Below are positions 1 to 64,000 of a stretch of 64,000 nucleotides of DNA, in pieces (position 1 is the first letter of the stretch; the number at the start of each line of letters is the position of its first letter). A model generated the notes under the pieces. That model was not told where the DNA came from, did not search any database, and saw only the letters and a list, made by a program, of their open reading frames with translations. Source of the DNA: a bacterium (GTDB taxonomy: Bacteria; Sysuimicrobiota; Sysuimicrobiia; Sysuimicrobiales; Segetimicrobiaceae); assembly GCA_035308905.1 (NCBI GenBank), contig DATGFS010000032.1, positions 1 to 64,000 of the forward strand. The letters run 5' to 3'. Made by a program: the position numbers and the translations under genes.

Positions 1-12
1 AGCGGGGAGTAC

Positions 13-240
13 TTAAGATGAGTTGGAACGCTTGAGGAAGGTAGTCCCAGCGCAGTTGTTGCACCTCGCGTGGACGGGTAGGTAGTTGTCGATCGCGCGG
101 CGGCCATCGTCGCTATAGAAGAGAACGTGGTCTGGCTGCCACCGTTCTATAGACGCAATGATCCCGCCACAGATGTAACACCGAGCAGCAGTCTTCTCAT
201 GGATCGAACAAGAGACTACCGATGGGCGGACGTCGCCCAT
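13..240 (-). CDS. small HNH-like zinc-binding protein
   Basis: The 75-residue product carries a CxxC pair (Cys21, Cys24), an Asp-His pair after a Trp (WQPDHV, near residue 34-39) and a distal segment LPVHARCNNC. This order of CxxC, DH, then H with a second CxxC is that of small HNH/zinc-ribbon nuclease-like proteins, so nucleic-acid binding or cleavage is plausible. ATG at 240 is chosen; a TTG lies one codon upstream. No convincing Shine-Dalgarno is visible, and the 5' end overlaps the FabZ remnant. It may be a decayed fragment of a longer gene. Confidence 0.45.
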   Translation of the reverse strand: MGDVRPSVVSCSIHEKTAARCYICGGIIASIERWQPDHVLFYSDDGRRAIDNYLPVHARCNNCAGTTFLKRSNSS

Positions 241-439
241 CAACCGTGACTAACCCGTAGGTCACAATACCCTCGGCCACGACCATGCCGTCCACCGTGG
301 CGGTCACGTGCGCCTTTCCGAACGGATCCTTTTCCCTCAGTGCAACCACGGTCCTGACGAGCTGGGCACCGGGGCGCACCGCTCGACGAAACCTTACACG
401 TTCGAGATTCGCGAGGTAGATCAGACGGCCATCGATGTT
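197..439 (-). pseudogene. FabZ (3-hydroxyacyl-ACP dehydratase) C-terminal remnant
   Basis: Read from 439 downwards the frame gives GRLIYLANLERVRFRRAV, then RPGAQLV and GKAHVTATVDGMVVAEG. This matches the second half of the FabZ hot-dog fold: the VRFRRPVVPGDQL strand-turn and the final VDGxxVAEA strand. The catalytic N-terminal half (helix with His, and Glu) is absent; upstream sequence in frame is open but does not resemble FabZ. A GTG at 379 could start a short product, but a half domain would not fold or act, so it is called a remnant. Confidence 0.5.
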
Positions 440-559
440 GGGGCGAAACCTAACGAGATCTTGTTTTCTCGTTCCTCCGGGGCGGCCGGGCCGTTGGGCC
501 GGCTGCCCCGGTCCGTTTCAGCAGCCCTCGCAGCGGGGCCCTGTTCCTCCACGCATGCC

Positions 560-638
560 ATTGTGAGCAATTCTGAACAGACAGAGAATTCTCGCCCCGT
601 TAGCATCTAAGTAAGGTGATCCTCAGGTGAACGCGCAG
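560..638 (+). repeat. dispersed upstream element, copy 1
   Basis: This roughly 79-bp stretch matches 6555-6630 at about three bases in four. Shared blocks are ATTGTGAGCAAT, CAGAC, AATTCT, GTTAGCAT, CAAGT/TAAGT and TCTCAGGTGAAC/CCTCAGGTGAAC. The first block has ATTG/CAAT ends, giving a short imperfect palindrome. Each copy lies upstream of a gene for a small exported protein (880 here, 6672 for copy 2), so it could be a promoter or operator region copied with its gene. Here the duplicated STAS tail lies between element and gene. Confidence 0.55.
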
Positions 639-643
639 GCTAG

Positions 644-763
644 CGTTTTGTGCTGGTCGGGTCGATCTCGTCCGTCCACAAGATTCTCGTGATCATCAAA
701 CTGCACGAGCGCATGCCTGTCGTGGATACCGCAGGAGAAGCCCTTGCGATGCTGGGGCAGGAG
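644..763 (+). pseudogene. duplicated STAS-domain C-terminal segment
   Basis: This 120-bp block is identical to 3519-3638, the 3' part of the anti-sigma antagonist gene, except at two positions. It keeps the coding frame (LVGSISSVHKILVIIKLHER, then MPVVDTAGEALAML) but lacks the N-terminal strands and the DxxG segment of a STAS domain. Just after it, ACCAGTAACGCG occurs twice (769-780 and 788-799). The near identity points to a recent duplication or to gene conversion. Confidence 0.7.
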
Positions 764-879
764 AACAAACCAGTAACGCGGTCACAGACCAGTAACGCGC
801 ACTGTGCGCGAGATTCGGCCAGGGTTCACGGAAGAGGACGGATATTCATTCACATAGTGGGGACAATGGAGGCGACAAG

Positions 880-1272
<393 letters not shown>

Positions 1273-1299
1273 CGAAGTGGTCTTTGCCACGTACCATGG

Positions 1300-1341
1300 G
1301 AAGGGTCCTGGAGCTCAAGGCGGCCACCAGGGCCCTTCTTT
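1300..1341 (+). terminator. stem-loop terminator candidate
   Basis: Arms GAAGGGTCCTGG (1300-1311) and CCAGGGCCCTTC (1327-1338) form a 12-bp stem with one G-T wobble, a 15-base loop and a short run of T after it. It lies 28 bp downstream of the SAPSQP gene. Confidence 0.5.
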
Positions 1342-1360
1342 CGATCGCGGGTGAGGCCAC

Positions 1361-1459
1361 TTCATGAACAAGTTCAGGAAACTAGGCTTCATCGAATACA
1401 ACGGCGGCCTATCGATCCACAGTTCTCTCTTCGGCGTCATCCTGCACGACCGATTCAAC
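1361..1459 (+). pseudogene. Crp/Fnr regulator C-terminal remnant
   Basis: The frame reads FMNKFRKLGFIEYNGG then LSIHSSLFGVILHD. It corresponds to the recognition helix end and wing of the two full Crp/Fnr genes at 4899 and 5712 (for example FMNKFRKLGLLDYNGG). A TGA lies three codons upstream, so the rest of the gene is gone. No promoter or start site is kept. It shows that a fourth copy of this subfamily once existed here, or that a 3' fragment was duplicated. Confidence 0.7.
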
Positions 1460-1656
1460 CCCAAAACGTTCGACCCCAGACGAGTCTGCAATTTTGCACA
1501 GACAGGCTCGTATGAATCGTCGCATCGTTTTCTAGTGAGAGGGTGTCCGCCGGAGGTGGCGCTGATGAACCGTGAGGGGATTCTTTTCATCGCGCTCTGC
1601 CTTCTCCCTCACCTACAACCGGTTGATACGCCGTCTGGATCGAGGAGGGAACGCTA

Positions 1657-1782
1657 ATGCACCACGTACGTGGAATCGGCACCGTGGTCCGGGCCCAGTG
1701 GGTCCGCGACGTCCAGATTTACGTCGGGACGATTTGCAAGGGGTGCGGCGTCGACGAGGGCTTGGCTGCGTGGTACGTATGA
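1657..1782 (+). CDS. 41-aa protein translationally coupled to DUF881 gene
   Basis: An ATG with a strong Shine-Dalgarno (GAGGAGGGA, 1641-1649) opens a 41-codon frame ending in TGA at 1780-1782. The stop overlaps the ATG of the next gene (ATGA), the classic arrangement for coupled translation. The peptide is basic at its N-terminus (MHHVRGIG), has a CKGC motif near residue 32 and ends AAWYV. It has no signal peptide or membrane helix. Family unknown. The alternative is a leader peptide whose only role is to deliver ribosomes to the downstream start. Confidence 0.55.
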   Translation: MHHVRGIGTVVRAQWVRDVQIYVGTICKGCGVDEGLAAWYV

Positions 1783-2438
1783 AAAGAGACACTACACACG
1801 CCTCGCCCCTCAACGGAACTGGGCGATCGTCGTTCCGAGCGCTGGCGTCGATCCTCCGGCGCCCCAGCCTGACATGGGCGCTTTCCCTGGCACTGGTCGG
1901 ATGGAGCGTCGCGGGCGTTGCGGTCTTGGGTGATGTGCAGGAGCATCAAGTCGCACGTAGCTTGGCCGCTGCGGCCGGGCTAACGGCGATTCCAGGGTCC
2001 GGCATCGAAATTGTGCTCACAGACGCCGCCAGTGCGTCCTCATCGGGCGCAGATCCACGCGTCGCGTTGGTGCAAGACGGAGATGTGGTATTGCTGAACA
2101 TGATGTTGTGGTATGGCGGGGCGCAGGCCGTCGCCGTCAACGGAGAACGAATCACGGCACAGACTACAATTGTATCGTCCGGTCCAACCCTCCTGATCAA
2201 CGGACGCCGAACGGTCGGGCCATTTCACGTGACGGCGATCGGCGACCCGGTGGTGCTCCGAGGGTCAGTAGAGGCACGTGGGGGAGTCCTTGACAGCCTG
2301 CGTCAATCTGGTCTTGGCGTGCACGTCACTACGAAACGGGCCATGGTCGTTGCGGCCGGAGCCAGTGAGCAGTGGGGACACGTGTTCCCTCCGCGCGATT
2401 CGCCAACTCCGCGTGCCGCTCAGATGGACACCCCGTGA
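1779..2438 (+). CDS. DUF881-family membrane-anchored protein
   Basis: The 219-residue product has one N-terminal membrane helix (about residues 25-50, LTWALSLALVGWSVAGVAVL) followed by an extracytoplasmic domain. Features of DUF881 (YlxW/YlxX-like) proteins are visible: GSGIEIVLTDA, an AVAVNGERITAQT segment, then SSGPTLLINGRRTVGPF and AIGDP. DUF881 proteins often lie near division genes, but no such neighbours occur here. ATG 1779 is chosen because it overlaps the stop of the 41-aa ORF; a longer in-frame start at 1572 has no support. Confidence 0.75.
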   Translation: MKRDTTHASPLNGTGRSSFRALASILRRPSLTWALSLALVGWSVAGVAVLGDVQEHQVARSLAAAAGLTAIPGSGIEIVLTDAASASSSGADPRVALVQDGDVVLLNMMLWYGGAQAVAVNGERITAQTTIVSSGPTLLINGRRTVGPFHVTAIGDPVVLRGSVEARGGVLDSLRQSGLGVHVTTKRAMVVAAGASEQWGHVFPPRDSPTPRAAQMDTP

Positions 2439-2653
2439 CTGGCGCGATGACGAGGAGGTAGCGGATGACCTCGGCACGGCTATCCGCCCGGCGTCGAGCA
2501 GGCAGGCCCACCTGATCGCCGCGCAGCAGGCCAGGTCCTGACGACGCTTTAGGGTCTGGAAGACACCCGGGCACGACGGATCTTAATGAAGGTCCCTGCG
2601 TCATCTGTGGGCTTCTCTGGCGCGGCAGTGGGACCCTTAGAGGCAGGGTACGC

Positions 2654-2995
2654 TTGCAACGAACGCCTGATGCGGATCGGACCGCACCGCCGCCGTCGAG
2701 TGTTAAACTCGCCCACCCCAAGCGAGTGAGGATCGTCCGTCCAAACCTCGGTGTCCAAGATGCGAATGCGTCACGTACACAAACCACAACGGATTCTGGC
2801 GCCGAAAATGGACGCCGACATGTTGGAGTCGTGTCCCGGTTCGAGCATGGCTGGGGTTTTGTCGACTGCGCGGAACTGAATCGTACCTTCTTCGTGCACT
2901 ACAGCGACGTTGAAGGGGCGGGGCTTCGGTTGCTTGAGGTCAGCCAAGGATGCCGGCAACGAAGAAGAGGACATGCCGCAGCTCAACTCGTCTAA
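2654..2995 (+). CDS. cold-shock-domain protein with N-terminal extension
   Basis: Residues about 54-97 form a cold-shock domain (single-stranded RNA/DNA-binding OB fold): GVVSRFEHGWGFVD contains RNP-1 (GWGFVD) and FFVHYSDVEG contains RNP-2. The end (CRQRRRGHAAAQLV) is a few residues shorter than usual at the last strands. A polar extension of about 50 residues precedes the domain. The start is uncertain: the TTG at 2654 and a GTG near 2726 are both in frame and neither has a clear ribosome site. The preceding 2439-2653 shows no gene. Confidence 0.55.
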   Translation: MQRTPDADRTAPPPSSVKLAHPKRVRIVRPNLGVQDANASRTQTTTDSGAENGRRHVGVVSRFEHGWGFVDCAELNRTFFVHYSDVEGAGLRLLEVSQGCRQRRRGHAAAQLV

Positions 2996-3278
2996 AGTGT
3001 TTCGTCCGCGGTCATCTACCTGAAGGACCACCACCAAGCGCGTAGACGGGACCGAAGCCCGGGGGTGTCGGGGGGGTACAGGTCGGGCGGGCGCCGGCCG
3101 CCGATCCACGCAACTCAGAGGGGGACTCGTGGGAGCGCTCTGCCCAAGAGCGGTTCACTCCCCGACGGGTCGGTGTGAGATTTTGCACAGACAGTCCCCC
3201 TTGACCCTGCCAGACTAATCTCGCTGTTGCGGCCGGGGCATGCCTGTACGTCAGAGGCGGCGGAGGGGGGTATGTGCG

Positions 3279-3668
3279 ATGGTGCAATTCTCTCCCGAGA
3301 TTCTTCGCACATGGTCCGAGGACATAGCGTCCGGCTCCATCCTTCACGTGCTTGGCGAGGTGGATCTCTCATCCGCCCCGTCCTTGCGAACGACGCTCAT
3401 GGGCCTCATCGGTCGAGGACGCCCCGTCATCGTAGATTGCAGCGAACTCCAGTACCTGGACATGAAGGGCGTTCACGTGTTGGAGGATTGCCATGAGAGG
3501 GCGGAACAACTGGGCCATCGTTTTGTGCTGGTCGGGTCGATCCCGTCCGTCCACAAGATTCTCGTGATCATCAAACTGCACGAGCGCATGCCTGTCGTGG
3601 ATACCGTAGGAGAAGCCCTTGCGATGCTGGGGCAGGAGGGAACTGCCCCAGCATCGCACACGTCGTGA
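3279..3668 (+). CDS. STAS-domain anti-sigma factor antagonist
   Basis: A single 129-residue STAS domain of the SpoIIAA/RsbV type: ILHVLGEVDLSSAPSLRTTL is the first strand and helix, and PVIVDCSELQYLDMKGVHVL is the second strand and switch loop. Such proteins bind an anti-sigma kinase and release a sigma factor; the kinase turns them off by phosphorylating a Ser/Thr in the D-S/T-S/T-G loop. Here that loop is Asp61-Met-Lys63-Gly, so the phospho-acceptor is missing. ATG 3279 is preceded by GGAGGGGGG (3261-3269). A kinase fragment follows at 3759. The 3' 120 bp are duplicated at 644-763. Confidence 0.8.
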   Translation: MVQFSPEILRTWSEDIASGSILHVLGEVDLSSAPSLRTTLMGLIGRGRPVIVDCSELQYLDMKGVHVLEDCHERAEQLGHRFVLVGSIPSVHKILVIIKLHERMPVVDTVGEALAMLGQEGTAPASHTS

Positions 3669-3758
3669 GCTTTCGCTTATAGAAGGCCCCCTCTCGTTGC
3701 GCTTGGTACGGACGCAGGTAGTGGCCGCGGCGAACGCGGTGGGTGCGGCGGAGTCTGG

Positions 3759-3920
3759 ATGCGGGACGGGTTGGAGTTAGCGGTGGGTGAGGCGCTGGCG
3801 AATGCCCACGACCACAGCGGCGCTCCCGGCCCTATGGAACTGGCGATTGCGTCTAAGACTGCGTCGGTTCGCAGTGACCGTCAGGCTAGGACCCGTTCAC
3901 CCACATCGTGTCGGAGGTGA
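3759..3920 (+). pseudogene. anti-sigma regulatory ATPase (RsbW-like) fragment
   Basis: The frame starts MRDGLELAVGEALANAHDHSG, which is the N-box region of HATPase_c_2 anti-sigma kinases (LxLAVxEAxxNAxxH). It then leaves the family within about 15 residues and ends at codon 54, so the G-boxes that hold ATP are missing. The preceding half of the domain is absent too. Its place just after the antagonist gene is that of a normal RsbV-RsbW pair, so this looks like a lost partner. Confidence 0.6.
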
Positions 3921-3994
3921 CTCGTGCCCGTTGAAGTCGCACCTTAACTAGACACAAGGAGACGAATCGCCTGCGCCAATGGCGGCATGACCAA

Positions 3995-4741
3995 ATGACC
4001 GAGCCTTCAAGTCCCACTCAACTGAGCATCCCGTACCATCGGGATGCGATCTGGAACGTTCGTGATCTGCGGCTGTTTGAGACGCTGACGCCTCGGCAGC
4101 TTCGCAAACTCAAACCGCTTTTTGAGGTACGTCACTACCGGCAGGGTGAGGTCCTGTTCCAGACAGGCGACACGGGGAATATGCTCTATTTCGTCGAGAA
4201 AGGGGCGATTAAGGTCAGCCTCATCTCGGCCGAGGGCGATGAGCGTATTTTGGACATTTTCAAGCCGGGGGACACCTTTGGCGAACTCTTCGTCAGTCAG
4301 GGTCACCATCGAACGGCCACGGCTCAGGCGCTTTCGGCCGCGGTTGTACGGACCCTGACGGAGGATGCGTTCAAACGGATGATGCAAGTGGTGCCGGACG
4401 TGTGTCATTATTTCGTGCGTTCCCTCGTCGAGGACCAACGGCACACGCTCGTCCGTTTGGAAGCGGTGATGCACATGGGAGCCGGGCCTCGCTTGTTGAC
4501 GTTTCTGCTGGACTTGGCTCAGCGTTGTGGCCGCCGAACAAACGGTTACTCAACGCTGGTGCCGGGCCGGATTACGCAGGAAGAGCTTGCCCGCATGGTG
4601 GGTCTCAATCGGACCACCGTCACGTTGCTCATCAATAGGTATCGCCGCAAGGGCGTCCTCGGCGGCCGAAGGAATATCTTGCTGATTCATCCTGCGCGCG
4701 CACGCGCGTTCCTCCAAAAGGCTGGGCTCACGCGCGCCTAA
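3995..4741 (+). CDS. Crp/Fnr-family transcription regulator (1)
   Basis: The 248-residue protein has an N-terminal cyclic-nucleotide-binding beta-roll (about residues 25-140; GEVLFQTGDTGNMLYFVEKG, FKPGDTFGELF, HRTATAQA) and a C-terminal Crp-type winged helix (ITQEELARMVGLNRTTVTLLINRYRRKGVL). No N-terminal Cys cluster is present, so it is not an FNR iron-sulfur sensor; whether the pocket binds a nucleotide is not decidable by eye. It is more divergent from the next two Crp genes than they are from each other. A terminator-like hairpin follows at 4753. Confidence 0.88.
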   Translation: MTEPSSPTQLSIPYHRDAIWNVRDLRLFETLTPRQLRKLKPLFEVRHYRQGEVLFQTGDTGNMLYFVEKGAIKVSLISAEGDERILDIFKPGDTFGELFVSQGHHRTATAQALSAAVVRTLTEDAFKRMMQVVPDVCHYFVRSLVEDQRHTLVRLEAVMHMGAGPRLLTFLLDLAQRCGRRTNGYSTLVPGRITQEELARMVGLNRTTVTLLINRYRRKGVLGGRRNILLIHPARARAFLQKAGLTRA

Positions 4742-4752
4742 CCCAATTCCGG

Positions 4753-4785
4753 CGCCCTCATCTCGAGAGGGCGGGGCCTTTGCGC
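4753..4785 (+). terminator. stem-loop terminator candidate
   Basis: CGCCCTC (4753-4759) pairs perfectly with GAGGGCG (4767-4773) across a 7-base loop, followed by GGGCCTTT. It starts 12 bp after the first Crp/Fnr gene. Confidence 0.5.
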
Positions 4786-4794
4786 CAACGCGAG

Positions 4795-4820
4795 AATGTT
4801 GCTGTCATTGCAACAACATT
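4795..4820. promoter_or_regulatory. inverted repeat upstream of second Crp/Fnr gene
   Basis: AATGTTG and CAACATT flank an inner pair GTTGC (4798-4802) / GCAAC (4810-4814) separated by 7 bases. The dyad lies about 80 bp before the GTG of the gene at 4899, a good position for an operator of a dimeric regulator such as the Crp proteins on either side. The sequence is not the classical TGTGA/TCACA Crp box. Confidence 0.4.
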
Positions 4821-4898
4821 TCCTCCCGCCGCAGTATATCCTAACGTCTGAGAACAATTGGATTTCCGAAACCTCGATGCCGGTCGGGAGGTGTCGCG

Positions 4899-5621
4899 GT
4901 GGGAAGAGAGGCGCGCGGCCGAAAACGGACTGAACTGCGGAAGCCGCAGACACGGAGAGCGAGCATCCGCAAAGAAAAACTTGACATCACGACATTCTTC
5001 CATGGGAAAGGGTTCACGTCACTTGAGTATGGGGAACAACGCTCCGTTTTTTCCCAGGGGGACTCCGCCACTGCTGTATTCTACATCCGCAGCGGACGGA
5101 TCAAAATCACGGTCGTGTCCAGGCAGGGGAAGGAAGCGGTCGTCGCGCTTCTCCAAGCCGGCGACTTCTTTGGTGAAGGCTGCTTCGTCGGCCAGCCCTT
5201 GCGAATGACGAGTGCGACCGCGATGACGCCCTGCGCGCTCTGGAGAGTCGAGAAGAGCACACTCTTGCGCCTCCTCCATCGCAACCAAGAATTTTCAGAC
5301 TTCTTTGTCGCGCACCTATTGACGCGGACCATCCGCTTGGAGGCAGACCTCGTTGATCATCTCTTCAATTCGGCCGAGAAACGGCTGGCGCGCGCCCTTC
5401 TGTTGCTGGCTCACGTCGGCGACGCGCGGGAGCTCCCCGTCGCGCCGAAGATCAGCCAGGAAACGCTCGCAGAGATGATCGGCACGACGCGAGAACGGGT
5501 GAGTTTCTTCATGAACAAATTTAGAAAACTCGGGTTACTCGACTACAATGGCGGATTGCGTATTTACAGCTCGCTCATGACCGTCGTCTTAAATGACCAG
5601 CCTGATGATCACAACACGTAG
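4899..5621 (+). CDS. Crp/Fnr-family transcription regulator (2)
   Basis: The 240-residue protein has a cNMP-type beta-roll (about residues 45-150; VFSQGDSATAVFYIRSGRIK, AGDFFGEGCFVGQPLRMTSA) and a Crp winged helix (ISQETLAEMIGTTRERVSFF, then MNKFRKLGLLDYNGG). It is closely similar to the next gene along its whole length. The GTG start is supported by GGGAGG at 4886-4892. The N-terminal 30 residues are basic and lack a Cys cluster. The target genes are not evident. Confidence 0.88.
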   Translation: MGREARGRKRTELRKPQTRRASIRKEKLDITTFFHGKGFTSLEYGEQRSVFSQGDSATAVFYIRSGRIKITVVSRQGKEAVVALLQAGDFFGEGCFVGQPLRMTSATAMTPCALWRVEKSTLLRLLHRNQEFSDFFVAHLLTRTIRLEADLVDHLFNSAEKRLARALLLLAHVGDARELPVAPKISQETLAEMIGTTRERVSFFMNKFRKLGLLDYNGGLRIYSSLMTVVLNDQPDDHNT

Positions 5622-5711
5622 ATCACCCGTAGCCCTGCTCCTTCTAGAGATTTGTCCCTAGAAATCCGAGTTACCGAGTTCACCTCATCGAGCGGTGGGG
5701 GGAGGGCACCG

Positions 5712-6392
5712 ATGGCAAAGAGAGAAAAGGCGCAGTTTCCCCATCGACGCGTGCTCGAGCAGCTCAGCGAGGGCAAGCGCATCCTCGGGTATCACAAGAA
5801 CCGCATTCTCTTCGCGCAAGGTGATCCCGCGGACGCCGTTTTTTACATTCGAGAGGGTAAGATTAAGCTGACGGTCACATCCCAACAGGGCAAGGAAGCG
5901 GTAGTGGCCATCATCGGCGCCGGCGACTTTCTCGGGGAAGGCTGCCTCGCCGGGCAACCGCTACGGATGGCGACCGCCATCGCCATGACCGATGGTTCGA
6001 GCCTTCGCATCGAAAAGAAAACGATGAACGACCTGTTGCACCAACGCGGCACGTTCTCCGAGGAGTTCATGGCCCACTTGCTCAGTCGCAACATTCGAGT
6101 TGAAGAGGACCTTGTCGACCAACTGTTCAATTCCAGCGAGAAGCGGCTGGCCAGAACGCTCTTGCTGCTGGCGCAGTTTGGCAAAGAGGGCAAACCTGAG
6201 ACCATCGTGCCGAAGATCAGCCAAGAGACGCTCGCGGAGATCGTGGGTACGACGCGGTCAAGAGTGAGCTACTTCATGAACAAGTTTAGACGGTTGGGTT
6301 TCCTCGAATATAATGGCGAAATGAACATTCACAGTACCCTCTTGAACGTCATCCTCTACGACAAGACCCCGGAGTCCCGGCGCGTCGAGTAG
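5712..6392 (+). CDS. Crp/Fnr-family transcription regulator (3)
   Basis: A 226-residue paralog of the preceding gene with the same architecture: beta-roll (ILFAQGDPADAVFYIREGK, GEGCLAGQPLRMATA), long dimerisation helix (about residues 125-160) and winged helix (ISQETLAEIVGTTRSRVSYF, then MNKFRRLGFLEYNGE). ATG 5712 is chosen over upstream in-frame codons because GGAGGG at 5701-5706 sits six bases before it. The pair at 4899 and 5712, with the remnant at 1361, makes a local family expansion. Confidence 0.88.
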   Translation: MAKREKAQFPHRRVLEQLSEGKRILGYHKNRILFAQGDPADAVFYIREGKIKLTVTSQQGKEAVVAIIGAGDFLGEGCLAGQPLRMATAIAMTDGSSLRIEKKTMNDLLHQRGTFSEEFMAHLLSRNIRVEEDLVDQLFNSSEKRLARTLLLLAQFGKEGKPETIVPKISQETLAEIVGTTRSRVSYFMNKFRRLGFLEYNGEMNIHSTLLNVILYDKTPESRRVE

Positions 6393-6554
6393 CGGCGTTC
6401 CAAATCGGGCGCCGTCCTGCCAGTCATTCCGCGCCTGCGCAAGGTGAGCAGTTTTGTTTAGCTCCCAACGCACCGTGATACCACGTTTAAGACTGTGATG
6501 GCGCGCAGTTCGCGGAGCTGAAGCCAAGGCCGGGATCGCGTCTTGCTTTCCTGA

Positions 6555-6630
6555 ATTGTGAGCAATCTTGAGCAGACGGGAAATTCTGGTCTTGTTAGCA
6601 TTCAAGTGAATCTCAGGTGAACCGTCAGGT
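6555..6630 (+). repeat. dispersed upstream element, copy 2
   Basis: Second copy of the element at 560-638, sharing ATTGTGAGCAAT, CAGAC, AATTCT, GTTAGCAT and TCTCAGGTGAAC in the same order. It ends about 40 bp before the start of the small exported protein gene at 6672, a distance that fits a promoter/operator region or a 5' leader. The rest of the 6393-6671 spacer shows no gene. Confidence 0.55.
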
Positions 6631-6671
6631 CCTCCTGTCGCGTCCGGCAACTCAAGGAGAGGTGGAAGATC

Positions 6672-6902
6672 ATGCGAAAGTTCGCGGTCATCGTTCTTGG
6701 TGTTGTGATGCTCTCGGCAGCGTTGTCGGGTATCGCGTCGGCGCAACAGTACCCGAGCGTCTCCAGTCTCGCTGCGTTCAGCGCGTCGACGAACTACATG
6801 TCCCAGGCCGGGTACCTCAGATACCTGATGCATCAGCAGACCGGCCAGTGGTTGACGTATCAGGAAGCTGGACGGATTGTGCAGCAGCAGCGCGGCCAAT
6901 AG
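6672..6902 (+). CDS. small exported protein
   Basis: The 76-residue product has a clear Sec signal peptide (residues 1-24, basic start, hydrophobic core, ASA cleavage site followed by QQ). The mature part of about 52 residues is rich in Ser, Gln and Tyr (YPSVSSL, GYLRYLMHQQTGQWLTYQEA) and ends QQQRGQ. AAGGAGAGGTGG lies upstream of the ATG. No family recognised. It may be monocistronic: copy 2 of the upstream element precedes it and a hairpin follows. Confidence 0.75.
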   Translation: MRKFAVIVLGVVMLSAALSGIASAQQYPSVSSLAAFSASTNYMSQAGYLRYLMHQQTGQWLTYQEAGRIVQQQRGQ

Positions 6903-6927
6903 CGCTGATAGACTGCGTCAACGGCAT

Positions 6928-6968
6928 ACGGCCAGGCTTCCGGGTTTCTTCTGCGGGAGTCTGGCCGT
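6928..6968 (+). terminator. inverted repeat, terminator candidate
   Basis: ACGGCCAGGCTTCC (6928-6941) and GGGAGTCTGGCCGT (6955-6968) form a 14-bp stem with two mismatches and a 13-base loop, 26 bp after the small exported protein gene. No T run follows. Confidence 0.4.
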
Positions 6969-7039
6969 AGATCAGTGGGCGTTACCGCCCCAAGGGGCGC
7001 GACACGAGCGGGAGCACGATTTCGAAGGGGGCAACAACG

Positions 7040-7603
7040 ATGAGAACGCGCAGATTCAGCAGGGTAATTGTTGGGGCCATTTGTCTTTCTCTCTTGGGCA
7101 GCTTGCTGCTGCCGGGCGTGTCCCAGGCGAGGACGGCGCAGCAGATTGACGCGAGCGTGAATACGGCGCTGGCCCGGTTCACGCACCAGGTGCGAGGATC
7201 CAAAGAGTTCCTCCAGGACGCCAAGGGTGTCCTCGTCTTGGCGGATGTCTATCAGGCCGGGTTCGGGGTTGGGGCGGAATACGGCGAGGGCGCGCTGCGC
7301 ATCCACAGCAAGACCGCCTCGTACTATAACATCAAGGCCGGATCGGTCGGGTTTCAGATCGGCGCCCAGAAGAAGGACATCATCCTGGTGTTCCTGCAGC
7401 AGAAGGCGCTCACGGACTTCCGGGCCAAGAACGGCTGGCAGGCGGGCGTTGACGGATCGGTGGTGCTCGTGAACCTGGGGGCGCAAGCCTCCATCGACTC
7501 CACGAAATTCAACCAGCCGATCGTGGGATTTGTGGTGGGCCAGGAGGGTCTGATGTACAACCTGACCCTGGAGGGGTCGAAGATCTCCAAGATGCCGAAA
7601 TAG
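7040..7603 (+). CDS. SYLF/Ysc84-type lipid-binding exported protein
   Basis: The 187-residue product has a signal peptide (residues 1-30, cleavage near SQA) and a SYLF (Ysc84) domain: FLQDAKGVLVLADVYQAGFGVG, GGL-like turns, YYNIKAGSVGFQIGAQKKDI, then a late strand with GFVVGQEGLMYN. SYLF domains bind phosphoinositides in eukaryotes; bacterial exported members probably bind lipids in the envelope. It lies between other small exported proteins. Confidence 0.82.
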   Translation: MRTRRFSRVIVGAICLSLLGSLLLPGVSQARTAQQIDASVNTALARFTHQVRGSKEFLQDAKGVLVLADVYQAGFGVGAEYGEGALRIHSKTASYYNIKAGSVGFQIGAQKKDIILVFLQQKALTDFRAKNGWQAGVDGSVVLVNLGAQASIDSTKFNQPIVGFVVGQEGLMYNLTLEGSKISKMPK

Positions 7604-7718
7604 GCCATGATGGCGGCGGACGTGGTCGCGCCGTCCGTCGCCAATGCTGCGGGGTTGCTGGCCGTGGTGCGCGAGGGTATGCAGCGGGTGTGGCCTCGAC
7701 GCGAGAGGAGGAGGATTC

Positions 7719-8108
7719 ATGACCGAACGCCGTGATTTTGCTGTTGGGATCTTTATCGGCGGAATGATCGGACTGGCCTTCGGACTGCTGTTCGCGCCGC
7801 AGGCTGGCAGTGACACCCGCGACCGCATCCGGCGGGAAAGCGAACGTCTTCGCGACCGGGCGAGGATGACGGCAGAGGGCGTCGCCGAGCAGGCCCGCCG
7901 GGCCGCCGGCGACCTGGCCGACCGGGCGCGCACCGGCGCCGATGACTTGGTATCGCGCGCGCGGGACGCGGCCGGCGAGGCGGTGTCACGAGGCCGGTCG
8001 GCGTTCGAGGAGCGGGCCGACCGTCTCCGCCGCGCGTGCGATGCGGGGCGTGACACTGCGGGCGGCACCCTGGAGGAGTCCACGCACCTTGGCGAGCCGG
8101 AGAATTGA
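7719..8108 (+). CDS. YtxH-like membrane-anchored stress protein
   Basis: The 129-residue product begins with one membrane helix holding the YtxH signature (FIGGMIGLAFGLLFAPQAGSDTR) followed by a long charged helix with repeated A/R/E/D heptads (GDLADRARTGADDLVSRARD), typical of YtxH/apolipoprotein-like coiled coils. GAGGAGGA at 7706-7713 precedes the ATG. Members are usually linked to general stress, though no direct role can be read here. Confidence 0.75.
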   Translation: MTERRDFAVGIFIGGMIGLAFGLLFAPQAGSDTRDRIRRESERLRDRARMTAEGVAEQARRAAGDLADRARTGADDLVSRARDAAGEAVSRGRSAFEERADRLRRACDAGRDTAGGTLEESTHLGEPEN

Positions 8109-8308
8109 CGAAGCCACAACCGACAACGCGTCAGCCGCAACAGCAACAGCCCGCGACGCGCCAGCCAGCGGGCAATTCACAGAACCAGCAGTGTAGAGGT
8201 AAGGGGCAGCAGCCCTGCCCGAACCAGGGCGGCAATCAGGGTGGGGGGGAACAAGTAGGTTCGTTCCTCTTGGCCCGGGCGCAGTACTTGGGCGCCCGGG
8301 CCAAGTAG
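8105..8308 (+). CDS. Gln/Pro-rich small protein (doubtful)
   Basis: A TTG overlapping the YtxH stop opens a 67-residue frame rich in Gln, Pro and Asn with CRGKGQQPCPNQGG near the middle. The last 13 codons coincide with a perfect hairpin. The frame has low complexity, no own ribosome site and no recognised family, so it may be untranslated 3' sequence. Confidence 0.25.
   Translation: MTKPQPTTRQPQQQQPATRQPAGNSQNQQCRGKGQQPCPNQGGNQGGGEQVGSFLLARAQYLGARAK
8269..8305 (+). terminator. perfect 13-bp hairpin
   Basis: CTTGGCCCGGGCG (8269-8281) and CGCCCGGGCCAAG (8293-8305) are exact reverse complements with an 11-base loop. It sits downstream of the YtxH gene and 21 bp before the next gene. It lacks a T run but would be a very stable transcript end or a block between genes. 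Confidence 0.55.
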
Positions 8309-8326
8309 GGTAGGGGGTGGTGTCGG

Positions 8327-8896
8327 ATGCAGTGGCCGGAAACGCTCGGCGTCCCGTTCCTGCTGATCGCGTGCGCACTCGGGATCACGACGACCGTGTG
8401 GACTGGCGAAGCGGCCGCGGTACCAATGCGTACGGTGCACGACTCAAAGAACGTGATCGCCATCACCGTGCCAACGACATGGCAGATTCAGTCGCCGAGC
8501 GGCCGCGCGGCACTCAAGGCGACCGCGCCGAGCTCGGGCTCCGGGCTGCCGGACACCGTCGAGGTGGTGGTGCACATCGTGCCAGCGGAGGTTACGACTC
8601 CCCTTGCGTGCGAGAACGAGGCCGCGTGGGTGACCCAGCACTTTGCGCACATTACCCCCGTGACCGTGGCGAAGGCTCCCGTCACGATCGGCGGGGTCCC
8701 CGCGTATTCGTGGACGTACACGTGGCAGGCGAGCACGACGGAACACCGATGGAGCCAGCAGGTGTGCATCGTGCGGCAGCACACCGCCTACGTCGTGACC
8801 GGAACGACGAGCAACACGCCGGCGGCACGGGCGGCTCGGGTCCCGCTCTTAGTTCAGATCATCGACTCGCTGCGGATTCTGACGCCCAAGATGTAG
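8327..8896 (+). CDS. exported protein of unknown function
   Basis: The 189-residue product has a signal-like N-terminus (hydrophobic residues 8-30, ending GEAAA) and a compact beta-rich domain: NVIAITVPTTWQIQSPSG, a VEVVVHIVPAE strand, CENEAAWVTQHF helix and SWTYTWQAS. The fold outline resembles small PsbP/DcrB-like exported domains. Two cysteines (in ACENEA and QVCIVRQ) could form a disulfide. No specific family is claimed. Confidence 0.65.
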   Translation: MQWPETLGVPFLLIACALGITTTVWTGEAAAVPMRTVHDSKNVIAITVPTTWQIQSPSGRAALKATAPSSGSGLPDTVEVVVHIVPAEVTTPLACENEAAWVTQHFAHITPVTVAKAPVTIGGVPAYSWTYTWQASTTEHRWSQQVCIVRQHTAYVVTGTTSNTPAARAARVPLLVQIIDSLRILTPKM

Positions 8897-9239
8897 CTCC
8901 ACCGGCCGGGTCGCTCGTTTCAATCCTCACCCAGACGCGCTCCGTGCCGCCATAAAACCGCGGCGGCTCACTTTCAGCAAGTGGGGCGACCTGCGCCATC
9001 CTCAGTGGTTCTCCTTTTTTCTTTCGGGGCGAAATGGCTTGGGAGACCGCGAACTGGCGATGTCGGCCACTCGGATCCCCAGACCGCCTTCTCTTCCGAG
9101 GAGCACATGGGGGTCGCAAGCGAAGACGCACGGTCCTCGCAGTGCAGCAGAGCGTGTTTAGCCGGTGACGACTTACCGCTCCCCTTCGATTCCAACACTA
9201 CGAGGCTGAGTCTTGGTGACGCCAAGCAAGTGACTCCAC
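8897..9239. other. 343-bp stretch without a recognised gene
   Basis: Both strands hold open frames of about 90 codons, but none shows a family signature, a ribosome site or a secretion signal. A GSGKSS string on the minus strand lacks the rest of a P-loop fold. Probably decayed sequence. Confidence 0.5.
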
Positions 9240-9311
9240 TCATCTGCGCCGCCTAAACCACCCGAAGAAGACAATCCCCACAAGGACAACTATCATCAGT
9301 ATCGTGATCAT
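9240..9311 (-). CDS. 23-aa single-helix membrane microprotein
   Basis: ATG at 9311 is preceded by AGGAGGGACGAACC (AGGAGG eight bases upstream). The 23 codons encode MITILMIVVLVGIVFFGWF followed by RRRR and a stop: a membrane helix with a basic cytoplasmic end, obeying the positive-inside rule. Length, composition and ribosome site all fit a genuine small membrane protein, perhaps a regulator of a larger membrane complex. No partner gene is adjacent. Confidence 0.6.
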   Translation of the reverse strand: MITILMIVVLVGIVFFGWFRRRR

Positions 9312-9826
9312 GGTTCGTCCCTCCTAGTTGCGCGGACGTTCGGCGGGCGGGGACGGCACTCCTGGAGTGCGCGTCAGGGGGGCTGGAACACCGGCGAGGG
9401 GCGCTCCGGTCGCGCAAGGAGCAAAGACGGACCTGGACGCGGCGGATGTGTTAGTCCTAGCGCCGATCGCCCTGCCGCACCGGAGCGTCCTGGAAGTTGT
9501 CCCGTGCAGGCCCCGGACGTTGTAGTTTACGGCCGGTATTGCGGCCGGTAGCGATGTCGGTAGTATTCGCTGGTACTACGTCGATATGGTCCCATGCTTT
9601 ACGGCTGGGTCGCCGGCCGCACCGATGAATGGTGGTGTGCGATGAGCCACTGGCCGCCGCGGTTCACGACGAGCCAGGTAAAGCGCGCAGGATCCGGGCT
9701 CGCGACTTGTCCGACGTGATGCCGCCTTCTCATGCGACACCTCCCCCCCAGCATACTCGCGTCAGCCACCTAGCACGCAGGTCGCGTGGAACCCGTCGAT
9801 TCGTATCAACCTCCAACCACGCCTCT
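9312..9826. other. 515-bp stretch without a recognised gene
   Basis: Beyond the ribosome site of the microprotein, this stretch shows no frame with family signatures on either strand. CGGCCGGTA occurs twice around 9530-9552. It separates the microprotein from the HxlR and cupin remnants. Confidence 0.45.
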
Positions 9827-10066
9827 TCATCTCGCCACGGCGGTTGCCAGTGATTTCTTCGGTCGAATGCGCGCGAACGGACTGGGACGGATCCAGCCCG
9901 GAAACGATTCGATGAGTGCGCGGGGCCCCGCGACCTCCATTAGCCGGCGGTGCAGGGCTTCATCGTACGAGAACTTCCGCAGGTGCCAGTCCACCAGGGT
10001 AGCGGAGTCGGTCGTCACGATGAGATCTTCCGGAGCTCCGGGATACGCGGTACGTGGGCGGACCAA
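9827..10066 (-). pseudogene. HxlR/SCP2-type regulator C-terminal remnant
   Basis: The frame contains DLIVTTDSATLVDWHLRKFS, then YDEALHRRLMEVAGPRALIE and SFPGWIRPSPFARI. This is the SCP2-like tail attached to HxlR-type winged-helix regulators (VTTDLxTLxxVWxG, GPxxLVRAFPxWxxxSPFA). The DNA-binding domain is missing, and upstream sequence on this strand belongs to the cupin remnant on the other strand, so the junction lies near 10030-10066. Confidence 0.5.
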
Positions 10067-10329
10067 CGCACACTTCCACAGTGACCACGAATCTGCCGCC
10101 TACGTGATTAGCGGGACGCTCGTCTTTTGGTCCGGCGATGGGCTCGCCGAGAAGGTAGTCGCGGGGCCGGGGGATTTCCTGTGCTGGCGTGCCGCATCTG
10201 TTCCTGAACGGGAGCACGACCGAGCCCGTGGTCGCCGTGCTGGCCCGGACCGACCCGAACGAGCACGAGAGTACAACCCTGCTTCCTGAGCTCGAGAAGC
10301 TCAGCCACCTGGCGAGCGCATCAGCCTAG
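10040..10329 (+). pseudogene. frameshifted cupin gene
   Basis: One frame gives GYAVRGRTNAHFHSDHESAA, then YVISGTLVFWSGD and VVAGPGDFL, a cupin metal-binding motif (HxHxxxE) and the strand after it. From about 10190 the homology continues in another frame: VPHLFLNGSTTEPVVAVLAR, then TDPNEHESTTLLPELE, to a TAG at 10327. A small deletion has removed the linker (normally xIPAGVPH) and shifted the frame. The 5' end is also missing. Confidence 0.65.
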
Positions 10330-10408
10330 GTTGGCGGAGGTCGTCTTCCACCGCGTGTACTAGCGTCAAAAACGGGCTAACGTCGTCGGTGGGTAGGAGG
10401 CGCTTCGG

Positions 10409-10615
10409 CTAGTCGGCCCTGATCGTCCCTTCCTCCAAAATCTTCACACAACGTCGCATCTTCGTATACAGCTCAGGGCCAAACGCCATCATGTTGTGTT
10501 CCCGGGTAGCGTGCTCAGCACAGAGTTGCATGACCTCTTCCAGGCTTGAACCCCGGGCCTGAAAGTCGCAATCAGTGCCTGCGTCACGGCAATTGATGAG
10601 ATACACTCTTGCCAT
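10409..10615 (-). CDS. DUF1059 small protein
   Basis: The 68-residue product matches DUF1059: an N-terminal CRDAGTDCDFQARG segment with paired cysteines, then EEVMQLCAEHATREHNM, which is the conserved helix with HA-x(3)-H, and a short tail. GGGGGAGG lies upstream of the ATG on the minus strand. Function unknown; family members are soluble and often stand alone, as here. Confidence 0.85.
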   Translation of the reverse strand: MARVYLINCRDAGTDCDFQARGSSLEEVMQLCAEHATREHNMMAFGPELYTKMRRCVKILEEGTIRAD

Positions 10616-10743
10616 ATCGATCCTCCCCCAGGGGACTCACTGACCTTCGATAGGTACGGCCGTGGCGCCCACCACCCCTGCAGCCGCCCTCAGTACAAGT
10701 GCCGGAGGCTCGCGGACGCGTCGGGTATCTTAGGTCGACCCGC

Positions 10744-10989
10744 TCATGGCACCCGCCAGTCGCGCGCCACTCCCGTCAAGTGCCATGCAGTCAAGTCGCC
10801 ATAAGCCCCCCGGCTCCGGAAGGCCACCGCCTTTCCGTTTTCATCCTCGACTTTGACGGCAGCCTTAGATGACTGCGACGAGAGCCATTTTTGTGCCTTT
10901 ACCAACACCCCTTCGGGGGTAGACTCTTTCGTTACACGGAATGTCCGCTCCTTATATTCGTATTGTGTGAGTCGCGTCGTCCTCCGCAC
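10744..10989 (-). CDS. small soluble protein, unknown
   Basis: The 81-residue product starts at GTG 10989 with AGGAGG upstream. It is basic and mixed alpha/beta (TQYEYKERTFRVTKEST, QKWLSSQSSKAAVKVEDENG, then YGDLTAWHLTGVARDW). There is no signal peptide or Cys. It may be co-transcribed with the DUF1059 gene on the same strand, 128 bp downstream. No family recognised. Confidence 0.5.
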   Translation of the reverse strand: MRRTTRLTQYEYKERTFRVTKESTPEGVLVKAQKWLSSQSSKAAVKVEDENGKAVAFRSRGAYGDLTAWHLTGVARDWRVP

Positions 10990-11310
10990 CGTGAGTGCCT
11001 CCTGAGCCTGTTGCCGGGTGATCGACTAACGCCGCCCGTTCCCGGTCAATCCCGACGCGGGCGCGGGCCTCGGCCGTCAGACATGAAATGGGCGCGACCT
11101 CTCCCCTGAACGATTAACCGGTCGCTCCCCCTCGTTCGGCAGGCTGCCTCACCCGCTCTCCGCGACGAGAAGGCCCTCCGTGCCGACCCGGCCAGGCCCG
11201 CGATTTGTCCACAATACCCCCAGGTTATCCGAACGCCAGTTTGTCATGATGAGTGAGATACGTAAGCGTCTCTGGACAGAATACCTCATTGAAGATGGCA
11301 TCCAATACAC
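10990..11310. other. 321-bp stretch without a recognised gene
   Basis: Apart from the ribosome site of the preceding minus-strand gene (about 10998-11004), neither strand shows a frame with a known signature. It ends at the stop of the SDR gene. Confidence 0.5.
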
Positions 11311-12102
11311 CTATCGCGACAGCCGGACGGTCAGTGGCGCGTTTGTCCGTCCGCAGTGTGAGCCGCCGCTTACCTGCAGATTGGCACCGGTGACCCACGA
11401 GAGTTTTTCCGATGCCAGCATCAGCACGGCCTCCGCGACGTCCGAGGGGACGCCGGTGCGTCCGAGGGGCGTCATCTCGATCATGAGGTTCAAGTACGGA
11501 TGTGTCGCCTCACCTCGGCGCAGTGGGGCCTCGGTGACCACCCCCGGACTGACGGCATTCACGCGGATGCCGCAGGGGCCCAACTCGGTTGCGAGGACCT
11601 GCGTAAGCATATCGATCGCCGCTTTCGATCCGCAATATGCAGCGGCGCCCGGGCGCGCCGAGGTGGCCGCCCCCGACGAAACGTTGACGATCGAACCGCG
11701 AGCGCCCCGCGCAACCATCTGGCGCGCCGCAGCGCGACAGGTCAGAAAACAGCCCTGTGTATTCACCAGGAAGGGCGCCTGCCAGGTCGCGAGGTCCATG
11801 TCAAGGATCGGGGCATTAGGAGCGGTGCCGTGGCAATTCACTAGGATATCGACCGGCCCCAACGACGCTGTAACGTCGGCAAGCATGCTCTCGACATCCG
11901 CCTCGCGACTTACATCCCGAACCACCGCGATCGCTGTCCCTCCGGAGTTCTGGATCGCGGCAGCGACTGCGGCCGCGCGAGGGGTATCGAGATCGCATAC
12001 GGCCACCCGGGCGCCTTCGCGGGCGAACATTTGGGCGATGCTACGCCCGATGCGTCCTCCGCCGCCGGTCAGCCAGACGACCTTGCTCTGATACTCCGTC
12101 AC
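11311..12102 (-). CDS. short-chain dehydrogenase/reductase (SDR)
   Basis: A classical SDR of 263 residues: the nucleotide motif is WLTGGGGRIGRS near the N-terminus, DLDT at the end of beta-2 favours NAD(H), then VNCHGTAP (the NAG motif as NCHG), VNVSSGAA with the catalytic Ser, and YCGSK with the Tyr-x3-Lys. The C-terminal GANLQVSGG segment is usual. The substrate cannot be inferred. GTG at 12102 follows AAGGAG. It is monocistronic. Confidence 0.88.
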   Translation of the reverse strand: MTEYQSKVVWLTGGGGRIGRSIAQMFAREGARVAVCDLDTPRAAAVAAAIQNSGGTAIAVVRDVSREADVESMLADVTASLGPVDILVNCHGTAPNAPILDMDLATWQAPFLVNTQGCFLTCRAAARQMVARGARGSIVNVSSGAATSARPGAAAYCGSKAAIDMLTQVLATELGPCGIRVNAVSPGVVTEAPLRRGEATHPYLNLMIEMTPLGRTGVPSDVAEAVLMLASEKLSWVTGANLQVSGGSHCGRTNAPLTVRLSR

Positions 12103-12258
12103 CGAAAGCTCCTTCCAGGCGTCCGAATCCAGTGGCGCAATTCGTCAAGACTGTGGTTAGTGGCGCATCTTGGTTCACCTGCCTGGCGAGGCGCCATCAG
12201 GTCTTTGTCGATCTCGAATCGAAGCGTGTATCCAAATGAAGATTGCGCGTGATCTGGC

Positions 12259-13146
12259 ATGAGCGCGGCATCGCCCGGGGCGATTTGCGTAAGCGTGATG
12301 CTTTCCCTCGGGGCAGCAGGGCCAACCGTCGCGCCGGGCCTCTACGGCGGTTTCACCGCCCAACCGGTAACCCTCGAGGGCGCGTTGCAGGACGTGCGTT
12401 CAGGGGAGGTCGTCGTTATCGGCGAGCAGCATGACGTGCCGGCGCACCACGAAAACCAGCTCGCCGTCCTGCGGGCGCTGAAGAATCTCAAGCTCAACGT
12501 CGGCGTGGGATTCGAGCTGTTCTCCTACCCCGATCAACCCTGGCTGGATCGCTACTTGGACGGCGAGATACCGGAATCTGTGTTCCTGCAGAAAGTTCAT
12601 TGGGACGGCCTTCTCTTTGAATGGTACCGGCCGCTGATCCTGTTCCCGCGCGAGGCCGGCGGTCAGGCACGTGCGTTTAACGCACCGGCGCATCTCGCCG
12701 CGGCGTTGGCGCGACAGGGGCTGGTGCGGCTCTCGGCCGAGGAACGGTCTTGGCTGCCGCCGGGGTTCCGGCTGGGCAATGCGCTGTACTTCGAGCGCTT
12801 CGCAAGAGAAGCGCGGCAACACGGTGCCATCACAGCGCCGCAGACTCGCAGGTTCTTCGCCGCGCAGAGCGCGTGGGACGACACGATGGCGTGGCAGGCG
12901 TCTGAGTACCTGAAGGCGCACCCGGACCACACACTTGCGGTCATCGTCGGCGATTTTCACGTGAGTTACGGGGGCGGCCTGCCGGATCGGCTGCGGAGCC
13001 GGAGCATCACGAACATCCTCGTTATCTCTCAGGTCAATGGATACGGGCTAAGCGATGGTGAGGTGCGCCGGTTGCTGGAACCGGATCCGCGTTATGGCGC
13101 GCGGGGCGATTTCGTGTGGCTCACACGGGAACGACCGCGCCGCTAA
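12259..13146 (+). CDS. ChaN/Tiki-superfamily exported haem-binding-like protein
   Basis: The 295-residue product has a weak signal peptide (residues 1-26) and a ChaN-like domain: VVVIGEQHDVPAHHENQLAV (GExH motif at residues 55-58 with a second His pair), an FELFSYPDQPWLDRYL segment and a late VIVGDFHVSYGGG motif with His. In Campylobacter ChaN binds haem; relatives of the fold are metal-dependent proteases, so either role is open. No lipobox Cys is present. The stop is directly followed by the start of the transporter gene. Confidence 0.72.
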   Translation: MSAASPGAICVSVMLSLGAAGPTVAPGLYGGFTAQPVTLEGALQDVRSGEVVVIGEQHDVPAHHENQLAVLRALKNLKLNVGVGFELFSYPDQPWLDRYLDGEIPESVFLQKVHWDGLLFEWYRPLILFPREAGGQARAFNAPAHLAAALARQGLVRLSAEERSWLPPGFRLGNALYFERFAREARQHGAITAPQTRRFFAAQSAWDDTMAWQASEYLKAHPDHTLAVIVGDFHVSYGGGLPDRLRSRSITNILVISQVNGYGLSDGEVRRLLEPDPRYGARGDFVWLTRERPRR

Positions 13147-14424
13147 ATGCGCCGAGCGAAGGTCGCAACCAAAGTGATGACCGATTCTACGCAAGACGCA
13201 TCGGCACCCCACGCGAGCGGTTCGTTCACGGCGCCGGCCGGCGATGCGGACGCGCACGCTAAGTCCTTGCTCCCACTCAACAACCTACTGCAACTCTTGA
13301 CGAACTGTGCCTGGTACATCGGCACGCCGTTCATTCCACTTTACCTCGTGTCGCATGGTGCGTCCGTGGGCGTGGTTGGGGTGGTCGCCGGCCTATCCGG
13401 GATTGTGCCGCTGGCCGTGGCGCTTCACGTGGGCGGTCTCGTCGATGAGCGCGGCCCCACCGTCGTCTTTGTGGGGGCCGTGGCGCTCTTCGGCCTCGGA
13501 GCCGCAATGCTCGCGGCATTTCACGGGATCCTCGAGGTCACCATCGCGTATACGCTGCTGGCCGCCGCCAACATTGGGCTTGCCGTCGCGTCGCAGGCCG
13601 TCGTCGCCAACGCGAGCACCGACGCGACCCGCATCAGAAATTACGGCTACTACGCGGTTTCTTACTCCGCCGGCGCTGTCGTTGGTCCCGTGATCGGAGG
13701 GGTTCTCGCCGCCCGGTTGGGCTATACGGCGACGTTTCTTGCGATGGCGCTGTTGATGTTGCCGTCGCTCGCTGTAGCCTTGATGGTGCGAGGTGCCCGA
13801 GTTTCAGATCATCGGAGCGGCTCCTTTTGGGCCGTCCATACGGTCGTGGGCACAATTTTGAGCAACCGTGGGGTCGGAGCGATTTTGTTCGTGTCCGGCA
13901 TTATGAATTGCGCCCAGGCGCTGCAGAGTACTTTCTATCCCCTCTACCTCTTGAAAGTGGGGTTGTCGGCGACGTTGATAGGCTTTGCGATTGCCGCCAT
14001 CAGCCTGGCGTCGATGGGCGTCCGCATGCTTCTGGCGAGCGCGGTGGCACAGGTCGGTCAGATGGGTGCTTTGGTCGGTGCGATGGTCCTCAGCGCTGTG
14101 GCGTTTGCCTTAACGCCGTTTGCCCGGCAGTTTTGGCCCCTCCTCGGCGTATCTGCTCTCATGGGTGCGAGCCTGGGATTTACCCAGCCGCTATCGATGA
14201 GCTTGCTCGCAGAGTCGGTGGCTCAACAGTTTTGGGGAGCCGCGTTTGGGTTTCGGCAGAGCGTACAGCGGGTGGCCGGCATTCTCAGCCCGTTTGCGTT
14301 CGGCGTTGCGAGCACGGCGCGGGGCGTTGAATCGGCATTCTATCTCGGCGCGCTGGTACTCCTCGGTGCTGCCGGCATCATGACAAAGGTATCCGACGGG
14401 TTCGGCCGCCGTCCCGAAGGATAG
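13147..14424 (+). CDS. MFS transporter
   Basis: A 425-residue protein with about 12 hydrophobic helices after a polar N-terminus of about 40 residues. Typical MFS elements are the loop after helix 2 (GGLVDERGP) and the pairs of helices with Gly-rich faces (GAVVGPVIGGVLAA). The ATG abuts the TAA of the ChaN-like gene, implying one transcript. Substrate unknown; the drug-efflux or sugar-efflux branches are equally possible. Confidence 0.85.
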   Translation: MRRAKVATKVMTDSTQDASAPHASGSFTAPAGDADAHAKSLLPLNNLLQLLTNCAWYIGTPFIPLYLVSHGASVGVVGVVAGLSGIVPLAVALHVGGLVDERGPTVVFVGAVALFGLGAAMLAAFHGILEVTIAYTLLAAANIGLAVASQAVVANASTDATRIRNYGYYAVSYSAGAVVGPVIGGVLAARLGYTATFLAMALLMLPSLAVALMVRGARVSDHRSGSFWAVHTVVGTILSNRGVGAILFVSGIMNCAQALQSTFYPLYLLKVGLSATLIGFAIAAISLASMGVRMLLASAVAQVGQMGALVGAMVLSAVAFALTPFARQFWPLLGVSALMGASLGFTQPLSMSLLAESVAQQFWGAAFGFRQSVQRVAGILSPFAFGVASTARGVESAFYLGALVLLGAAGIMTKVSDGFGRRPEG

Positions 14425-14469
14425 TCGGCGGCCGGCCCGGGATCCATCGGAAAAGGGCTTTGCTTGGGC

Positions 14470-16392
14470 TTATCCATGCGCGACGATGCGGCAGAACGCA
14501 GCCGCAAGCTTCGGATCGAACCGGGCGCCGGATTCGCGCTGAAGCGCGGCGATCGCGTCGCGATAGTACAGCTTCGGGACGCCCGGTCGGCCCGTGATCA
14601 TCTCGCCGTAGGCGTCCACCACGGACAAGACCCGCGCGCCGAGGGGGATCGCCTCTCCCTTGAGCCGGTCTGGATGTCCGGCGCCGTCCCAGCGCTCAAA
14701 TCGATGGCGGAGAATCGTCGCGACATCGCTCAATCCCTCGGCGTCCTTGAGCATCTGATGGGCGACGGCGGGCTCTCTTTCGAGCATGGTCAGCTCATCA
14801 TCCGTCAGGCCCGCCGCCTTCTTCAGCGTCGCCGCGGGCACGTCGATCTTGCCGATGTCGTGGAGAAATGCAGCGCGGCGCGTGGATAGGATCTCGGGGT
14901 CGGAGCACTGAAGCGCACGCGCGAGCGCTTCCGCCCAGTCTGCCAGAAGTTTGCTGAAGTTCGCGACATGGCCGTTGTGCGCATCCAGACGCCGCGCCAC
15001 CGCGACGATCTGTTTGTCTGCGTCCGGTGCATTCGCCGCCCCGGCCCGCTCCACGAGATCGAGATAGGTCGTCGCGCCGCCGGCCTCCTGGGGCTGCGTT
15101 CGCGCGGCCTTCACGTCCGGAACCGGCGTCTGCGTTTCTTCTGCTCGTGCGGCTCGGCGGTCGCGTGCGGACGCGTCGTCCGCCGCTTCCGGCTGTGCCT
15201 GCCTCTGCGTGGCCCGCGCGCGCTCTGTTTCCAGCGCCCGGCGCTCGGCGTTGACCCGGGCGGCCTCCGCGTCCAGCGCGGCTCGGTCTCCGGCGAGCCG
15301 GGCCTCCCGCGCCTCCAGGTCTCGTCGCAGCGTGTCGAGCCGAACGTTCTCTTCGTGCAACCGGCTTCGGCTTTCCGAGAGTCGTGTCTCCTCGTTTGCG
15401 ACTTCCGCCCGCGCGGCGGCGAGCTGTTCCCCAGCGCTTTCGCGGCGCGCTCTCTCGGCCTCTACGTCCTGCCACGCCGCCGCGAGCTTCTCACGTTCGC
15501 CCGCAAGCCGCTCTGCGTCGGCCTCCAGCGACGCGCGGTCCGCGGCGAGCCCGGCTGCCTCGGTTGCAAGGGCTTGTTGCGCGGCGGCCACGCGATCGCT
15601 CTGCTCGTTGACGTCGGTCCGGCTCTCGGCCGGAATCGCGCGTTCGTCCGCGGGGGCGGCGCCGATGTGCGACCGGGGCGGTAGTTCCGCCTCGAGCGTC
15701 TGATGCTCGTCAATGCGGCGCGCGGGTCTGCCGGCAGGGGGGGTATGTGTGTCCGCGCGTTCGCCGAGTCCGCGCGCGGCGTCGCCGACGGCATGGGCGG
15801 CCCCCTCGCCGAGAGCCGCCGTCGCCTGTGCGGCGAACGCACGCATGCCCTTCTGTTCCTCTTCCGAGCACTCGTGGGGCGCATCGTAGTAGTACGCAAG
15901 CGCGGCGATAACCCGGCCGTCCCGGCCAAGCGGCCACACGCACATCGACCGGAAGTTCTCTCGTACGAGCGCGGCGTGATCGGATGACAGTTGAAGCACG
16001 TCGCGCACAATCCACGGCGCGGGATCGGTTCTCCGCCTCGTTTTCGGCAGATCCATGCATGCGAGCTCTGGATGGCGGAGAATATGAATCCAGGGGTTGA
16101 TGCCGTTTGGCGTGACGAGTTCGGCGACGTACCGCTCGGATAAGTTATGCGTCCATGGGCAGGTCACGACGCCGGCCGGTGACCGGAAGAAAATCGCGGC
16201 GTGGTCCGCTTCGGTCAAAGCAAGCAGGGCGCGTGCGATTGCCGCGACGGGGGATTCGGCCGGTGCGGGGCTCGTGAGCATCTCACCGGCCGCGGCGAGA
16301 CGGACCAGGAACGTGCGCTGCGCAGCGCCATCCGCCGGCGCCGCACCCCCCGGCGTCTCGACCGTCGCTTGTGGATTCATATTGTGTCCCAC
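14470..16392 (-). CDS. GAF - coiled-coil - degenerate HD-GYP protein
   Basis: The 640-residue cytoplasmic protein has a GAF-like sensor (about residues 25-200, with YYYDAPHECSEEEQ at its end), a coiled coil of about 180 residues rich in Ala, Glu and Arg (about 240-420), and a C-terminal HD-GYP-like phosphodiesterase domain (about 450-640). The HD pair is present (FLHDIGKIDVP), and the GYP region is HRFERWDGAGHPDRLKGE. In active c-di-GMP phosphodiesterases this reads HHExxDGxGYP, so two metal-binding His and the Tyr are changed. Likely a receptor or scaffold rather than an efficient enzyme. Start GTG 16392, or ATG 16380. Confidence 0.8.
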   Translation of the reverse strand: MGHNMNPQATVETPGGAAPADGAAQRTFLVRLAAAGEMLTSPAPAESPVAAIARALLALTEADHAAIFFRSPAGVVTCPWTHNLSERYVAELVTPNGINPWIHILRHPELACMDLPKTRRRTDPAPWIVRDVLQLSSDHAALVRENFRSMCVWPLGRDGRVIAALAYYYDAPHECSEEEQKGMRAFAAQATAALGEGAAHAVGDAARGLGERADTHTPPAGRPARRIDEHQTLEAELPPRSHIGAAPADERAIPAESRTDVNEQSDRVAAAQQALATEAAGLAADRASLEADAERLAGEREKLAAAWQDVEAERARRESAGEQLAAARAEVANEETRLSESRSRLHEENVRLDTLRRDLEAREARLAGDRAALDAEAARVNAERRALETERARATQRQAQPEAADDASARDRRAARAEETQTPVPDVKAARTQPQEAGGATTYLDLVERAGAANAPDADKQIVAVARRLDAHNGHVANFSKLLADWAEALARALQCSDPEILSTRRAAFLHDIGKIDVPAATLKKAAGLTDDELTMLEREPAVAHQMLKDAEGLSDVATILRHRFERWDGAGHPDRLKGEAIPLGARVLSVVDAYGEMITGRPGVPKLYYRDAIAALQRESGARFDPKLAAAFCRIVAHG

Positions 16393-16464
16393 GCTCGCAA
16401 CTCGTCTGTAGGAATCAGTCCGTCGGGTCGGCGCGGCGGCGCAAACCTTTCGTGAAGTTGTGTG

Positions 16465-16806
16465 TCACCCGACCCGTGGGGACCTTAGACGACCGAAATC
16501 TGGGAACTGCACGGAGGCCGGGTGGGCCGGCTGCCAATAGAAATGGTAGGCGAGAAAGGCCGAGGCAGCCAGCAAAAACAGCATGGTCGCGGTATCCAAT
16601 TCGTAAAGTCCGAACACTCCTCCGGCCAGGAACGCGGTGAGGATCGAGATCGCCACGGCCGGCCACAAATGGAAGATCCCGTTCATCATGTGCTCGCCCC
16701 AGTAGGACTCGCCGGTATCCAGTTGCGCCTCCGCGATACCAACGCCCAAGATGCTGACGACGAGCAGCATCGCGATCACGAATACGGACAGCGGGCGTGC
16801 GCGCAC
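16465..16806 (-). CDS. small exported/membrane protein, unknown
   Basis: The 113-residue product has an N-terminal hydrophobic signal (residues 5-28, ending AEA), a short exposed segment (ESYWGEHMMNGIFH) and two further membrane helices (AVAISILTAFLAGGVFGLY and TMLFLLAASAFLAYHFYW), with a polar C-terminus. GGGGGAG precedes the GTG. It lies downstream of nothing on this strand within 150 bp. Unknown family. Confidence 0.6.
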   Translation of the reverse strand: MRARPLSVFVIAMLLVVSILGVGIAEAQLDTGESYWGEHMMNGIFHLWPAVAISILTAFLAGGVFGLYELDTATMLFLLAASAFLAYHFYWQPAHPASVQFPDFGRLRSPRVG

Positions 16807-16957
16807 GTTTCTCTCCCCCGGGGCTGCCGGGATCCGGCACTGCCGATCGCTGAGCGATTCAGGCCCCCGGCATCATGATGCCCCGGCTAGACGGCTTTCG
16901 GACGCCGCCCAGCGGCACTGCGATGGCGCATGATTCGCGGCCATTGAGCGGTTGCTG

Positions 16958-18637
16958 TTATCCCGCGAGCCACACCCGGTTGAGGAACGCCAGTGCCGTC
17001 CGGTAGTCGGTGGCCGGCCATCCCTGCACCCGCTTGTTGATCGCCTGAATCTCGTGGGGGTGGTAGAGGAAGTTGGCGGCCTGTTCCTCCGCGAGCCGCC
17101 GGTACAGCCGCGCGTAGATCTCGCGGCGTTTCGCGGCGTTGAACGTGACGAGCCCCTGCAGGAACAGCCGGTCGATTTCCGCGTTGGAGTACCCCCAGAT
17201 GTTAAGCGAGCCGTTCGTCTGGAAGTATGAGTGCAGGTCCGGGGTCTGCGGCACGATGTAGTAGAAGCAGAACGCCTCGTACTCCTCGGTGACGTGCTCG
17301 CGGCGCACGAACTCGGTGAACTCGAGCGGCTGGAACCGGACGTCGATCCCAATGTCCCGGAGGTTCTGCTGAACGATCAGCGAGGTGTCGATGCGCTCGG
17401 GCTGTCCCTGATCGGTGTTGAACGTGAACACGAATTTCCGGCCGTCCTTGGCCAGGATGCCGTCCGCGCCGGCCCTGAAGCCGGCCTCGTAAAGCATTTT
17501 CTTGGCCCGCTCCGGATCGTAGTCGAACGTCGGCGCGTCCTTCACGTACCAACCCTTCAGCGCGCTGGGAATCGGACCGTTTGCCAGTTCCGCTCGTCCC
17601 CGGGCGACCTGTTGGATGATTCCTTTCGTGTTGATCGCGTGCGCGAACGCCTGACGGACCGCGCGTGCGCCCCACCACCGTCCCAGCGTCGGGCTCTTGT
17701 CCGTTCGGTAGTTGGCGCCGAAATACCGGAAGTCCATCACCGGCTGCTCGGTGATCGCGATGGTGGGGGTGCCCGCGAGCGCGGGAATCTGGCCGACCGT
17801 TGGGAACGCGATGTCGAGCTCGCCGGTCTTGACCTGCAGCACCGTGGAATTCAGGTCGCGCACGACCTTGTAGATGATCGCGTCGAGATACGGCCGTCCC
17901 TCGTGATAGTTGTCGTACACGGTGACCGTGAAGTGGTCGCCCGTGACGTGCTCGCCGAACTTGAACGGCCCGGTGCCGACCGGATGCTGGAGGAACGCCT
18001 GCGGGAACTTGGTGGCGTTGAACTCCTGCCCCTCCAGCAGGTGCTTGGGCATGATGAACGCGATGTAGCACAGGAGCTCCAGGAACGACGAGTACGGGGT
18101 CTTCGTGGCGACCCGGACCGTCAGCGGGTCCACGACCTCGACGCCGGTGACGGGCTCGAAGTTCCCGCGCAACTGGCTGTTGATCTTGGGATCCGCGTAC
18201 GCGTCGATCGTGTACTTGACGTCGTCCGCTGTGAACGGATGGCCGTCGTGCCACCGGACGCCGCTCTTGAGATGGAACGTCCACGTCAAGCCGTCCTTGG
18301 ACACTTCCCAGCGCTCGGCAAGATCGGCTTCCGGCGCCCAGTCCGCCGGCCGGAGGCGCACCAACTTATTGAACATGGCGTTGTTCACCATCAGGTTCTG
18401 GATCAGCCCGATGGGCGGCCACGGCGTGATGTTGGCGTTGACGGGTATCCGGAACGTACCGCCGCGTCGAGGGGTGGGCGCGGCCGACGCGCGTTCGATC
18501 TGCGTCCACGGCGCCGGCGGTCCGGCGGCCGCGAGCCCGAGGCCGGCGGCGCCGGCAAGCAGCCCGCGTCGCGTCAGGGTGCGGCGTCGTGCGGTGACGC
18601 CGGAGACCGCGGGGATCGTGCGCACGGGACCGGGCAT
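16958..18637 (-). CDS. family-5 ABC solute-binding protein (peptide/nickel type), Tat-exported
   Basis: The 559-residue protein begins with a twin-arginine signal (TRRGLLAGAAGLGLAAAG) and follows with SBP_bac_5 features: GGTFRIPVNANITPWPP, the DLAERWEVSKDGLTWTFHLK segment and WHDGHPFTADDVKYTI. Such proteins deliver oligopeptides, opines, Ni complexes or other small molecules to an ABC importer, but no permease or ATPase genes are adjacent. ATG 18637 is preferred over an upstream codon at 18709 because of GAGGTGA upstream and the position of the RR motif. It is divergent from the racemase-like gene. Confidence 0.9.
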   Translation of the reverse strand: MPGPVRTIPAVSGVTARRRTLTRRGLLAGAAGLGLAAAGPPAPWTQIERASAAPTPRRGGTFRIPVNANITPWPPIGLIQNLMVNNAMFNKLVRLRPADWAPEADLAERWEVSKDGLTWTFHLKSGVRWHDGHPFTADDVKYTIDAYADPKINSQLRGNFEPVTGVEVVDPLTVRVATKTPYSSFLELLCYIAFIMPKHLLEGQEFNATKFPQAFLQHPVGTGPFKFGEHVTGDHFTVTVYDNYHEGRPYLDAIIYKVVRDLNSTVLQVKTGELDIAFPTVGQIPALAGTPTIAITEQPVMDFRYFGANYRTDKSPTLGRWWGARAVRQAFAHAINTKGIIQQVARGRAELANGPIPSALKGWYVKDAPTFDYDPERAKKMLYEAGFRAGADGILAKDGRKFVFTFNTDQGQPERIDTSLIVQQNLRDIGIDVRFQPLEFTEFVRREHVTEEYEAFCFYYIVPQTPDLHSYFQTNGSLNIWGYSNAEIDRLFLQGLVTFNAAKRREIYARLYRRLAEEQAANFLYHPHEIQAINKRVQGWPATDYRTALAFLNRVWLAG

Positions 18638-18756
18638 CGGCGTGTCACCTCGCGCTGCGCGTCGAAGACGCACGTGTCCGTCCGGGCAGGCCTGCGAGAT
18701 ATTCGGCAAGGAGGCGCTCGGCTCCGCCAGAAGTACACGTGTGGAGGCGATGTCCG

Positions 18757-19428
18757 ATGCCGCATATCGTGTACCTCGAGTCCGTGACCGGATACGGCGC
18801 TGCCGAGAACACCCGCCGGCTCGAGATCCTCCGCGGGTACCTGCGTCCCGGGTTCACGATCGAGCTCCTCAACCCGACCGACGGCCCCAAGATCCTCGAG
18901 CGGCGGGAGGACTTCGAGCAGGCCGGCCGGGCCGCCCTCGCGGCGGTCACGGAGATCGGGCCGGATCGCTGCGCGGCGATCATCGCCGCGGGCGCGGTGG
19001 ATCCGGCGCTCGCCGATCTGCGCGCCGCCGCCAAGGTTCCTGTCATCGGCCCCGGGGAAGCCTCGTTGTTCCTCGCCCGCATCGTGGCATCGCGTCTTGT
19101 GATTCTCACGGTAGAACCCGCCGTGCCCGCGGCTCACGCGATGATCAAGAACGTGCCGGCGCGGCCGAACACCGTCGTCGTCCACACGATGAAGACGACG
19201 GTGCGCAAGATCCTGGCCGACCTCGACGCGGGACGCCGGTTCATGCGCGAGGAAGCGGCCGCCGCCGTGCGGGAGCACCGCGCAGACGCGATTTACCTCG
19301 GTTCGATGACGCAGGGCACGCTCGGTATCGCCGAAGACCTCCGGACGCAGCTCGGGCTTCCGGTCCTCGACCCTTTGCCCATTTCCGTCTACGCGGCGCA
19401 GGAGGCGGCCTCGACACTCGCCCACTGA
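18757..19428 (+). CDS. Asp/Glu/hydantoin racemase-family protein lacking catalytic Cys
   Basis: A 223-residue protein of the two-domain racemase fold: an N-terminal IVYLESVTGYGA strand, AAIIAAGAVDPALADL as the first active-site loop, PVIGPGEASL, then ADAIYLGSMTQGTLG as the second loop. In active members both loops carry a Cys (ACxxDP and LGCxxM). Here they are Ala78 and Ser183, so classical two-base racemisation or maleate isomerisation is unlikely. Maleate isomerase (NicE) belongs to this superfamily. The gene is divergent from a solute-binding protein and precedes a truncated dipeptidase gene. Confidence 0.78.
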   Translation: MPHIVYLESVTGYGAAENTRRLEILRGYLRPGFTIELLNPTDGPKILERREDFEQAGRAALAAVTEIGPDRCAAIIAAGAVDPALADLRAAAKVPVIGPGEASLFLARIVASRLVILTVEPAVPAAHAMIKNVPARPNTVVVHTMKTTVRKILADLDAGRRFMREEAAAAVREHRADAIYLGSMTQGTLGIAEDLRTQLGLPVLDPLPISVYAAQEAASTLAH

Positions 19429-19460
19429 GCGTGGGCCCGCAGTCTGATGGAGGGGGAGCC

Positions 19461-19625
19461 ATGATCGCAAGCCCGCACTTCACCCCTGCAGACGCCGAGT
19501 TGACGCGCAAGATCGGGATCGTCAACCTGCACGACGATTTTCCCCTCATCATCGCGAAAGAGCAGTTCGAGGGCGTGTACGACTCTCTACGGCGGTACTG
19601 GCTGCCAAATTTTCGTGCCGGTTGA
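19461..19625 (+). pseudogene. truncated dipeptidase (M19-like) N-terminal fragment
   Basis: A good ribosome site (GGAGGGGGAG) and ATG open a frame reading IVNLHDDFPLIIAKEQFEGV, then YDSLRRYWLPNFRAG, before a stop at codon 55. This resembles the start of membrane dipeptidases (VVDxHxD...LPxLRAGGV), with the first metal-binding HxD kept. The match stops where the VapBC block begins, so the gene was probably cut by its insertion or by deletion. It lies 32 bp after the racemase-like gene. Confidence 0.5.
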
Positions 19626-19657
19626 CGCAGTCGTTCGGCCGGCGGGCGAAGCTTTCT

Positions 19658-20083
19658 TCACAAGAACGGGTTTACTGTCCGAACGCTGCCGTAGAGACGG
19701 TCATGCTGGAAGTCTTCGGACAGAAGTTCCGACAGGCCGAAGTGCTCCGCATACGCCCATAAATGCGCGTCGAACCAAGACAGCTGGTACGCCACGGCCC
19801 CCCGCAACGCGGTCCTCAAGAGCATCTCGTCGGGGTACAGTACCGTAAACTGTCCCACCATTTCCTCGGCTTCTCGGAGCGCATCGTGTGTCGAGAGAAG
19901 TGGTGCCGCGCGTCCAAGCGGCCGGGTCGCCGCCGCAACAAATTCCATGATCGCCTGGTGAGGAACCCGGATGGAATCTTCCGCGATCCCTCGCCTCAGG
20001 ATCTCAGTTGCGACCTTTTGGCGGTCCGGGAACCGTGGGTCGAAACGATAGACGAGGATGTTCGTATCAACGAGCGCGGCCAC
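19658..20083 (-). CDS. PIN-domain toxin (VapC-type)
   Basis: A 141-residue PIN nuclease: ALVDTNILVYRFD holds the first acidic residue, a mid-helix Glu lies in IMEFVAAATRP, and LSWFDAHLWAYAEHFG followed by LLSEDFQHDR gives the later Asp residues of the Mg site. VapC proteins cleave RNA (often tRNA) when the antitoxin is lost. The GTG start at 20083 overlaps the antitoxin 3' end by 17 bp, the usual tight order of antitoxin first. Confidence 0.85.
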   Translation of the reverse strand: MAALVDTNILVYRFDPRFPDRQKVATEILRRGIAEDSIRVPHQAIMEFVAAATRPLGRAAPLLSTHDALREAEEMVGQFTVLYPDEMLLRTALRGAVAYQLSWFDAHLWAYAEHFGLSELLSEDFQHDRLYGSVRTVNPFL

Positions 20084-20351
20084 GACGATAAAGGTCCTCT
20101 CGGTTCCACCCCCGGCTCTGTGCCGATGCCGCGGGGGAGCGATTATTCCTTTTCCGTTGTCTGGCCGTCGCCAAATCGAAGCGGCGAAGGCGCTCGGCAA
20201 GGCTCACTGTCTTGATCTTCCTCCCCGGAGGGACGACGCGAATCAGGTCCCCGGAAGCGAGCCATTCGATTTCGTCACCCGGGCGAATACCGTAGAGATC
20301 CGCCACCGCCTTGGGAACCGTGACCTGAAGCTTCGACGTCACCTTGGCCAT
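20067..20351 (-). CDS. AbrB/MazE-type antitoxin (VapB-type)
   Basis: A 94-residue protein starting MAKVTSKLQVTVPKAVADLY, then GIRPGDEIEWLASGDLI: the SpoVT-AbrB swapped-hairpin DNA-binding domain in its first 45 residues, followed by a basic, extended C-terminus that would wrap the toxin. It precedes and overlaps the PIN gene on the same strand. ATG 20351 lies inside an inverted repeat, fitting self-repression. Confidence 0.85.
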   Translation of the reverse strand: MAKVTSKLQVTVPKAVADLYGIRPGDEIEWLASGDLIRVVPPGRKIKTVSLAERLRRFDLATARQRKRNNRSPAASAQSRGWNREDLYRRGRAR

Positions 20352-20380
20352 ATCCTTACAATAGCAAGGATATGATCCTT
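20351..20380. promoter_or_regulatory. operator of the toxin-antitoxin pair
   Basis: TATCCTT (20351-20357) and AAGGATA (20366-20372) form an inverted repeat with an 8-base spacer, and a third half-site ATCCTT follows at 20375-20380. The dyad overlaps the start codon of the antitoxin, a common site for AbrB-type autoregulation. Confidence 0.55.
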
Positions 20381-20593
20381 GTTCAAGTGTCGTCCATGTT
20401 GTGCGCACAATACGGGGGGACACTCGGCGTCTGTGGAATTATTGACATCGAGCAAGTCATTGCAGCCGCACTCCATGCGGTTCCGCGTGAGTCTTGGCGG
20501 GGCGGATGAGCGGTCGCCCGACCCCTTGGTGAACCCAAGGATCCCAAAGATAGGCCTTTGCCGAACTCGAACAAGGGGTAGGAACCTATCGAA

Positions 20594-21394
20594 GTGCGTG
20601 ATGGCGTTGGGAAGACGCCTCGAGGTCGATGGACCGCGTTGGCAGCAGGAGACTCCCCGCCGCGTGCAGAGCGAGACCGTCATCTCTGGCATCGGGGTCT
20701 CGTTGTCACGTTGCTCTACACAGCCGCCGCACTCTTGGCTTTGTCGCCGAACTGGCCGGGACGCATTCTGTACGATGGCAACGCGCCTCCGCTTCCCTAC
20801 CGATGGGTCGTGCCGCCGCCCGACCTCCGTCGGGGGAATCAGCTTCCGACGCCGGGCACTGCGTCCATCCCGCTCACAGTCGCGGGTTCCGGTTCGGCCT
20901 CGATTTCGACCGACGATGCTCAGGTCGCCGTCGTTGTTCCGGAAGCCGCGTTTGCCGGCCGCGCGGATGAGACGTCCGTGCAGGTCCGGATCACGCCGGT
21001 CGACCCGAAATCCTTATCGTCGCCGCCTCCCGGCCTGCGCTTCGACGGCAACGGCTACGCGATAGTGGCGGCGTACGCGAGGTCCAGGGAGCTCGCCGTG
21101 CTGCGCAAGCCGGCGACGATCGTGTTGCGATATCCTATGCATGCAACCATATTAATGCGCAACATCGGTCAGGAATGGCGGCCGCTTCCGGCCAATACGG
21201 TTCCGTCTACATTGCAGATTTTTGCGACAACGAATGCCTGGGGAACGTTCATCGCTGCGGCTCCAGGGGGATTGAACCAGAGATCGTCATGGACCACCTA
21301 TGTCGCGGCAACGGGCGCCCTGCTCGGCGGGCTTTCCATCGGCTGGCTCCTGAGGTGGCGCGCCTCGCACGCGGGTCCGTCTGGCGGGCGCTGA
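20594..21394 (+). CDS. bitopic membrane protein with extracytoplasmic beta domain
   Basis: The 266-residue product has one membrane helix near residues 35-53 (LVVTLLYTAAALLALS), a beta-rich outer domain of about 180 residues (SIPLTVAGSGSASISTDDA, VQVRITPVDPKSLSS, KPATIVLRYPMHATIL) and a second helix at 236-256 (AATGALLGGLSIGWLL). The middle part resembles Ig-like or ZU5-like sandwich domains. It lies 87 bp before the LVIVD-repeat gene on the same strand. Unknown family; the GTG start is uncertain. Confidence 0.55.
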   Translation: MRDGVGKTPRGRWTALAAGDSPPRAERDRHLWHRGLVVTLLYTAAALLALSPNWPGRILYDGNAPPLPYRWVVPPPDLRRGNQLPTPGTASIPLTVAGSGSASISTDDAQVAVVVPEAAFAGRADETSVQVRITPVDPKSLSSPPPGLRFDGNGYAIVAAYARSRELAVLRKPATIVLRYPMHATILMRNIGQEWRPLPANTVPSTLQIFATTNAWGTFIAAAPGGLNQRSSWTTYVAATGALLGGLSIGWLLRWRASHAGPSGGR

Positions 21395-21481
21395 AGACGT
21401 CTCGCGGAGGATATGTCCGAGAATCCTGAGAAACGCCGTGTCGATCGACGTTGTACAGATGCATTCCTCTGGGGGGGACGG

Positions 21482-23005
21482 ATGAAGTGTCGCGACACGC
21501 TCGGTAAGTGTATCTGGTCGGTTATCGCGCTTGCGCTCATCACCGTCGTTCTTTTTGGACCACCGACGGTCGCTCTCGGGCAGGGAGTCGGCACCGAGGC
21601 CATCACGCCGAATCCACCCGGGGTGAACTTTTTCAATCTGAGCTTGCAACAGACGCGATCGTTGTCCCGCAGCAAGAACTTCCAGGTTGTCGGCCACAGC
21701 TATTTCAAGGGACCGTGGCTGGCGCCATTTGCGCAGGCGACGGGCCTCGGCGCCGGATTCAACACCCTGCGCGTTCATGACGGGGTCGCGTACCTCGCCG
21801 GATACGCAAGCCCCGTCACGCTCTTTGGCGTTATCATCGCCGATGTCCACGATCCGGCCAATCTCAAGCCCCTGGCCGTGATTCCCTGCAAGCCCGGCAC
21901 CCGCTGTGCGTACCTCAGGGTCAACTATGCCAAGCACATTCTGGTCGTGGGTCACGACACCAACGGCGACAATCCGCGGAAACCCCCCACGGGCCAGCTG
22001 GCACAGGCCGGGTTGGGATTCTACGACATTTCGAACCCGCGCGCCCCGAGGGGCCTCGGGTTCATTGTCACGCGCGAGGGCGGCGCGACCCACGGGTTCG
22101 ACATCGATGACCGCTACGTTTATGGGTGCGCGAACACACCGGAGACCGCAAACCCGAAGTTCGGGGGCGGCAATCAAGAGTTGGTGATCGTTGACTACGG
22201 CAATCCCCAGGCACCAAAACTCGTCAGTACATTGCACATTCAGGGGCAGCACGAAGGCGAAACGTTTGCAGCCCAGGACCAGACGAATCCCGACGGCACG
22301 CCGCAGCACGTTTGGTGCCACGAGGTCATCAAGCACAAAGATCGTTTGTACATAGCGTGGCGCGATGCCGGGTTGGTCATTGTGGATGTTAGTAACCCAT
22401 CGTCGCCTCGCATCATCTCGCGGCTCGATTACGTGCCGCCGTTCAGCGGAGGGAGCCTCGGAGGGGCCCACACCGCCGCGCCGGTGATCGCGAATCCCAC
22501 CGAATACCCGAAGCTTCTGGTGCTCAACGATGAGATTTTCGATTGCCCATCCGGGGTGACTCGGATCGTGGACATCTCGAACCTGTCGAACCCGCAGTTC
22601 GTGTCGAACATGCGCATTCCGGCTGTAGACGACAATTACAATTACAAGACCGGAAAGTTTGTCTGCTCTGGGACGGTGCAGTCAAGCCACCTCCCGTGGT
22701 TTGATTACAGATCACCGGGGCTCGTGTACCAGGCGTGGTACGATCAGGGCCTGCACGCGTGGGATATCTCGGATCCGAACACTCCCAAGGAGATCGGGTA
22801 TTACTTCTCGCCCCGATATCCGTGCGTCGGTCCCTGTGGAGGTGGATTCCCCGGGGCCGTCAATCAACACGGCGACCGTCACACGCGCGAGGTCTTTCAG
22901 GATCCGGCCACGGGCCTGCTGTACGTGACGGACGGCAACGGAGGCGGACTGACGGTGCTGCGCTGGACGGGACCGATTCCGCGACCACCCTTGCCCGTTC
23001 GGTGA
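21482..23005 (+). CDS. exported LVIVD-repeat beta-propeller protein
   Basis: The 507-residue product has a Sec signal (residues 1-34) and repeated blades with the LVIVD signature: ELVIVDYGNPQAPKLVST, GLVIVDVSNPSSPRIISRLD and a later HAWDISDPNTPKEIGYY. Such repeats build surface beta-propellers of unknown ligand. Conserved His clusters (THGFDIDDRY, HVWCHEVIKH, NQHGDRHTRE) could bind metal. ATG 21482 is chosen because GGGGGGAC precedes it and the signal peptide follows; ATG 21413 lies upstream in frame. A strong hairpin follows. Confidence 0.82.
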   Translation: MKCRDTLGKCIWSVIALALITVVLFGPPTVALGQGVGTEAITPNPPGVNFFNLSLQQTRSLSRSKNFQVVGHSYFKGPWLAPFAQATGLGAGFNTLRVHDGVAYLAGYASPVTLFGVIIADVHDPANLKPLAVIPCKPGTRCAYLRVNYAKHILVVGHDTNGDNPRKPPTGQLAQAGLGFYDISNPRAPRGLGFIVTREGGATHGFDIDDRYVYGCANTPETANPKFGGGNQELVIVDYGNPQAPKLVSTLHIQGQHEGETFAAQDQTNPDGTPQHVWCHEVIKHKDRLYIAWRDAGLVIVDVSNPSSPRIISRLDYVPPFSGGSLGGAHTAAPVIANPTEYPKLLVLNDEIFDCPSGVTRIVDISNLSNPQFVSNMRIPAVDDNYNYKTGKFVCSGTVQSSHLPWFDYRSPGLVYQAWYDQGLHAWDISDPNTPKEIGYYFSPRYPCVGPCGGGFPGAVNQHGDRHTREVFQDPATGLLYVTDGNGGGLTVLRWTGPIPRPPLPVR

Positions 23006-23121
23006 GTGGTGCCCGCCGGGGGACGAAGCGCGGCTGGCGGAACTTCTGGCGCGATGCCTGGAAAGCGGCGAATGTTGCCACCGAAGTGCACTCGCTAACC
23101 CCAGGGCGGTCGGAACATGCT

Positions 23122-23153
23122 GGTGCGGCTCCCCGGGACCGGGGAGCCGCACC
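23122..23153 (+). terminator. perfect 15-bp hairpin
   Basis: GGTGCGGCTCCCCGG (23122-23136) and CCGGGGAGCCGCACC (23139-23153) pair completely around a GA dinucleotide, 117 bp after the LVIVD gene. There is no T run. It is a very stable end-of-transcript structure. Confidence 0.55.
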
Positions 23154-23185
23154 GCGCCGGTCCTGAGCGGGTACCCAGATTCCAC

Positions 23186-23347
23186 GTGACCAATACGCTC
23201 GGGTCCGTCATTTTAGACTTCGATGGCCTGCTGGCCGACACCGAGCTTCCGACTGTAGGCGACGCCAGGCGCCAGCCCGGCCTCGTGTTGGCCGAGCTTC
23301 TACGACGTCGTGGACCAAGTCAACCTGTGACGGGGAGCAGATCGTGA
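23186..23347 (+). pseudogene. HAD-hydrolase N-terminal fragment
   Basis: From GTG 23186 the frame reads SVILDFDGLLADTE, which is HAD motif I (DxD with the nucleophile), then leaves the family and stops at codon 54. The cap and motifs II-IV are absent. Its stop overlaps the start of the isochorismatase-fold gene (GTGA), which may be chance or a remnant used for coupled translation. Confidence 0.5.
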
Positions 23348-24027
23348 TTATCTACAAAGGCCGGCAGATTCCGGAGACCTTCGAAGAGATTGTCGATCCG
23401 CGGCACACCGCCCTCATCGTCCACGAGATGCGGAACGATCTGCGGGAGATTGGAGCGGCCGACAAGGACGGGAAGATGATTCGCATCGATTTCGACTCCA
23501 TCGTCGCCCCGATCGGGAGACTTCTCGCGGCCGCGAGGGACAAGAACATGCGAATCATCTTTGCCGGGTACATGGGGCACTCGACCGAAAGCCTGTATTC
23601 GGATGTGATGGTCTGGCGGCATCACAAACGGCTGCTGGACCCTAAGACCGCGCCGGCGGCTCCGGGCGTGGTCGAGAAGAGCCGCGGGTGGCAGGTCATC
23701 GATGAGCTCAAGCCGCGGGAGACGGAGATCATCCTGGCGAAGCCGCGCGTCGACTGCTTTATCGGCACCAACTTGGAGCTCTTGCTGCGGTGGAACGGCA
23801 TTCGGACGATCGTCATCGCCGGCGTGGGCGCGGAGGTGGGCATCCTGCCCACGACCTTCCACGCGATCAACCTGGGCTTCTTCGTCGCGGCGCCGGCGGA
23901 CTGCATCCGGGGGACGGCGCGGGAGTGGACGGGCGACGCGATGAAGTTCATCGGCGGCAACGAGCACGGCCCGCTGGCCCTTGTGCAGCCGTCGTCCGAC
24001 ATCATCGCGGCGTGGGAACGGTACTGA
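23344..24027 (+). CDS. isochorismatase-fold protein without catalytic Cys
   Basis: The 227-residue protein has the cysteine-hydrolase fold: HTALIVHEMRNDL (first strand), EIILAKPRVDCFIGTNLELL (with Lys133) and TIVIAGVGAEVGILPTTFHA. The family uses an Asp-Lys-Cys triad. Here Asp is Glu28, Lys133 is kept and Cys is Gly166. It therefore should not work as a usual amidase; a binding or lyase role is open. Maleamate amidase (NicF) is one family member. It is followed 37 bp later by a molybdoenzyme gene, probably in the same transcript. Confidence 0.8.
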   Translation: MIIYKGRQIPETFEEIVDPRHTALIVHEMRNDLREIGAADKDGKMIRIDFDSIVAPIGRLLAAARDKNMRIIFAGYMGHSTESLYSDVMVWRHHKRLLDPKTAPAAPGVVEKSRGWQVIDELKPRETEIILAKPRVDCFIGTNLELLLRWNGIRTIVIAGVGAEVGILPTTFHAINLGFFVAAPADCIRGTAREWTGDAMKFIGGNEHGPLALVQPSSDIIAAWERY

Positions 24028-24064
24028 GCCGGTCCGGTCGAGACCGCCGGGCAAGGAGGACCTC

Positions 24065-26380
24065 GTGACATCCGCACTGCGTCCGCACAGCTCCCATTGG
24101 GGCGTCTTTACCGCGGAGGTCCGCGACGGCGACCGCGTGACGGTCCATCCGCATCCGCTGGACCCTGATCCGTCGCCGCTGCTTGCGAATATCCCCGGCG
24201 GCGTGCGGCACCGGACGCGCGTGGCGCAGCCGATGATCCGGGCGGGGTGGTTGGATCACGGCCCCGGGCCGGCGGACGGCCGCGGCGCGGAGCCGTTCGT
24301 CCCCGTCGGTTGGCCCGCGGCAATTCGATTGCTCGCGGACGAGCTCAAGCGCGTAATCGGTCAATACGGCCCGCAGGCCATTTATGGAGGATCTTACGGC
24401 TGGGGCAGCGCCGGGCGATTCCATCACGCCCAAAGCCAAGTCCATCGCTTTCTCAATTGTCTCGGCGGCTACACCCGCTCGGTTCAGACGTACAGCCTCG
24501 GCGCGTCGCGCGTCATCCTGCCCCACGTCATCGGCACGCACGACGAACTGCTCCACTCGGCGACGGCCTGGCCGGTCATCACGGCCAACACGCAGCTGGT
24601 CGTCTGCTTCGGCGGGATTCCCCTGAAGAACGCGGCGGTCAACTCCGGCGGGGTGACGCGGCACACCGTGCGCGGCCATTTGCGAGAGGCCGCCCGGCGG
24701 CAGGTGCGATTCGTGCAGTTCAGCCCGTTGAAGGATGACCTTCCGGAGTTTCTCGAGGCCGAATGGCAGCCGCTGGTGCCCGGCACCGACGTGGCCGTCA
24801 TGCTGGCGCTCGCGCACGTGCTCGTCACGGAGCGATTGCACGATCGGGACTTTCTGGCCAAGTACTGCGTCGGGTTCGAGCGATTCGAACGCTATCTCCT
24901 CGGGCTCGACGACGGCCGGCCGAAGAGCCCCGAGTGGGCCGAGTCGCTGGCGCAGGTGCCGGCGGATACGCTGCGCGCGCTCGCCCGGCGGATGGCGGCG
25001 TGCCGCACGTTGGTGACGGTGAGCTGGTCGCTCCAGCGCGCCGATCACGGCGAGCAGGTGCCGTGGATGGGCGTCGTGCTTGCGGCCATGCTCGGACAGA
25101 TCGGGCTGCCGGGCGGCGGGTTCGGCTTCGGGTACGGCTCGGTGCAGGCCGTGGGGTCGCCGCGCTCGGCGCCGGTGCCGACGCTCCCGCAGGGCTCGAA
25201 CCCCGTCGAGACGTTCATCCCCGTGGCGCGAATTTCGGATATGCTGCTGCAACCGGGCGAGGAGTACGATTACGACGGGCGGCGCCTCCGGTACCCCCGG
25301 ATCCACCTTGTCTACTGGTGCGGGGGCAACCCGTTTCACCATCATCAGAACCTCGGACGGCTCCGCCGCGCGTTTCAGCGTCCGGACACGATTGTGGTGC
25401 ACGAGGCATTCTGGACGGCCACAGCGCGCCATGCCGACATCGTCCTTCCGTCCACCATCACGCTCGAGCGCGACGACATCGCCGCCTCGCCCAACGACGG
25501 CTACCTGATCGCGATGCACCAGGCGGTGCCGCCGTACGCGGCCTCGCGAAACGACTACGATATTTTCGCCGAGCTCTCGTCGAGGCTCGGGGCCGGTGAC
25601 CCGTTTTCCGAGGGACGCACGGGAGCGGAGTGGATCCGGCATCTCTACGAGGAGTGGCGGGAGTCCGCCGCGGGAGTCGCGGCCCAGGCGCCGCCGTTCG
25701 ACGAGTTTTGGCGCGCCGGCAGCGTCGAGCTGCCGGTCGGCCCGGACGACGCGGTGCTCTTTTCGGCGTTCCGGCAGGATCCCATCCGCGCGCCGCTCGC
25801 CACCCCGAGCGGCCGGATCGAGATCTTTTCAGCCAGAGTCCACAGTTTCGGCTACCAGGACTGCCCCGGTCATCCGGCATGGCTCGAGCCCGCCGAATGG
25901 CTGGGCTCTCCGCTCGCCCGCCGGTTCCCGCTCGTCCTCATTGCCAACAACCCGAGGACCCGGCTGCACAGCCAGTTGGATATCGGGGAGTTCAGTCAGG
26001 GGGCGAAGATCAAGGGGAGGGAGCCGATTCGTCTCCACCCCGAGGACGCCGCCGTCCGCGGAATCTCGGACGGCGACGTCGTGCGCGTGCACAACGAACG
26101 CGGAAGCTGCCTGGCGGGCGCCGTCATCAGCCGCGAGATTCGACGGGGCGTGGCGCAGCTCTCCACCGGCGCCTGGTACGATCCGCTCGACCCTCGAGCC
26201 TCCGCGCCGATGTGCGTCCACGGGAACCCGAACGCCCTGACGTTCGACAAAGGCACGTCCCGGCTCGCGCAGGGATGCAGCGGTCAGCAGTGTCTGGTAG
26301 AAATCGAGCGGTGGGAGGGCGCGCTTCCGCCGGTCACCGTGCTCGACCCGCCCGCGATGGAACGCAGGCACGGCCTCTGA
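24065..26380 (+). CDS. cytoplasmic molybdopterin oxidoreductase, BisC/TorA-type (DMSO reductase family)
   Basis: A 771-residue protein starting SALRPHSSHWGVFTAEV, the typical HWG start of biotin-sulfoxide and TMAO reductases. AIYGGSYGWGSAGRFHHAQ and QTYSLGASRVILPHVIG are pterin-binding segments; the Ser in the latter aligns with the Mo-ligating Ser of DMSO reductase. The C-terminal molydop_binding domain (SQLDIGEFSQGAKIKGREPI) is complete. There is no Tat signal and no N-terminal 4Fe-4S cluster, so it is a soluble reductase or hydroxylase of unknown substrate. GGAGGACCTC precedes GTG 24065. Confidence 0.88.
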   Translation: MTSALRPHSSHWGVFTAEVRDGDRVTVHPHPLDPDPSPLLANIPGGVRHRTRVAQPMIRAGWLDHGPGPADGRGAEPFVPVGWPAAIRLLADELKRVIGQYGPQAIYGGSYGWGSAGRFHHAQSQVHRFLNCLGGYTRSVQTYSLGASRVILPHVIGTHDELLHSATAWPVITANTQLVVCFGGIPLKNAAVNSGGVTRHTVRGHLREAARRQVRFVQFSPLKDDLPEFLEAEWQPLVPGTDVAVMLALAHVLVTERLHDRDFLAKYCVGFERFERYLLGLDDGRPKSPEWAESLAQVPADTLRALARRMAACRTLVTVSWSLQRADHGEQVPWMGVVLAAMLGQIGLPGGGFGFGYGSVQAVGSPRSAPVPTLPQGSNPVETFIPVARISDMLLQPGEEYDYDGRRLRYPRIHLVYWCGGNPFHHHQNLGRLRRAFQRPDTIVVHEAFWTATARHADIVLPSTITLERDDIAASPNDGYLIAMHQAVPPYAASRNDYDIFAELSSRLGAGDPFSEGRTGAEWIRHLYEEWRESAAGVAAQAPPFDEFWRAGSVELPVGPDDAVLFSAFRQDPIRAPLATPSGRIEIFSARVHSFGYQDCPGHPAWLEPAEWLGSPLARRFPLVLIANNPRTRLHSQLDIGEFSQGAKIKGREPIRLHPEDAAVRGISDGDVVRVHNERGSCLAGAVISREIRRGVAQLSTGAWYDPLDPRASAPMCVHGNPNALTFDKGTSRLAQGCSGQQCLVEIERWEGALPPVTVLDPPAMERRHGL

Positions 26381-26401
26381 GGCGCCGGGGTCGTACGTGG
26401 G

Positions 26402-26839
26402 TTATGCCAGGAAGCGCCGCCGCAGCTGCGGTGTCGGCACGCGGCAGGTTTCGGACTTCCCGAACCACTTGTACCGGTGCCGCGCGACCCAATGGTACAC
26501 CGCGTCCCGCACAGGCCGGGGAATGATCCGGAGAAGCGCGAAATACCGCCACGGACTCCCGAGGCGCCTGTAAATCTCAAGGATGGCCGTCGAATCCGTA
26601 TACGCCCGGCCGTCCGCCACGAGGATGATTCCGGCAAGATCCCGGCCGGTCCAGCGCAGCGTGTCCAGCACCGCCCGTCCTCCGGCCGATTGCTGCGCTC
26701 CGAAAGAAAACGTCTCAGACCGATCGTGGTCGATGACGAAGTTCACCCAGGCGTTGCAGAGATTGCACACGCCGTCAAAGAGGATCACCGCGCCGGGCTG
26801 GGGTGACGCGCTCATTCGGTCGGGCACCGAGATAGACAT
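26402..26839 (-). CDS. DCC-family thiol-disulfide oxidoreductase (DUF393)
   Basis: The 145-residue protein holds the family signature ILFDGVCNLCNAWVNFVIDH (DGxCxxC), followed by a thioredoxin-like helix-strand layout and the C-terminal region with RIIPRPVRDAVYHWVARHRY. DCC proteins are thought to be thiol-redox proteins acting in the cytoplasm or at the membrane. It is convergent with the molybdoenzyme gene, 21 bp apart. Confidence 0.85.
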   Translation of the reverse strand: MSISVPDRMSASPQPGAVILFDGVCNLCNAWVNFVIDHDRSETFSFGAQQSAGGRAVLDTLRWTGRDLAGIILVADGRAYTDSTAILEIYRRLGSPWRYFALLRIIPRPVRDAVYHWVARHRYKWFGKSETCRVPTPQLRRRFLA

Positions 26840-26952
26840 TCACTACGGGCAACCGCCATCAGCCGGCGCGTATTCCCATGGAGCGGAGGTGCGGCATCGG
26901 GAGACTGCGAAATACCCGGCACGCCGTTACCGTCAGGATTGGGAGGAAGTGC

Positions 26953-27786
26953 ATGCGGGGAGTATCGCTCCCTCTCGCCATCAGCATCGTCGTCGCGCTA
27001 TCCGCGCCGCCGCTTGGCGTCTTCGCGCAATCGTCGGTGACATATACCGTGCCGGTCAACACCGCGGTCCCGGCCGTGACGTTCTCGATTCAGGGTGTCT
27101 ATTGGCTGTCGTCGTCGGAATTTTACTCCGCGCCGGGCGGCGGCACGCTGGAGACGTGGACGTCGCAAATGTACGGAATTGATTTTCGAGCCGACGCACG
27201 ATCGCACTGGGGATTTCATTTCAACGGGGTCACCGGCAGCGAGGGAAATTGGGCGTTTACCGGCGCTGCCCCGGTGGGCTTGTCGCTCAACGGGACCGAC
27301 ACCATCTGGAGCGCCGACGTGTCATACTCGGTGCAGCGCCCCCTCCCGGAGAACCCCGAGCTACCGGTGACGTTCCGAGCATTCGCCGGTTACAGCGAGG
27401 CGAAGGGAAGCCTGTACTCTGGGAATCTCTCCGGTCTCGGAGCCGCCGCGCTGACCACGGACAGCACCGGCGGGCGCGTGGGTTTTGACTTTTCATATCC
27501 GTTCCAGTCGGGATGGTGGCTCAACGCCGGGGTCGCCTATGCGCCATCGGTCAGCACGAGGCTATCCGGGTCGGTCGGCGGCGGCGCGCAGTCGGTGACG
27601 GCCACCGGCACGGGCTGGGACGCGCAGGCCAGCCTGCGCTACACGGCGGCCGCCCATTGGAATGTCGAGGTCGGCTACCGGTTCGTTCAGGAGATTCAAA
27701 GCGCTCTCAGCATCTCCGGCGTGGCGGTCTGTCCGTGCCACACCCAGTGGGAGGGGCCGTTCATCGCAATCGGCGCGAACTTCTGA
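26953..27786 (+). CDS. outer-membrane beta-barrel-like exported protein
   Basis: The 277-residue product has a Sec signal (residues 1-25, ending VFA-QS) and then alternating amphipathic strands typical of small barrels: MYGIDFRADARSHWGFHFNG, TIWSADVSYSVQRPL, VTFRAFAGYSEAKGSLYSG, WDAQASLRYTAAAHWNVEVG, and a final strand ending in Phe (FIAIGANF). The terminal aromatic residue fits the BAM signal. This is the best sign that the organism has an outer membrane. GGGAGGAAG precedes the ATG. Confidence 0.7.
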   Translation: MRGVSLPLAISIVVALSAPPLGVFAQSSVTYTVPVNTAVPAVTFSIQGVYWLSSSEFYSAPGGGTLETWTSQMYGIDFRADARSHWGFHFNGVTGSEGNWAFTGAAPVGLSLNGTDTIWSADVSYSVQRPLPENPELPVTFRAFAGYSEAKGSLYSGNLSGLGAAALTTDSTGGRVGFDFSYPFQSGWWLNAGVAYAPSVSTRLSGSVGGGAQSVTATGTGWDAQASLRYTAAAHWNVEVGYRFVQEIQSALSISGVAVCPCHTQWEGPFIAIGANF

Positions 27787-27879
27787 CGCCTGGCCGGGCG
27801 TCTTTCTCGAATTCCGTGCCTTCCTCGTAACCCGGTACTTCGGGACACAACTACGGCAGGGGACGGAGGCGTACCGGTC

Positions 27880-28668
27880 ATGTCCACGATTTCCGTAAAC
27901 GGGACGACCCTTTATTACGACGCGGCGGGGCACGGCCTCCCCATCGTCTTCATTCATGGGATGTGCGGGAATGCCGATGTCTGGGCCGATCAGGTGGCCC
28001 GCCTCTCGCCGCGTTTTCGCTGCGTCACTTACGATCGGCGCGGACATACACGGAGCGCGCTCGGCCACATCGCCGCGCGGACGGTCGAGCTGCACGCCGA
28101 CGATACGGCCGCGCTGATCCAAGGATTAGCCCTGGCGCCGTGCCTCCTCGTCGGCTCGAGCGGCGGTGCCCGGGTTGGCCTCGATGTCGTGCGCCGGTAT
28201 CCGGAATTGCTCCGCGGCGCGGTGCTCTCCGAGCCCCCGGTTCTGGCACTGGATCCCGAGGGCGCCAAGGCGTTCATGAACGAGATCAAGCCGAACATCG
28301 AGCGCGCCGTCGCCGCGGGAGGCGCCGCGGCCGCCGTTGACGCGTTCTTCGAGGTCGTGTGCCCGGGCCTTTGGCGTACGCTACCGGAGGCGGCTCGCGA
28401 CCGCTACCGCGCCAATCAGATCGAGCTGTTCGGCGACCTTCAGATGCCTCCATATAAAGTCTCCAGGGAGGACCTGGCCCGTATTCAGTGCCCGTGCCTC
28501 GTCGTCAGCGGGAGTGAAAGTCATCCGGCGCTTCGGCGGGTTGCGCAGATCGTCACCGACGCCATCCCCGGCTGCCGCTCGGTCGAGCTCACCGGGTCGG
28601 GGCACGTCACCTACTACGAACGCCCCGCCGAGTTCGCGGCCGCGGTGCGGGCATTTGCCGATCGTTGA
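27880..28668 (+). CDS. alpha/beta-fold hydrolase
   Basis: A 262-residue hydrolase with oxyanion motif HGMCG (26-30), nucleophile elbow VGSSGGAR (Ser94) and catalytic His242 in GSGHVTYYE. The acid after strand 6 is probably the Glu in SGSESHP rather than Asp. The substrate cannot be read; ester, amide and formyl-amide hydrolases share this layout, the last including N-formylmaleamate deformylase. The chimeric remnant at 28695 follows closely. Confidence 0.85.
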   Translation: MSTISVNGTTLYYDAAGHGLPIVFIHGMCGNADVWADQVARLSPRFRCVTYDRRGHTRSALGHIAARTVELHADDTAALIQGLALAPCLLVGSSGGARVGLDVVRRYPELLRGAVLSEPPVLALDPEGAKAFMNEIKPNIERAVAAGGAAAAVDAFFEVVCPGLWRTLPEAARDRYRANQIELFGDLQMPPYKVSREDLARIQCPCLVVSGSESHPALRRVAQIVTDAIPGCRSVELTGSGHVTYYERPAEFAAAVRAFADR

Positions 28669-28694
28669 CGGGAGGAAGACGAAGAGTGGCTCGG

Positions 28695-29030
28695 ATGAGC
28701 GGCAAGCAGGCGCTGCTGGAGCAGCTGGTGGCGGATGGGGTTCGCTATATCTTCGGCTCGATCGCCGCAACCGACGAGGCCGCTCAGCGCCAGCGCCAGG
28801 AATCGGTGCCGGGTGGGCGACCGACGGGACGGGCGAACGACGGGGAGCGGGAATTCCTGTTGGTCGGGTCGCCGGACACGATCGTGCGCCAGCTGCGGCG
28901 CTACGACGGTGTCGGCGTGACCGAGTTCAACATCGCCTTCTACCACCGCGACGTCGCGACGGCGCTCACCCAGATCCGGATGTTTGCGAAGGAGGTGCTC
29001 CCGGCGTTTCGACCCAGCGGCGCCGAGTGA
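28695..29030 (+). pseudogene. chimeric remnant: TPP-enzyme start fused to LLM-monooxygenase tail
   Basis: The first 22 residues (MSGKQALLEQLVADGVRYIFG) are the start of a thiamine-diphosphate enzyme, where FGNPGTTE would follow. Instead about 30 unrelated residues lead into FLLVGSPDTIVRQLRRYDGV, then FNIAFYHRDVATALTQIRMF and KEVLPAF, the C-terminal end of a luciferase-like flavin monooxygenase. Neither part could fold alone. An internal deletion joining two adjacent genes is the simplest origin. The frame is open (111 residues) with a ribosome site (GGAGG) upstream, so it may still be translated. Confidence 0.6.
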
Positions 29031-29075
29031 GGCCGGCGTGCCGCTACGTTGCGCTGATTGCAGTGGGACTGCGCA

Positions 29076-29762
29076 TCACTCGCAGCAGCCGCACGCGCTC
29101 TCCCCCGCGAGCGCTTCGCGGCCCTCGCGAACGATGAAGTAGACGATGCCGAGCGCGGCAACGGGGTCGGCCCACCACCATCCGAACGCCGCGCGCAGCA
29201 CGAGACCGGCGAGCAGCGTCGCCGCCATATACACGCAGACCACGCCGCAGGCCGCGTCGCCGCGCAGCGCCGGGCTGTTGATCGCCGCCGCGATCCGCCG
29301 CTTCGTCCGGACGAGCGCCGGCATGACCAGCAGGGCGGCGGCGGCCAGCGCAATTCCGGGCAGCGAGCGTTCCGGGACCGCGCGCGTCCACAAGTCGTAC
29401 CCTGATTGGAGCACCACGTAGACAGCCAGCAGCAGCAGGCTGGCGCCGACGACGCGCGAGGCCTGACGCTCCGCGCGTTCGATCAGGGCCGGAGGGGCCG
29501 CGCCCGCGTCCTCGAGCCGAAGCCGCCACAGCAGCGTGCCCGCGGACACCAGCTCGATGACGCTGTCGACGCCGAATGCGATCAGCGCGATGCTGCCGGC
29601 GGCAATCCCCGCGCCGATGCTCACGGCCGCCTCGACCACCATCCAGCCGATGGTCAGCCATTCGACCCGGATCCCGCTCCGAATTGCCGCGACTTCGGTG
29701 TTCACGCCTGCCCCCTCATCAGCCGGTCTCCTCCGCGAGACCTCCGCGATCGCTGCTTCCAT
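29076..29762 (-). CDS. cation-diffusion-facilitator-like transporter
   Basis: About 228 residues with six membrane helices. The second helix holds FGVDSVIELVSAGTLLWRL, which corresponds to the metal-binding Asp region (SxxDSxxxxxS) of CDF proteins, and the fifth has GWWWADPVAALGIVYF with its Asp. The protein lacks the long cytoplasmic domain and ends GESACGCCE, a Cys-rich tail that could bind a thiophilic metal. ATG 29762 is given; GTG 29705 has a better ribosome site (GAGGGGG). Direct repeats lie just upstream. Confidence 0.75.
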   Translation of the reverse strand: MEAAIAEVSRRRPADEGAGVNTEVAAIRSGIRVEWLTIGWMVVEAAVSIGAGIAAGSIALIAFGVDSVIELVSAGTLLWRLRLEDAGAAPPALIERAERQASRVVGASLLLLAVYVVLQSGYDLWTRAVPERSLPGIALAAAALLVMPALVRTKRRIAAAINSPALRGDAACGVVCVYMAATLLAGLVLRAAFGWWWADPVAALGIVYFIVREGREALAGESACGCCE

Positions 29763-29765
29763 TTC

Positions 29766-29788
29766 AAGGATACCCGTTAAGGATACCC
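29766..29788. promoter_or_regulatory. tandem AAGGATACCC repeats upstream of the cation transporter
   Basis: AAGGATACCC occurs at 29766-29775 and 29779-29788 with a 3-base gap. The pair is placed just 5' of the transporter start on the minus strand, as expected for a regulator or promoter element. The nearest regulator of unknown target is far away. Confidence 0.4.
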
Positions 29789-30093
29789 TCATGGGTTTGG
29801 CCTGTCTATGACGCTCTCGCCAACCCCCACTCATGTTGGAGGCCGCTCTGCGATCCTGAAACAAGAGGATCGGCGATTTTCCCCTCCGAACACTTCCTGA
29901 CCGTAGTCCACGGACGTTTCGCCGCGACCGCACATCCTGCCAACCGCGGCCACCGTCACAACGCTGTACGGAGTCGGGAGCCTATGACGCCGCAGTCTCG
30001 CGTTTCTGGGGCGGACCTCACGCGTCTGCTCCCGCTATCGTCCCGCGAGCTGCGCGCCGCTGGGGCGGCGGCCGGGTCCCGCGCCGCGCGCTG
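29789..30093. other. 305-bp spacer before the molybdenum hydroxylase operon
   Basis: This spacer must hold the promoter of the operon. A 36-codon frame (29984-30094, basic and Ala-rich) ends with TGA overlapping the ATG of the first large subunit, but it has no ribosome site. No clear -35/-10 pair or long dyad is recognised. Confidence 0.4.
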
Positions 30094-32487
30094 ATGGCCG
30101 CCCCGACGATCTCGTCCCCAGCCTACGCCGCCGTCGGCACGCGCCGGCCGCGGATCGACGCGGCCGCTTTTGCGCGGGGCGCCGCCCGGTACGCTACGGA
30201 CATGGCGGTGCCGGGCATGCTGCACTGCCGGCTGCTCTACGCGCAGCAGGCGCCGGCGCGGATCACCCGCGTCGACGTCGAGGCTGCCCGGCGCCTGCCG
30301 GGAGTGGAGGCGGTGGTCACGGCCGCCGACGCGCCGGCGATGCCGGCGACGGGCATGAGCATCGCCGCGCGTCATCTGTTCGCGCGCGACGACGTGCGAA
30401 CCGTCGCGGACGTGATCGCGGCGGTCGCCGCGGTCGACGACGAGACCGGGCGCCGCGCCGTCGAGTTGATCGAGGTCGAGTACGAAGATCTGCCCGGCGC
30501 CCACACGCTCGACGCGGCGTGCGACCCCTCGGCCCCGCTCGTCCATCCCGGCAAGGCCGAGTACGCCGGCGCGCAGTGGCTCAAGCGCTACCGGGTCGCG
30601 GAGCCGGGCAACGTCGCCACCCACTTCCGGCTCCGGAAGGGCGACGCCGCCGCCGCGCGGGCGCGCGCGCCCGTCGTGGTGGAGGGCCGGTTCCAGACGC
30701 AGCGCATGGAGCATTTTTCGATGGAGCCCCACGCCGCCGTCGTGAACTACGACCCCGCCACGCAGCGCGTCACGCTGTGGGCGTCGACCGGCAAGCCGTT
30801 CCGGACGATCATCCAGATGGGCGAACTGCTGCGCCTGCCGATGAACCGGGTCAACGCGGTGTACGTGCCGACCGGCGGCGACTTCGGCGGCAAAGGCGAG
30901 GTCACGATCGAGCCGTACTGCGCCGTCCTCTCGATGAAGACCGGCCGGCCGGTGAAGGGCGTGTACACGCGGGAGGAAGAGTTTTTCGCCGCGACCTGCA
31001 AGACGCCGTTCGACATCCGGATGGCCCTCGGGACGGACCGGGACGGACTCCTGCTCTTCAGCGAGGGCGACCTGCGGCTCGACACCGGCGCCTACAACTC
31101 GATGTCGGCGATGGTCTCCGCGTTCGCGTCGATCTTGTTCGAAGGTCCCTACGTCGTTCCGAACGTGTCCGTGGACGCGCGGTGCGTCTTCACGCACAAC
31201 GTGATGAGCGGGTCGTTTCGGGGGTTCGGCAGCCCGCAGGTCGCGTTCGCGCGCGAAGGGCTGCTCGACGAGGCCGCCGCGCGCCTCGGCCTCGACCCGA
31301 TGGAGCTCCGCCTCCGGAACGCCTGGCAGACCGGCGCGGTCACGGTGACCGGGCAGATCCTGCACGCCGCGCGCCACAGCGTGACCGTCCGCGACACGAT
31401 CGCGGCCGCCGCCGCCGCCGCCGGCTGGAAGGCGCGGCGGGCGGCCCGCGAGACCCCGGCGGTGCGTGAGGCCGCGGGCCCGCGAATCCGGCGGGGGATC
31501 GGGATGGCCACGGCGCACCACGCCCTCGGCGGCCCCGCGGTCATCGGCACGGACACGGCGACCGCCTTCGTCAAGGCAAATCCCGACGGGAGCGTGACGC
31601 TGCTGACCGGCGCGGCCGACGTCGGGCAGGGCATCGACACCGCGCTGAGCCAGCTCGTGGGCGAGGAGCTGCGGCTGCCGGCGGACCGCATCGCCATCGC
31701 GATGAAGGTCACCGACGGCGTGCCCGACGACCAGGGCGCCTCGGCCAGCCGTACCATGTACTCGGTCGGCAACGCGACGCGCGCCGCGGCGGTCAACCTC
31801 AAAGAGAAGCTGCTCGCGATCGCCGCGGAGATGCTGGAAGCGGACCGCCAGGATCTGGAATGGGGCCAGGCCGCGGTCACGGTCCGCGGGACGCCGGCGC
31901 GCGCGCTCACAATGACGGACGTCGTCCACTACTCGATGCGCCGCCGCGGCGAGCAGCCGATCGGGACGGGGGTGCACCACGGCCACGGGGTGCCGCTCGA
32001 CGAACGCGGCCAGGGCGAAGTGCAGAGCTTCGAGTATTCGACGCAGATCGCCGAAGTCGAAGTCGATTGCGACACCGGCGTGGTGCGGGTGCTGCGGCTC
32101 GTCAATGCCCAGGAGGTCGGCCGGGCCATCAACCCGCTCATCGTTGAAGGCCAGATCGAGGGCGGCATGGTGATGGGGCTCGGGTTCGCGCTCCTGGAAG
32201 AGGTCGTCTGCCGCGACGGGCAGGTGCTGAATCCCTACGCGTTCGACTACCGGGTGCCGCGCGCGGAAGACATGCCCGAGATCACGACGGTGCTTTTGGA
32301 GCACCGCGATCCGATCGGCCCCTACGGCGCGAAGGGCTGCGGGGAGATCTGCATGGATCCGACGGCCGCGGCAATCGCGAACGCGGTGGCCGACGCGATC
32401 GGGGCGCGGGTGATGTCGCTCCCGATCACGCCGGAGAAGGTGCTGCGGGCGATCCGCGAGCGTGTGCCGGACGGCCGGGCGGAGTAG
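30094..32487 (+). CDS. molybdenum hydroxylase large subunit (xanthine dehydrogenase family), copy 1
   Basis: The 797-residue subunit carries the Mo-cofactor site of the xanthine oxidase family: GGDFGGKGE (about residue 263), SGSFRGFGSPQVAF (about 372, the FRGFG loop with substrate Arg), GAADVGQGIDTALSQ (about 510, with the Gln that contacts Mo) and GAKGCGEICM (about 749, with the catalytic Glu). It should hydroxylate an N-heterocycle or aldehyde with water, passing electrons to the 2Fe-2S and FAD subunits encoded downstream. It is closely similar to the subunit at 36301. Confidence 0.9.
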   Translation: MAAPTISSPAYAAVGTRRPRIDAAAFARGAARYATDMAVPGMLHCRLLYAQQAPARITRVDVEAARRLPGVEAVVTAADAPAMPATGMSIAARHLFARDDVRTVADVIAAVAAVDDETGRRAVELIEVEYEDLPGAHTLDAACDPSAPLVHPGKAEYAGAQWLKRYRVAEPGNVATHFRLRKGDAAAARARAPVVVEGRFQTQRMEHFSMEPHAAVVNYDPATQRVTLWASTGKPFRTIIQMGELLRLPMNRVNAVYVPTGGDFGGKGEVTIEPYCAVLSMKTGRPVKGVYTREEEFFAATCKTPFDIRMALGTDRDGLLLFSEGDLRLDTGAYNSMSAMVSAFASILFEGPYVVPNVSVDARCVFTHNVMSGSFRGFGSPQVAFAREGLLDEAAARLGLDPMELRLRNAWQTGAVTVTGQILHAARHSVTVRDTIAAAAAAAGWKARRAARETPAVREAAGPRIRRGIGMATAHHALGGPAVIGTDTATAFVKANPDGSVTLLTGAADVGQGIDTALSQLVGEELRLPADRIAIAMKVTDGVPDDQGASASRTMYSVGNATRAAAVNLKEKLLAIAAEMLEADRQDLEWGQAAVTVRGTPARALTMTDVVHYSMRRRGEQPIGTGVHHGHGVPLDERGQGEVQSFEYSTQIAEVEVDCDTGVVRVLRLVNAQEVGRAINPLIVEGQIEGGMVMGLGFALLEEVVCRDGQVLNPYAFDYRVPRAEDMPEITTVLLEHRDPIGPYGAKGCGEICMDPTAAAIANAVADAIGARVMSLPITPEKVLRAIRERVPDGRAE

Positions 32488-32490
32488 GGG

Positions 32491-33786
32491 ATGGCGATCG
32501 GGGGGAGCCGCGAATCGATGACGGAACGGCAGGCGGCGGCGCCGGTCTCCGGCGCGGGCCCGGCCCGGCGGGCGGCCAACGCGACCGCGCTCGAGCGGCT
32601 GACCGGCGGCCATCCGTTTCTCGTCGACGTCCGGCCGGCGATCGAGGTGGTGCCGGGTATGCGTCCGGACCTCGTGCTGCATGCCGGTCCGCCGCTCGCG
32701 TGGGACGAGATGGTGCCGCCGATGCAGGCGGCCGTTGCGGGCGCCCTGGTGTACGGCGGGCGCTGCCGCACGCTGGACGAGGCGGCGGCGCTCGCGCGCG
32801 ACGGCCGCGTCCAGCTTGCGCCGGCCCACGATCACGGCATGGTGGGCCCCATGGCCGGCGTCGTCTCCGCGACGATGCCGGTCTTCGTCGTGCGCAACGA
32901 GACATACGGCAACGTCGCCTTCGCCACGATCAACGAAGGGCTCGGCCGCGTGCTCCGGTTTGGCGCAAACGACGACTCGGTCCTCACCCGGCTCGCCTGG
33001 ATCCGCGACGTGCTCGCGCCGTCGCTCGGGGCGGCGCTCCGGCGCAGCGGCCCGATCGACCTGCGCCAGATGATCGGAGAGGCGCTGCACCGGGGCGACG
33101 AAGCCCACAACCGTAACAAGGCGGGGACGGCGCTCTTCGTCCGGCACGTCGCGCCGCATCTCTGCCGCGCCCTTGCAGGCGACGTGGCGGCGCAGTGTCT
33201 GGAGTTCATCGGCGGCAACGACCACTTCTTCCTCAACCTGTCGATCGCGCACAGCAAGGCCGTCACCGACGCCGTCGGGACGGTCGCCGGGAGCAGTCTC
33301 GTCACCGCGATGGCCGGAAACGGCGTACGGTTCGGCCTGCGGGTCGCGGGTCTCGGCGCGGCGTGGATCACCGCGCCCCCCGATCCGCCGGTGGGACGGA
33401 TGTTCGAGGGGTTCTCGCAGAGCGACGGGGTGCCGCTGATGGGCGACTCCTACGTCTCCGAGGTGGCGGGCGTCGGGGCGTTTGCGCTGGCCGCGGCGCC
33501 GGCGATCGCCGGCTTCATCGGCGGGCGGGCCGGCGAGATGGTGGCGCACACGCAGCGGATGTACGGGATCACGGCCGGCGAGCATCCGGCGTTTACCATC
33601 CCCGCGCTCGATTTCCGCGGCACGCCGGTGGGGATCGATGTCGACCGCGTCGTCGCGACGGGCGTCAGGCCCATCCTCAACACCGGGATCGCCGGCCGGC
33701 GGCCGGGCGTCGGGCAGGTCGGCGCCGGCATCGCGTCGGCGCCGCTGGCGTGCTTCGTCGACGCCGCGGCGCGTCTGGCCCGATGA
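32491..33786 (+). CDS. DUF1116 protein (AllG/YlbE-like)
   Basis: The 431-residue protein matches DUF1116 throughout: AIEVVPGMRPDLVLHAGPPL, LAPAHDHGMVGPMAGVVSAT, a GGNDHFFLNLSIAHSKAVTD segment and GDSYVSEVAGVGAFALAAAP, ending TGIAGRRPGVGQVGAGIASA. In enterobacteria the DUF1116 protein AllG is a subunit of oxamate carbamoyltransferase with FdrA-type AllF and DUF2877 AllH. Neither partner gene is nearby. It lies three bases after the large subunit and 75 bp before the FAD subunit, so it belongs to this operon. ATG 32518 is an alternative start. Confidence 0.82.
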   Translation: MAIGGSRESMTERQAAAPVSGAGPARRAANATALERLTGGHPFLVDVRPAIEVVPGMRPDLVLHAGPPLAWDEMVPPMQAAVAGALVYGGRCRTLDEAAALARDGRVQLAPAHDHGMVGPMAGVVSATMPVFVVRNETYGNVAFATINEGLGRVLRFGANDDSVLTRLAWIRDVLAPSLGAALRRSGPIDLRQMIGEALHRGDEAHNRNKAGTALFVRHVAPHLCRALAGDVAAQCLEFIGGNDHFFLNLSIAHSKAVTDAVGTVAGSSLVTAMAGNGVRFGLRVAGLGAAWITAPPDPPVGRMFEGFSQSDGVPLMGDSYVSEVAGVGAFALAAAPAIAGFIGGRAGEMVAHTQRMYGITAGEHPAFTIPALDFRGTPVGIDVDRVVATGVRPILNTGIAGRRPGVGQVGAGIASAPLACFVDAAARLAR

Positions 33787-33861
33787 ACCCGCAGGCGTTT
33801 CGAACCGTTACGAAGCGCGGACCCGCGATGGACGCGGCGATGCGCTCGAGGAGGCCGTAGC

Positions 33862-34752
33862 GTGCTGCAGCCGTTCCAGCTTCACGAGCCGACCACAGTG
33901 CCCGAGGCATCGGGCCTGCTGGCCCGACTCGGCGACGAAGGCCGCATCTACGCCGGCGGCACGGAACTGCTGCTGGCGATGAAGCAGGGGCTGCTGCGCT
34001 ACCGGCACCTGGTCAACATCAAACACCTCGGACTGGAGACGGTCGCGTTCGACGAGGGGGCCGGGCGGCTGCGTCTCGGCGCAACCGCCACCCACCGCGC
34101 GGTCGAGCGCTCGGCGGTCGTCGGCGGGCGCTACCCGATGCTGGCGTCGATGGAGCGGCACCTGGCGAACGTCCGGGTGCGCGCGGTCGGCACGGTGGGC
34201 GGCAACCTGTCCTTCGCCGAGCCGCATTCCGATCTCGCGACCGTGCTGCTGCTGTACAACGCGACGGTCACCGTCGGCGGCGCGGCCGGCCGGCGGACAA
34301 TCGGCGTCGCGGACCTGCTCCTGGACGCGTACACGACGGCGCTCGCGCCCGACGAGCTGCTGCTGGAGATCGAGGTGCCGGCGTTGCCCGCGGGGGCCGG
34401 CGCCGACTACCGCAAGTTCGCGTTCTTCGAGCGGCCGTCGGTGGGCGTCGGCGCGGTGGTGATCCCGTCGGCCGGCGGCGGCGGGATCGCGGAGGCCCGC
34501 GTGGCCGTCGGCTGCGTGGGCCCCGTCCCCCGGCGCGTCGCGGAGGCGGAAGTCGCGCTGGCCGGGGCGCCGCTGCGAGGCGCCGCGTTCGAGCGCGCGG
34601 TCGGGCAGGCCGCCGAGGCGGTGCGCCGCGCCTGCGACCCGGTGGACGATCTCTACGGCTCGGCCGGCTACAAACGGCATCTGGCCGGCGTGTTCGCGGA
34701 GCGCGCCCTGACCGCGGCCTGCGCCCACGCCGTTGCGGGAGGACAGGGATGA
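33862..34752 (+). CDS. molybdenum hydroxylase FAD subunit (CoxM-like)
   Basis: The 296-residue medium subunit has the FAD_binding_5 motifs: IYAGGTELLLAMKQGL (about 32-47), then VGTVGGNLSFAEPHSDLATV (about 110-130) and a CO_deh_flav_C domain with AVGCVGPVPRRVAEAE. It accepts electrons from the 2Fe-2S subunit. GTG 33862 follows GAGGAGG. The end overlaps the next start (ATGA). Confidence 0.9.
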   Translation: MLQPFQLHEPTTVPEASGLLARLGDEGRIYAGGTELLLAMKQGLLRYRHLVNIKHLGLETVAFDEGAGRLRLGATATHRAVERSAVVGGRYPMLASMERHLANVRVRAVGTVGGNLSFAEPHSDLATVLLLYNATVTVGGAAGRRTIGVADLLLDAYTTALAPDELLLEIEVPALPAGAGADYRKFAFFERPSVGVGAVVIPSAGGGGIAEARVAVGCVGPVPRRVAEAEVALAGAPLRGAAFERAVGQAAEAVRRACDPVDDLYGSAGYKRHLAGVFAERALTAACAHAVAGGQG

Positions 34753-35258
34753 TCCAGGAGGACCGCCGATCCGGCGCGGACGAGATGCCCGCGCAGACCG
34801 TGGCCATCGACGCCCAGATCAACGGCCGCCGCGTCCGCGCGGCGGTCCCCACGCACCGGACGCTGCTTGACTTTCTCCGCGAGGACCTGGCGCTGACGGC
34901 CGCCAAGCGGGCGTGCGACGTCCAGGTGTGCGGGGCGTGTACGGTCCTGGTCGACGGCCTGCCCGTCAGCGCCTGCACCTACCTGGCGTTCGAGATCAAC
35001 GGCAGGTCGGTCGAGACGTGCGAAGGCTTGGCGCAGCAGGGAGCGCTGCACCCCATCCAACAGGCCTTCGTGGACGCCGGCGCGCTGCAGTGCGGGTACT
35101 GCACGCCCGGGATGATCATGATCACCAAGGCGCTGCTCGCGGACCATCCGCGGCCGTCCGTCGACGAGATCAAGGAGTACCTGCACGGCAACATCTGCCG
35201 CTGTACCGGCTACAAGAAGATCCTCGACGCCGTGCTGGCGGCGGCCGAGGCGGAATAA
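34749..35258 (+). CDS. molybdenum hydroxylase 2Fe-2S subunit (CoxS-like)
   Basis: The 169-residue small subunit binds two clusters: the plant-type one through CDVQVCGACTVLVDGLPVSAC (about residues 56-78) and the second through LQCGYCTPGMIM and GNICRCTGYKKI. An N-terminal extension of about 20 residues precedes the ferredoxin fold. It is the only small subunit in the operon and probably serves both large subunits. Confidence 0.93.
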   Translation: MIQEDRRSGADEMPAQTVAIDAQINGRRVRAAVPTHRTLLDFLREDLALTAAKRACDVQVCGACTVLVDGLPVSACTYLAFEINGRSVETCEGLAQQGALHPIQQAFVDAGALQCGYCTPGMIMITKALLADHPRPSVDEIKEYLHGNICRCTGYKKILDAVLAAAEAE

Positions 35259-35280
35259 TCGGAACGATCGGGGAGGCGAT

Positions 35281-36288
35281 ATGGGGAGACACATGATGAC
35301 ACGCGGCGGGATCGCGATGATGCTTGCGGCAGTACTGGTGGCCGGCCTGGCGGGGACGGCTGTGCCGCAGACCAAGTATACGGTGCGGTTCGGCGTCGTC
35401 GGCGTCCCGTCGACGACGTACTACGCGCCGCTCGTGGTGGCCGAGCAGAAGGGCTTCTTCGCGCAGCAGGGGGTGCAGCTGCAGCGGACGGTTATCGGGC
35501 CGGACGACAACCTGGTGCGGGCCGCGGCCGGCGGCGCGCTCGACCTCGGCATCCCCGAGGCGAGCATCGCCATCAACGGCAACGCGCACGGCGCGCCGGT
35601 CAAAGTGATCGCGTGCCTCACCGACCGCTATCCGTACAATCTGTTCGCGCGCGCGGGCATCAAGTCGTACGCGGACCTCAAGGGCAAGACGATCTCCCAC
35701 TGGACGGTCGCGCCGGAAGCCAGCACGGCCCTGATCCGGCGGCTGATGGCCAACGGCGGGTTGAAAGAGGGCGAGTACAACCTCATCGCGGGCGGCGGCC
35801 TGCCGGCCCGGTACGCGGCGCTCTCCAAAGGCGCGGTCGACGCGGCGATTCTGACCGCGCCGTTCAACCTTCTCGCGCGGCGGGAGGGCATGACCGATCT
35901 CGGCGGCCTGTTTGATATTCCGGCCGTGTTCGCCTGCGTGATCGACAATACCAATTGGGCGGCGCGCAACCGCGACGCCACCGTGGCGACGCTGAAGGCC
36001 CTGATCATGGGGTTCCGCTACACCGCGAACTCCGCGCACAAGGACGAAGTGGTGAAGATGCTCGCGGATCTCGGGCACCTGGATCCGGCGGTGGTCGGTC
36101 AGACTTACGACCAGTTCTACCGGACTCAGACCTACCTCACGAGCTGGGATCTGGCGCCGAGCCCCCGGTCGATGCAGGGCGTCATCGACATCCTGGCCGG
36201 ACTCGGCCAGGTCCCGAAGGGGGCGGATCCGCAGCGGTACTTCGACCTCTCCTTTTTGAACGCGGCGCTGGCGCAGGTCGGCAAGTAA
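35281..36288 (+). CDS. NMT1/SsuA-type ABC solute-binding protein
   Basis: A 335-residue exported protein with a signal peptide (residues 1-33) and the NMT1 fold: VRFGVVGVPSTTYYAPLVVA, EQKGFFAQQGVQLQRTVIG, AAAGGALDLGIPEASIAING. Relatives bind taurine, alkanesulfonates, nitrate, riboflavin precursors, pyrimidines or aromatic acids. The cognate permease and ATPase are at 39770 and 40522 in the same operon, so the importer is complete. GGGGAGGCGAT precedes the ATG. Confidence 0.9.
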   Translation: MGRHMMTRGGIAMMLAAVLVAGLAGTAVPQTKYTVRFGVVGVPSTTYYAPLVVAEQKGFFAQQGVQLQRTVIGPDDNLVRAAAGGALDLGIPEASIAINGNAHGAPVKVIACLTDRYPYNLFARAGIKSYADLKGKTISHWTVAPEASTALIRRLMANGGLKEGEYNLIAGGGLPARYAALSKGAVDAAILTAPFNLLARREGMTDLGGLFDIPAVFACVIDNTNWAARNRDATVATLKALIMGFRYTANSAHKDEVVKMLADLGHLDPAVVGQTYDQFYRTQTYLTSWDLAPSPRSMQGVIDILAGLGQVPKGADPQRYFDLSFLNAALAQVGK

Positions 36289-36300
36289 GCGCCGCTTGAG

Positions 36301-38718
36301 GTGACCCGCTCCCAGGCCACTCACGCGCCGGTCGGTGCGCGGGTGCCGCGTCTCGACGCCGCGGCATTCGCCACCGGCCGGGCGTGCTACACGACCGACA
36401 TGGGCCTGCCCGGCATGCTGCACTGCCGGCTGCTCTACGCCGAGCAGGCACCGGCCCGCATCATCGCGCTGGATGTCTCGGACGCGCTGCGGCTGCCCGG
36501 CGTCGAAGCCGTGGTCACGGCCGCGGACGTGCCGTCGATGCCGATGGCCGGCACCAGCATCTCCGCGCGGCACCTCTTTGCCCGCGGCGAGGTCCGGTGC
36601 ATCGGCGACGTGATCGCGGCGGTGGCCGCCGTGGACGTGGAGACGGCGCAGCGGGCGGTGGACCTGATCCGCGTCGCCTACGACGAGCGGCCGGCGGCGT
36701 ACACGCTCGAGGCGGCCCTCGCGCCCGGCGCACCGCTCGTGCACCCCGACAAGGCCGGCTATCCGGTCGCGCCGTGGATGCGCCATTGGTTCGTCGAGGC
36801 GCCGGGCAACGAGTCGACCCATTTTCGTCTGGTGAAAGGGGACGTGGACGCGGCGCGCTCCCGGTCGCACGTCGTCGTGCGGGAGCGCTTCCGCACACAG
36901 CGCATCGAGCACTTTTCGATGGAGCCGCACGCCGCGGTCGCGGACTACGACCCCGCGGTTGGCCGCGTCACGGTGTGGTGCTCGACGGGGAAGCCCTTCC
37001 GCACCCAGGCGCAGCTCGCCGAACTGCTCGAGGTGCCGCTGAACCGCGTCAACATCGTTTTCGTGCCGACCGGCGGCGACTTCGGCGGCAAAGGCGAAGT
37101 GACCGTCGAGCCGTACTGCGCGGTGCTGGCGATGCGCACCGGCCGCCCGGTGAAGTGCGTGTACACCCGCGAGGAAGAGTTCTTCGCGGCCACCTGCAAG
37201 ACGCCGTTCGACATCGACCTGGCGCTGGGGTTCGACCGGGACGGGCTCTTGACGTTCCTGGACGGCGAGTTGTGGCTCGACACCGGCGCCTACAACTCGA
37301 TGTCCGCGATGATCTCGGTCTACGCGGCGATCCATCTCGAGGGCCCGTACGCCATACCGGCCGTGGCCGTCCATTCGCGGTGCGCCTTCACGCACAACAC
37401 GATGAGCGGCTCCTTCCGCGGCTTTGGGAACCCGCAGATCTCGTTCGCGCGCGAAGGCCTGCTCGACGAAGGCGCGGCGCGGCTGGGGCTCGACCCCGCG
37501 GAGATCCGCCTGCGCAACGCCTGGCGGCCCGGGTGGACGAACTGTACCGGCCAGGTGCTCGATCCGGCCCGGCACAGCGTGCACGTGCGCGAGGTGATCG
37601 CCGCGGCGGCCGAGGCCAGCGACTTCCGGTCGCGGTGGCGCGCCGGGCGCGAGGCATGGGCCGGCGGGCCCGCGCAGCCGGGGGATGGCGGGGCCTCGGC
37701 CGGGCGCCTCCGCGGGCTCGGCATGGCCGCCGCCCATCACGGGCTTGGCGGCCCGGCGCTGCACGGCACCGATACGGGCGCGGCGTTCCTCAAAGCGAAC
37801 CCGGACGGGACGGTCACCTTGATCACCGGGGCGGCCGACGTCGGGCAGGGCATCGATACCGCCTTGAGCCAGGTGGTCGCGGAAGCCCTCGGGCTGCCGC
37901 GCGACGCGATCGCGATCGCGCCGAAGACGACAGACGGCGTGCCCCAGGATCTCGGGGCGTCGGCCAGCCGCACGACATACTTCGTCGGCAACGCCGTGCG
38001 GGCGGCCTCGCTCGACCTGCGGCAGAAGTTGATCGCCGTCGCCGCGGAGATGCTGGAAGCCGATCCGCACGATCTCGACTGCGCCGACGGCAAGGTGTCC
38101 GTCCGCGGCGCGCCGGCGCGGGCGCTGGCGTTCGCGGACCTGGTGCACTACTCGATGCGCCGCCGGGGGGAGCAGCCCTACGGAGCCGGCGTGCAGCCCG
38201 GGTACACGACGCAGCTGAACGAGCGCGGCCAGGGCGACGCGAACAACACGTTCGAATACTCGTGCCAGGTGGCCGAGGTCGAGGTCGATCCCGGTACCGG
38301 AGAAGTCCGTGTGGTGCGCCTCTTGAACGCGCAGGACGTCGGCCGCGCCCTCAACCCGTTGATCGTCGAAGGGCAGATGGAGGGCGGCATGGTGATGGGG
38401 CTCGGCTTTGCCCTCCTCGAGGAAGTGGTCTGTGAGGACGGCCGCGTGCTGAATCCGTTCGCATTCGACTACCGGACGCCGCGCGCCGGCGACCTACCGG
38501 AGCTGGCGACCGTGCTGCTGGAGCACCACGATCCGCGCGGACCGTACGGCGCGAAGGGCGTCGGAGAGATCTGCATGAACCCGACCGCCGCAGCGATCGC
38601 GAACGCGGTGGCCGACGCGATCGGGATCCGCATCACGTCGCTGCCGATCACCCCCGAGAAGGTGCTGGCGGCGCTCGCGTCGCGGACCGCCGCCGGGGAG
38701 CCCGGGAAGGGAGACTAA
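36301..38718 (+). CDS. molybdenum hydroxylase large subunit, copy 2
   Basis: An 805-residue paralog of the subunit at 30094, colinear to the end. All active-site elements are present: GGDFGGKGEVTVEPYCAVL, SGSFRGFGNPQISFA, GAADVGQGIDTALSQ and GAKGVGEICM. It differs most near residues 445-465, where it has a longer Gly/Ala-rich loop (AGGPAQPGDGGASAG). It starts at GTG 36301, 12 bp after the binding-protein gene, and has no dedicated FAD or Fe-S partners, so the two large subunits likely share one electron-transfer module. Confidence 0.9.
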   Translation: MTRSQATHAPVGARVPRLDAAAFATGRACYTTDMGLPGMLHCRLLYAEQAPARIIALDVSDALRLPGVEAVVTAADVPSMPMAGTSISARHLFARGEVRCIGDVIAAVAAVDVETAQRAVDLIRVAYDERPAAYTLEAALAPGAPLVHPDKAGYPVAPWMRHWFVEAPGNESTHFRLVKGDVDAARSRSHVVVRERFRTQRIEHFSMEPHAAVADYDPAVGRVTVWCSTGKPFRTQAQLAELLEVPLNRVNIVFVPTGGDFGGKGEVTVEPYCAVLAMRTGRPVKCVYTREEEFFAATCKTPFDIDLALGFDRDGLLTFLDGELWLDTGAYNSMSAMISVYAAIHLEGPYAIPAVAVHSRCAFTHNTMSGSFRGFGNPQISFAREGLLDEGAARLGLDPAEIRLRNAWRPGWTNCTGQVLDPARHSVHVREVIAAAAEASDFRSRWRAGREAWAGGPAQPGDGGASAGRLRGLGMAAAHHGLGGPALHGTDTGAAFLKANPDGTVTLITGAADVGQGIDTALSQVVAEALGLPRDAIAIAPKTTDGVPQDLGASASRTTYFVGNAVRAASLDLRQKLIAVAAEMLEADPHDLDCADGKVSVRGAPARALAFADLVHYSMRRRGEQPYGAGVQPGYTTQLNERGQGDANNTFEYSCQVAEVEVDPGTGEVRVVRLLNAQDVGRALNPLIVEGQMEGGMVMGLGFALLEEVVCEDGRVLNPFAFDYRTPRAGDLPELATVLLEHHDPRGPYGAKGVGEICMNPTAAAIANAVADAIGIRITSLPITPEKVLAALASRTAAGEPGKGD

Positions 38719-38720
38719 GC

Positions 38721-39773
38721 ATGGTCCAGTTTCCGCTCTCGTCGCTCGTCGGCGCGGAAGCCGTGGTGCTGTTCCGCGAAGAGCTGCTGCTGTGCAACCT
38801 CCGGCCGTCGGAGAAGGCGCTGATCGTCTCCGACGCGTCCACCAACCCGCACTACGTGGCGGCCTGTTTTGGAGCCGTGCTGGAGATCGGCGCCGAGGTG
38901 GCGCAGGTGGTCGTGCCGTTCGTCGAGGGGACGCCGGAGATGGCGGCGCGCCGCCGGACGGAGAAGCTGGTCCCGTACGAGCACATCATTGACCTGATGC
39001 AGCGGATGGATTTCGTTGTCGACCTCACCTCGATCGGCTTCCTGCACTCCGAACGGCAGGTCGAGATGCTCTCGCACGGGACGCGCATGCTGCGCGTGCG
39101 CGAGCCGATCGAAGTGCTGCAGCGGCTGTTCCCGACGCGGGAAATCAAAGCCCGCGTAGAAGCGGGTGCACGCGTCATCGGCGCGAGCCGCCGGCTGCAG
39201 GTGACGACGCCGGCCGGCACCGACCTGTCGGTGGACCGGGGCGACCGCCCGGTGTTCATGCAGTACGGGTTCGCGGATCTGCCCGGCCGGTGGGATCACT
39301 GGCCGACCGCGCAGGTGGTCGTCGCACCGGCCGAGGACACGGCGCGGGGCACTCTCGTCCTCACGCCCGGCGATTTCATCGGCCACCGCTATGTGGGAAG
39401 CCCGGTGCGCTTCACGGTAGAGCACGGTCGGATCACCCGGATGGACGGCGAGGGACTCGACGTGGTGCTGCTGCGCGATCATTTCGCCCGTGGAGCGGGC
39501 ACCGACGCGGACCGCATCTCGCACATCGGGTGGGGATGTGATCCTCGCGCCCGCTACGACGCGCTCGACCGCTACGCGCACTATCACACGCGGGGCGCGG
39601 AGGTCCGGGGCGTCTACGGGGCGGTCACGCTGGCCTTCGGCTCGAATGCCGACCTCGGCGGGGGCAACCGCACGCAGCTTCACCTCGACCTTGGCTTCCG
39701 GGGCGCGCGGTTTCTCCTGGACGACCGCCCGGTGCTGGAGCGCGAGACGTTTCTCATCCCGGAGCTGCGGTGA
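38721..39773 (+). CDS. NicX-family (2,5-dihydroxypyridine 5,6-dioxygenase-like) protein
   Basis: The 350-residue protein is colinear with NicX: QYGFADLPGRWDHWP near residue 181, GTLVLTPGDFIG, RISHIGWGCDPRARYDAL and TQLHLDLGFRG. His268, His321 and Asp323 lie at the same spacing (53, then 2) as the Fe(II) ligands His265, His318 and Asp320 of Pseudomonas putida NicX. NicX opens 2,5-dihydroxypyridine to N-formylmaleamate. Homologs are often labelled aminopeptidases (M29). GGGAAGGGAG precedes the ATG, and its stop overlaps the permease start. Confidence 0.8.
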   Translation: MVQFPLSSLVGAEAVVLFREELLLCNLRPSEKALIVSDASTNPHYVAACFGAVLEIGAEVAQVVVPFVEGTPEMAARRRTEKLVPYEHIIDLMQRMDFVVDLTSIGFLHSERQVEMLSHGTRMLRVREPIEVLQRLFPTREIKARVEAGARVIGASRRLQVTTPAGTDLSVDRGDRPVFMQYGFADLPGRWDHWPTAQVVVAPAEDTARGTLVLTPGDFIGHRYVGSPVRFTVEHGRITRMDGEGLDVVLLRDHFARGAGTDADRISHIGWGCDPRARYDALDRYAHYHTRGAEVRGVYGAVTLAFGSNADLGGGNRTQLHLDLGFRGARFLLDDRPVLERETFLIPELR

Positions 39774-40546
39774 GCACTCGAAGCCTGCCGCTTCGATGGG
39801 GCCGCGTCGTCATCAGCGGTCTGATCGGCATCGCGGTGTGGCAGTTCTTCGCCGCGGCGGTCGTGCGGAATGCGCTCTTTCTACCCGCTCCGGGCGAGGT
39901 GCTGAAGGCGTCGATCGAAGTCGTCCGCAGCGGCGAGTTGCTCGATAATCTTAAGGTCAGCCTCTCATATTTCGCGGTCGGCTCCGCGCTTGGCTTCGCC
40001 GCCGGCGTCCTGCTGGGGGTGGTGCTCGGCGCCAGCCCGCGGGCCGCCGAGTACATCGATCCGTGGGTCTCCGCGGCCTACACGGCGCCGCTTGTCGCGC
40101 TGACGCCGCTGCTCATCATCTGGTTCGGGATCGGGCTGTGGTCGAAGACGATCATCATCGCGCTGCTCGTCGTTTTTCCGGTGACGATCGGGACGGTGGC
40201 CGGCATCCGCTCGACGGACCGCTCGCTGCTGGAAGTAGCGACGAGCATGGGCGCGGGCCGGCTCGACATCCTCCGGAAGGTCATGGTGCCGTGGTCGCTC
40301 TCGTTCATTCTCTCGGGCGCGCGAATCGGCGTGGGCCGCGGGGTGATCGGCATCTTCGTCGCGGAGCTGTTCGGCGGCGCGAGCAAAGGCGTCGGGCTGA
40401 TGATCCAGAACGCGGCGTCCGTGTTCAATACCCCGCTGCTCTTCGTCGGCATCATGGTCCTCGCCCTGATGGGGGTGGTCGTCACCAGTTTGATACGCCA
40501 GCTCGAGCGGAGGATGGCGCCGTGGCGCACGCAGTCGGTCGTGTAG
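39770..40546 (+). CDS. ABC transporter permease (SsuC/TauC-like)
   Basis: A 258-residue inner-membrane protein with six helices and the BPD_transp_1 EAA loop (EVATSMGAGRLDILRKVMVP). It begins at a GTG overlapping the NicX-like stop (GTGA) and overlaps the ATPase start. With the NMT1-type binding protein it forms an importer for a small organic molecule. Confidence 0.92.
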   Translation: MSTRSLPLRWGRVVISGLIGIAVWQFFAAAVVRNALFLPAPGEVLKASIEVVRSGELLDNLKVSLSYFAVGSALGFAAGVLLGVVLGASPRAAEYIDPWVSAAYTAPLVALTPLLIIWFGIGLWSKTIIIALLVVFPVTIGTVAGIRSTDRSLLEVATSMGAGRLDILRKVMVPWSLSFILSGARIGVGRGVIGIFVAELFGGASKGVGLMIQNAASVFNTPLLFVGIMVLALMGVVVTSLIRQLERRMAPWRTQSVV

Positions 40547-41334
40547 GGAAGTCGACGGAGCTCAGCGTCGACAACCTCACGGTCGCGTTCGAGCGCACGA
40601 GCGCGCCGCCGCTCCTTGTTCTCGACCACGTGAGCTTCGGCGTCGAGGAGGGGCAGTTCGTCGCCCTCGTCGGGCCGAGCGGCTGCGGCAAGACGACAGT
40701 GCTGCGCTGCATGGCGGGCCTGCAGACCCCGGCCGGCGGCCGCATCACGATCGGCGGGCGGCAGCTCACCGGGGTGGACCGGCGGGTGGCGATGGTGTTT
40801 CAAAGCGATTCGCTGTTCCCGTGGCGGACCGTGCTGGCGAACGTCGCCTTCGGCCTGGAGGTGCGGCGGATTCCGCGGGCGCACACCGCGGGCACCGTGC
40901 AGGATCTGGTGGACCTTGTGGGGCTGAGCGGGTTCGAGCGCGCCTACCCGCACCAGCTGTCCGGCGGGATGCGGCAGCGCGTGAACCTGGCCCGGGCGCT
41001 GGCGGTGGACCCCGAAGTCCTGCTGATGGACGAGCCGTTCAGCGCGCTCGACATGCTGACGCGGGAATCGATGCAGGCGGAGCTGCAGCGTATCTGGCTG
41101 CGCCGGAAGAAGACCGTGCTCTTCGTGACGCACCAGATCGAGGAGGCGGTGTTCCTCGCCGACCGCGTGCTGCTGATGTCCCGGCGGCCGGGCCGCCTGC
41201 GTGCGGACGTGGCCGTGCCGCTGCCGCGGCCGCGGGACGTCCACGCCCGGCATACGCCGGAGTTTCACGCGCTCGTCGACGGTCTGGCCGAAGCCCTCAG
41301 CACGGAGCTGATCGCCCAGGACGCGGAGCGGTAG
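40522..41334 (+). CDS. ABC transporter ATP-binding protein (SsuB/TauB-like)
   Basis: The 270-residue ATPase shows Walker A (GPSGCGKTT), Q-loop (VFQSDSLFPWRT), signature (LSGGMRQR), Walker B (LLMDEPFSALD) and H-loop (THQIEEA). GTG 40522 lies within the end of the permease gene with GGAGG upstream. It ends the operon; a cupin gene converges on it five bases later. Confidence 0.93.
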   Translation: MAHAVGRVGKSTELSVDNLTVAFERTSAPPLLVLDHVSFGVEEGQFVALVGPSGCGKTTVLRCMAGLQTPAGGRITIGGRQLTGVDRRVAMVFQSDSLFPWRTVLANVAFGLEVRRIPRAHTAGTVQDLVDLVGLSGFERAYPHQLSGGMRQRVNLARALAVDPEVLLMDEPFSALDMLTRESMQAELQRIWLRRKKTVLFVTHQIEEAVFLADRVLLMSRRPGRLRADVAVPLPRPRDVHARHTPEFHALVDGLAEALSTELIAQDAER

Positions 41335-41339
41335 CGCTC

Positions 41340-41798
41340 CTACCGCTTGATCGGCAGCTTCTGCTCGACCTTCATGTAGTCGTCGGACACCGCTTCCGTC
41401 TTGATGTCCGGGATCTTTCCGGGCTGTTCGCCCTGGTCGTACAGCCCCGCGGCGTTCGGATGCGTCCCGCCGAGGTACGTCGGCGCGAAGACCTCCAGGA
41501 TCGTGCAGGGCTTGTCCGAGGTGATCCATCCCCAGTGCACGGCGTTGCGCGGGATGCGGTAATAGTCGCCGGCCTTGACCAGGAAGAACTTGTCCTCGAC
41601 GAAGACCCAGATCTCGCCGTCGATGACGTAGTTCATCTGCTCCGTATCGTGCTTGTGCGGGTGCGAATGATATCCCCCGGGGCGCGTCGCCAGCATCAGG
41701 CAGCTCTCGTTCCCGTACACCATCTGGGTGGACATGTTGGTGTACTGCGTCGTGACGGTATCGTTCGCAATGTCCTCACGCCGGACGTACAACGGCAT
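41340..41798 (-). CDS. cupin-domain protein
   Basis: A 152-residue single cupin: HSHPHKHDTEQMNYVIDGE carries the metal-binding HxHx(4)E pattern and PRNAVHWG the second-motif His. It converges on the ABC operon. GGAGGTGGGAAG precedes the ATG at 41798. The product could be a dioxygenase, isomerase or binding protein; no substrate can be read. Confidence 0.82.
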   Translation of the reverse strand: MPLYVRREDIANDTVTTQYTNMSTQMVYGNESCLMLATRPGGYHSHPHKHDTEQMNYVIDGEIWVFVEDKFFLVKAGDYYRIPRNAVHWGWITSDKPCTILEVFAPTYLGGTHPNAAGLYDQGEQPGKIPDIKTEAVSDDYMKVEQKLPIKR

Positions 41799-41904
41799 CT
41801 TCCCACCTCCGGGGCGTTGGTGTTGCCGCGAGTGACGAGCGCGTGCGCGGAATCTTCGCCCGTAGACTTCGATGATCGGCCGCGCCGTTCCCTGCGCGAT
41901 GATC

Positions 41905-43026
41905 TTATGGCGCCGTCCGCCGCGGAAGATGCCAAAGCCGCTCGGCGTTGCCGTGAGCGAACGAGTCGGCGACATCGTCCGGTAGGTCGGCGAGGGCACC
42001 GCGCCAGAGTGCGATCTGGCCCAGATACTGCTGTCCCCAACTGGGGGCTACGACATTGTCGAAGGCAAGCAAGAAGCGGTCGGGGTGACCGACGAGAAGC
42101 GCCTTCCATTCCGCGGCCAACCGCCGGCCTGCAAACATATTGGTCCACGGCTGGTTGCCCCGATTGGCCGTGATCGGGTTGGAAGTCGATGCGATGAAAC
42201 ATACGTTCGGATGGGCTGCGATCAGACGCCCAACCTCCGACGCATCGAGTTGGCCCATGTGGATCAGAGCGAAGGGTTCGTCCGGATACTTGGCCAACAG
42301 CGCTTCGAATTTGGTCATGAAAACGGTGCGTTGCGCTGTGGGCAGCGCGGCGAACTCGATGTGAATGATGAATGGCCAGCGATTGCGAATCGCCAGATCG
42401 AGCGCAAAGAGAACGCGCGGGTCGTCAGGTTCGACGGACACCTCCGGGAAATTGACCCGTCCTCCCTCCGCCGCCTTAGCGGCATGGTACACCAGCACTT
42501 CCGCCATCGCGCCGTAGGCACGGGACCGCACCTGAGCATCGACGGTCTGACGATAACGGTCCGGCGGTGTGGTGGTCATATACCCCTTCGTGCGAACGGC
42601 CGCGATGATCTGGGCGGGGTTGCGGCGCGCGAGGTCGAGCACTTTATCCTGCGACGCGTTGCCCGTCGAAGAGAGAATGGTTTCCCGGACGCCGCCCTGA
42701 TTAAGCAGCGCCACGACGGTTTGGGAATCCACCTGACGATCGACTTGGCTATGGACGTCGATGAAGTACACTTCGCGAGCGTGGCTTTCGCCGGCGAACG
42801 TGCTGAGTGCCAGCAAGGTGACCAAGATTGTTGCACCGACCGTGCGAGTCCCCCGAACCGTTTGTCTTGCTGTCGCGACCGATGAACTGGAATTTCCGTT
42901 TCGGCTTTTCGACTTGTTGTCAGCGCACACCTGATTCAACCAGGTTTCCCCCACCCCGGCTCCAGACGAGCCCGCTCTTGAAGATTGATGTCTTGCGGGG
43001 GTTTCAATTTTGGCCGAAATTTCCAT
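41905..43026 (-). CDS. exported amidohydrolase-2-like protein with altered metal motif
   Basis: The protein has a TIM-barrel amidohydrolase layout: YFIDVHSQVDRQVDSQT (first strand), PFIIHIEFAALP, FALIHMGQLDASEVGRL and RFLLAFDNVVAP. Active members begin DxHxH; here it is Asp-Val-His-Ser-Gln, so one metal-ligand His is lost, though later His and Asp are kept. A hydrophobic signal (ATILVTLLALSTFAGESHA) lies about 60 residues in, so a start at GTG 42930 is likelier than ATG 43026. Base composition is less GC-rich than its neighbours, which may mark transfer. Confidence 0.65.
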   Translation of the reverse strand: MEISAKIETPARHQSSRAGSSGAGVGETWLNQVCADNKSKSRNGNSSSSVATARQTVRGTRTVGATILVTLLALSTFAGESHAREVYFIDVHSQVDRQVDSQTVVALLNQGGVRETILSSTGNASQDKVLDLARRNPAQIIAAVRTKGYMTTTPPDRYRQTVDAQVRSRAYGAMAEVLVYHAAKAAEGGRVNFPEVSVEPDDPRVLFALDLAIRNRWPFIIHIEFAALPTAQRTVFMTKFEALLAKYPDEPFALIHMGQLDASEVGRLIAAHPNVCFIASTSNPITANRGNQPWTNMFAGRRLAAEWKALLVGHPDRFLLAFDNVVAPSWGQQYLGQIALWRGALADLPDDVADSFAHGNAERLWHLPRRTAP

Positions 43027-44776
43027 TATCTGTTCTTGAACACCTTCTGCCGGCGTCGGACTCCGGCGGCATCGCGCCGTCGTCGACTGCATGGATGCCG
43101 GCCGCCGGCCCGGCGGCGTGTGACGTCAGGCGGGCGAACAACTCGCGCACGTCGTCGAGCGTGTTGATCTCCTCCGGCGGCTTGTCCCCGCGGATCCGGA
43201 CGATCCGCGGAAATCGCAGCGCGAAGCCGGAGTCGTGCCGGTCGCTCCGCGTGATCGCGTCGAAGGCGACCTCCAGCACGACCTCGGGATCCACGGTGCG
43301 CATGAAGCCGAGGTCCTGACGCGTGTGCGCGAGGAACCACGCCGTCAGCTCCTTGATCTCCGCGTCCGTGAGGCCCGAGTACGCCTTTCCAATCGTGGCG
43401 AGCCGGCTGCCGTCGCGGACCGCGAACGTATAATCGGACAGCACGCCGGCGCGCTTCCCATGGCCGTATTCGGCCGCGACCACCACGACGTCGAGCGTGC
43501 CGACGCCTGGCTTCCATTTGGTCCACAGCCGCCCGCGGCGGCCGGGCTGGTACGGTGCGTCCGGGCGCTTCATCACGATCCCCTCGTTGCCCGCGGCGCG
43601 CGCCTCGGCGAAGCGCTGCGCGAGGTCGGCGGCGGTCGCGGCCTCGCTTGCGGTGCTGAGTCTCACCGGCGGGGGGAGGCGGAGGGCTTCGAGGGCCGCG
43701 CGCCGCTCTGTGAGCGGCGCGCCGAGCAGGTCGCGCCCATCGAGATGCACCAGGTCGAATGCCACGAGCACGACGGGGATCTCGCCGACGAGCGCGCCGG
43801 GATTCCGGCGCTGCAGGCGCTGCTGCAGCCGGCCGAATGCCAGCGCGCGGTCGTTCTGCCACGCGACGACTTCACCGTCGACGATGTAGGCGCCGTCGCG
43901 TGAGGCGAGCGCCGGAGGAATCTCCGGAAACGCCGCCGTCACGTTGTCGAGGGTGCGGGAGAGCATCACCACGCCGTCCGGCGTGCGGTGCGCCTGCACC
44001 CGGATGCCGTCGTACTTGTCCTCGACCCACAGGACCGGCGTCCGGTCATCGAAGGCATCCGCGGGGGCGTCGAGCGGGCTGGCCAGCATGAAACGGAAGG
44101 GGCGGCCCGGCACCAGCGACACGCGGTCCAGCGTCCCGGCGCGCGCGCGGACCGCGATCTCCCCCGGCTCGGCGATGAGGAGCGCCCCCTGCCGCACGGT
44201 CGCGGCGTCGCGCCCGAAGGCCGCCGCGATCGCGGGCAGGAGCAGCCCCTCCCGCAGTCCGATCCGCATGTCGGACGTCATGATCTTGATCAGATACGCC
44301 GCTTCCCGCGGAGACGCGCGGCCGAGCAGGTCCGCGAGGGCCGCCGACTTGGCGCGGCGCGATGCCTGGCCCTGGGCGGCCGCGATCGCGACGAAGTCCC
44401 GCTCGATCCGCTCGAGTGTGATCCGGCTCGCAAAGAGCCCGGCCGCGGGCGGGTATCGCGCGAGCAGGATGGCCGCGGTATCGCCGAGGTCGCCGTGGGC
44501 GCGGTACGCCGCGTGCATCTCCGCCTCCGGCACCCGGGTGAGGTCCCGGAGGACCTGCGCGATCGCGGCCCAGCCCATGCCGAGGCGGCGGCCGTCCCCC
44601 GGTGGAAAGGGCCGCCCGGCGAGAAACGTGCACGCGCGCCGCAGGTCGTCGTCGGAGAGCGTTGCCAGATACCGCGCGAGCCGGCCGACCTTCGCGGACG
44701 TGGCGGCGGTCTCGCGCACCTCGTCCAGGCAGCCGGCGAGTTCCAGAAACCACGCTTCCCCGAATGTCGTGCTCAC
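43004..44776 (-). CDS. ATP-dependent DNA ligase
   Basis: A 590-residue ligase: N-terminal DNA-binding domain (about 1-215), adenylation domain with motif I VEDKYDGIR (nucleophile Lys254), motif III AYIVDGEVVAW, motif IV GNEGIVMKRPDAPY and motif V RLWTKWKP, then an OB fold. This is the archaeal/bacterial LigB-like type that seals nicks using ATP, beside the usual NAD ligase. GTG 44776 follows AAGGA. No Ku or polymerase/primase gene is near. Confidence 0.92.
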   Translation of the reverse strand: MSTTFGEAWFLELAGCLDEVRETAATSAKVGRLARYLATLSDDDLRRACTFLAGRPFPPGDGRRLGMGWAAIAQVLRDLTRVPEAEMHAAYRAHGDLGDTAAILLARYPPAAGLFASRITLERIERDFVAIAAAQGQASRRAKSAALADLLGRASPREAAYLIKIMTSDMRIGLREGLLLPAIAAAFGRDAATVRQGALLIAEPGEIAVRARAGTLDRVSLVPGRPFRFMLASPLDAPADAFDDRTPVLWVEDKYDGIRVQAHRTPDGVVMLSRTLDNVTAAFPEIPPALASRDGAYIVDGEVVAWQNDRALAFGRLQQRLQRRNPGALVGEIPVVLVAFDLVHLDGRDLLGAPLTERRAALEALRLPPPVRLSTASEAATAADLAQRFAEARAAGNEGIVMKRPDAPYQPGRRGRLWTKWKPGVGTLDVVVVAAEYGHGKRAGVLSDYTFAVRDGSRLATIGKAYSGLTDAEIKELTAWFLAHTRQDLGFMRTVDPEVVLEVAFDAITRSDRHDSGFALRFPRIVRIRGDKPPEEINTLDDVRELFARLTSHAAGPAAGIHAVDDGAMPPESDAGRRCSRTDNGNFGQN

Positions 44777-44883
44777 GCGATCGATCCTTCCGGCCGACCG
44801 GCGGCCGGTAAACGATAAACTCAAAGCCGGCGCCGGCCTCCCGACGTTTGAATGCTTTGTAACTTTGTGAACTTTCCAATAAG

Positions 44884-45849
44884 ATGTCAAGCGGCATGGC
44901 GGACGCACCCGACGGCGGCTTCACCCAGGCACGGATCGCGGCGACCTATGCGCTGATCAAACCGCATATCCGCCGTACGCCCATCATGGACGTGAGCGGC
45001 GCGGACTTCGGCCTGGATCCCTTCCGGATCACGCTCAAGCTGGAGCTGTTCCAACACTCCGGCTCCTTCAAGGCGCGGGGCGCGTTCGCCAACCTGTTGG
45101 GCCGGGACGTTCCGAAGGTCGGGGTCGCCGCGGCCTCCGGCGGCAATCACGGCGCCGCGGTCGCCTACGCCGCGATGAAGGTCGGGGTCCCGGCCCGGAT
45201 CTTCGTTCCGGCGATCTCCTCGCCGGCGAAAATCGACCGCATCCGCGAGTACGGCGCCGATCTCGTCGTGGGCGGCGAGCGGTACGCGGATGCCCTCGCG
45301 GCGAGCGAAGCCTGGGTGGCCCGAAGCGGGGCGCTGCCCGTCCACGCCTTCGATCAAGTGGAGACGCTGCTCGGCCAGGGAACGATCGGCCTGGAACTGG
45401 AGGAGCAGGGCGCGGCCCTCGACACGCTGCTGATCGCCGTCGGCGGAGGCGGATTGATCGGGGGCATCGCGGCATGGTACGCAGGAGGCATCAACATCGT
45501 CGGGGTCGAGCCGGAAGCCTCGCCGACGCTGTACCGGGCGCTGACCGCGGGCCGTCCCGTGGACGCGGAGGCCGGCGGCCTCGCGGCGGACTCGCTCGCG
45601 CCGCGTCGCGTCGGTGAGCTGATGTTTCCGATCGCGCAGCGCTACGTCAGCCGGGTCGTGCTGGTCACCGACGAGGCGATCCGGCACGCGCAGGAGGCGC
45701 TGTGGAAAGTCGTGCGGGTCGTGGCCGAGCCCGGCGGTGCCGCGGCGCTCGCGGCGCTGCTCTCAGGCCGCTACCGGCCCGAGCCCGAGGAACGCGTCGG
45801 CGTCCTCGTGAGCGGCGGCAACACCACTGCGGTCGACTTCAGCCGATAA
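44884..45849 (+). CDS. PLP-dependent threonine/serine dehydratase-like enzyme
   Basis: The 321-residue protein has the fold type II motifs: HSGSFKARGAFANL with Lys63 forming the Schiff base, AAASGGNHGAAVAYAA for the substrate carboxylate, VGGGGLIGGIAAW for the PLP phosphate and VSGGNTTAVD near the end. No ACT domain follows, so it is the catabolic or racemase-like type. It is divergent from the ligase gene with about 107 bp between. Confidence 0.88.
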   Translation: MSSGMADAPDGGFTQARIAATYALIKPHIRRTPIMDVSGADFGLDPFRITLKLELFQHSGSFKARGAFANLLGRDVPKVGVAAASGGNHGAAVAYAAMKVGVPARIFVPAISSPAKIDRIREYGADLVVGGERYADALAASEAWVARSGALPVHAFDQVETLLGQGTIGLELEEQGAALDTLLIAVGGGGLIGGIAAWYAGGINIVGVEPEASPTLYRALTAGRPVDAEAGGLAADSLAPRRVGELMFPIAQRYVSRVVLVTDEAIRHAQEALWKVVRVVAEPGGAAALAALLSGRYRPEPEERVGVLVSGGNTTAVDFSR

Positions 45850-45875
45850 GCGCCGCGGCTCCCTCTTGGCGCGTC

Positions 45876-46508
45876 TCACGCCGAGACGCCGAACGGCGGA
45901 TAGCGGTCGGTCGTGAGGAGAAACGCGTAGGCCGCCACCCGCAGCATCCAGCGGAACACCCCGACCACGAATTCGAACAGCGAGCGCGGATAGCGGCCCG
46001 TGAACAAGATCGCGAACCAGGCGATGACGACGCAGCAGAACGCCGCGATGCCGAGGAACGCGAGCACGATGTAATGCGGAATGGCCAGGAACCACTTGAT
46101 CAACGGCAGCCAGCGGTTCAGGTCCTGCGCCGCGTCCGGATACGGGACCGCAAGGTGCACGGCCTGTCCGTCCTCCGCCGAGGGATACTCGTCGCGCAGC
46201 AGCGCCAGATACGCGCCGACGCGGGCCAAAAACCTCGTCAGCTCGAGGTTCCAATCGAACCACCAGCGTGGGTACCGCCGCGTGAAGACCAGGAGCAGTA
46301 CCGTGGGCAGAAACACGAGCCCGCCGCCCGCCAGCGTGAATCCGCGGTGGGACTGGCCGCCGCCGGACTGCGGGCCGCTCACGAGCGCCAGGACGATGGC
46401 GATCGGAATGACGGTGAACAGCCGGAACGCCGTGGTGAGCCGGTTCAGCTCCCGGTCGGGATAGTCGATCTCCAGCGTCGCCGGGAACCCCTCCGCGGGA
46501 TTGTGCAC
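45876..46508 (-). CDS. DUF4389 membrane protein
   Basis: About 210 residues with an N-terminal FPATLEIDYPDRELNRLTTA segment, then membrane helices (VIPIAIVLALVSG, FLPTVLLLVF, WFLAIPHYIVLAFLGIAAF) and two repeats of the RYPRWWFDWNLELTRF / RYPRSLFEFVVGVFRW motif. This is the DUF4389 pattern. The GTG at 46508 is chosen because it follows the cupin stop by two bases; GTG 46547 lies in frame upstream. Confidence 0.82.
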   Translation of the reverse strand: MHNPAEGFPATLEIDYPDRELNRLTTAFRLFTVIPIAIVLALVSGPQSGGGQSHRGFTLAGGGLVFLPTVLLLVFTRRYPRWWFDWNLELTRFLARVGAYLALLRDEYPSAEDGQAVHLAVPYPDAAQDLNRWLPLIKWFLAIPHYIVLAFLGIAAFCCVVIAWFAILFTGRYPRSLFEFVVGVFRWMLRVAAYAFLLTTDRYPPFGVSA

Positions 46509-46510
46509 CG

Positions 46511-46939
46511 CTAGCGCCGCCTTTCGTAGGGAATGATGTTCTCCCACTCGGAGGCGTCGGAGCGCGCCACGACGGCGACGACCGGCGCCGAGTCGCTGAG
46601 GTTGCGGACTTCGTGCGGAATCCCCGGTTCGATGAAGATGAAATCGCCCGCTTCGTTGTCGATGCTCAACGAGCAGTTGGGGCCGTATTCGTGGCGGACG
46701 CGGCCCTCGAGGATGTAGAGCATGACCTCGAAGCCGACGTGGATGTGGGCGTAGGCGACGCCGCCGGGCGGGATCGTCGCCACGTTCATCGACAGATGCG
46801 CGGCGCCGACGTTCTTGGCGGACAACCCCGTCTTGTACCGGATGTTGTTCCAGCTGCGGTGGAGACCGCTTCCGCGTACGGTGAGGATGCCGTCCCTGCC
46901 GTCCACGTTCTGCCGAAGATTCTCGGGCGCAGATGCCAT
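46511..46939 (-). CDS. cupin-domain protein
   Basis: A 142-residue cupin: AYAHIHVGFEVMLYILEGRV holds HxHx(3)E-like ligands and EPGIPHEVRNLS the later His. GGGGGGAG precedes the ATG. It directly precedes the DUF4389 gene, so the pair is probably one transcript. Substrate unknown. Confidence 0.8.
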   Translation of the reverse strand: MASAPENLRQNVDGRDGILTVRGSGLHRSWNNIRYKTGLSAKNVGAAHLSMNVATIPPGGVAYAHIHVGFEVMLYILEGRVRHEYGPNCSLSIDNEAGDFIFIEPGIPHEVRNLSDSAPVVAVVARSDASEWENIIPYERRR

Positions 46940-47124
46940 CGCCGCTCCCCCCTCAGCGCCGGCCGGACGGCGGATGCGCCGCGAGTCGGCGCCACCCGCC
47001 TCGCTGCCCCCCGGCCCACGCGCCCAGTATAGGGCAAATAACAGTCGCGAGGATCCGCGCGCGCGCTCGATCCGGCGCGCGCAGAGGAGCGCGGCGGCGG
47101 CCCGCCGAACCAGCGGGACGGCTG

Positions 47125-48147
47125 ATGACCGCACGATCATCGCAGGCGCCGTCCCACGCGGGCCGCCCGCAGGGCCCGGTTCCCGGCGGCGCCATCACCC
47201 CGTTTCCGTTCGGCGCTCAGCACGTCTCGCCGCGGGCGTCCGCGCCGGCCGGCGGCGAACCGCAGAGCCAGATCTTCCGGCAGGCCGGGGCGGGCCCAAC
47301 CCCGACGATCGTGATCGCCGGATTCCTGCCGGACGCCACCGAGTCCATCGAGTATCAACGCGATCTCGTGGCGCGGTACGGCGATATCTACTACGTGAAC
47401 TACCCGCGCGACCGCTTTTGTACCGAGGCGTTGTTCACGCAGGTCGGCGGGCTCATTCGGCATCTCAATGCGCGCGGAGAGCAGCCGGTGCTCTTCAGCA
47501 TCTGCTTCGGCTCCGGCCTGGTGGTGAAGCTGCTGCAGGCGGCCGCGTCCGGCCTCGGCATCGCCGGCGTCGTCATGGTGAGTCCGGTGCTCTGCGCCGC
47601 CGACATGGTCCGGCTGGACGGCGACGCGGCGGGGCCGGCGCCGATGCGCGAGCGCGCCGCCCGCATGTTCTTCCTCGGCGACCACCACGGGAGCATCGAG
47701 CGCGAGGTGGCCCGCGCGCGCCGTGCCTTCGGCAGCCTCTTCCGCCGGGAGCGCGCGGCACGGCTGCTCAACGACCGGAACGCGGTGATTATCGCGAAGG
47801 TGCTGGCCGCGGTGCACGAGATCACCGTCACCGGCTACTACGAGCGCGCGCTGGCCCTCAAGGCCCTCACGTGGCCGCCGGCGCGCGAGCCGATCTTCCA
47901 CGGTCCGGCGCTCGTGCTGTTCGCGGAGGACGAGGACGGGGTGTTCGTGCCGACCTCCCCGACGCTCGCCGCCCTGCGCACGCCGTCCGTTGCCGCGCGG
48001 CTGTTTCCGCGGGCCACGATTCGTGAGGTCGCCTCGGCCGACGCGGACGATCCGGTGGTGCACGGGTCGATCGTCGTGCATCACCGGTTCTTCAATCCGT
48101 TCATCACCGCCTGGTACGAGCGGCTGCCGGGCCCCGCGTTCGCGTAA
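47125..48147 (+). CDS. alpha/beta-fold hydrolase-like protein with SxCxG elbow
   Basis: A 340-residue protein with the core of an alpha/beta hydrolase: TPTIVIAGFLPDATESIEY (first strand and oxyanion), LFSICFGSGLVVKLL (nucleophile elbow) and GPALVLFAEDEDGVFVPTSP (acid region), with VVHHRFFNPF as a possible His segment. The elbow is Ser-x-Cys-x-Gly, so the nucleophile would be Cys instead of Ser. A Pro/Gly-rich N-terminus of about 60 residues precedes the domain. The start is uncertain. Confidence 0.6.
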   Translation: MTARSSQAPSHAGRPQGPVPGGAITPFPFGAQHVSPRASAPAGGEPQSQIFRQAGAGPTPTIVIAGFLPDATESIEYQRDLVARYGDIYYVNYPRDRFCTEALFTQVGGLIRHLNARGEQPVLFSICFGSGLVVKLLQAAASGLGIAGVVMVSPVLCAADMVRLDGDAAGPAPMRERAARMFFLGDHHGSIEREVARARRAFGSLFRRERAARLLNDRNAVIIAKVLAAVHEITVTGYYERALALKALTWPPAREPIFHGPALVLFAEDEDGVFVPTSPTLAALRTPSVAARLFPRATIREVASADADDPVVHGSIVVHHRFFNPFITAWYERLPGPAFA

Positions 48148-48157
48148 GGCCGCCGGC

Positions 48158-49279
48158 CTACTCGTACTTCAGGGCGTCGACCGGCTGGACACGCACCGCG
48201 CGGGCCGCCGGGTAGACGCTGCCGGCCACCCCCAGGACGAGGGTCACCGCGGCGACCTCGAGCAGAAGGCGCGCGCCGGTCTCGGGTTCCACGAGGCCGC
48301 GCAGCATCGGCGCCTGCGCGAGCCACCGCAGCCCGCCGATCCCCAACACGATCCCGGCCGCGCTGCCGGCGACCGACAGGACGAGTCCTTCGAGCATGAC
48401 CATCGCGAGGACACGCCCGGGGCTCCAGCCGAGGGCCGACAGCACGCCGAATTCCCGCACGCGCTCCGTGACGGACATGAGCAGCGTGTTGAGCACGGCA
48501 AACAGTCCCATTGCGAGCGCGATGAGCGAGATGCCCCAGGCCATCGCCCGGATCAGGCGCAGGATATCGTTGCTGTCGGCGACCGACCGGGCTTCCGTGA
48601 AGGTGAGATCGGGAAACGCGGCGGCCAGCCGGGCTTGAACGGCTTTCACCCGCACCGGATCGCCCGGCTGCAGGAGGCGCAGGTCGAGGACGGTCACTTT
48701 GCCCGGCCGGTTGAGCAGGCGCTGGAGCGTGGGCAGGGGGACGATGACCATGTTGTTGTTGATGACCCCGCTCGGACGGAACACGGCGCCGACCGTAAGC
48801 GGCATCCCGAGCAGCCCGAACGTATCGCCGGGCCGGAGCCGCAGCGCGCCGGCGAGCCCCTGACCCAGCACCGCGGCGTCGGACGGCATCGCGGCGGGCA
48901 GGCGCCCCGCGCTGAGCCGCAGCGTTCCCCAGAGAAAGCTTTCGGGCGGCCATCCCACCGCCAGCACCGGCTGGCCGGACGGCAGCATGACCATATCCGC
49001 CAGTTCCGCCGAGGCGTCGCGGACCCCGTCGACGGCCGCCAGACGCGCGGTCACCGATTCGTCGATCGACGCGGTCAAGATCTCCACGGTGCCCCGGGGG
49101 ACCGCCGTCATGTGGACGTCCCGTTCGATCAGGCTCGTGGTCCACGCGCGCTCCATGCCCTGCGAGAACCCGGTGAGGACGACGAACCCCGCGACGGCCA
49201 GCGCCACGCCGAGCGCGGTCAGGAGAGAGCGCACCGGCCTTCGGCTCAGGTTGCGCGCGGGGATGGTTACGAAGCGCAT
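48158..49279 (-). CDS. ABC exporter permease (FtsX/MacB/LolC-like)
   Basis: The 373-residue protein has one N-terminal helix (LLTALGVALAVAGFVVLTGF), a periplasmic MacB-PCD-like domain of about 200 residues and three C-terminal helices with the FtsX signature (TERVREFGVLSALGWSPGRV). With the ATPase encoded just upstream it forms a lipoprotein- or drug-type exporter. The GTG/ATG region overlaps the ATPase end by 13 bp. Confidence 0.9.
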   Translation of the reverse strand: MRFVTIPARNLSRRPVRSLLTALGVALAVAGFVVLTGFSQGMERAWTTSLIERDVHMTAVPRGTVEILTASIDESVTARLAAVDGVRDASAELADMVMLPSGQPVLAVGWPPESFLWGTLRLSAGRLPAAMPSDAAVLGQGLAGALRLRPGDTFGLLGMPLTVGAVFRPSGVINNNMVIVPLPTLQRLLNRPGKVTVLDLRLLQPGDPVRVKAVQARLAAAFPDLTFTEARSVADSNDILRLIRAMAWGISLIALAMGLFAVLNTLLMSVTERVREFGVLSALGWSPGRVLAMVMLEGLVLSVAGSAAGIVLGIGGLRWLAQAPMLRGLVEPETGARLLLEVAAVTLVLGVAGSVYPAARAVRVQPVDALKYE

Positions 49280-49947
49280 CGGTCGGAGACGACGCGGCCG
49301 TCGCCCAATTCAACGAGGCGCCCGGCGCGCGAGGCGACCTCCCGGTTGTGGGTGGCGAGGATCAGGACGGTACCGTCCCGCCGCTGAATGTCCTCAAGCA
49401 GATCGAGGACGTCCCCGGACGCGCGGGAATCGAGGTTGCCGGTCGGCTCGTCCGCCCCGATGAGGAGCGGCGAATTCGCCAGGCTGCGGGCGATCGCGAC
49501 GCGCTGGCGCTCGCCTCCGGACAGCTCCGCCGGCCGGTGCTCGAGCCGCCGGCCGAGTCCCACGCGGCAGAGCAGTTCGCGCGCCCGCCGCCGGCGCGCC
49601 GCGCGGTCGGCCACCACGCCAAACATCGGGATCTCCACGTTCTCGAGCGCCGTCAGCGTCGGGAACAGATGGAACGCCTGGAAGACGAAGCCGACGTGCC
49701 GCGCGCGCACCTTCGTCCACGCGACGGGCGACGCGGGCTCCGTGCCGCGGAACAGCACGCGGCCGGCCGTCGGACGGTCCAGGCCGCACAGCAGGTGGAG
49801 GAGGGTCGACTTGCCGCTGCCGCTCGGGCCGACGACGGCCACGAACTCGCCGGGGCGGACGGCGAGCGTCACATCGCGCAGGGCGATGATGCGGCCGCCG
49901 TCGTAGCCCCGGCTCACGTGCTCCAGCGCCACGATCGGATCGGTCAT
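49267..49947 (-). CDS. ABC exporter ATPase (LolD/MacB-like)
   Basis: The 226-residue ATPase has GPSGSGKST (Walker A), VFQAFHLFPTLTALEN (Q-loop), LSGGERQR (signature) and GADEPTGNLDSRASG (Walker B and the LolD/MacB hallmark). It precedes and overlaps the permease gene. The aldo/keto reductase gene lies 11 bp upstream on the same strand. Confidence 0.93.
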   Translation of the reverse strand: MTDPIVALEHVSRGYDGGRIIALRDVTLAVRPGEFVAVVGPSGSGKSTLLHLLCGLDRPTAGRVLFRGTEPASPVAWTKVRARHVGFVFQAFHLFPTLTALENVEIPMFGVVADRAARRRRARELLCRVGLGRRLEHRPAELSGGERQRVAIARSLANSPLLIGADEPTGNLDSRASGDVLDLLEDIQRRDGTVLILATHNREVASRAGRLVELGDGRVVSDRCAS

Positions 49948-49958
49948 TCGCGCCCGCG

Positions 49959-50816
49959 CTACACGAACAGCGGCAGCATCTCCAACCGCGCAGCCGCGTC
50001 GCGCACGGCCGTCTCGTCCGGCGCGGCCGTGAACCGGGCCGCGGCGTCGAGGACGTACGGCAGGAGCGCAATATCGCCGACGGTGTTGAGGAACACGCCG
50101 GGGCGCGCGAGCACCCAGTGGACGGCGAGATCGATGTCGCGCGGGTCCTCGAGCGGCTGATACCAGGTCGTGCGGGTGCGCTCGCGGCCCCACCAGGGAC
50201 GGCGCGCGACGGCCTTGATCGTCTGCACCGCGACGTTCCGGTCCCGGCACACCGCGGCCACCCGCTCGAACATCGCCGCGTAGTGTGGGTCCCGCATCAT
50301 CAGGTAGTTGTACGGCAGTAGCACCGAGTCGAAATCGAACCGCTCCAGGCTGCGCAGGTGGGTGGCCGCGATCTGCGAGCCGTGCCCGGTGACCCCGATG
50401 TACCGCACGAGGCCCTCCGCCCGCGCCTCGACGCAGGCGTCGAGGGCGCCCCGCGGGCTCAGCGCGGTGTCCCAGTCGATCGGGTCGGCCAGGTTGTGAA
50501 GCTGAATCAGGTCGATCCGCCCGACGCCCATGCGCTCGAGGGAGAGATGGATCTGCCGCTTCGCGGCGTCGTAGGTACGTCCGCCGGTCTTCGTGGCGAG
50601 GAAGAACCGGTCGCGGTAGGTCTTGAGCCAGGGCGCCAGCCGCAGTTCGGCGTCGCCGTAGCTCGCGGCGACGTCGATGTGATTGACCCCGTACCGCAGC
50701 AGCAGCTCGAGGACGGGGTCGGCCTCCTCCTGCGTGACCCGCGCCAGCGCCGCCGCGCCGAAGATGGTCCGTGTGCTCCCGTGCCCGGTCCGCCCGAACG
50801 TCAGTGTTGGGATCAT
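49959..50816 (-). CDS. aldo/keto reductase
   Basis: A 285-residue TIM-barrel reductase with the catalytic tetrad visible: Asp and Tyr in [12 protein letters not shown], Lys in FLATKTGGR and His in [10 protein letters not shown]. The NADPH-binding end is less clear than usual and the C-terminus is short. It probably is co-transcribed with the exporter genes, without an evident link. Confidence 0.87.
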
Positions 50817-50976
50817 GCCCGCCCACCTCGTGCTTCATTGTAGTGGAATTGCCGCGCGCGGCGCCGCGGCGCGTCGGACCCGTCTGCATCGCCCGGGCCG
50901 AGGGTACAACACGATCCGGATTGCGCTCGCATGTTCGACATGTCAACTTGGCGGGTCCCGTCGGGGAGGACGGTTT

Positions 50977-52323
50977 GTGAGAACCTGGGCTCCGGTTTCG
51001 CTCATCGTCGCGTTCATCCTTGTTGCGACGGCGCCCGCGACCTATTCCGGGTTTGTCCCGAGGCCCGAACGCCCGCGGGTGCCGGCCGCGGCGGCGCCGG
51101 AGTCGCTGGACGCCCCGTGGGTGTACATGCGCTCCACCGGCGCGCGCGGGGACGGTGTCACCGATGATACCGCCGCCATTCAGGCCGCGTTGACCCAGGC
51201 GTCCTCCGCCGGGCGCCCGGTGTTTTGCCGGTCGGGCACGTACCTCGTGTCGGCCACCCTGACGCTCGGAACAGACTTCGTCGGGTCGCCGTCGGCGGGG
51301 CGGGCGGCGTGCGTGATCAAATTCGTGGGACGCGGTCCGGCCGTGCTGGTGACGGCGAACCCGGTGCAGGTGCAGAATCTCGTCCTGGACCTGACTCAGG
51401 ACACAAATACCGAAACGGGCGGGCTGCTGCTGCCGGGCGCCTGCGTCCGGTGTACGTTCTCCTCGATCACGGTGAACGGCCCCCCGAACGGCGTGACCCC
51501 GTATCTCAACTACGGCATCGTGCTGCGCGGCGGCGGAGCGGAAGACCGGCTCACGAACATTTCGACGAAATTCGCGACATCGGCCATCATCGCGGGGATC
51601 GGCGGCAACCTCTTCTATCAGAGCACGCTCGACAATATCTTCGCGCACAACTGCGGCCAGCTGACCGGCCGCGCCTGTCTGCAGATCACCGGCGCCGTCG
51701 ACACGGTGATGAACTCCGGGATCGGCGGCGGCGGCTTTCCGGGGGCGCCGACGCGGGTCGCCGTGCAGATCTCGGGGTCCGACGCCGAGGCCATCGATAT
51801 TATTGCCACCGAATTGATCGCGAACGCGCCGCACGGAACGGCGGTGGTCATCACCCGGCCCGCCCATGACGTGAGCGTCGTCACGCTGATCGACGTGCGC
51901 CTGCCGGTTCCCGCCAGACTGGCCTCGGACGTCGTCATCCCTCCCCGCATCACGCGCATCGCGACGCAGGAGAGCGGCGCCGGCCCGGTCGGATTCATCA
52001 GCGCGGCCGCCCCGATCGCGGCGTTCATGCCGGAATGGGGCTCGGGCATCACGCTCGACGCCTGCACCTGCACGGCCGTCGCCGGCACGGTGGCGTTCAC
52101 GACCGGCGCGACGGCTCCCGGCGGCGCGGCGCCGTTCGGCACGATCCGGTTCCGGCGCGCGTACCCGGTGCCCCCGATCGTCATCCTGAGCTGGAACTCC
52201 GATTCCGCCGCGAGGGCGGGCGTGTACGTGGACTCCACGTCGGTCAAGGGGGCCCGGCTCCGCTCGTCGCAGCTCCGGGCCGAGACGCGGTATGTCCTGA
52301 GCTACCAAGTCATCGAACGGTAG
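50977..52323 (+). CDS. exported pectate-lyase-3-like right-handed beta-helix protein
   Basis: The 448-residue product has a signal peptide (residues 1-24) and the pectate_lyase_3 start STGARGDGVTDDTAAIQAAL, followed by short beta-helix coils (VQVQNLVLDLTQDTN, NISTKFATSAIIAGIGGN). The last 110 residues are a separate beta domain with several Cys (DACTCTAVAG). Polysaccharide binding or cleavage is likely but catalytic residues are not identified. GGGGAGG precedes GTG 50977. Its 3' end overlaps the converging molybdoenzyme gene by 14 bp. Confidence 0.75.
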   Translation: MRTWAPVSLIVAFILVATAPATYSGFVPRPERPRVPAAAAPESLDAPWVYMRSTGARGDGVTDDTAAIQAALTQASSAGRPVFCRSGTYLVSATLTLGTDFVGSPSAGRAACVIKFVGRGPAVLVTANPVQVQNLVLDLTQDTNTETGGLLLPGACVRCTFSSITVNGPPNGVTPYLNYGIVLRGGGAEDRLTNISTKFATSAIIAGIGGNLFYQSTLDNIFAHNCGQLTGRACLQITGAVDTVMNSGIGGGGFPGAPTRVAVQISGSDAEAIDIIATELIANAPHGTAVVITRPAHDVSVVTLIDVRLPVPARLASDVVIPPRITRIATQESGAGPVGFISAAAPIAAFMPEWGSGITLDACTCTAVAGTVAFTTGATAPGGAAPFGTIRFRRAYPVPPIVILSWNSDSAARAGVYVDSTSVKGARLRSSQLRAETRYVLSYQVIER

Positions 52324-54652
52324 AGGCGATCAGCGCGGCGATCCGCCCGGGGGTCAAAGGCCCGTCCGTGATGCGGACGCCGAACGGCGCGAGCGCATCC
52401 TCCACCGCGTTCGCCAGCGCGGCGGGCGGCGCGATCGCGCCGCCTTCGCCGACGCCCTTGACGGCCAACGGGTTTCGCGGCGACGGATACTCGAGGTGGA
52501 TGGTCTCGAACCGGGGCAGATCGCGGGCCCTCGGCACCGCGTAGTCCATGAGCGAACCCGACAACAGCTGTCCGGCGCCGTCGTAGGCGATGGCCTCGCA
52601 CATCCCGCCGCCGATGCCCTGCGCGAGGCCTCCGTGGATCTGCCCTTCCACGATGAGCGGATTGACCACCCGGCCGCAGTCGTGGGCGACGACGTAGCGG
52701 AGGATCGCGACGGTGCCGGTCTCGGGGTCGACCTCGACGATCGCGACGTGGACGGCGCTCGCGAAGGTTACCGTCGGCACCGTCTCGTACCGCGACGCCG
52801 CGAAGATCGGATCGGCCACGCGCGCGCCCGCGAGCGTCGGCAGGCTGGATCGCGCAACCTCGGCCAGCGTCAGCGCGCGGCCCGGAGCGCCCCGCACGAT
52901 GACGCGGCCGTCCTCGATGTCGAGGTCGTGCTCGGCCGCCTCGAGCAGGGCGGCCGCGGCCCGCACCACCTTCCGCCGTACGTCCTGCGCCGCCCCGGCC
53001 ACCGCGTTGCCGGCCACCACGAGGCTGCGGCTGGCGAACGTCCCCACGCCGGCGGCCAGTTCGCGCGTGTCGCCGCCGACGACGGTGACGTCGTCGAGGC
53101 CCACGCCGAGTGCGTCCGCGGCGATCTGCGCAAACGTGGTCTCATGGCCCTGCCCCTGCGAGCAGGCGCCGGTGGCGACGAGCACCTTGCCCGAGGAGTC
53201 CAGGCGGACGGCCGCACTCTCGTAGGGTCCGATGCCGGTGCCCTCGACGTAGGCGGCGATCCCGATGCCGCGGTGGACGCCCCGGGCCCGCAGTGTTTTC
53301 TGCTCCCGCCGGAAGGCGTCGTAGCCGGCGCGATCGAGCGCGCGCTCCAGCGCCGCCGCGAAATCCCCGCTGTCGTAGACGCACGGGTGTCCGTCGCGGT
53401 ACGGAAATCCGGCGTCGTACGGCATTTCGTCGCCGCGGATGATGTTGCGGCGGCGAAGGTCCGCCGGATCGATCTCCAGGCGGCGGGCGAGCAGGTCGAG
53501 CATGCGTTCCATCACAAACACGGCCTCCGGACGCCCGGCGCCGCGGTAGGGTGCGTGCGGCGTCTTGTTGGTCACGACGGAGCGGGCCTCAAACGCCGCG
53601 TTCCGGATCCGGTAGGGTCCGAGCATGTGCGCCACCGTGTTGTACGGCTGGACGATGCCCCACGGATTGTAGGCGCCCTGATCCAGCAGGAAGCGGTCCC
53701 GGAACCCGAGGATGGCGCCGTCCGCGGCCGCGGCGATTTCGGCCTCGTGGACCTGCTCCCGTGAATGGGTGGCGGCCTGCATGTGCTCCCGGCGCGTCTC
53801 GATCCATTTCACGGGGCGGCGGAGCCGCGCCGCCACGACCGGGATCAGAGTGTCCTCGGGATAGACCGAGCACTTCGTGCCAAATCCGCCGCCGACGTCG
53901 GGCGCGATCACGCGGACCCGGTGCGCCGGCATCCGTAGGGCGTCGGAGAGCGCGCGCTGCAGCAGATACGGCACCTGGGTCGACGACCAGACGGTGATGC
54001 CGCCGCCGCGGCGGTCGGGAACGGCGAGGATGCCGCGCGGTTCGAGCGGCATTCCGGCAGAACGCGGGACGTGCAACGTGGCCCGGACCCGCACCGGTGC
54101 CTGGGCGAAGGCGCCGTCGGGGTCGCCCACCCGCATCGCGAAGCTGACGGCGACGTTGTCGCCCCAGTCCGGGTGGATCAGCGGCGCCCCCGCTTCCAGC
54201 CCTCGCACCACGTCGGTCACGACCGGGAGCGGCTCGTACGCCACGCCGACGAGGGCCGCGGCGTCTTCCGCAGCGGCGCGGCCGTCGGCCACGACAACCG
54301 CGACGGGCTCTCCGACGTAGCGGACGTGCGTCGCGGCGAGCGGGAACTGTGATGCGGTCCGAACCTGGAAACGCACACGCGCCTCGAGGGCGGGCGGCGC
54401 GACACCGGCGGAGGGGACGGGGACCAGCGCGTCCGACAGGTCGGGAAAAGCGAAGCAGGCGACGACCGAGGGGTGGCGGCGGGCCCGCGCGAGGTCCACG
54501 TGCGTGAGCCGCGCGTGCGCGTGGGTGGCGCGCACAACCGCGGCGTGGAGGCACCCGGCGGCCGGAATATCGTCGACGTACTGGCCGCCGCCGGTCAAGA
54601 AGCGCGGGTCCTCGAGGCGGCGCACGATCGCGCCGACGTACCGGCCGCTCAT
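52310..54652 (-). CDS. stand-alone CoxL-type molybdenum hydroxylase large subunit (form II)
   Basis: The 780-residue subunit has IAPDVGGGFGTK, HAPYRGAGRPEAVFVMERM, GACSQGQGHETTFAQIAADA and VKGVGEGGAIAP with the catalytic Glu. The AYRGAGR-like loop marks form II CoxL proteins; true CO dehydrogenase has AYRCSFR, so CO is not the expected substrate. No FAD or 2Fe-2S subunit gene is adjacent; it may borrow those of the 30094 operon. It is distant from the two subunits there. Confidence 0.9.
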   Translation of the reverse strand: MSGRYVGAIVRRLEDPRFLTGGGQYVDDIPAAGCLHAAVVRATHAHARLTHVDLARARRHPSVVACFAFPDLSDALVPVPSAGVAPPALEARVRFQVRTASQFPLAATHVRYVGEPVAVVVADGRAAAEDAAALVGVAYEPLPVVTDVVRGLEAGAPLIHPDWGDNVAVSFAMRVGDPDGAFAQAPVRVRATLHVPRSAGMPLEPRGILAVPDRRGGGITVWSSTQVPYLLQRALSDALRMPAHRVRVIAPDVGGGFGTKCSVYPEDTLIPVVAARLRRPVKWIETRREHMQAATHSREQVHEAEIAAAADGAILGFRDRFLLDQGAYNPWGIVQPYNTVAHMLGPYRIRNAAFEARSVVTNKTPHAPYRGAGRPEAVFVMERMLDLLARRLEIDPADLRRRNIIRGDEMPYDAGFPYRDGHPCVYDSGDFAAALERALDRAGYDAFRREQKTLRARGVHRGIGIAAYVEGTGIGPYESAAVRLDSSGKVLVATGACSQGQGHETTFAQIAADALGVGLDDVTVVGGDTRELAAGVGTFASRSLVVAGNAVAGAAQDVRRKVVRAAAALLEAAEHDLDIEDGRVIVRGAPGRALTLAEVARSSLPTLAGARVADPIFAASRYETVPTVTFASAVHVAIVEVDPETGTVAILRYVVAHDCGRVVNPLIVEGQIHGGLAQGIGGGMCEAIAYDGAGQLLSGSLMDYAVPRARDLPRFETIHLEYPSPRNPLAVKGVGEGGAIAPPAALANAVEDALAPFGVRITDGPLTPGRIAALIASTVR

Positions 54653-54700
54653 GCGACAGGGCCCCGGCGGCGCCGGACGCCGCCCGCCGCGCCCGGCGAC

Positions 54701-55693
54701 TCAGGCAAAGTTGGGCGCCACGTGCCGGGCGATCAGGTCGATCTGCGCCGGGTCGTCGGTCACCGGCCCGAGGACCAGATAGGTGAGTCCGGCGCCGGCT
54801 AAATCGGCGATCCGCGCGTTGATCCCGTCGATGCTGCCGATCATGTAGCATTCTTGCAGGTGCTCGTACGAGCGATGCGTGCCCATGACGCGGACGAACG
54901 GCTCGCGTGACTCGGCGAGCGCCTTCGCCTGGTCCGCTCGTTCCACGAGATGGATGAAGTTGCAGTGCCCGAAGGTGACCGACGCGGGATCCTTGCCCAT
55001 GGTCCGCGCGTGCGCCTGAATCTGCTCCCAATCGCGCTTGACCCACTCCTGCGTGCCGGAGCAGCGGGACAGCCAGTTCCCCGCCTTCACGATGCGGGTG
55101 AGGACGGCCTTCGACATGAACGGGACGTCGTGCTCGTCCGGGTCGGGGACGCGGGACCCGCCGGACACCCAGACCTCGGGCAGCGCGGCCGGCCGCGGGT
55201 CGATCGTCACGTCGTCGAACTGATAGTACCGGCCGTGGTAGGACGCGTGGGGCCGGGTCAGCAGCAGCATGACCGCTTCCAGGATTTCGTCGGTGCGGCG
55301 GCCGCGCTCCTCGATCCGGGAGCCCGTGACCGTGAACTCCTGCGCGTACCAGCCCGGGCCGATGCCGAAGACGAACCGGCCGCCCGACAGGTGGCAGAGC
55401 GTCGAGATCTCCTTCGCCAGCATCACCGGATGTCGTACCGGCAGCACCAGAATGCCGGTGGCGAGCTTCACCCGTTTCGTCAACGCCGCGGCGTACGCGA
55501 GCGCGTTGAGCGGCTCGAGCCACGCCATGCCGTAGAGACCCGGCGCGGTCAGCAGATGGTCGATCACCCAGACGTCGAAGCCGTGCTGCTCGCATTTCTG
55601 CACGCAGGACGTCAGGCGCCGGAGGCGCTCCGGACCCGCGTCGGTCCAGGCGTACGTGGGCACCCACACGCCGAATTTCAACGGTGCCATCAT
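54701..55693 (-). CDS. luciferase-like (LLM) flavin/F420-dependent oxidoreductase
   Basis: A 330-residue LLM protein: KFGVWVPTYAWTDAGPERL, DVWVIDHLLTAPG, LATGILVLPVRHPVMLAKE, GGRFVFGIGPGWYAQEF and PEVWVSGGSR are the family landmarks. Its tail YLVLGPVTDDPAQIDL closes the barrel. Start ATG 55693 (or the next codon at 55690) overlaps the end of the DUF2848 gene. The cofactor (FMN or F420) cannot be decided. It may oxidise a substrate later handled by the DUF2848 protein. Confidence 0.85.
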   Translation of the reverse strand: MMAPLKFGVWVPTYAWTDAGPERLRRLTSCVQKCEQHGFDVWVIDHLLTAPGLYGMAWLEPLNALAYAAALTKRVKLATGILVLPVRHPVMLAKEISTLCHLSGGRFVFGIGPGWYAQEFTVTGSRIEERGRRTDEILEAVMLLLTRPHASYHGRYYQFDDVTIDPRPAALPEVWVSGGSRVPDPDEHDVPFMSKAVLTRIVKAGNWLSRCSGTQEWVKRDWEQIQAHARTMGKDPASVTFGHCNFIHLVERADQAKALAESREPFVRVMGTHRSYEHLQECYMIGSIDGINARIADLAGAGLTYLVLGPVTDDPAQIDLIARHVAPNFA

Positions 55694-56391
55694 TCGGCTC
55701 CCTTCAGCCACCGGATCGGGGTGACGCGGTAGTCGCACCGAAGCGCCCGCCCGCGCCGCTCGTCGCGCAGTTCGACTTCGAATCGCTCCCCGTACACGAG
55801 CGCGCCGCCGAGCAGGGCCAGCGTCCCGGAGTAGATCGCGGTGCCCGCGAGACCGTCCTCGACGCGGGCGCGCACGAGCGATAAGAGCGCGTCCGGCGGC
55901 ATCATCTCCGCCAGCCGGCCCTGCTGGTACTGGATCCGCCGGCCGTCCACCGTCGTATGGCTGGCCAGCACCAAGCCGTCCCACACCTCGCGCACGTCGG
56001 CGAGGTCCCAGACGTCCCTCGAGATCACGTTGGGCGCCACGAGCTTGGCCTTCTCGATGGTCACCCGTTCGAGCCCGCGGTCGGTGTGGTCGCTGCCGGT
56101 CGCGACGAGCACGCGATCCGCCTCCGCGAGGAGCACAAACTCCGCCTCGCCCGAGGTCTCCGCGCCGAGGACGTCGATCTCCGCCGCCGTCGTGATCAGG
56201 TTGGCCATTTTGGGATAGAGGACCGGTGTGCGGTCCGGACACGGCACGCCGTGGGCCCGCATTTCGTCGATGTGCCGCTGCACGGCGGCGTGGTCGCGTC
56301 CGGTGAAGCCGGCGTTGATCACGCGGCGCACCTCGAAGCGCACCGGCGTAGCGCGGCCGTTCTGTCTGAGCGTCAGGTCGAGGACGGTCAT
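55690..56391 (-). CDS. DUF2848 protein (fumarylacetoacetase-like)
   Basis: The 233-residue protein matches DUF2848: EVRRVINAGFTGRDHAAVQR, VLYPKMANLITTAAEIDVLG, TSGEAEFVLLAE, ATGSDHTDRGLERV and TAIYSGTLALLGGALVYGER. DUF2848 is related to the fumarylacetoacetate hydrolase fold; acidic residues in GEAEFV and SDHTD could bind a metal. It precedes and overlaps (ATGA) the LLM gene, so both are made together. ATG 56391 is preferred over 56493. Confidence 0.82.
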   Translation of the reverse strand: MTVLDLTLRQNGRATPVRFEVRRVINAGFTGRDHAAVQRHIDEMRAHGVPCPDRTPVLYPKMANLITTAAEIDVLGAETSGEAEFVLLAEADRVLVATGSDHTDRGLERVTIEKAKLVAPNVISRDVWDLADVREVWDGLVLASHTTVDGRRIQYQQGRLAEMMPPDALLSLVRARVEDGLAGTAIYSGTLALLGGALVYGERFEVELRDERRGRALRCDYRVTPIRWLKGAE

Positions 56392-56405
56392 CGGTGCGCG
56401 CGGCG

Positions 56406-56768
56406 CTAGGGTTTCTGGTGGTACCGGAATTCCAACGTCATGCACCCCCTTGGCACGCGATACGGGCCGTGGGGCATCCCCGGCGGACGGCACGCGTACA
56501 TTCCCGCCGTGTAGGTCTCCTTTTTACCGAGGTCGACCAACTCGCCTTCCAGGATCCACACCTCTTCCCAGAAGTCGTGGGCGATGGTGCCGGTCGTCTC
56601 CGCGCCGCCCTCGAACCGGAGCAGCCGCGTAATGTCCCCACGCTCCTCGTCCCGGCTGAGGATCTTTTGCGTGATGCCCGGACCGCCGGCGCCCATGGTG
56701 GGCGATCCGACGACGGGCTGCCATCCGGCGTCATCCGGCCGGAAGAATTCGCGTTCGGGTTTCGGCAT
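56406..56768 (-). CDS. cupin-domain protein (ChrR-like)
   Basis: A 120-residue small cupin with TGTIAHDFWEEVWILEGELV and PPGMPHGPYRVPRGC as the two motifs; the first keeps His and Glu residues of the ChrR-type site. GAGGTGAGGG precedes the ATG. It heads the cupin - DUF2848 - LLM gene group, with 14 bp to the next gene. Confidence 0.8.
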   Translation of the reverse strand: MPKPEREFFRPDDAGWQPVVGSPTMGAGGPGITQKILSRDEERGDITRLLRFEGGAETTGTIAHDFWEEVWILEGELVDLGKKETYTAGMYACRPPGMPHGPYRVPRGCMTLEFRYHQKP

Positions 56769-56903
56769 CGGCCCTCACCTCGTTGCCGTGGTTCGCGTTC
56801 GCGGCGACGCCTCCCCGTCCGCCGGCGCCGGCCGGACCGCGGCGAAATGAGAAAGGCGGCCGGGACGCGTATATCCTCTCGAGCGAAAGAAGGAGATGGG
56901 AGA

Positions 56904-57092
56904 ATGCGCAGGGCAGAGGCTGTTCTCGGGGTGATCATGGTCGCGGCGGGCGGGGTCTGGTTCCTTCAAGGCATTCGCGTGCTGCCGGGAAGCTTCATGA
57001 CCGGGTCCCGATTCTGGATGGTCACGGGCGCGCTCGTCGCGGTCGCCGGACTCGCGCTGTTTCTGGACGGCGCCCGGCGGCCGGCGGCATAG
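56904..57092 (+). CDS. small two-helix membrane protein
   Basis: The 62-residue product has two membrane helices (AVLGVIMVAAGGVWFLQGI and VTGALVAVAGLALFLDG) joined by a short loop with SFMTGSRFW. AAGGAG precedes the ATG by eight bases. It lies 29 bp before the MmgE/PrpD gene. Function unknown. Confidence 0.7.
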   Translation: MRRAEAVLGVIMVAAGGVWFLQGIRVLPGSFMTGSRFWMVTGALVAVAGLALFLDGARRPAA

Positions 57093-57121
57093 CGGCGGGA
57101 CGCCGCGAAACGGAGGATCGC

Positions 57122-58498
57122 ATGGGACTCACGCGAGACGTCGCCGACTGGGTCGCGCGGACATCGATCGACGACGCGCCTCCGGCCGCGACGGCAGCGG
57201 GCAAGTCGGCGATCATCGACACGGTGGCCGCCATCCTCGCCGGCGCCACGGAGCCGGTCACGCGCATCGTCGCGGAGGCGGTCGCCGAGGAGGGCGCGGC
57301 TCCGGTCGCCGACCGGCTCGGCGCGCGTCTTCGCACGTCGATGGAGGGCGCGGCGTTCGTCAACGGGGTGAGCGGGCACGCGCTCGACTACGACGACGTC
57401 AGTCCGTCGGTGATCGGCCACCCGAGCGTGGTCGTCCTGCCGGCCACGCTCGCGGCGGCGCAGGGCACGGGCGCTTCCGGCCGCCGGCTGCTCGAAGCCT
57501 ACGTGATCGGCGTGGAGGTCATCACGAAGCTCGGCCGGGCGATGGGGAACGCGCACTACCGGATCGGGTGGCACGCGACGTCCACGCTCGGGACCCTCGG
57601 GGCGGCGATGGCGGCCGGCAAACTGTTGGGGCTGGCGCCGGAGCCGCTGCAGCACGCGCTGGGGATCGCGGTCTCCGAGGCGTCCGGCAGCCGCCAGAAC
57701 TTCGGCACCATGACGAAGCCGTTCCATCCGGGCCACGCGGCGCGCTGCGGCGTCCTCGCGGCGCGGCTGGCGCGCAAGGGCATGACCGCCGACACGACGA
57801 TTCTGGAGGCGCCGCTCGGCTATTTCGCGATGTTCTCGCACGGCGAGGCGGCCACCGACGGCATTCGCGACGCGCTCGGCAATCCGTACGACGTGGTCTC
57901 GCCCGGCATGAACGTGAAGCGGTACCCGTGCTGCTACGCGACACACCGGGCCGCCGACGCCGTGCTCGACCTCGCGCGGGAATACGAACTGCGGGGCGCG
58001 GACGTTGAGGCGGCGGAGGTGGTCGTGCCGTCCGGGGGACTCGCCGCGGTGACGCGGAACCGCCCGCGCACCGGCCTGGAAGGGAAGTTCAGCCTGCCGT
58101 ACGTGGTGGCCGCGGCGGTCCTGGACGGCCGGGTGACGCTCGACACGTTCACCGACGAGATGGTGCAGCGGCCCGAGGCCCAGGCGCTGCTCAGAGCCGT
58201 GCGTCCGGTTGAAGATCCGAGCATTCCCGTGGCGTTCAACGCGATCGAGGAGGGCTACGTGGTAGTCAAAATCCGCCGCCGGGACGGGACCGTCTTGGAG
58301 CGGCGGGTGGACTATCCGCGCGGGGCGCACCAGAATCCGCTGGCCGCGGACGAGCTGTACGCCAAGTTCCGCGACTGCGCCCGGCGGGTGCTTCCGGGCG
58401 AGCAGAGCGAGCGGGCCCTTGCGCTCCTCACCGCGATAGAGGACCTGCCGCGCCTCGACGAGCTGGTGGCGTCACTGATCCCCGGGGAGGCGCTGTAA
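57122..58498 (+). CDS. MmgE/PrpD-family dehydratase
   Basis: The 458-residue protein shows the family markers: SGHALDYDDVSPSVIGHPSV, GWHATSTLGTLGAAMAAGKL, FGTMTKPFHPGHAARCGVLA and KRYPCCYATHRAADA. Members include 2-methylcitrate dehydratase, cis-aconitate decarboxylase and iminodisuccinate epimerase; this subfamily is not assigned. The TAA overlaps the ATG of the UbiA-like gene (TAATG). Confidence 0.9.
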   Translation: MGLTRDVADWVARTSIDDAPPAATAAGKSAIIDTVAAILAGATEPVTRIVAEAVAEEGAAPVADRLGARLRTSMEGAAFVNGVSGHALDYDDVSPSVIGHPSVVVLPATLAAAQGTGASGRRLLEAYVIGVEVITKLGRAMGNAHYRIGWHATSTLGTLGAAMAAGKLLGLAPEPLQHALGIAVSEASGSRQNFGTMTKPFHPGHAARCGVLAARLARKGMTADTTILEAPLGYFAMFSHGEAATDGIRDALGNPYDVVSPGMNVKRYPCCYATHRAADAVLDLAREYELRGADVEAAEVVVPSGGLAAVTRNRPRTGLEGKFSLPYVVAAAVLDGRVTLDTFTDEMVQRPEAQALLRAVRPVEDPSIPVAFNAIEEGYVVVKIRRRDGTVLERRVDYPRGAHQNPLAADELYAKFRDCARRVLPGEQSERALALLTAIEDLPRLDELVASLIPGEAL

Positions 58499-59538
58499 TG
58501 GCCGGACAGGCGCACGGCGCAGGTGCGAGGAGCGGGCCGCGGCTGTGGCTTCGCACCTTCGTGGGCTTCTATCCGCCGCACGCGGAGGCGCGCGCGGCGC
58601 TCGATCCCGTCTCGGGCTTCTTGTTCTCCGCGCGGAGCGTCATCCTCGTCATCTCCGCGCAGGCGGCGATCATCGCGGGGCTGCTGGCCGCCGCGGACGG
58701 GCGGTTCGACGCCGTCGCGTTCGTGCTGGTCCTCGCCGGCTTCGTCATCGCGCACGCGATCAGCAACCTCAGCAACGACTACTTCGGCTACCGGAGAGGC
58801 CACGACACGCCCGACTCGCCGCGCCTCAGGTACACGATTCACCCGATAGCGAGCGGGGTGCTCGACGCGCGGAGCCTGCTCGCCGGGCTGGCGATCCTCG
58901 CGGCCCTCGGGACGGCGATCATCGTCTATTTCTGGGCCACGCGCGGCCCGCTCGCGTTGGGGTTCGCCGCGGCCGGCCTGCTGTTGATGTATCTCTACGA
59001 CGCGGCGCCGACGCCGCTCAAGGCCGTCGGCCTGGGGGAGATCGCGGCGTTTCTCGTCTGGGGGCCGCTCATGGTGGGCGGCGGGTACTTCGTGATCACC
59101 GGCCGGCTGTCCGGGCCGGCCTTTTGGGCGTCGATCCCGTACGGCCTCGGCGTCATGTCGATTCTCGTCGGCAAGCACATCGACCAGGCGGACTTCGACC
59201 GCGTCCACGGCCAGCGGACCCTGCCGGTCGTTCTCGGCGACCGGCCGGCGCGCGCCCTCAATCGCGCGGTGATCGTGGCGATGTACGCGGCCGTCGCGGT
59301 CCTCATCGCGGCGCGGCAGATCACGCCGTTCGCGGCGCTGGTCGCCGTCGCCCTACCGCGGTCGGTCCGCGCGCTGTCGGTGACGGGCCGGCCGAAGCCG
59401 GACGCGCCGCCCGCGGGCTATGTCGGGTGGCCGCTCTGGTACCATCGGGTGTCGCTGGTGCACAATCGTCTGTTCGGCTGGGTGTACATCGCCGGGCTGG
59501 CGCTCGGCGCGGTCCTGCGCGGCGCGGGGGTGCGCTGA
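58498..59538 (+). CDS. UbiA-family prenyltransferase
   Basis: A 346-residue integral membrane protein with about eight or nine helices and the two Asp-rich motifs: NLSNDYFGYRRGHDTPDSPR and DQADFDRVHGQRTLPVVLGD. The layout (NDxxD-like and DxxxD) is that of MenA/UbiA enzymes that attach an isoprenoid to a quinone, haem or related ring. It is coupled to the MmgE/PrpD gene. Chain length and acceptor are unknown. Confidence 0.88.
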   Translation: MAGQAHGAGARSGPRLWLRTFVGFYPPHAEARAALDPVSGFLFSARSVILVISAQAAIIAGLLAAADGRFDAVAFVLVLAGFVIAHAISNLSNDYFGYRRGHDTPDSPRLRYTIHPIASGVLDARSLLAGLAILAALGTAIIVYFWATRGPLALGFAAAGLLLMYLYDAAPTPLKAVGLGEIAAFLVWGPLMVGGGYFVITGRLSGPAFWASIPYGLGVMSILVGKHIDQADFDRVHGQRTLPVVLGDRPARALNRAVIVAMYAAVAVLIAARQITPFAALVAVALPRSVRALSVTGRPKPDAPPAGYVGWPLWYHRVSLVHNRLFGWVYIAGLALGAVLRGAGVR

Positions 59539-59572
59539 CCGGGCCGTTCTGCGCGCGGACTGACGACTCCGG

Positions 59573-60580
59573 CTACGACGGGCGCGCCAAGCCCACGACC
59601 CGGGCCGTCACATCGACGGGAACGGGTCCGCGTTCCGTCCACCGCAGAGCATCTTCGAGCTGTCCGCGGTCGGAGTAACCTACGAGAACGGTCGAGATGC
59701 CCGGCGCCGCAAGGGCGAAGCGGAGGGCCAGTTCCATCGGGCCCTCGTACCCGAGGTCCGCGGCGAGCCGTCGAATCGCCGCGGCCCGCTCGAGGTCGCG
59801 TCCGTATTCGGCGCCGGCGGCCAGCTGCGGTCCCGGATCGCCCGCGTTGGCATGCCGGCCCGCCACCGCCGACAGCGCGCCCGCCGCCATGACGCGGATC
59901 GCGATCACGCCCACGCCGGCCGCGGCGGCCGCGCCGATCAGGCCTGCGAAGTCCTGCTCACCGCCGCCGGCCCCCGCATACCCGCCGCTGGGGTTCAGGG
60001 CATTGAAATAGGACTGCGTCGTGGCGAACGCGCCGGAGGCCACCGTGGCGTGCACCGCAGCCGTCTGCCCGAGGCCGGTGATCCCGATGTGGCGCACGAG
60101 GCCGCGGGCGACGAGCCGCCGCATGCCGTCCGCGACCGGCCCGCACACGGTCTGGAGACCGATGGCGTGGCTGCTGCCTCGAACGGACGCCGCGGCCTGA
60201 GGAGTCTCGGCGATCGGATTGTGGAGCTGCAGCAGGTCCACGGACTCGTGTCCGAGCCGGCGCAGGCTGGCTTCGCACGAACGCTGAATCGCCGCGGCGG
60301 GATCGTCGAGGTCGGGCTGCTGCAGCCGGACCTTCGTCCCGACGACGACGTCGCGCCACGCTCCGAGGTCGCGCAAGACCCGGCCGAGGTGCTCTTCAGA
60401 CCGGCCGTCGCCATAGCTTGGCGCCGTATCGAAATACGTGACGCCGGCGTCGAGCGCCCGGGCAACCGCCGCCGTCTGCTCGGCGTGGTCGCCGCGCACC
60501 ATGAGGCCGCCCACCGCGCCGGCGCCGAAGCCGAGGGCGGAGACGGAGAGTCCGGTCTTGCCGAACGGCCGCTGCTCCAT
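59573..60580 (-). CDS. aldo/keto reductase
   Basis: The 335-residue barrel has all four catalytic residues: Asp and Tyr in YFDTAPSYGDGRSEEHLG, Lys in VVVGTKVRL and His in DLLQLHNPIAE. The C-terminal half keeps the cofactor region (PGISTVLVGYSDRGQLEDAL). This is the YajO/Tas-like branch. It converges with the UbiA-like gene and is 57 bp downstream of the MoaD-like gene. Confidence 0.9.
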   Translation of the reverse strand: MEQRPFGKTGLSVSALGFGAGAVGGLMVRGDHAEQTAAVARALDAGVTYFDTAPSYGDGRSEEHLGRVLRDLGAWRDVVVGTKVRLQQPDLDDPAAAIQRSCEASLRRLGHESVDLLQLHNPIAETPQAAASVRGSSHAIGLQTVCGPVADGMRRLVARGLVRHIGITGLGQTAAVHATVASGAFATTQSYFNALNPSGGYAGAGGGEQDFAGLIGAAAAAGVGVIAIRVMAAGALSAVAGRHANAGDPGPQLAAGAEYGRDLERAAAIRRLAADLGYEGPMELALRFALAAPGISTVLVGYSDRGQLEDALRWTERGPVPVDVTARVVGLARPS

Positions 60581-60637
60581 GCGGTTACCTCCCGCGGATC
60601 CGCCGCGGGGTCCTGTCGACCGCGGTCACGCCCGGCG

Positions 60638-60934
60638 CTAGCCGCCGGCGATGGCCCCGATGATCAAAAACGGCTCCTCGCCGGCCGCGACCGTGTCGGG
60701 GAGGGGGGCATCCGGCGGGTCCTGCGACAGATCGCGCTCGCACGCAAAGAACCGGACGAGCGGCCGGCGCTGCTGCGTGACGTGGTCGCGCACCGTGCCA
60801 CGCAGCACCGGGTAGCGCGCCTCGAGCGCGTCGAGCACCGACCGCTGCGTGACCGGACCGCGGACGTCGAGCGCGACTTCACGCTCCGTCTTCGCGAGCG
60901 TGCGCAGGTGATGGGGCAGAACGACCCGGATCAC
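60638..60934 (-). CDS. MoaD/ThiS-like ubiquitin-fold protein
   Basis: A 98-residue beta-grasp protein: [20 protein letters not shown] (first hairpin), [20 protein letters not shown] (helix) and a C-terminal [13 protein letters not shown] ending in Gly-Gly. A terminal GG allows adenylation by an E1-like (MoeB/ThiF) enzyme to carry sulfur or to be conjugated. The GTG overlaps the stop of the propeller gene (GTGA), so it is made with it. No MoaE, MoeB or ThiF gene is adjacent. Confidence 0.82.
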
Positions 60935-62046
60935 GCCAGGGTCTGTACCTCGACCGAGAGCACGGCCGGCAGATCGCGCACGATCGGCGCCCACGTGCCG
61001 CCGCCGTCCGACGACGCGTACACCTGTCCGCCGGTCGTGCCGAAGTAGAGGCCGCACGCATCGAGCGAGTCGACGGCCATCGCGTCCCGCAGCACGTTGA
61101 CGTAGCAATCCCGCTGAGGCAGCCCGTTCGTGAGCGCTTCCCACTCGTTGCCGCCGGTCCGGCTGCGGTAGACTCTGAGCTTTCCGTCCGGCGGAAAATG
61201 CTCGGAGTCGCTCTTGATCGGGAGCACATAGATCGTCTGCGGCTCGTGCGCATGGACGTCGATGACGAACCCGAAGTCGGTCGGCAGGTTGCCGCTGACC
61301 TCGTGCCAGGAGTCGGCGGCGTCGTCGCTGCGCATCACGTCCCAATGCTTCTGCATGAACAGGGTGCGCGGCCGCGAGGGGTGCATCGCAATCCGGTGCA
61401 CGCAGTGGCCGACCTCTCCCGTCGGATTGGGCATTTGCTCCGAGCGCAGCCCGCGGTTCGCCGGCCGCCACGTCTTGGCCCCGTCGTCGCTGCGGAAGAC
61501 GCCCGCCGCCGAGATGGCGATGTACATCCGCGCTGCGTCGTTGGGGTCGAGCAAGATCGTGTGGAGGCACATCCCGCCTGCGCCCGGCATCCAGTTGGGC
61601 CCGGAGCCGTGGCCGCGCAGGCCGGGCAGCTCCTCCCACGTTTTCCCCGCGTCCGCCGAACGGAAGAGGGCGGCGTCCTCCACCCCCGCATACACGGCGT
61701 CCGCGTCGGTGAGCGACGGCTCGAGATGCCAGACGCGCTTGAACTCCCACGGGTGCTGGGTGCCGTCGTACCACTGGTGCGTCCCGGTCGCGCCGGCGTA
61801 CGTGAACTGGTTGCCCACCGGCTCCCAGGTCTTCCCTCCGTCGTCGGAGCGCTGAATCTGCTGACCGAACCAGCCGCTCGACTGCGAGGCGTACAGCCGG
61901 TTCGGATCGGCCGGCGAGCCTTTGACGTGGTAGATCTCCCAGCCCGCGAAGTGCGGGCCGGCGACGTCCCACCGGCTGCGCTTTCCGTCGGACGTCAGGA
62001 TAAACGCGCCCTTGCGCGTACCGACCAAGACCCGTACCCCGCTCAT
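60931..62046 (-). CDS. BNR/Asp-box beta-propeller protein (sialidase-like)
   Basis: The 371-residue protein has five or more Asp-box motifs: [44 protein letters not shown] and [10 protein letters not shown], separated by about 50-60 residues, giving a five- to six-bladed propeller. It starts [18 protein letters not shown] with no signal peptide, so it is cytoplasmic. The Arg triad of true sialidases is not recognised. It overlaps both the MarR gene (ATGA) and the MoaD-like gene (GTGA). Confidence 0.85.
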
Positions 62047-62426
62047 CGTCCACCCCTTTCGAGTTGATCCTGCGCTTCTTTCCACGCCGGAAACGCCCGC
62101 TCGGCCTTGCGCCGCCCGCCCGCGGTGAGCCGGACCGGCCGCCGCCTCGCGTCGCCGGCGCGCGCCGCGCTGACCCAGCCGTTGCGCTCGAGCACGGCGG
62201 CGACGCGGGTCAGCGTGGTTCGCTCCAAGCCCAGCGCGCTGGCGAGCTCCGTGATCGACGTCGGGCCTTTGAGCGCGAGCGCGGCGAGCACGGAGAACTG
62301 CGTCGCGCGCAGCCCGTGCGGCCGCAGCCGCTGCTCGAAGAGCCTCGTCACGGCGCGCGCGTAGCGCCGCGCGGCGAGGCACCGGCACGCCCTGGTCGGG
62401 GAGAGATCCACGTTCGCGGCCGTCAT
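62043..62426 (-). CDS. MarR-family transcription regulator
   Basis: The 127-residue regulator has the MarR winged helix: [20 protein letters not shown], then [20 protein letters not shown] (recognition helix) and the wing [14 protein letters not shown]. Cys14 and Cys16 near the N-terminus (RACRC) could act as a redox switch. It is first in the operon with the propeller and MoaD-like genes. A palindrome directly upstream suggests autoregulation and control of the divergent solute-binding gene. Confidence 0.88.
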
Positions 62427-62429
62427 CGT

Positions 62430-62441
62430 GTGTATATACAC
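62430..62441. promoter_or_regulatory. palindromic operator upstream of MarR gene
   Basis: GTGTATATACAC is a perfect 12-bp palindrome, AT-rich at its centre in a very GC-rich context. It lies 3 bp upstream of the MarR start and faces the divergent solute-binding gene. MarR proteins usually bind such dyads. Confidence 0.55.
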
Positions 62442-62600
62442 TTGATTACGGGGCGTCAAGAACCCTCCCCGACGCCGCCTGCCGCGCCCCGTCTCGCCCG
62501 AGCGGGCCGCCGCAGGAACGCGCGGCCCGATGGGTCGAACACGAATCCCGCGACCCGAGATCCAGAGCCGGGCCGCGCACGGGACACACGAGGGGGGCCC

Positions 62601-64000
62601 ATGATGCGGACCGATCTGTATCGCGCCGCCGCGCTGGTCGTTGCGTGCGCGGTTGCCTTCACACTCGGCATTCCGGGCGGCGGCCGCGCCGCCGCGCCGG
62701 CGTCGTTGCACGTCGCGATCGGCATCGACGCCGACACGCTCGACCCCGAGGGCCAGACGACCACCACCATTGCCAACATCGTGGACTATATGTTCGACTC
62801 GCTGGTCTGGCCCAACGACGAGCGGTCCGGCGTCAAACCGGGCGAGCCGCAGTACACGAAGCTCGTGCCGCAGCTTGCGACGTCCTGGACGGTGAGCCGC
62901 GACGGCCTGACCTACACGTTCAAGCTGCGCCAGGGCGTCAAGTTCCAGGACGGGACCGACTTCAACGCCGAGGCCGTGAAGTTCAACGTGCAGCGCTGGC
63001 TCGACACCTCGGTGCGCAATCCCAACCGCTACTACTTCACGGACATCGACACGAGCCGCATCGACACCCCGGACCCGTATACCATCGTGCTGCACCTGAA
63101 GCAGCCGAGCCCGACCCTCCTGGGCCGGATCGCGAGCGGCGTGGGCGAAATCCTGTCGCCGTCGGCGGTCCGGAAGATCGGCAACGACAAGATTCCGCTG
63201 GGCCCGCTCGCCGCGGGCACGGGGCCCTACATGTTCAAGGAGTGGGTCCACGGCGACCACGTCACGCTGGTCCGCAACCCGAGCTACTGGGGCCGCAAGC
63301 CGTACTTCGACGAGGTGGTGTTCCGCGTAGTCCCGAACGCCGGCACCCGCGAGACGATGCTGCGCGCCGGGGACGTGCAGATGGCCTTCGAGCCGCCCGC
63401 CCCGGACGTGCCGGCGCTGCGCAAGGACGCGAACCTGCGCGTGGTCGAGGGGCCGAGCGACCGCGACGTGTTCGTCGGCCTCAACACGCAATACGGGCCG
63501 TTGAAGGACGCGCGCGTCCGGCAGGCGCTCAATTACGCGGTCAACAAGCAGGCGATCATTCACAGCGTCCTCTTCGGGCTGGCGACCGTGCTCGAATCGC
63601 CGACGACGCCGTTCTTGTTCGGCTACACGAAGCTCCAGGCCGGTGGCTGGCCGTTCAACCCGGTCAAGGCCAAAGCGCTGCTCGCCGAGGCCGGGTTTCC
63701 AAACGGGTTCACGCTGAACTTCCGGACGCCGACGGGCCGCTACATCCAGGACTACCAGTTTGCCCAGGCGGTGGCGGCCCAGCTCGCCAACGTCGGGGTC
63801 AAAGCCCAGATCCAGACGACCGACTGGCCGTCCTATGTCAGCTGGATGGTCACGCCGCTCGAGCGCACGCCGCTGCAGATCTTCGTGCTCGGGTGGGCGA
63901 CCCAATATCTCGACGCGGACGGCGAGCTGTACGGCCAGTTCTATTCAGGGCAGGCGCCGCCGAAGGGCCTCGCGCCGACGTTCTACAAGGACGCCAAGGT
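62601..64000 (+). CDS. family-5 ABC solute-binding protein, 3' end beyond the window
   Basis: The visible 466 residues start with a Sec signal (about 1-30, ending RAAAPA) and show SBP_bac_5 features: LHVAIGIDADTLDPEGQTT, PQLATSWTVSRDGLTYTFKL, FQDGTDFNAEAVKFNVQRW and GTGPYMFKEWVHGDHVTLV. It binds a peptide or other small organic molecule for an ABC importer; permease genes may follow outside the window. GAGGGGGGCCC precedes the ATG. It is divergent from the MarR operon. Confidence 0.92.
   Translation, partial: MMRTDLYRAAALVVACAVAFTLGIPGGGRAAAPASLHVAIGIDADTLDPEGQTTTTIANIVDYMFDSLVWPNDERSGVKPGEPQYTKLVPQLATSWTVSRDGLTYTFKLRQGVKFQDGTDFNAEAVKFNVQRWLDTSVRNPNRYYFTDIDTSRIDTPDPYTIVLHLKQPSPTLLGRIASGVGEILSPSAVRKIGNDKIPLGPLAAGTGPYMFKEWVHGDHVTLVRNPSYWGRKPYFDEVVFRVVPNAGTRETMLRAGDVQMAFEPPAPDVPALRKDANLRVVEGPSDRDVFVGLNTQYGPLKDARVRQALNYAVNKQAIIHSVLFGLATVLESPTTPFLFGYTKLQAGGWPFNPVKAKALLAEAGFPNGFTLNFRTPTGRYIQDYQFAQAVAAQLANVGVKAQIQTTDWPSYVSWMVTPLERTPLQIFVLGWATQYLDADGELYGQFYSGQAPPKGLAPTFYKDAK

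Follow-up and report, generated by a model that had tools for sequence, protein, structure and literature searches.

Between the genes for the large and medium subunits of a molybdenum (Mo) hydroxylase, the 64,000-nucleotide stretch of Segetimicrobiaceae DNA analysed here (the window) carries a gene for AllG (DUF1116), one of the three proteins that jointly catalyse the final reaction of allantoin degradation, in an operon whose scanned genes include neither FdrA nor DUF2877 (AllH). With a confidence that falls somewhat short of even, we read this protein from its sequence as an FdrA-independent enzyme that would act on a ring fragment of the ureide or imide type, and not as a subunit of oxamate carbamoyltransferase. 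The computed evidence comprises its family and fold, the structure and conservation of its operon, a clade without FdrA or AllH, residues changed in that clade, and a homologue of a ring-cleavage enzyme. If the reading is true, a partnerless AllG clade with three changed residues would make the question of the catalytic subunit of AllFGH testable with one purified protein. The operon, for its part, suggests a pathway for an N-heterocycle that combines two large subunits of Mo hydroxylase with a ring dioxygenase departing from NicX in its substrate residues. Among titles, abstracts and passages of the open-access literature, no report of an FdrA-independent DUF1116 protein was found.

The gene (32491-33786, + strand) is an intact open reading frame of 431 amino acids, with coding-type GC by codon position (0.75/0.54/0.92); an antisense frame of 1209 amino acids at 29956-33585 was dismissed on codon-position GC as a GC-rich artefact. 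Its product scores 273 bits with PF06545 (AllG), whose cut-off is 27, over the whole profile (1-215), which bears out the preliminary description of a DUF1116 gene lodged between Mo-hydroxylase subunits. A PDB search shows it to be related over its full length to the solved protein 3clq (4.9e-109), and it is 43% identical to Escherichia coli AllG. An AlphaFold2 model built from 36 AllG sequences has a mean pLDDT of 93 and, in Foldseek, matches 3clq with a TM score of 0.93-0.95 at 44% identity; as 3clq was the sole match to the model in the PDB, the fold gives no hint at the reaction. Residues 1-20 are disordered and unaligned, so the in-frame ATG at 32518 may be the likelier start.

The surrounding operon, tightly packed from 30094 to approximately 41334, its genes 2-75 nt apart or overlapping by 4 nt, reads CoxL1-AllG-CoxM-CoxS-SBP-CoxL2-NicX-permease-ATPase, with a cupin gene next to it on the opposite strand. 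AllG starts 3 nt after CoxL1 (30094-32487, +; 797 aa) and ends 75 nt before the FAD-binding medium subunit CoxM (33862-34752, +; PF00941, PF03450), which is followed by the [2Fe-2S] small subunit CoxS (34749-35258, +; PF01799, PF00111). Then come an ABC substrate-binding protein of the NMT1/THI5/SsuA type (35281-36288, +; PF09084, with weak similarity to THI5 structures at 2e-8) and a second large subunit, CoxL2 (36301-38718, +; 805 aa). Beyond the NicX-like gene lie an SsuC/TauC-type permease (39770-40546, +; PF00528, NCBIfam), a transporter ATPase (40570-41334, +, start approximate; PF00005) and the small cupin protein (41340-41999, -; PF07883), which is conserved near the operon in five genomes. 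The two large subunits, both with PF01315, PF02738 and PF20256, are 69% identical, and in each of them the FRGFG motif and the catalytic Glu are conserved (GCGE in CoxL1, GVGE in CoxL2); with the FAD and 2Fe-2S subunits, they place the operon's hydroxylase in the xanthine dehydrogenase family. None of the named NCBIfam Mo hydroxylase equivalogs was reached, the best being 4-hydroxybenzoyl-CoA reductase alpha at 519-545 bits against a cut-off of 994.55, and the nearest solved relatives of CoxL2 are 4-hydroxybenzoyl-CoA reductase and quinoline 2-oxidoreductase. Scans for promoters and terminators gave counts near those of shuffled sequence. Other Mo genes in the window are a CoxL-type gene (52310-54652, -) and a molybdopterin oxidoreductase (PF00384; 23981-26380, +), and the genome holds 14 MoCoBD_2 matches.

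The gene at 38721-39773 (+), not listed in the preliminary description, encodes a protein of 350 amino acids that reached no Pfam family at cut-off; its identity came from a phmmer search of the PDB, in which it matched NicX (7cn3) at 9.4e-48. In Pseudomonas putida NicX, iron is bound by H265, S302, H318 and D320 and substrate is contacted by E177 and H189; alanine mutants of all four iron ligands were completely inactive, and E177A kept 2.7% (PMC7910607). The operon protein retains H105, H189, H265, H318 and D320, and with them a His/His/Asp iron site, while E177 has become Q and S302 has become A in all five operon homologues (that of the window and four others); a NicX homologue in another genome (G042, L138) retains both. 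Judged by these changed residues, the substrate of the operon enzyme most likely differs from that of NicX.

The same replacements weigh on a different account of the operon, in which a hydroxypyridine is broken down via 2,5-dihydroxypyridine and AllG replaces NicD or NicF as an N-formylmaleamate deformylase or amidase. This would explain a NicX homologue in an operon whose annotated genes include nothing NicD- or NicF-like, the alpha/beta hydrolase at 27880-28668 lying outside it beyond an opposite-strand gene. We nonetheless consider it unlikely, because Glu177 and Ser302, replaced in every operon homologue, are residues whose alanine mutants abolish or nearly abolish NicX activity (PMC7910607), and because relatives possess the operon without AllG. 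The alpha/beta hydrolase was itself considered as a NicD-like deformylase and rejected, its best solved matches being mostly esterases and haloperoxidases; 3kxp, an alpha-(N-acetylaminomethylene)succinic acid hydrolase, is among its matches at 4e-13, and no match to it was found in the region fetched from a second species of the genus (L056).

How the operon and its AllG are distributed was surveyed in 43 genomes of the order, to which class- and phylum-level searches added none. AllG occurs in 38 of the 43, FdrA over cut-off in 34 and AllH in 35; FdrA is nearby at 35 of 60 AllG loci and not at the other 25, some of these absences being uninformative owing to contig ends. A Cox gene lies within 9 kb at 13 of the 60 loci, and the neighbourhood survey suggested in the preliminary description thus finds proximity of AllG to Mo hydroxylase genes not unusual; the pairing with CoxL was rejected as a surprise in itself. 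The window operon recurs whole in the second species of the genus (G023, L056), with gene order kept and identities of 81-93%. Three further genomes (G033, G026 and G027) have the same transporter, CoxL/M/S, NicX-like and cupin genes with one CoxL and no AllG, and in G033 and G026 the NicX-like gene sits between CoxL and CoxM, the slot that AllG occupies in the window. The operon therefore does not strictly need AllG, which may, along with the additional CoxL, open the pathway to a further substrate. An AllG 77% identical to that of the window does occur in G027, in a separate operon with CoxM, CoxS, a TPP enzyme, transporters and a hydantoinase A/B pair whose best score, below cut-off, was to caprolactamase subunits. 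The CoxL of that operon shares 57-61% identity with CoxL proteins of the window type, whereas two others that were compared reach 31-37%, and the AllG clade thus travels with this hydroxylase subfamily alongside two kinds of ring opener.

Such an association might also arise if AllG served the Mo hydroxylase in assembly or in some other non-catalytic way, or if its gene were a passenger caught between CoxL and CoxM. Its location between large- and medium-subunit genes, the presence of CoxL/M/S of one subfamily in the G027 operon too, and the lack of AllG in the NicX operon of relatives all agree with this idea; the retention of most family-invariant residues in the window protein, and the several genes that separate AllG from CoxL/M/S in G027, argue against it, and we regard it as improbable.

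The partners of AllG had been described as missing, which holds for the operon genes scanned but not for the genome (4.0 Mb, 97% complete), where two AllG, one FdrA over cut-off and one AllH were found. FdrA (493 bits) and AllH (91 bits) lie on another contig, C48, beside the second AllG (320 bits): FdrA and DUF2877 are lacking from the operon, not from the genome, and the C48 pair goes with its own AllG. The preliminary description had held that its idea would fall if both genes were found elsewhere in the genome and worked with this protein; both are indeed present, but they already have an AllG of their own beside them, and neither turned up in the sister genomes of the window clade. The C48 locus (L004, 86000-105900) is arranged as FdrA-AllG-cyclase-CoA-transferase III, AllH and CoxS/CoxM/CoxL being encoded on the opposite strand, and comparable FdrA-AllG sets that include cyclase and Cox genes appear in Elusimicrobia and Clostridia MAGs (among L005-L023). 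No carbamate kinase over cut-off was found in the genome, so carbamoyl phosphate would need another use; hydrolysis, or the consumption of carbamoyl phosphate in biosynthesis, fits this better than a gain of ATP.

In a tree of 39 AllG sequences, the window protein falls in a clade of seven (window, L056, L057, L016, L015, L022 and L024; support 99/96), none of which has FdrA nearby. The clade takes in a Phyllobacteriaceae MAG (L016) and clostridial-type AllG (L015, L022 and L024), and the genomes of these four, whose completeness is not stated, yielded no FdrA over cut-off and no AllH match; one weak FdrA match, covering positions 116-288 only, was seen in G044. The gene neighbourhoods in these four genomes point to no particular substrate. 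Since no genes for the partners turned up in the genomes that hold the other members of the branch, the protein probably performs a related job alone. Window AllG keeps 84 of the 97 positions that are fixed in both FdrA-linked and purine-type AllG. Three changes stand out: M201, R276 and D316, invariant in FdrA-linked (53/53) and purine-type (12/12) AllG and present in both E. coli AllG proteins, have been replaced throughout the seven-member clade, M201 by R, R276 by G/T and D316 by L/T/A (R201, G276 and L316 in the window protein). These positions adjoin the invariant stretches G202-D203-E204, N277-G278 and G318-D319-S320, and D203, E204, H206, R208, N277, D319 and S320 are retained in the clade. 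At the Phyllobacteriaceae locus (L016:241-4420), AllG lies directly upstream of genes encoding malonyl-CoA decarboxylase and a ligase of the AMP-binding type; ureidomalonate has one CH2 more than oxalurate. A further divergent branch (L060-L064) has AllG by ABC transporter genes of the SBP_bac_5 or Bmp type, with R156, N148 and R167 altered and no adjacent FdrA.

The purine-type AllG without FdrA form a clade of their own, separate from that of the window, and their loci together hold genes for 8-oxoguanine deaminase, urate oxidase, allantoinase, an allantoate amidohydrolase-type enzyme and PucG-type proteins. PucG forms oxalurate, the substrate of AllFGH. At six loci (L058, L065, L066, L068, L108 and L111), a PucG-type aminotransferase accompanies AllG while FdrA and AllH are not adjacent, which makes these clusters candidates for an oxalurate step that draws on FdrA in trans. 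Purine-type AllG keep M, R and D and most of their genomes have FdrA, and use of FdrA in trans may therefore occur. By the same token, window AllG could be an alternative subunit that joins the C48 FdrA and AllH in a carbamoyltransferase with a different substrate: both partners exist in the genome, the known activity takes three genes (PMC11326118), and the purine-type proteins likewise lack FdrA in cis. In E. coli, any single gene of the three, AllG included, gave no oxamate, while AllG+AllH gave 16% and AllF+AllG 7% of the wild-type level (PMC11326118), which also speaks against an AllG that acts alone. The C48 FdrA, however, already has an AllG in cis, R276 and D316, kept by all FdrA-type and purine-type AllG, are gone from the window clade, and its sister genomes show no FdrA or AllH; G023, which is 96% complete and has the same operon, likewise gave no AllH match. 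A trans-acting subunit therefore seems to us rather unlikely.

On the favoured reading, in which AllG dispenses with FdrA, the NMT1-type ABC transporter would take up an N-heteroaromatic compound, and the two large subunits of the Mo hydroxylase, served by a single CoxM and a single CoxS, would hydroxylate it. The NicX-like non-haem iron dioxygenase would then open the ring oxidatively, and AllG would act downstream, cleaving an N-acyl-urea or imide fragment by phosphorolysis or hydrolysis without FdrA and AllH. Catalysis by AllG alone, a ureide or imide substrate and the order of these steps are what we infer from sequence and gene context. A more specific and hitherto undescribed oxidative route through a pyrimidine-type ring has a slim chance of being correct: the Mo hydroxylases would produce 5-hydroxy-2,4-dioxopyrimidine, the NicX-like enzyme would split it between C5 and C6 to give N-formyl-oxalurate, and single-subunit AllG would cleave the acyl-urea, and would thereby count as a member of the AllFGH carbamoyltransferase family that works without FdrA. 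Bond mapping indicates that NicX-type cleavage of 5-hydroxyuracil would yield N-formyl oxalurate. The earlier suggestion that AllG might help to process ring fragments, or point to a substrate that yields ureide or carbamoyl groups, thus appears partly supported, by the NicX-type gene, the hydantoinase A/B pair of G027 and the ureide contexts in which AllG occurs (PucG, allantoinase and ring-opening amidohydrolase).

AllFGH was reportedly assigned only in 2024, and is said to be the only transcarbamylase needing three genes. With the AllG (YlbE) of this E. coli oxamic transcarbamylase, the window protein shares its Pfam family, its modelled fold and most invariant residues; it differs at Met201, Arg276, Asp316 and His402, has no FdrA or DUF2877 in its operon, and is set among Mo hydroxylase and ring dioxygenase genes instead of allantoin genes. 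NicX, the 2,5-dihydroxypyridine 5,6-dioxygenase of P. putida, aligns nearly end to end with the operon's 350-residue protein, but the operon homologues carry Q177 and A302 in place of E177 and S302, and the dioxygenase homologue is the only nic gene found in the window operon. Closer at hand, the purine-cluster AllG of the same order (L058, L065, L068, L108 and others) are likewise without adjacent FdrA, and several lie near Mo hydroxylase genes; unlike the window protein, they keep the FdrA-type residues, neighbour PucG, urate oxidase and allantoinase, and form a separate clade. AllG-family matches were also found in 169 plasmid records, and on enterobacterial plasmids DUF2877-FdrA-DUF1116-ArcC adjoins a gene for a ring-opening amidohydrolase (in the neighbourhood of one record); the cluster of one such plasmid (L158, NZ_CP040892) also includes a nucleobase symporter, possibly marking a barbiturate or cyanurate route. 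These plasmid clusters place an AllG-family protein beside an opener of cyclic ureide rings but, unlike the window operon, they encode all three subunits together with a carbamate kinase.
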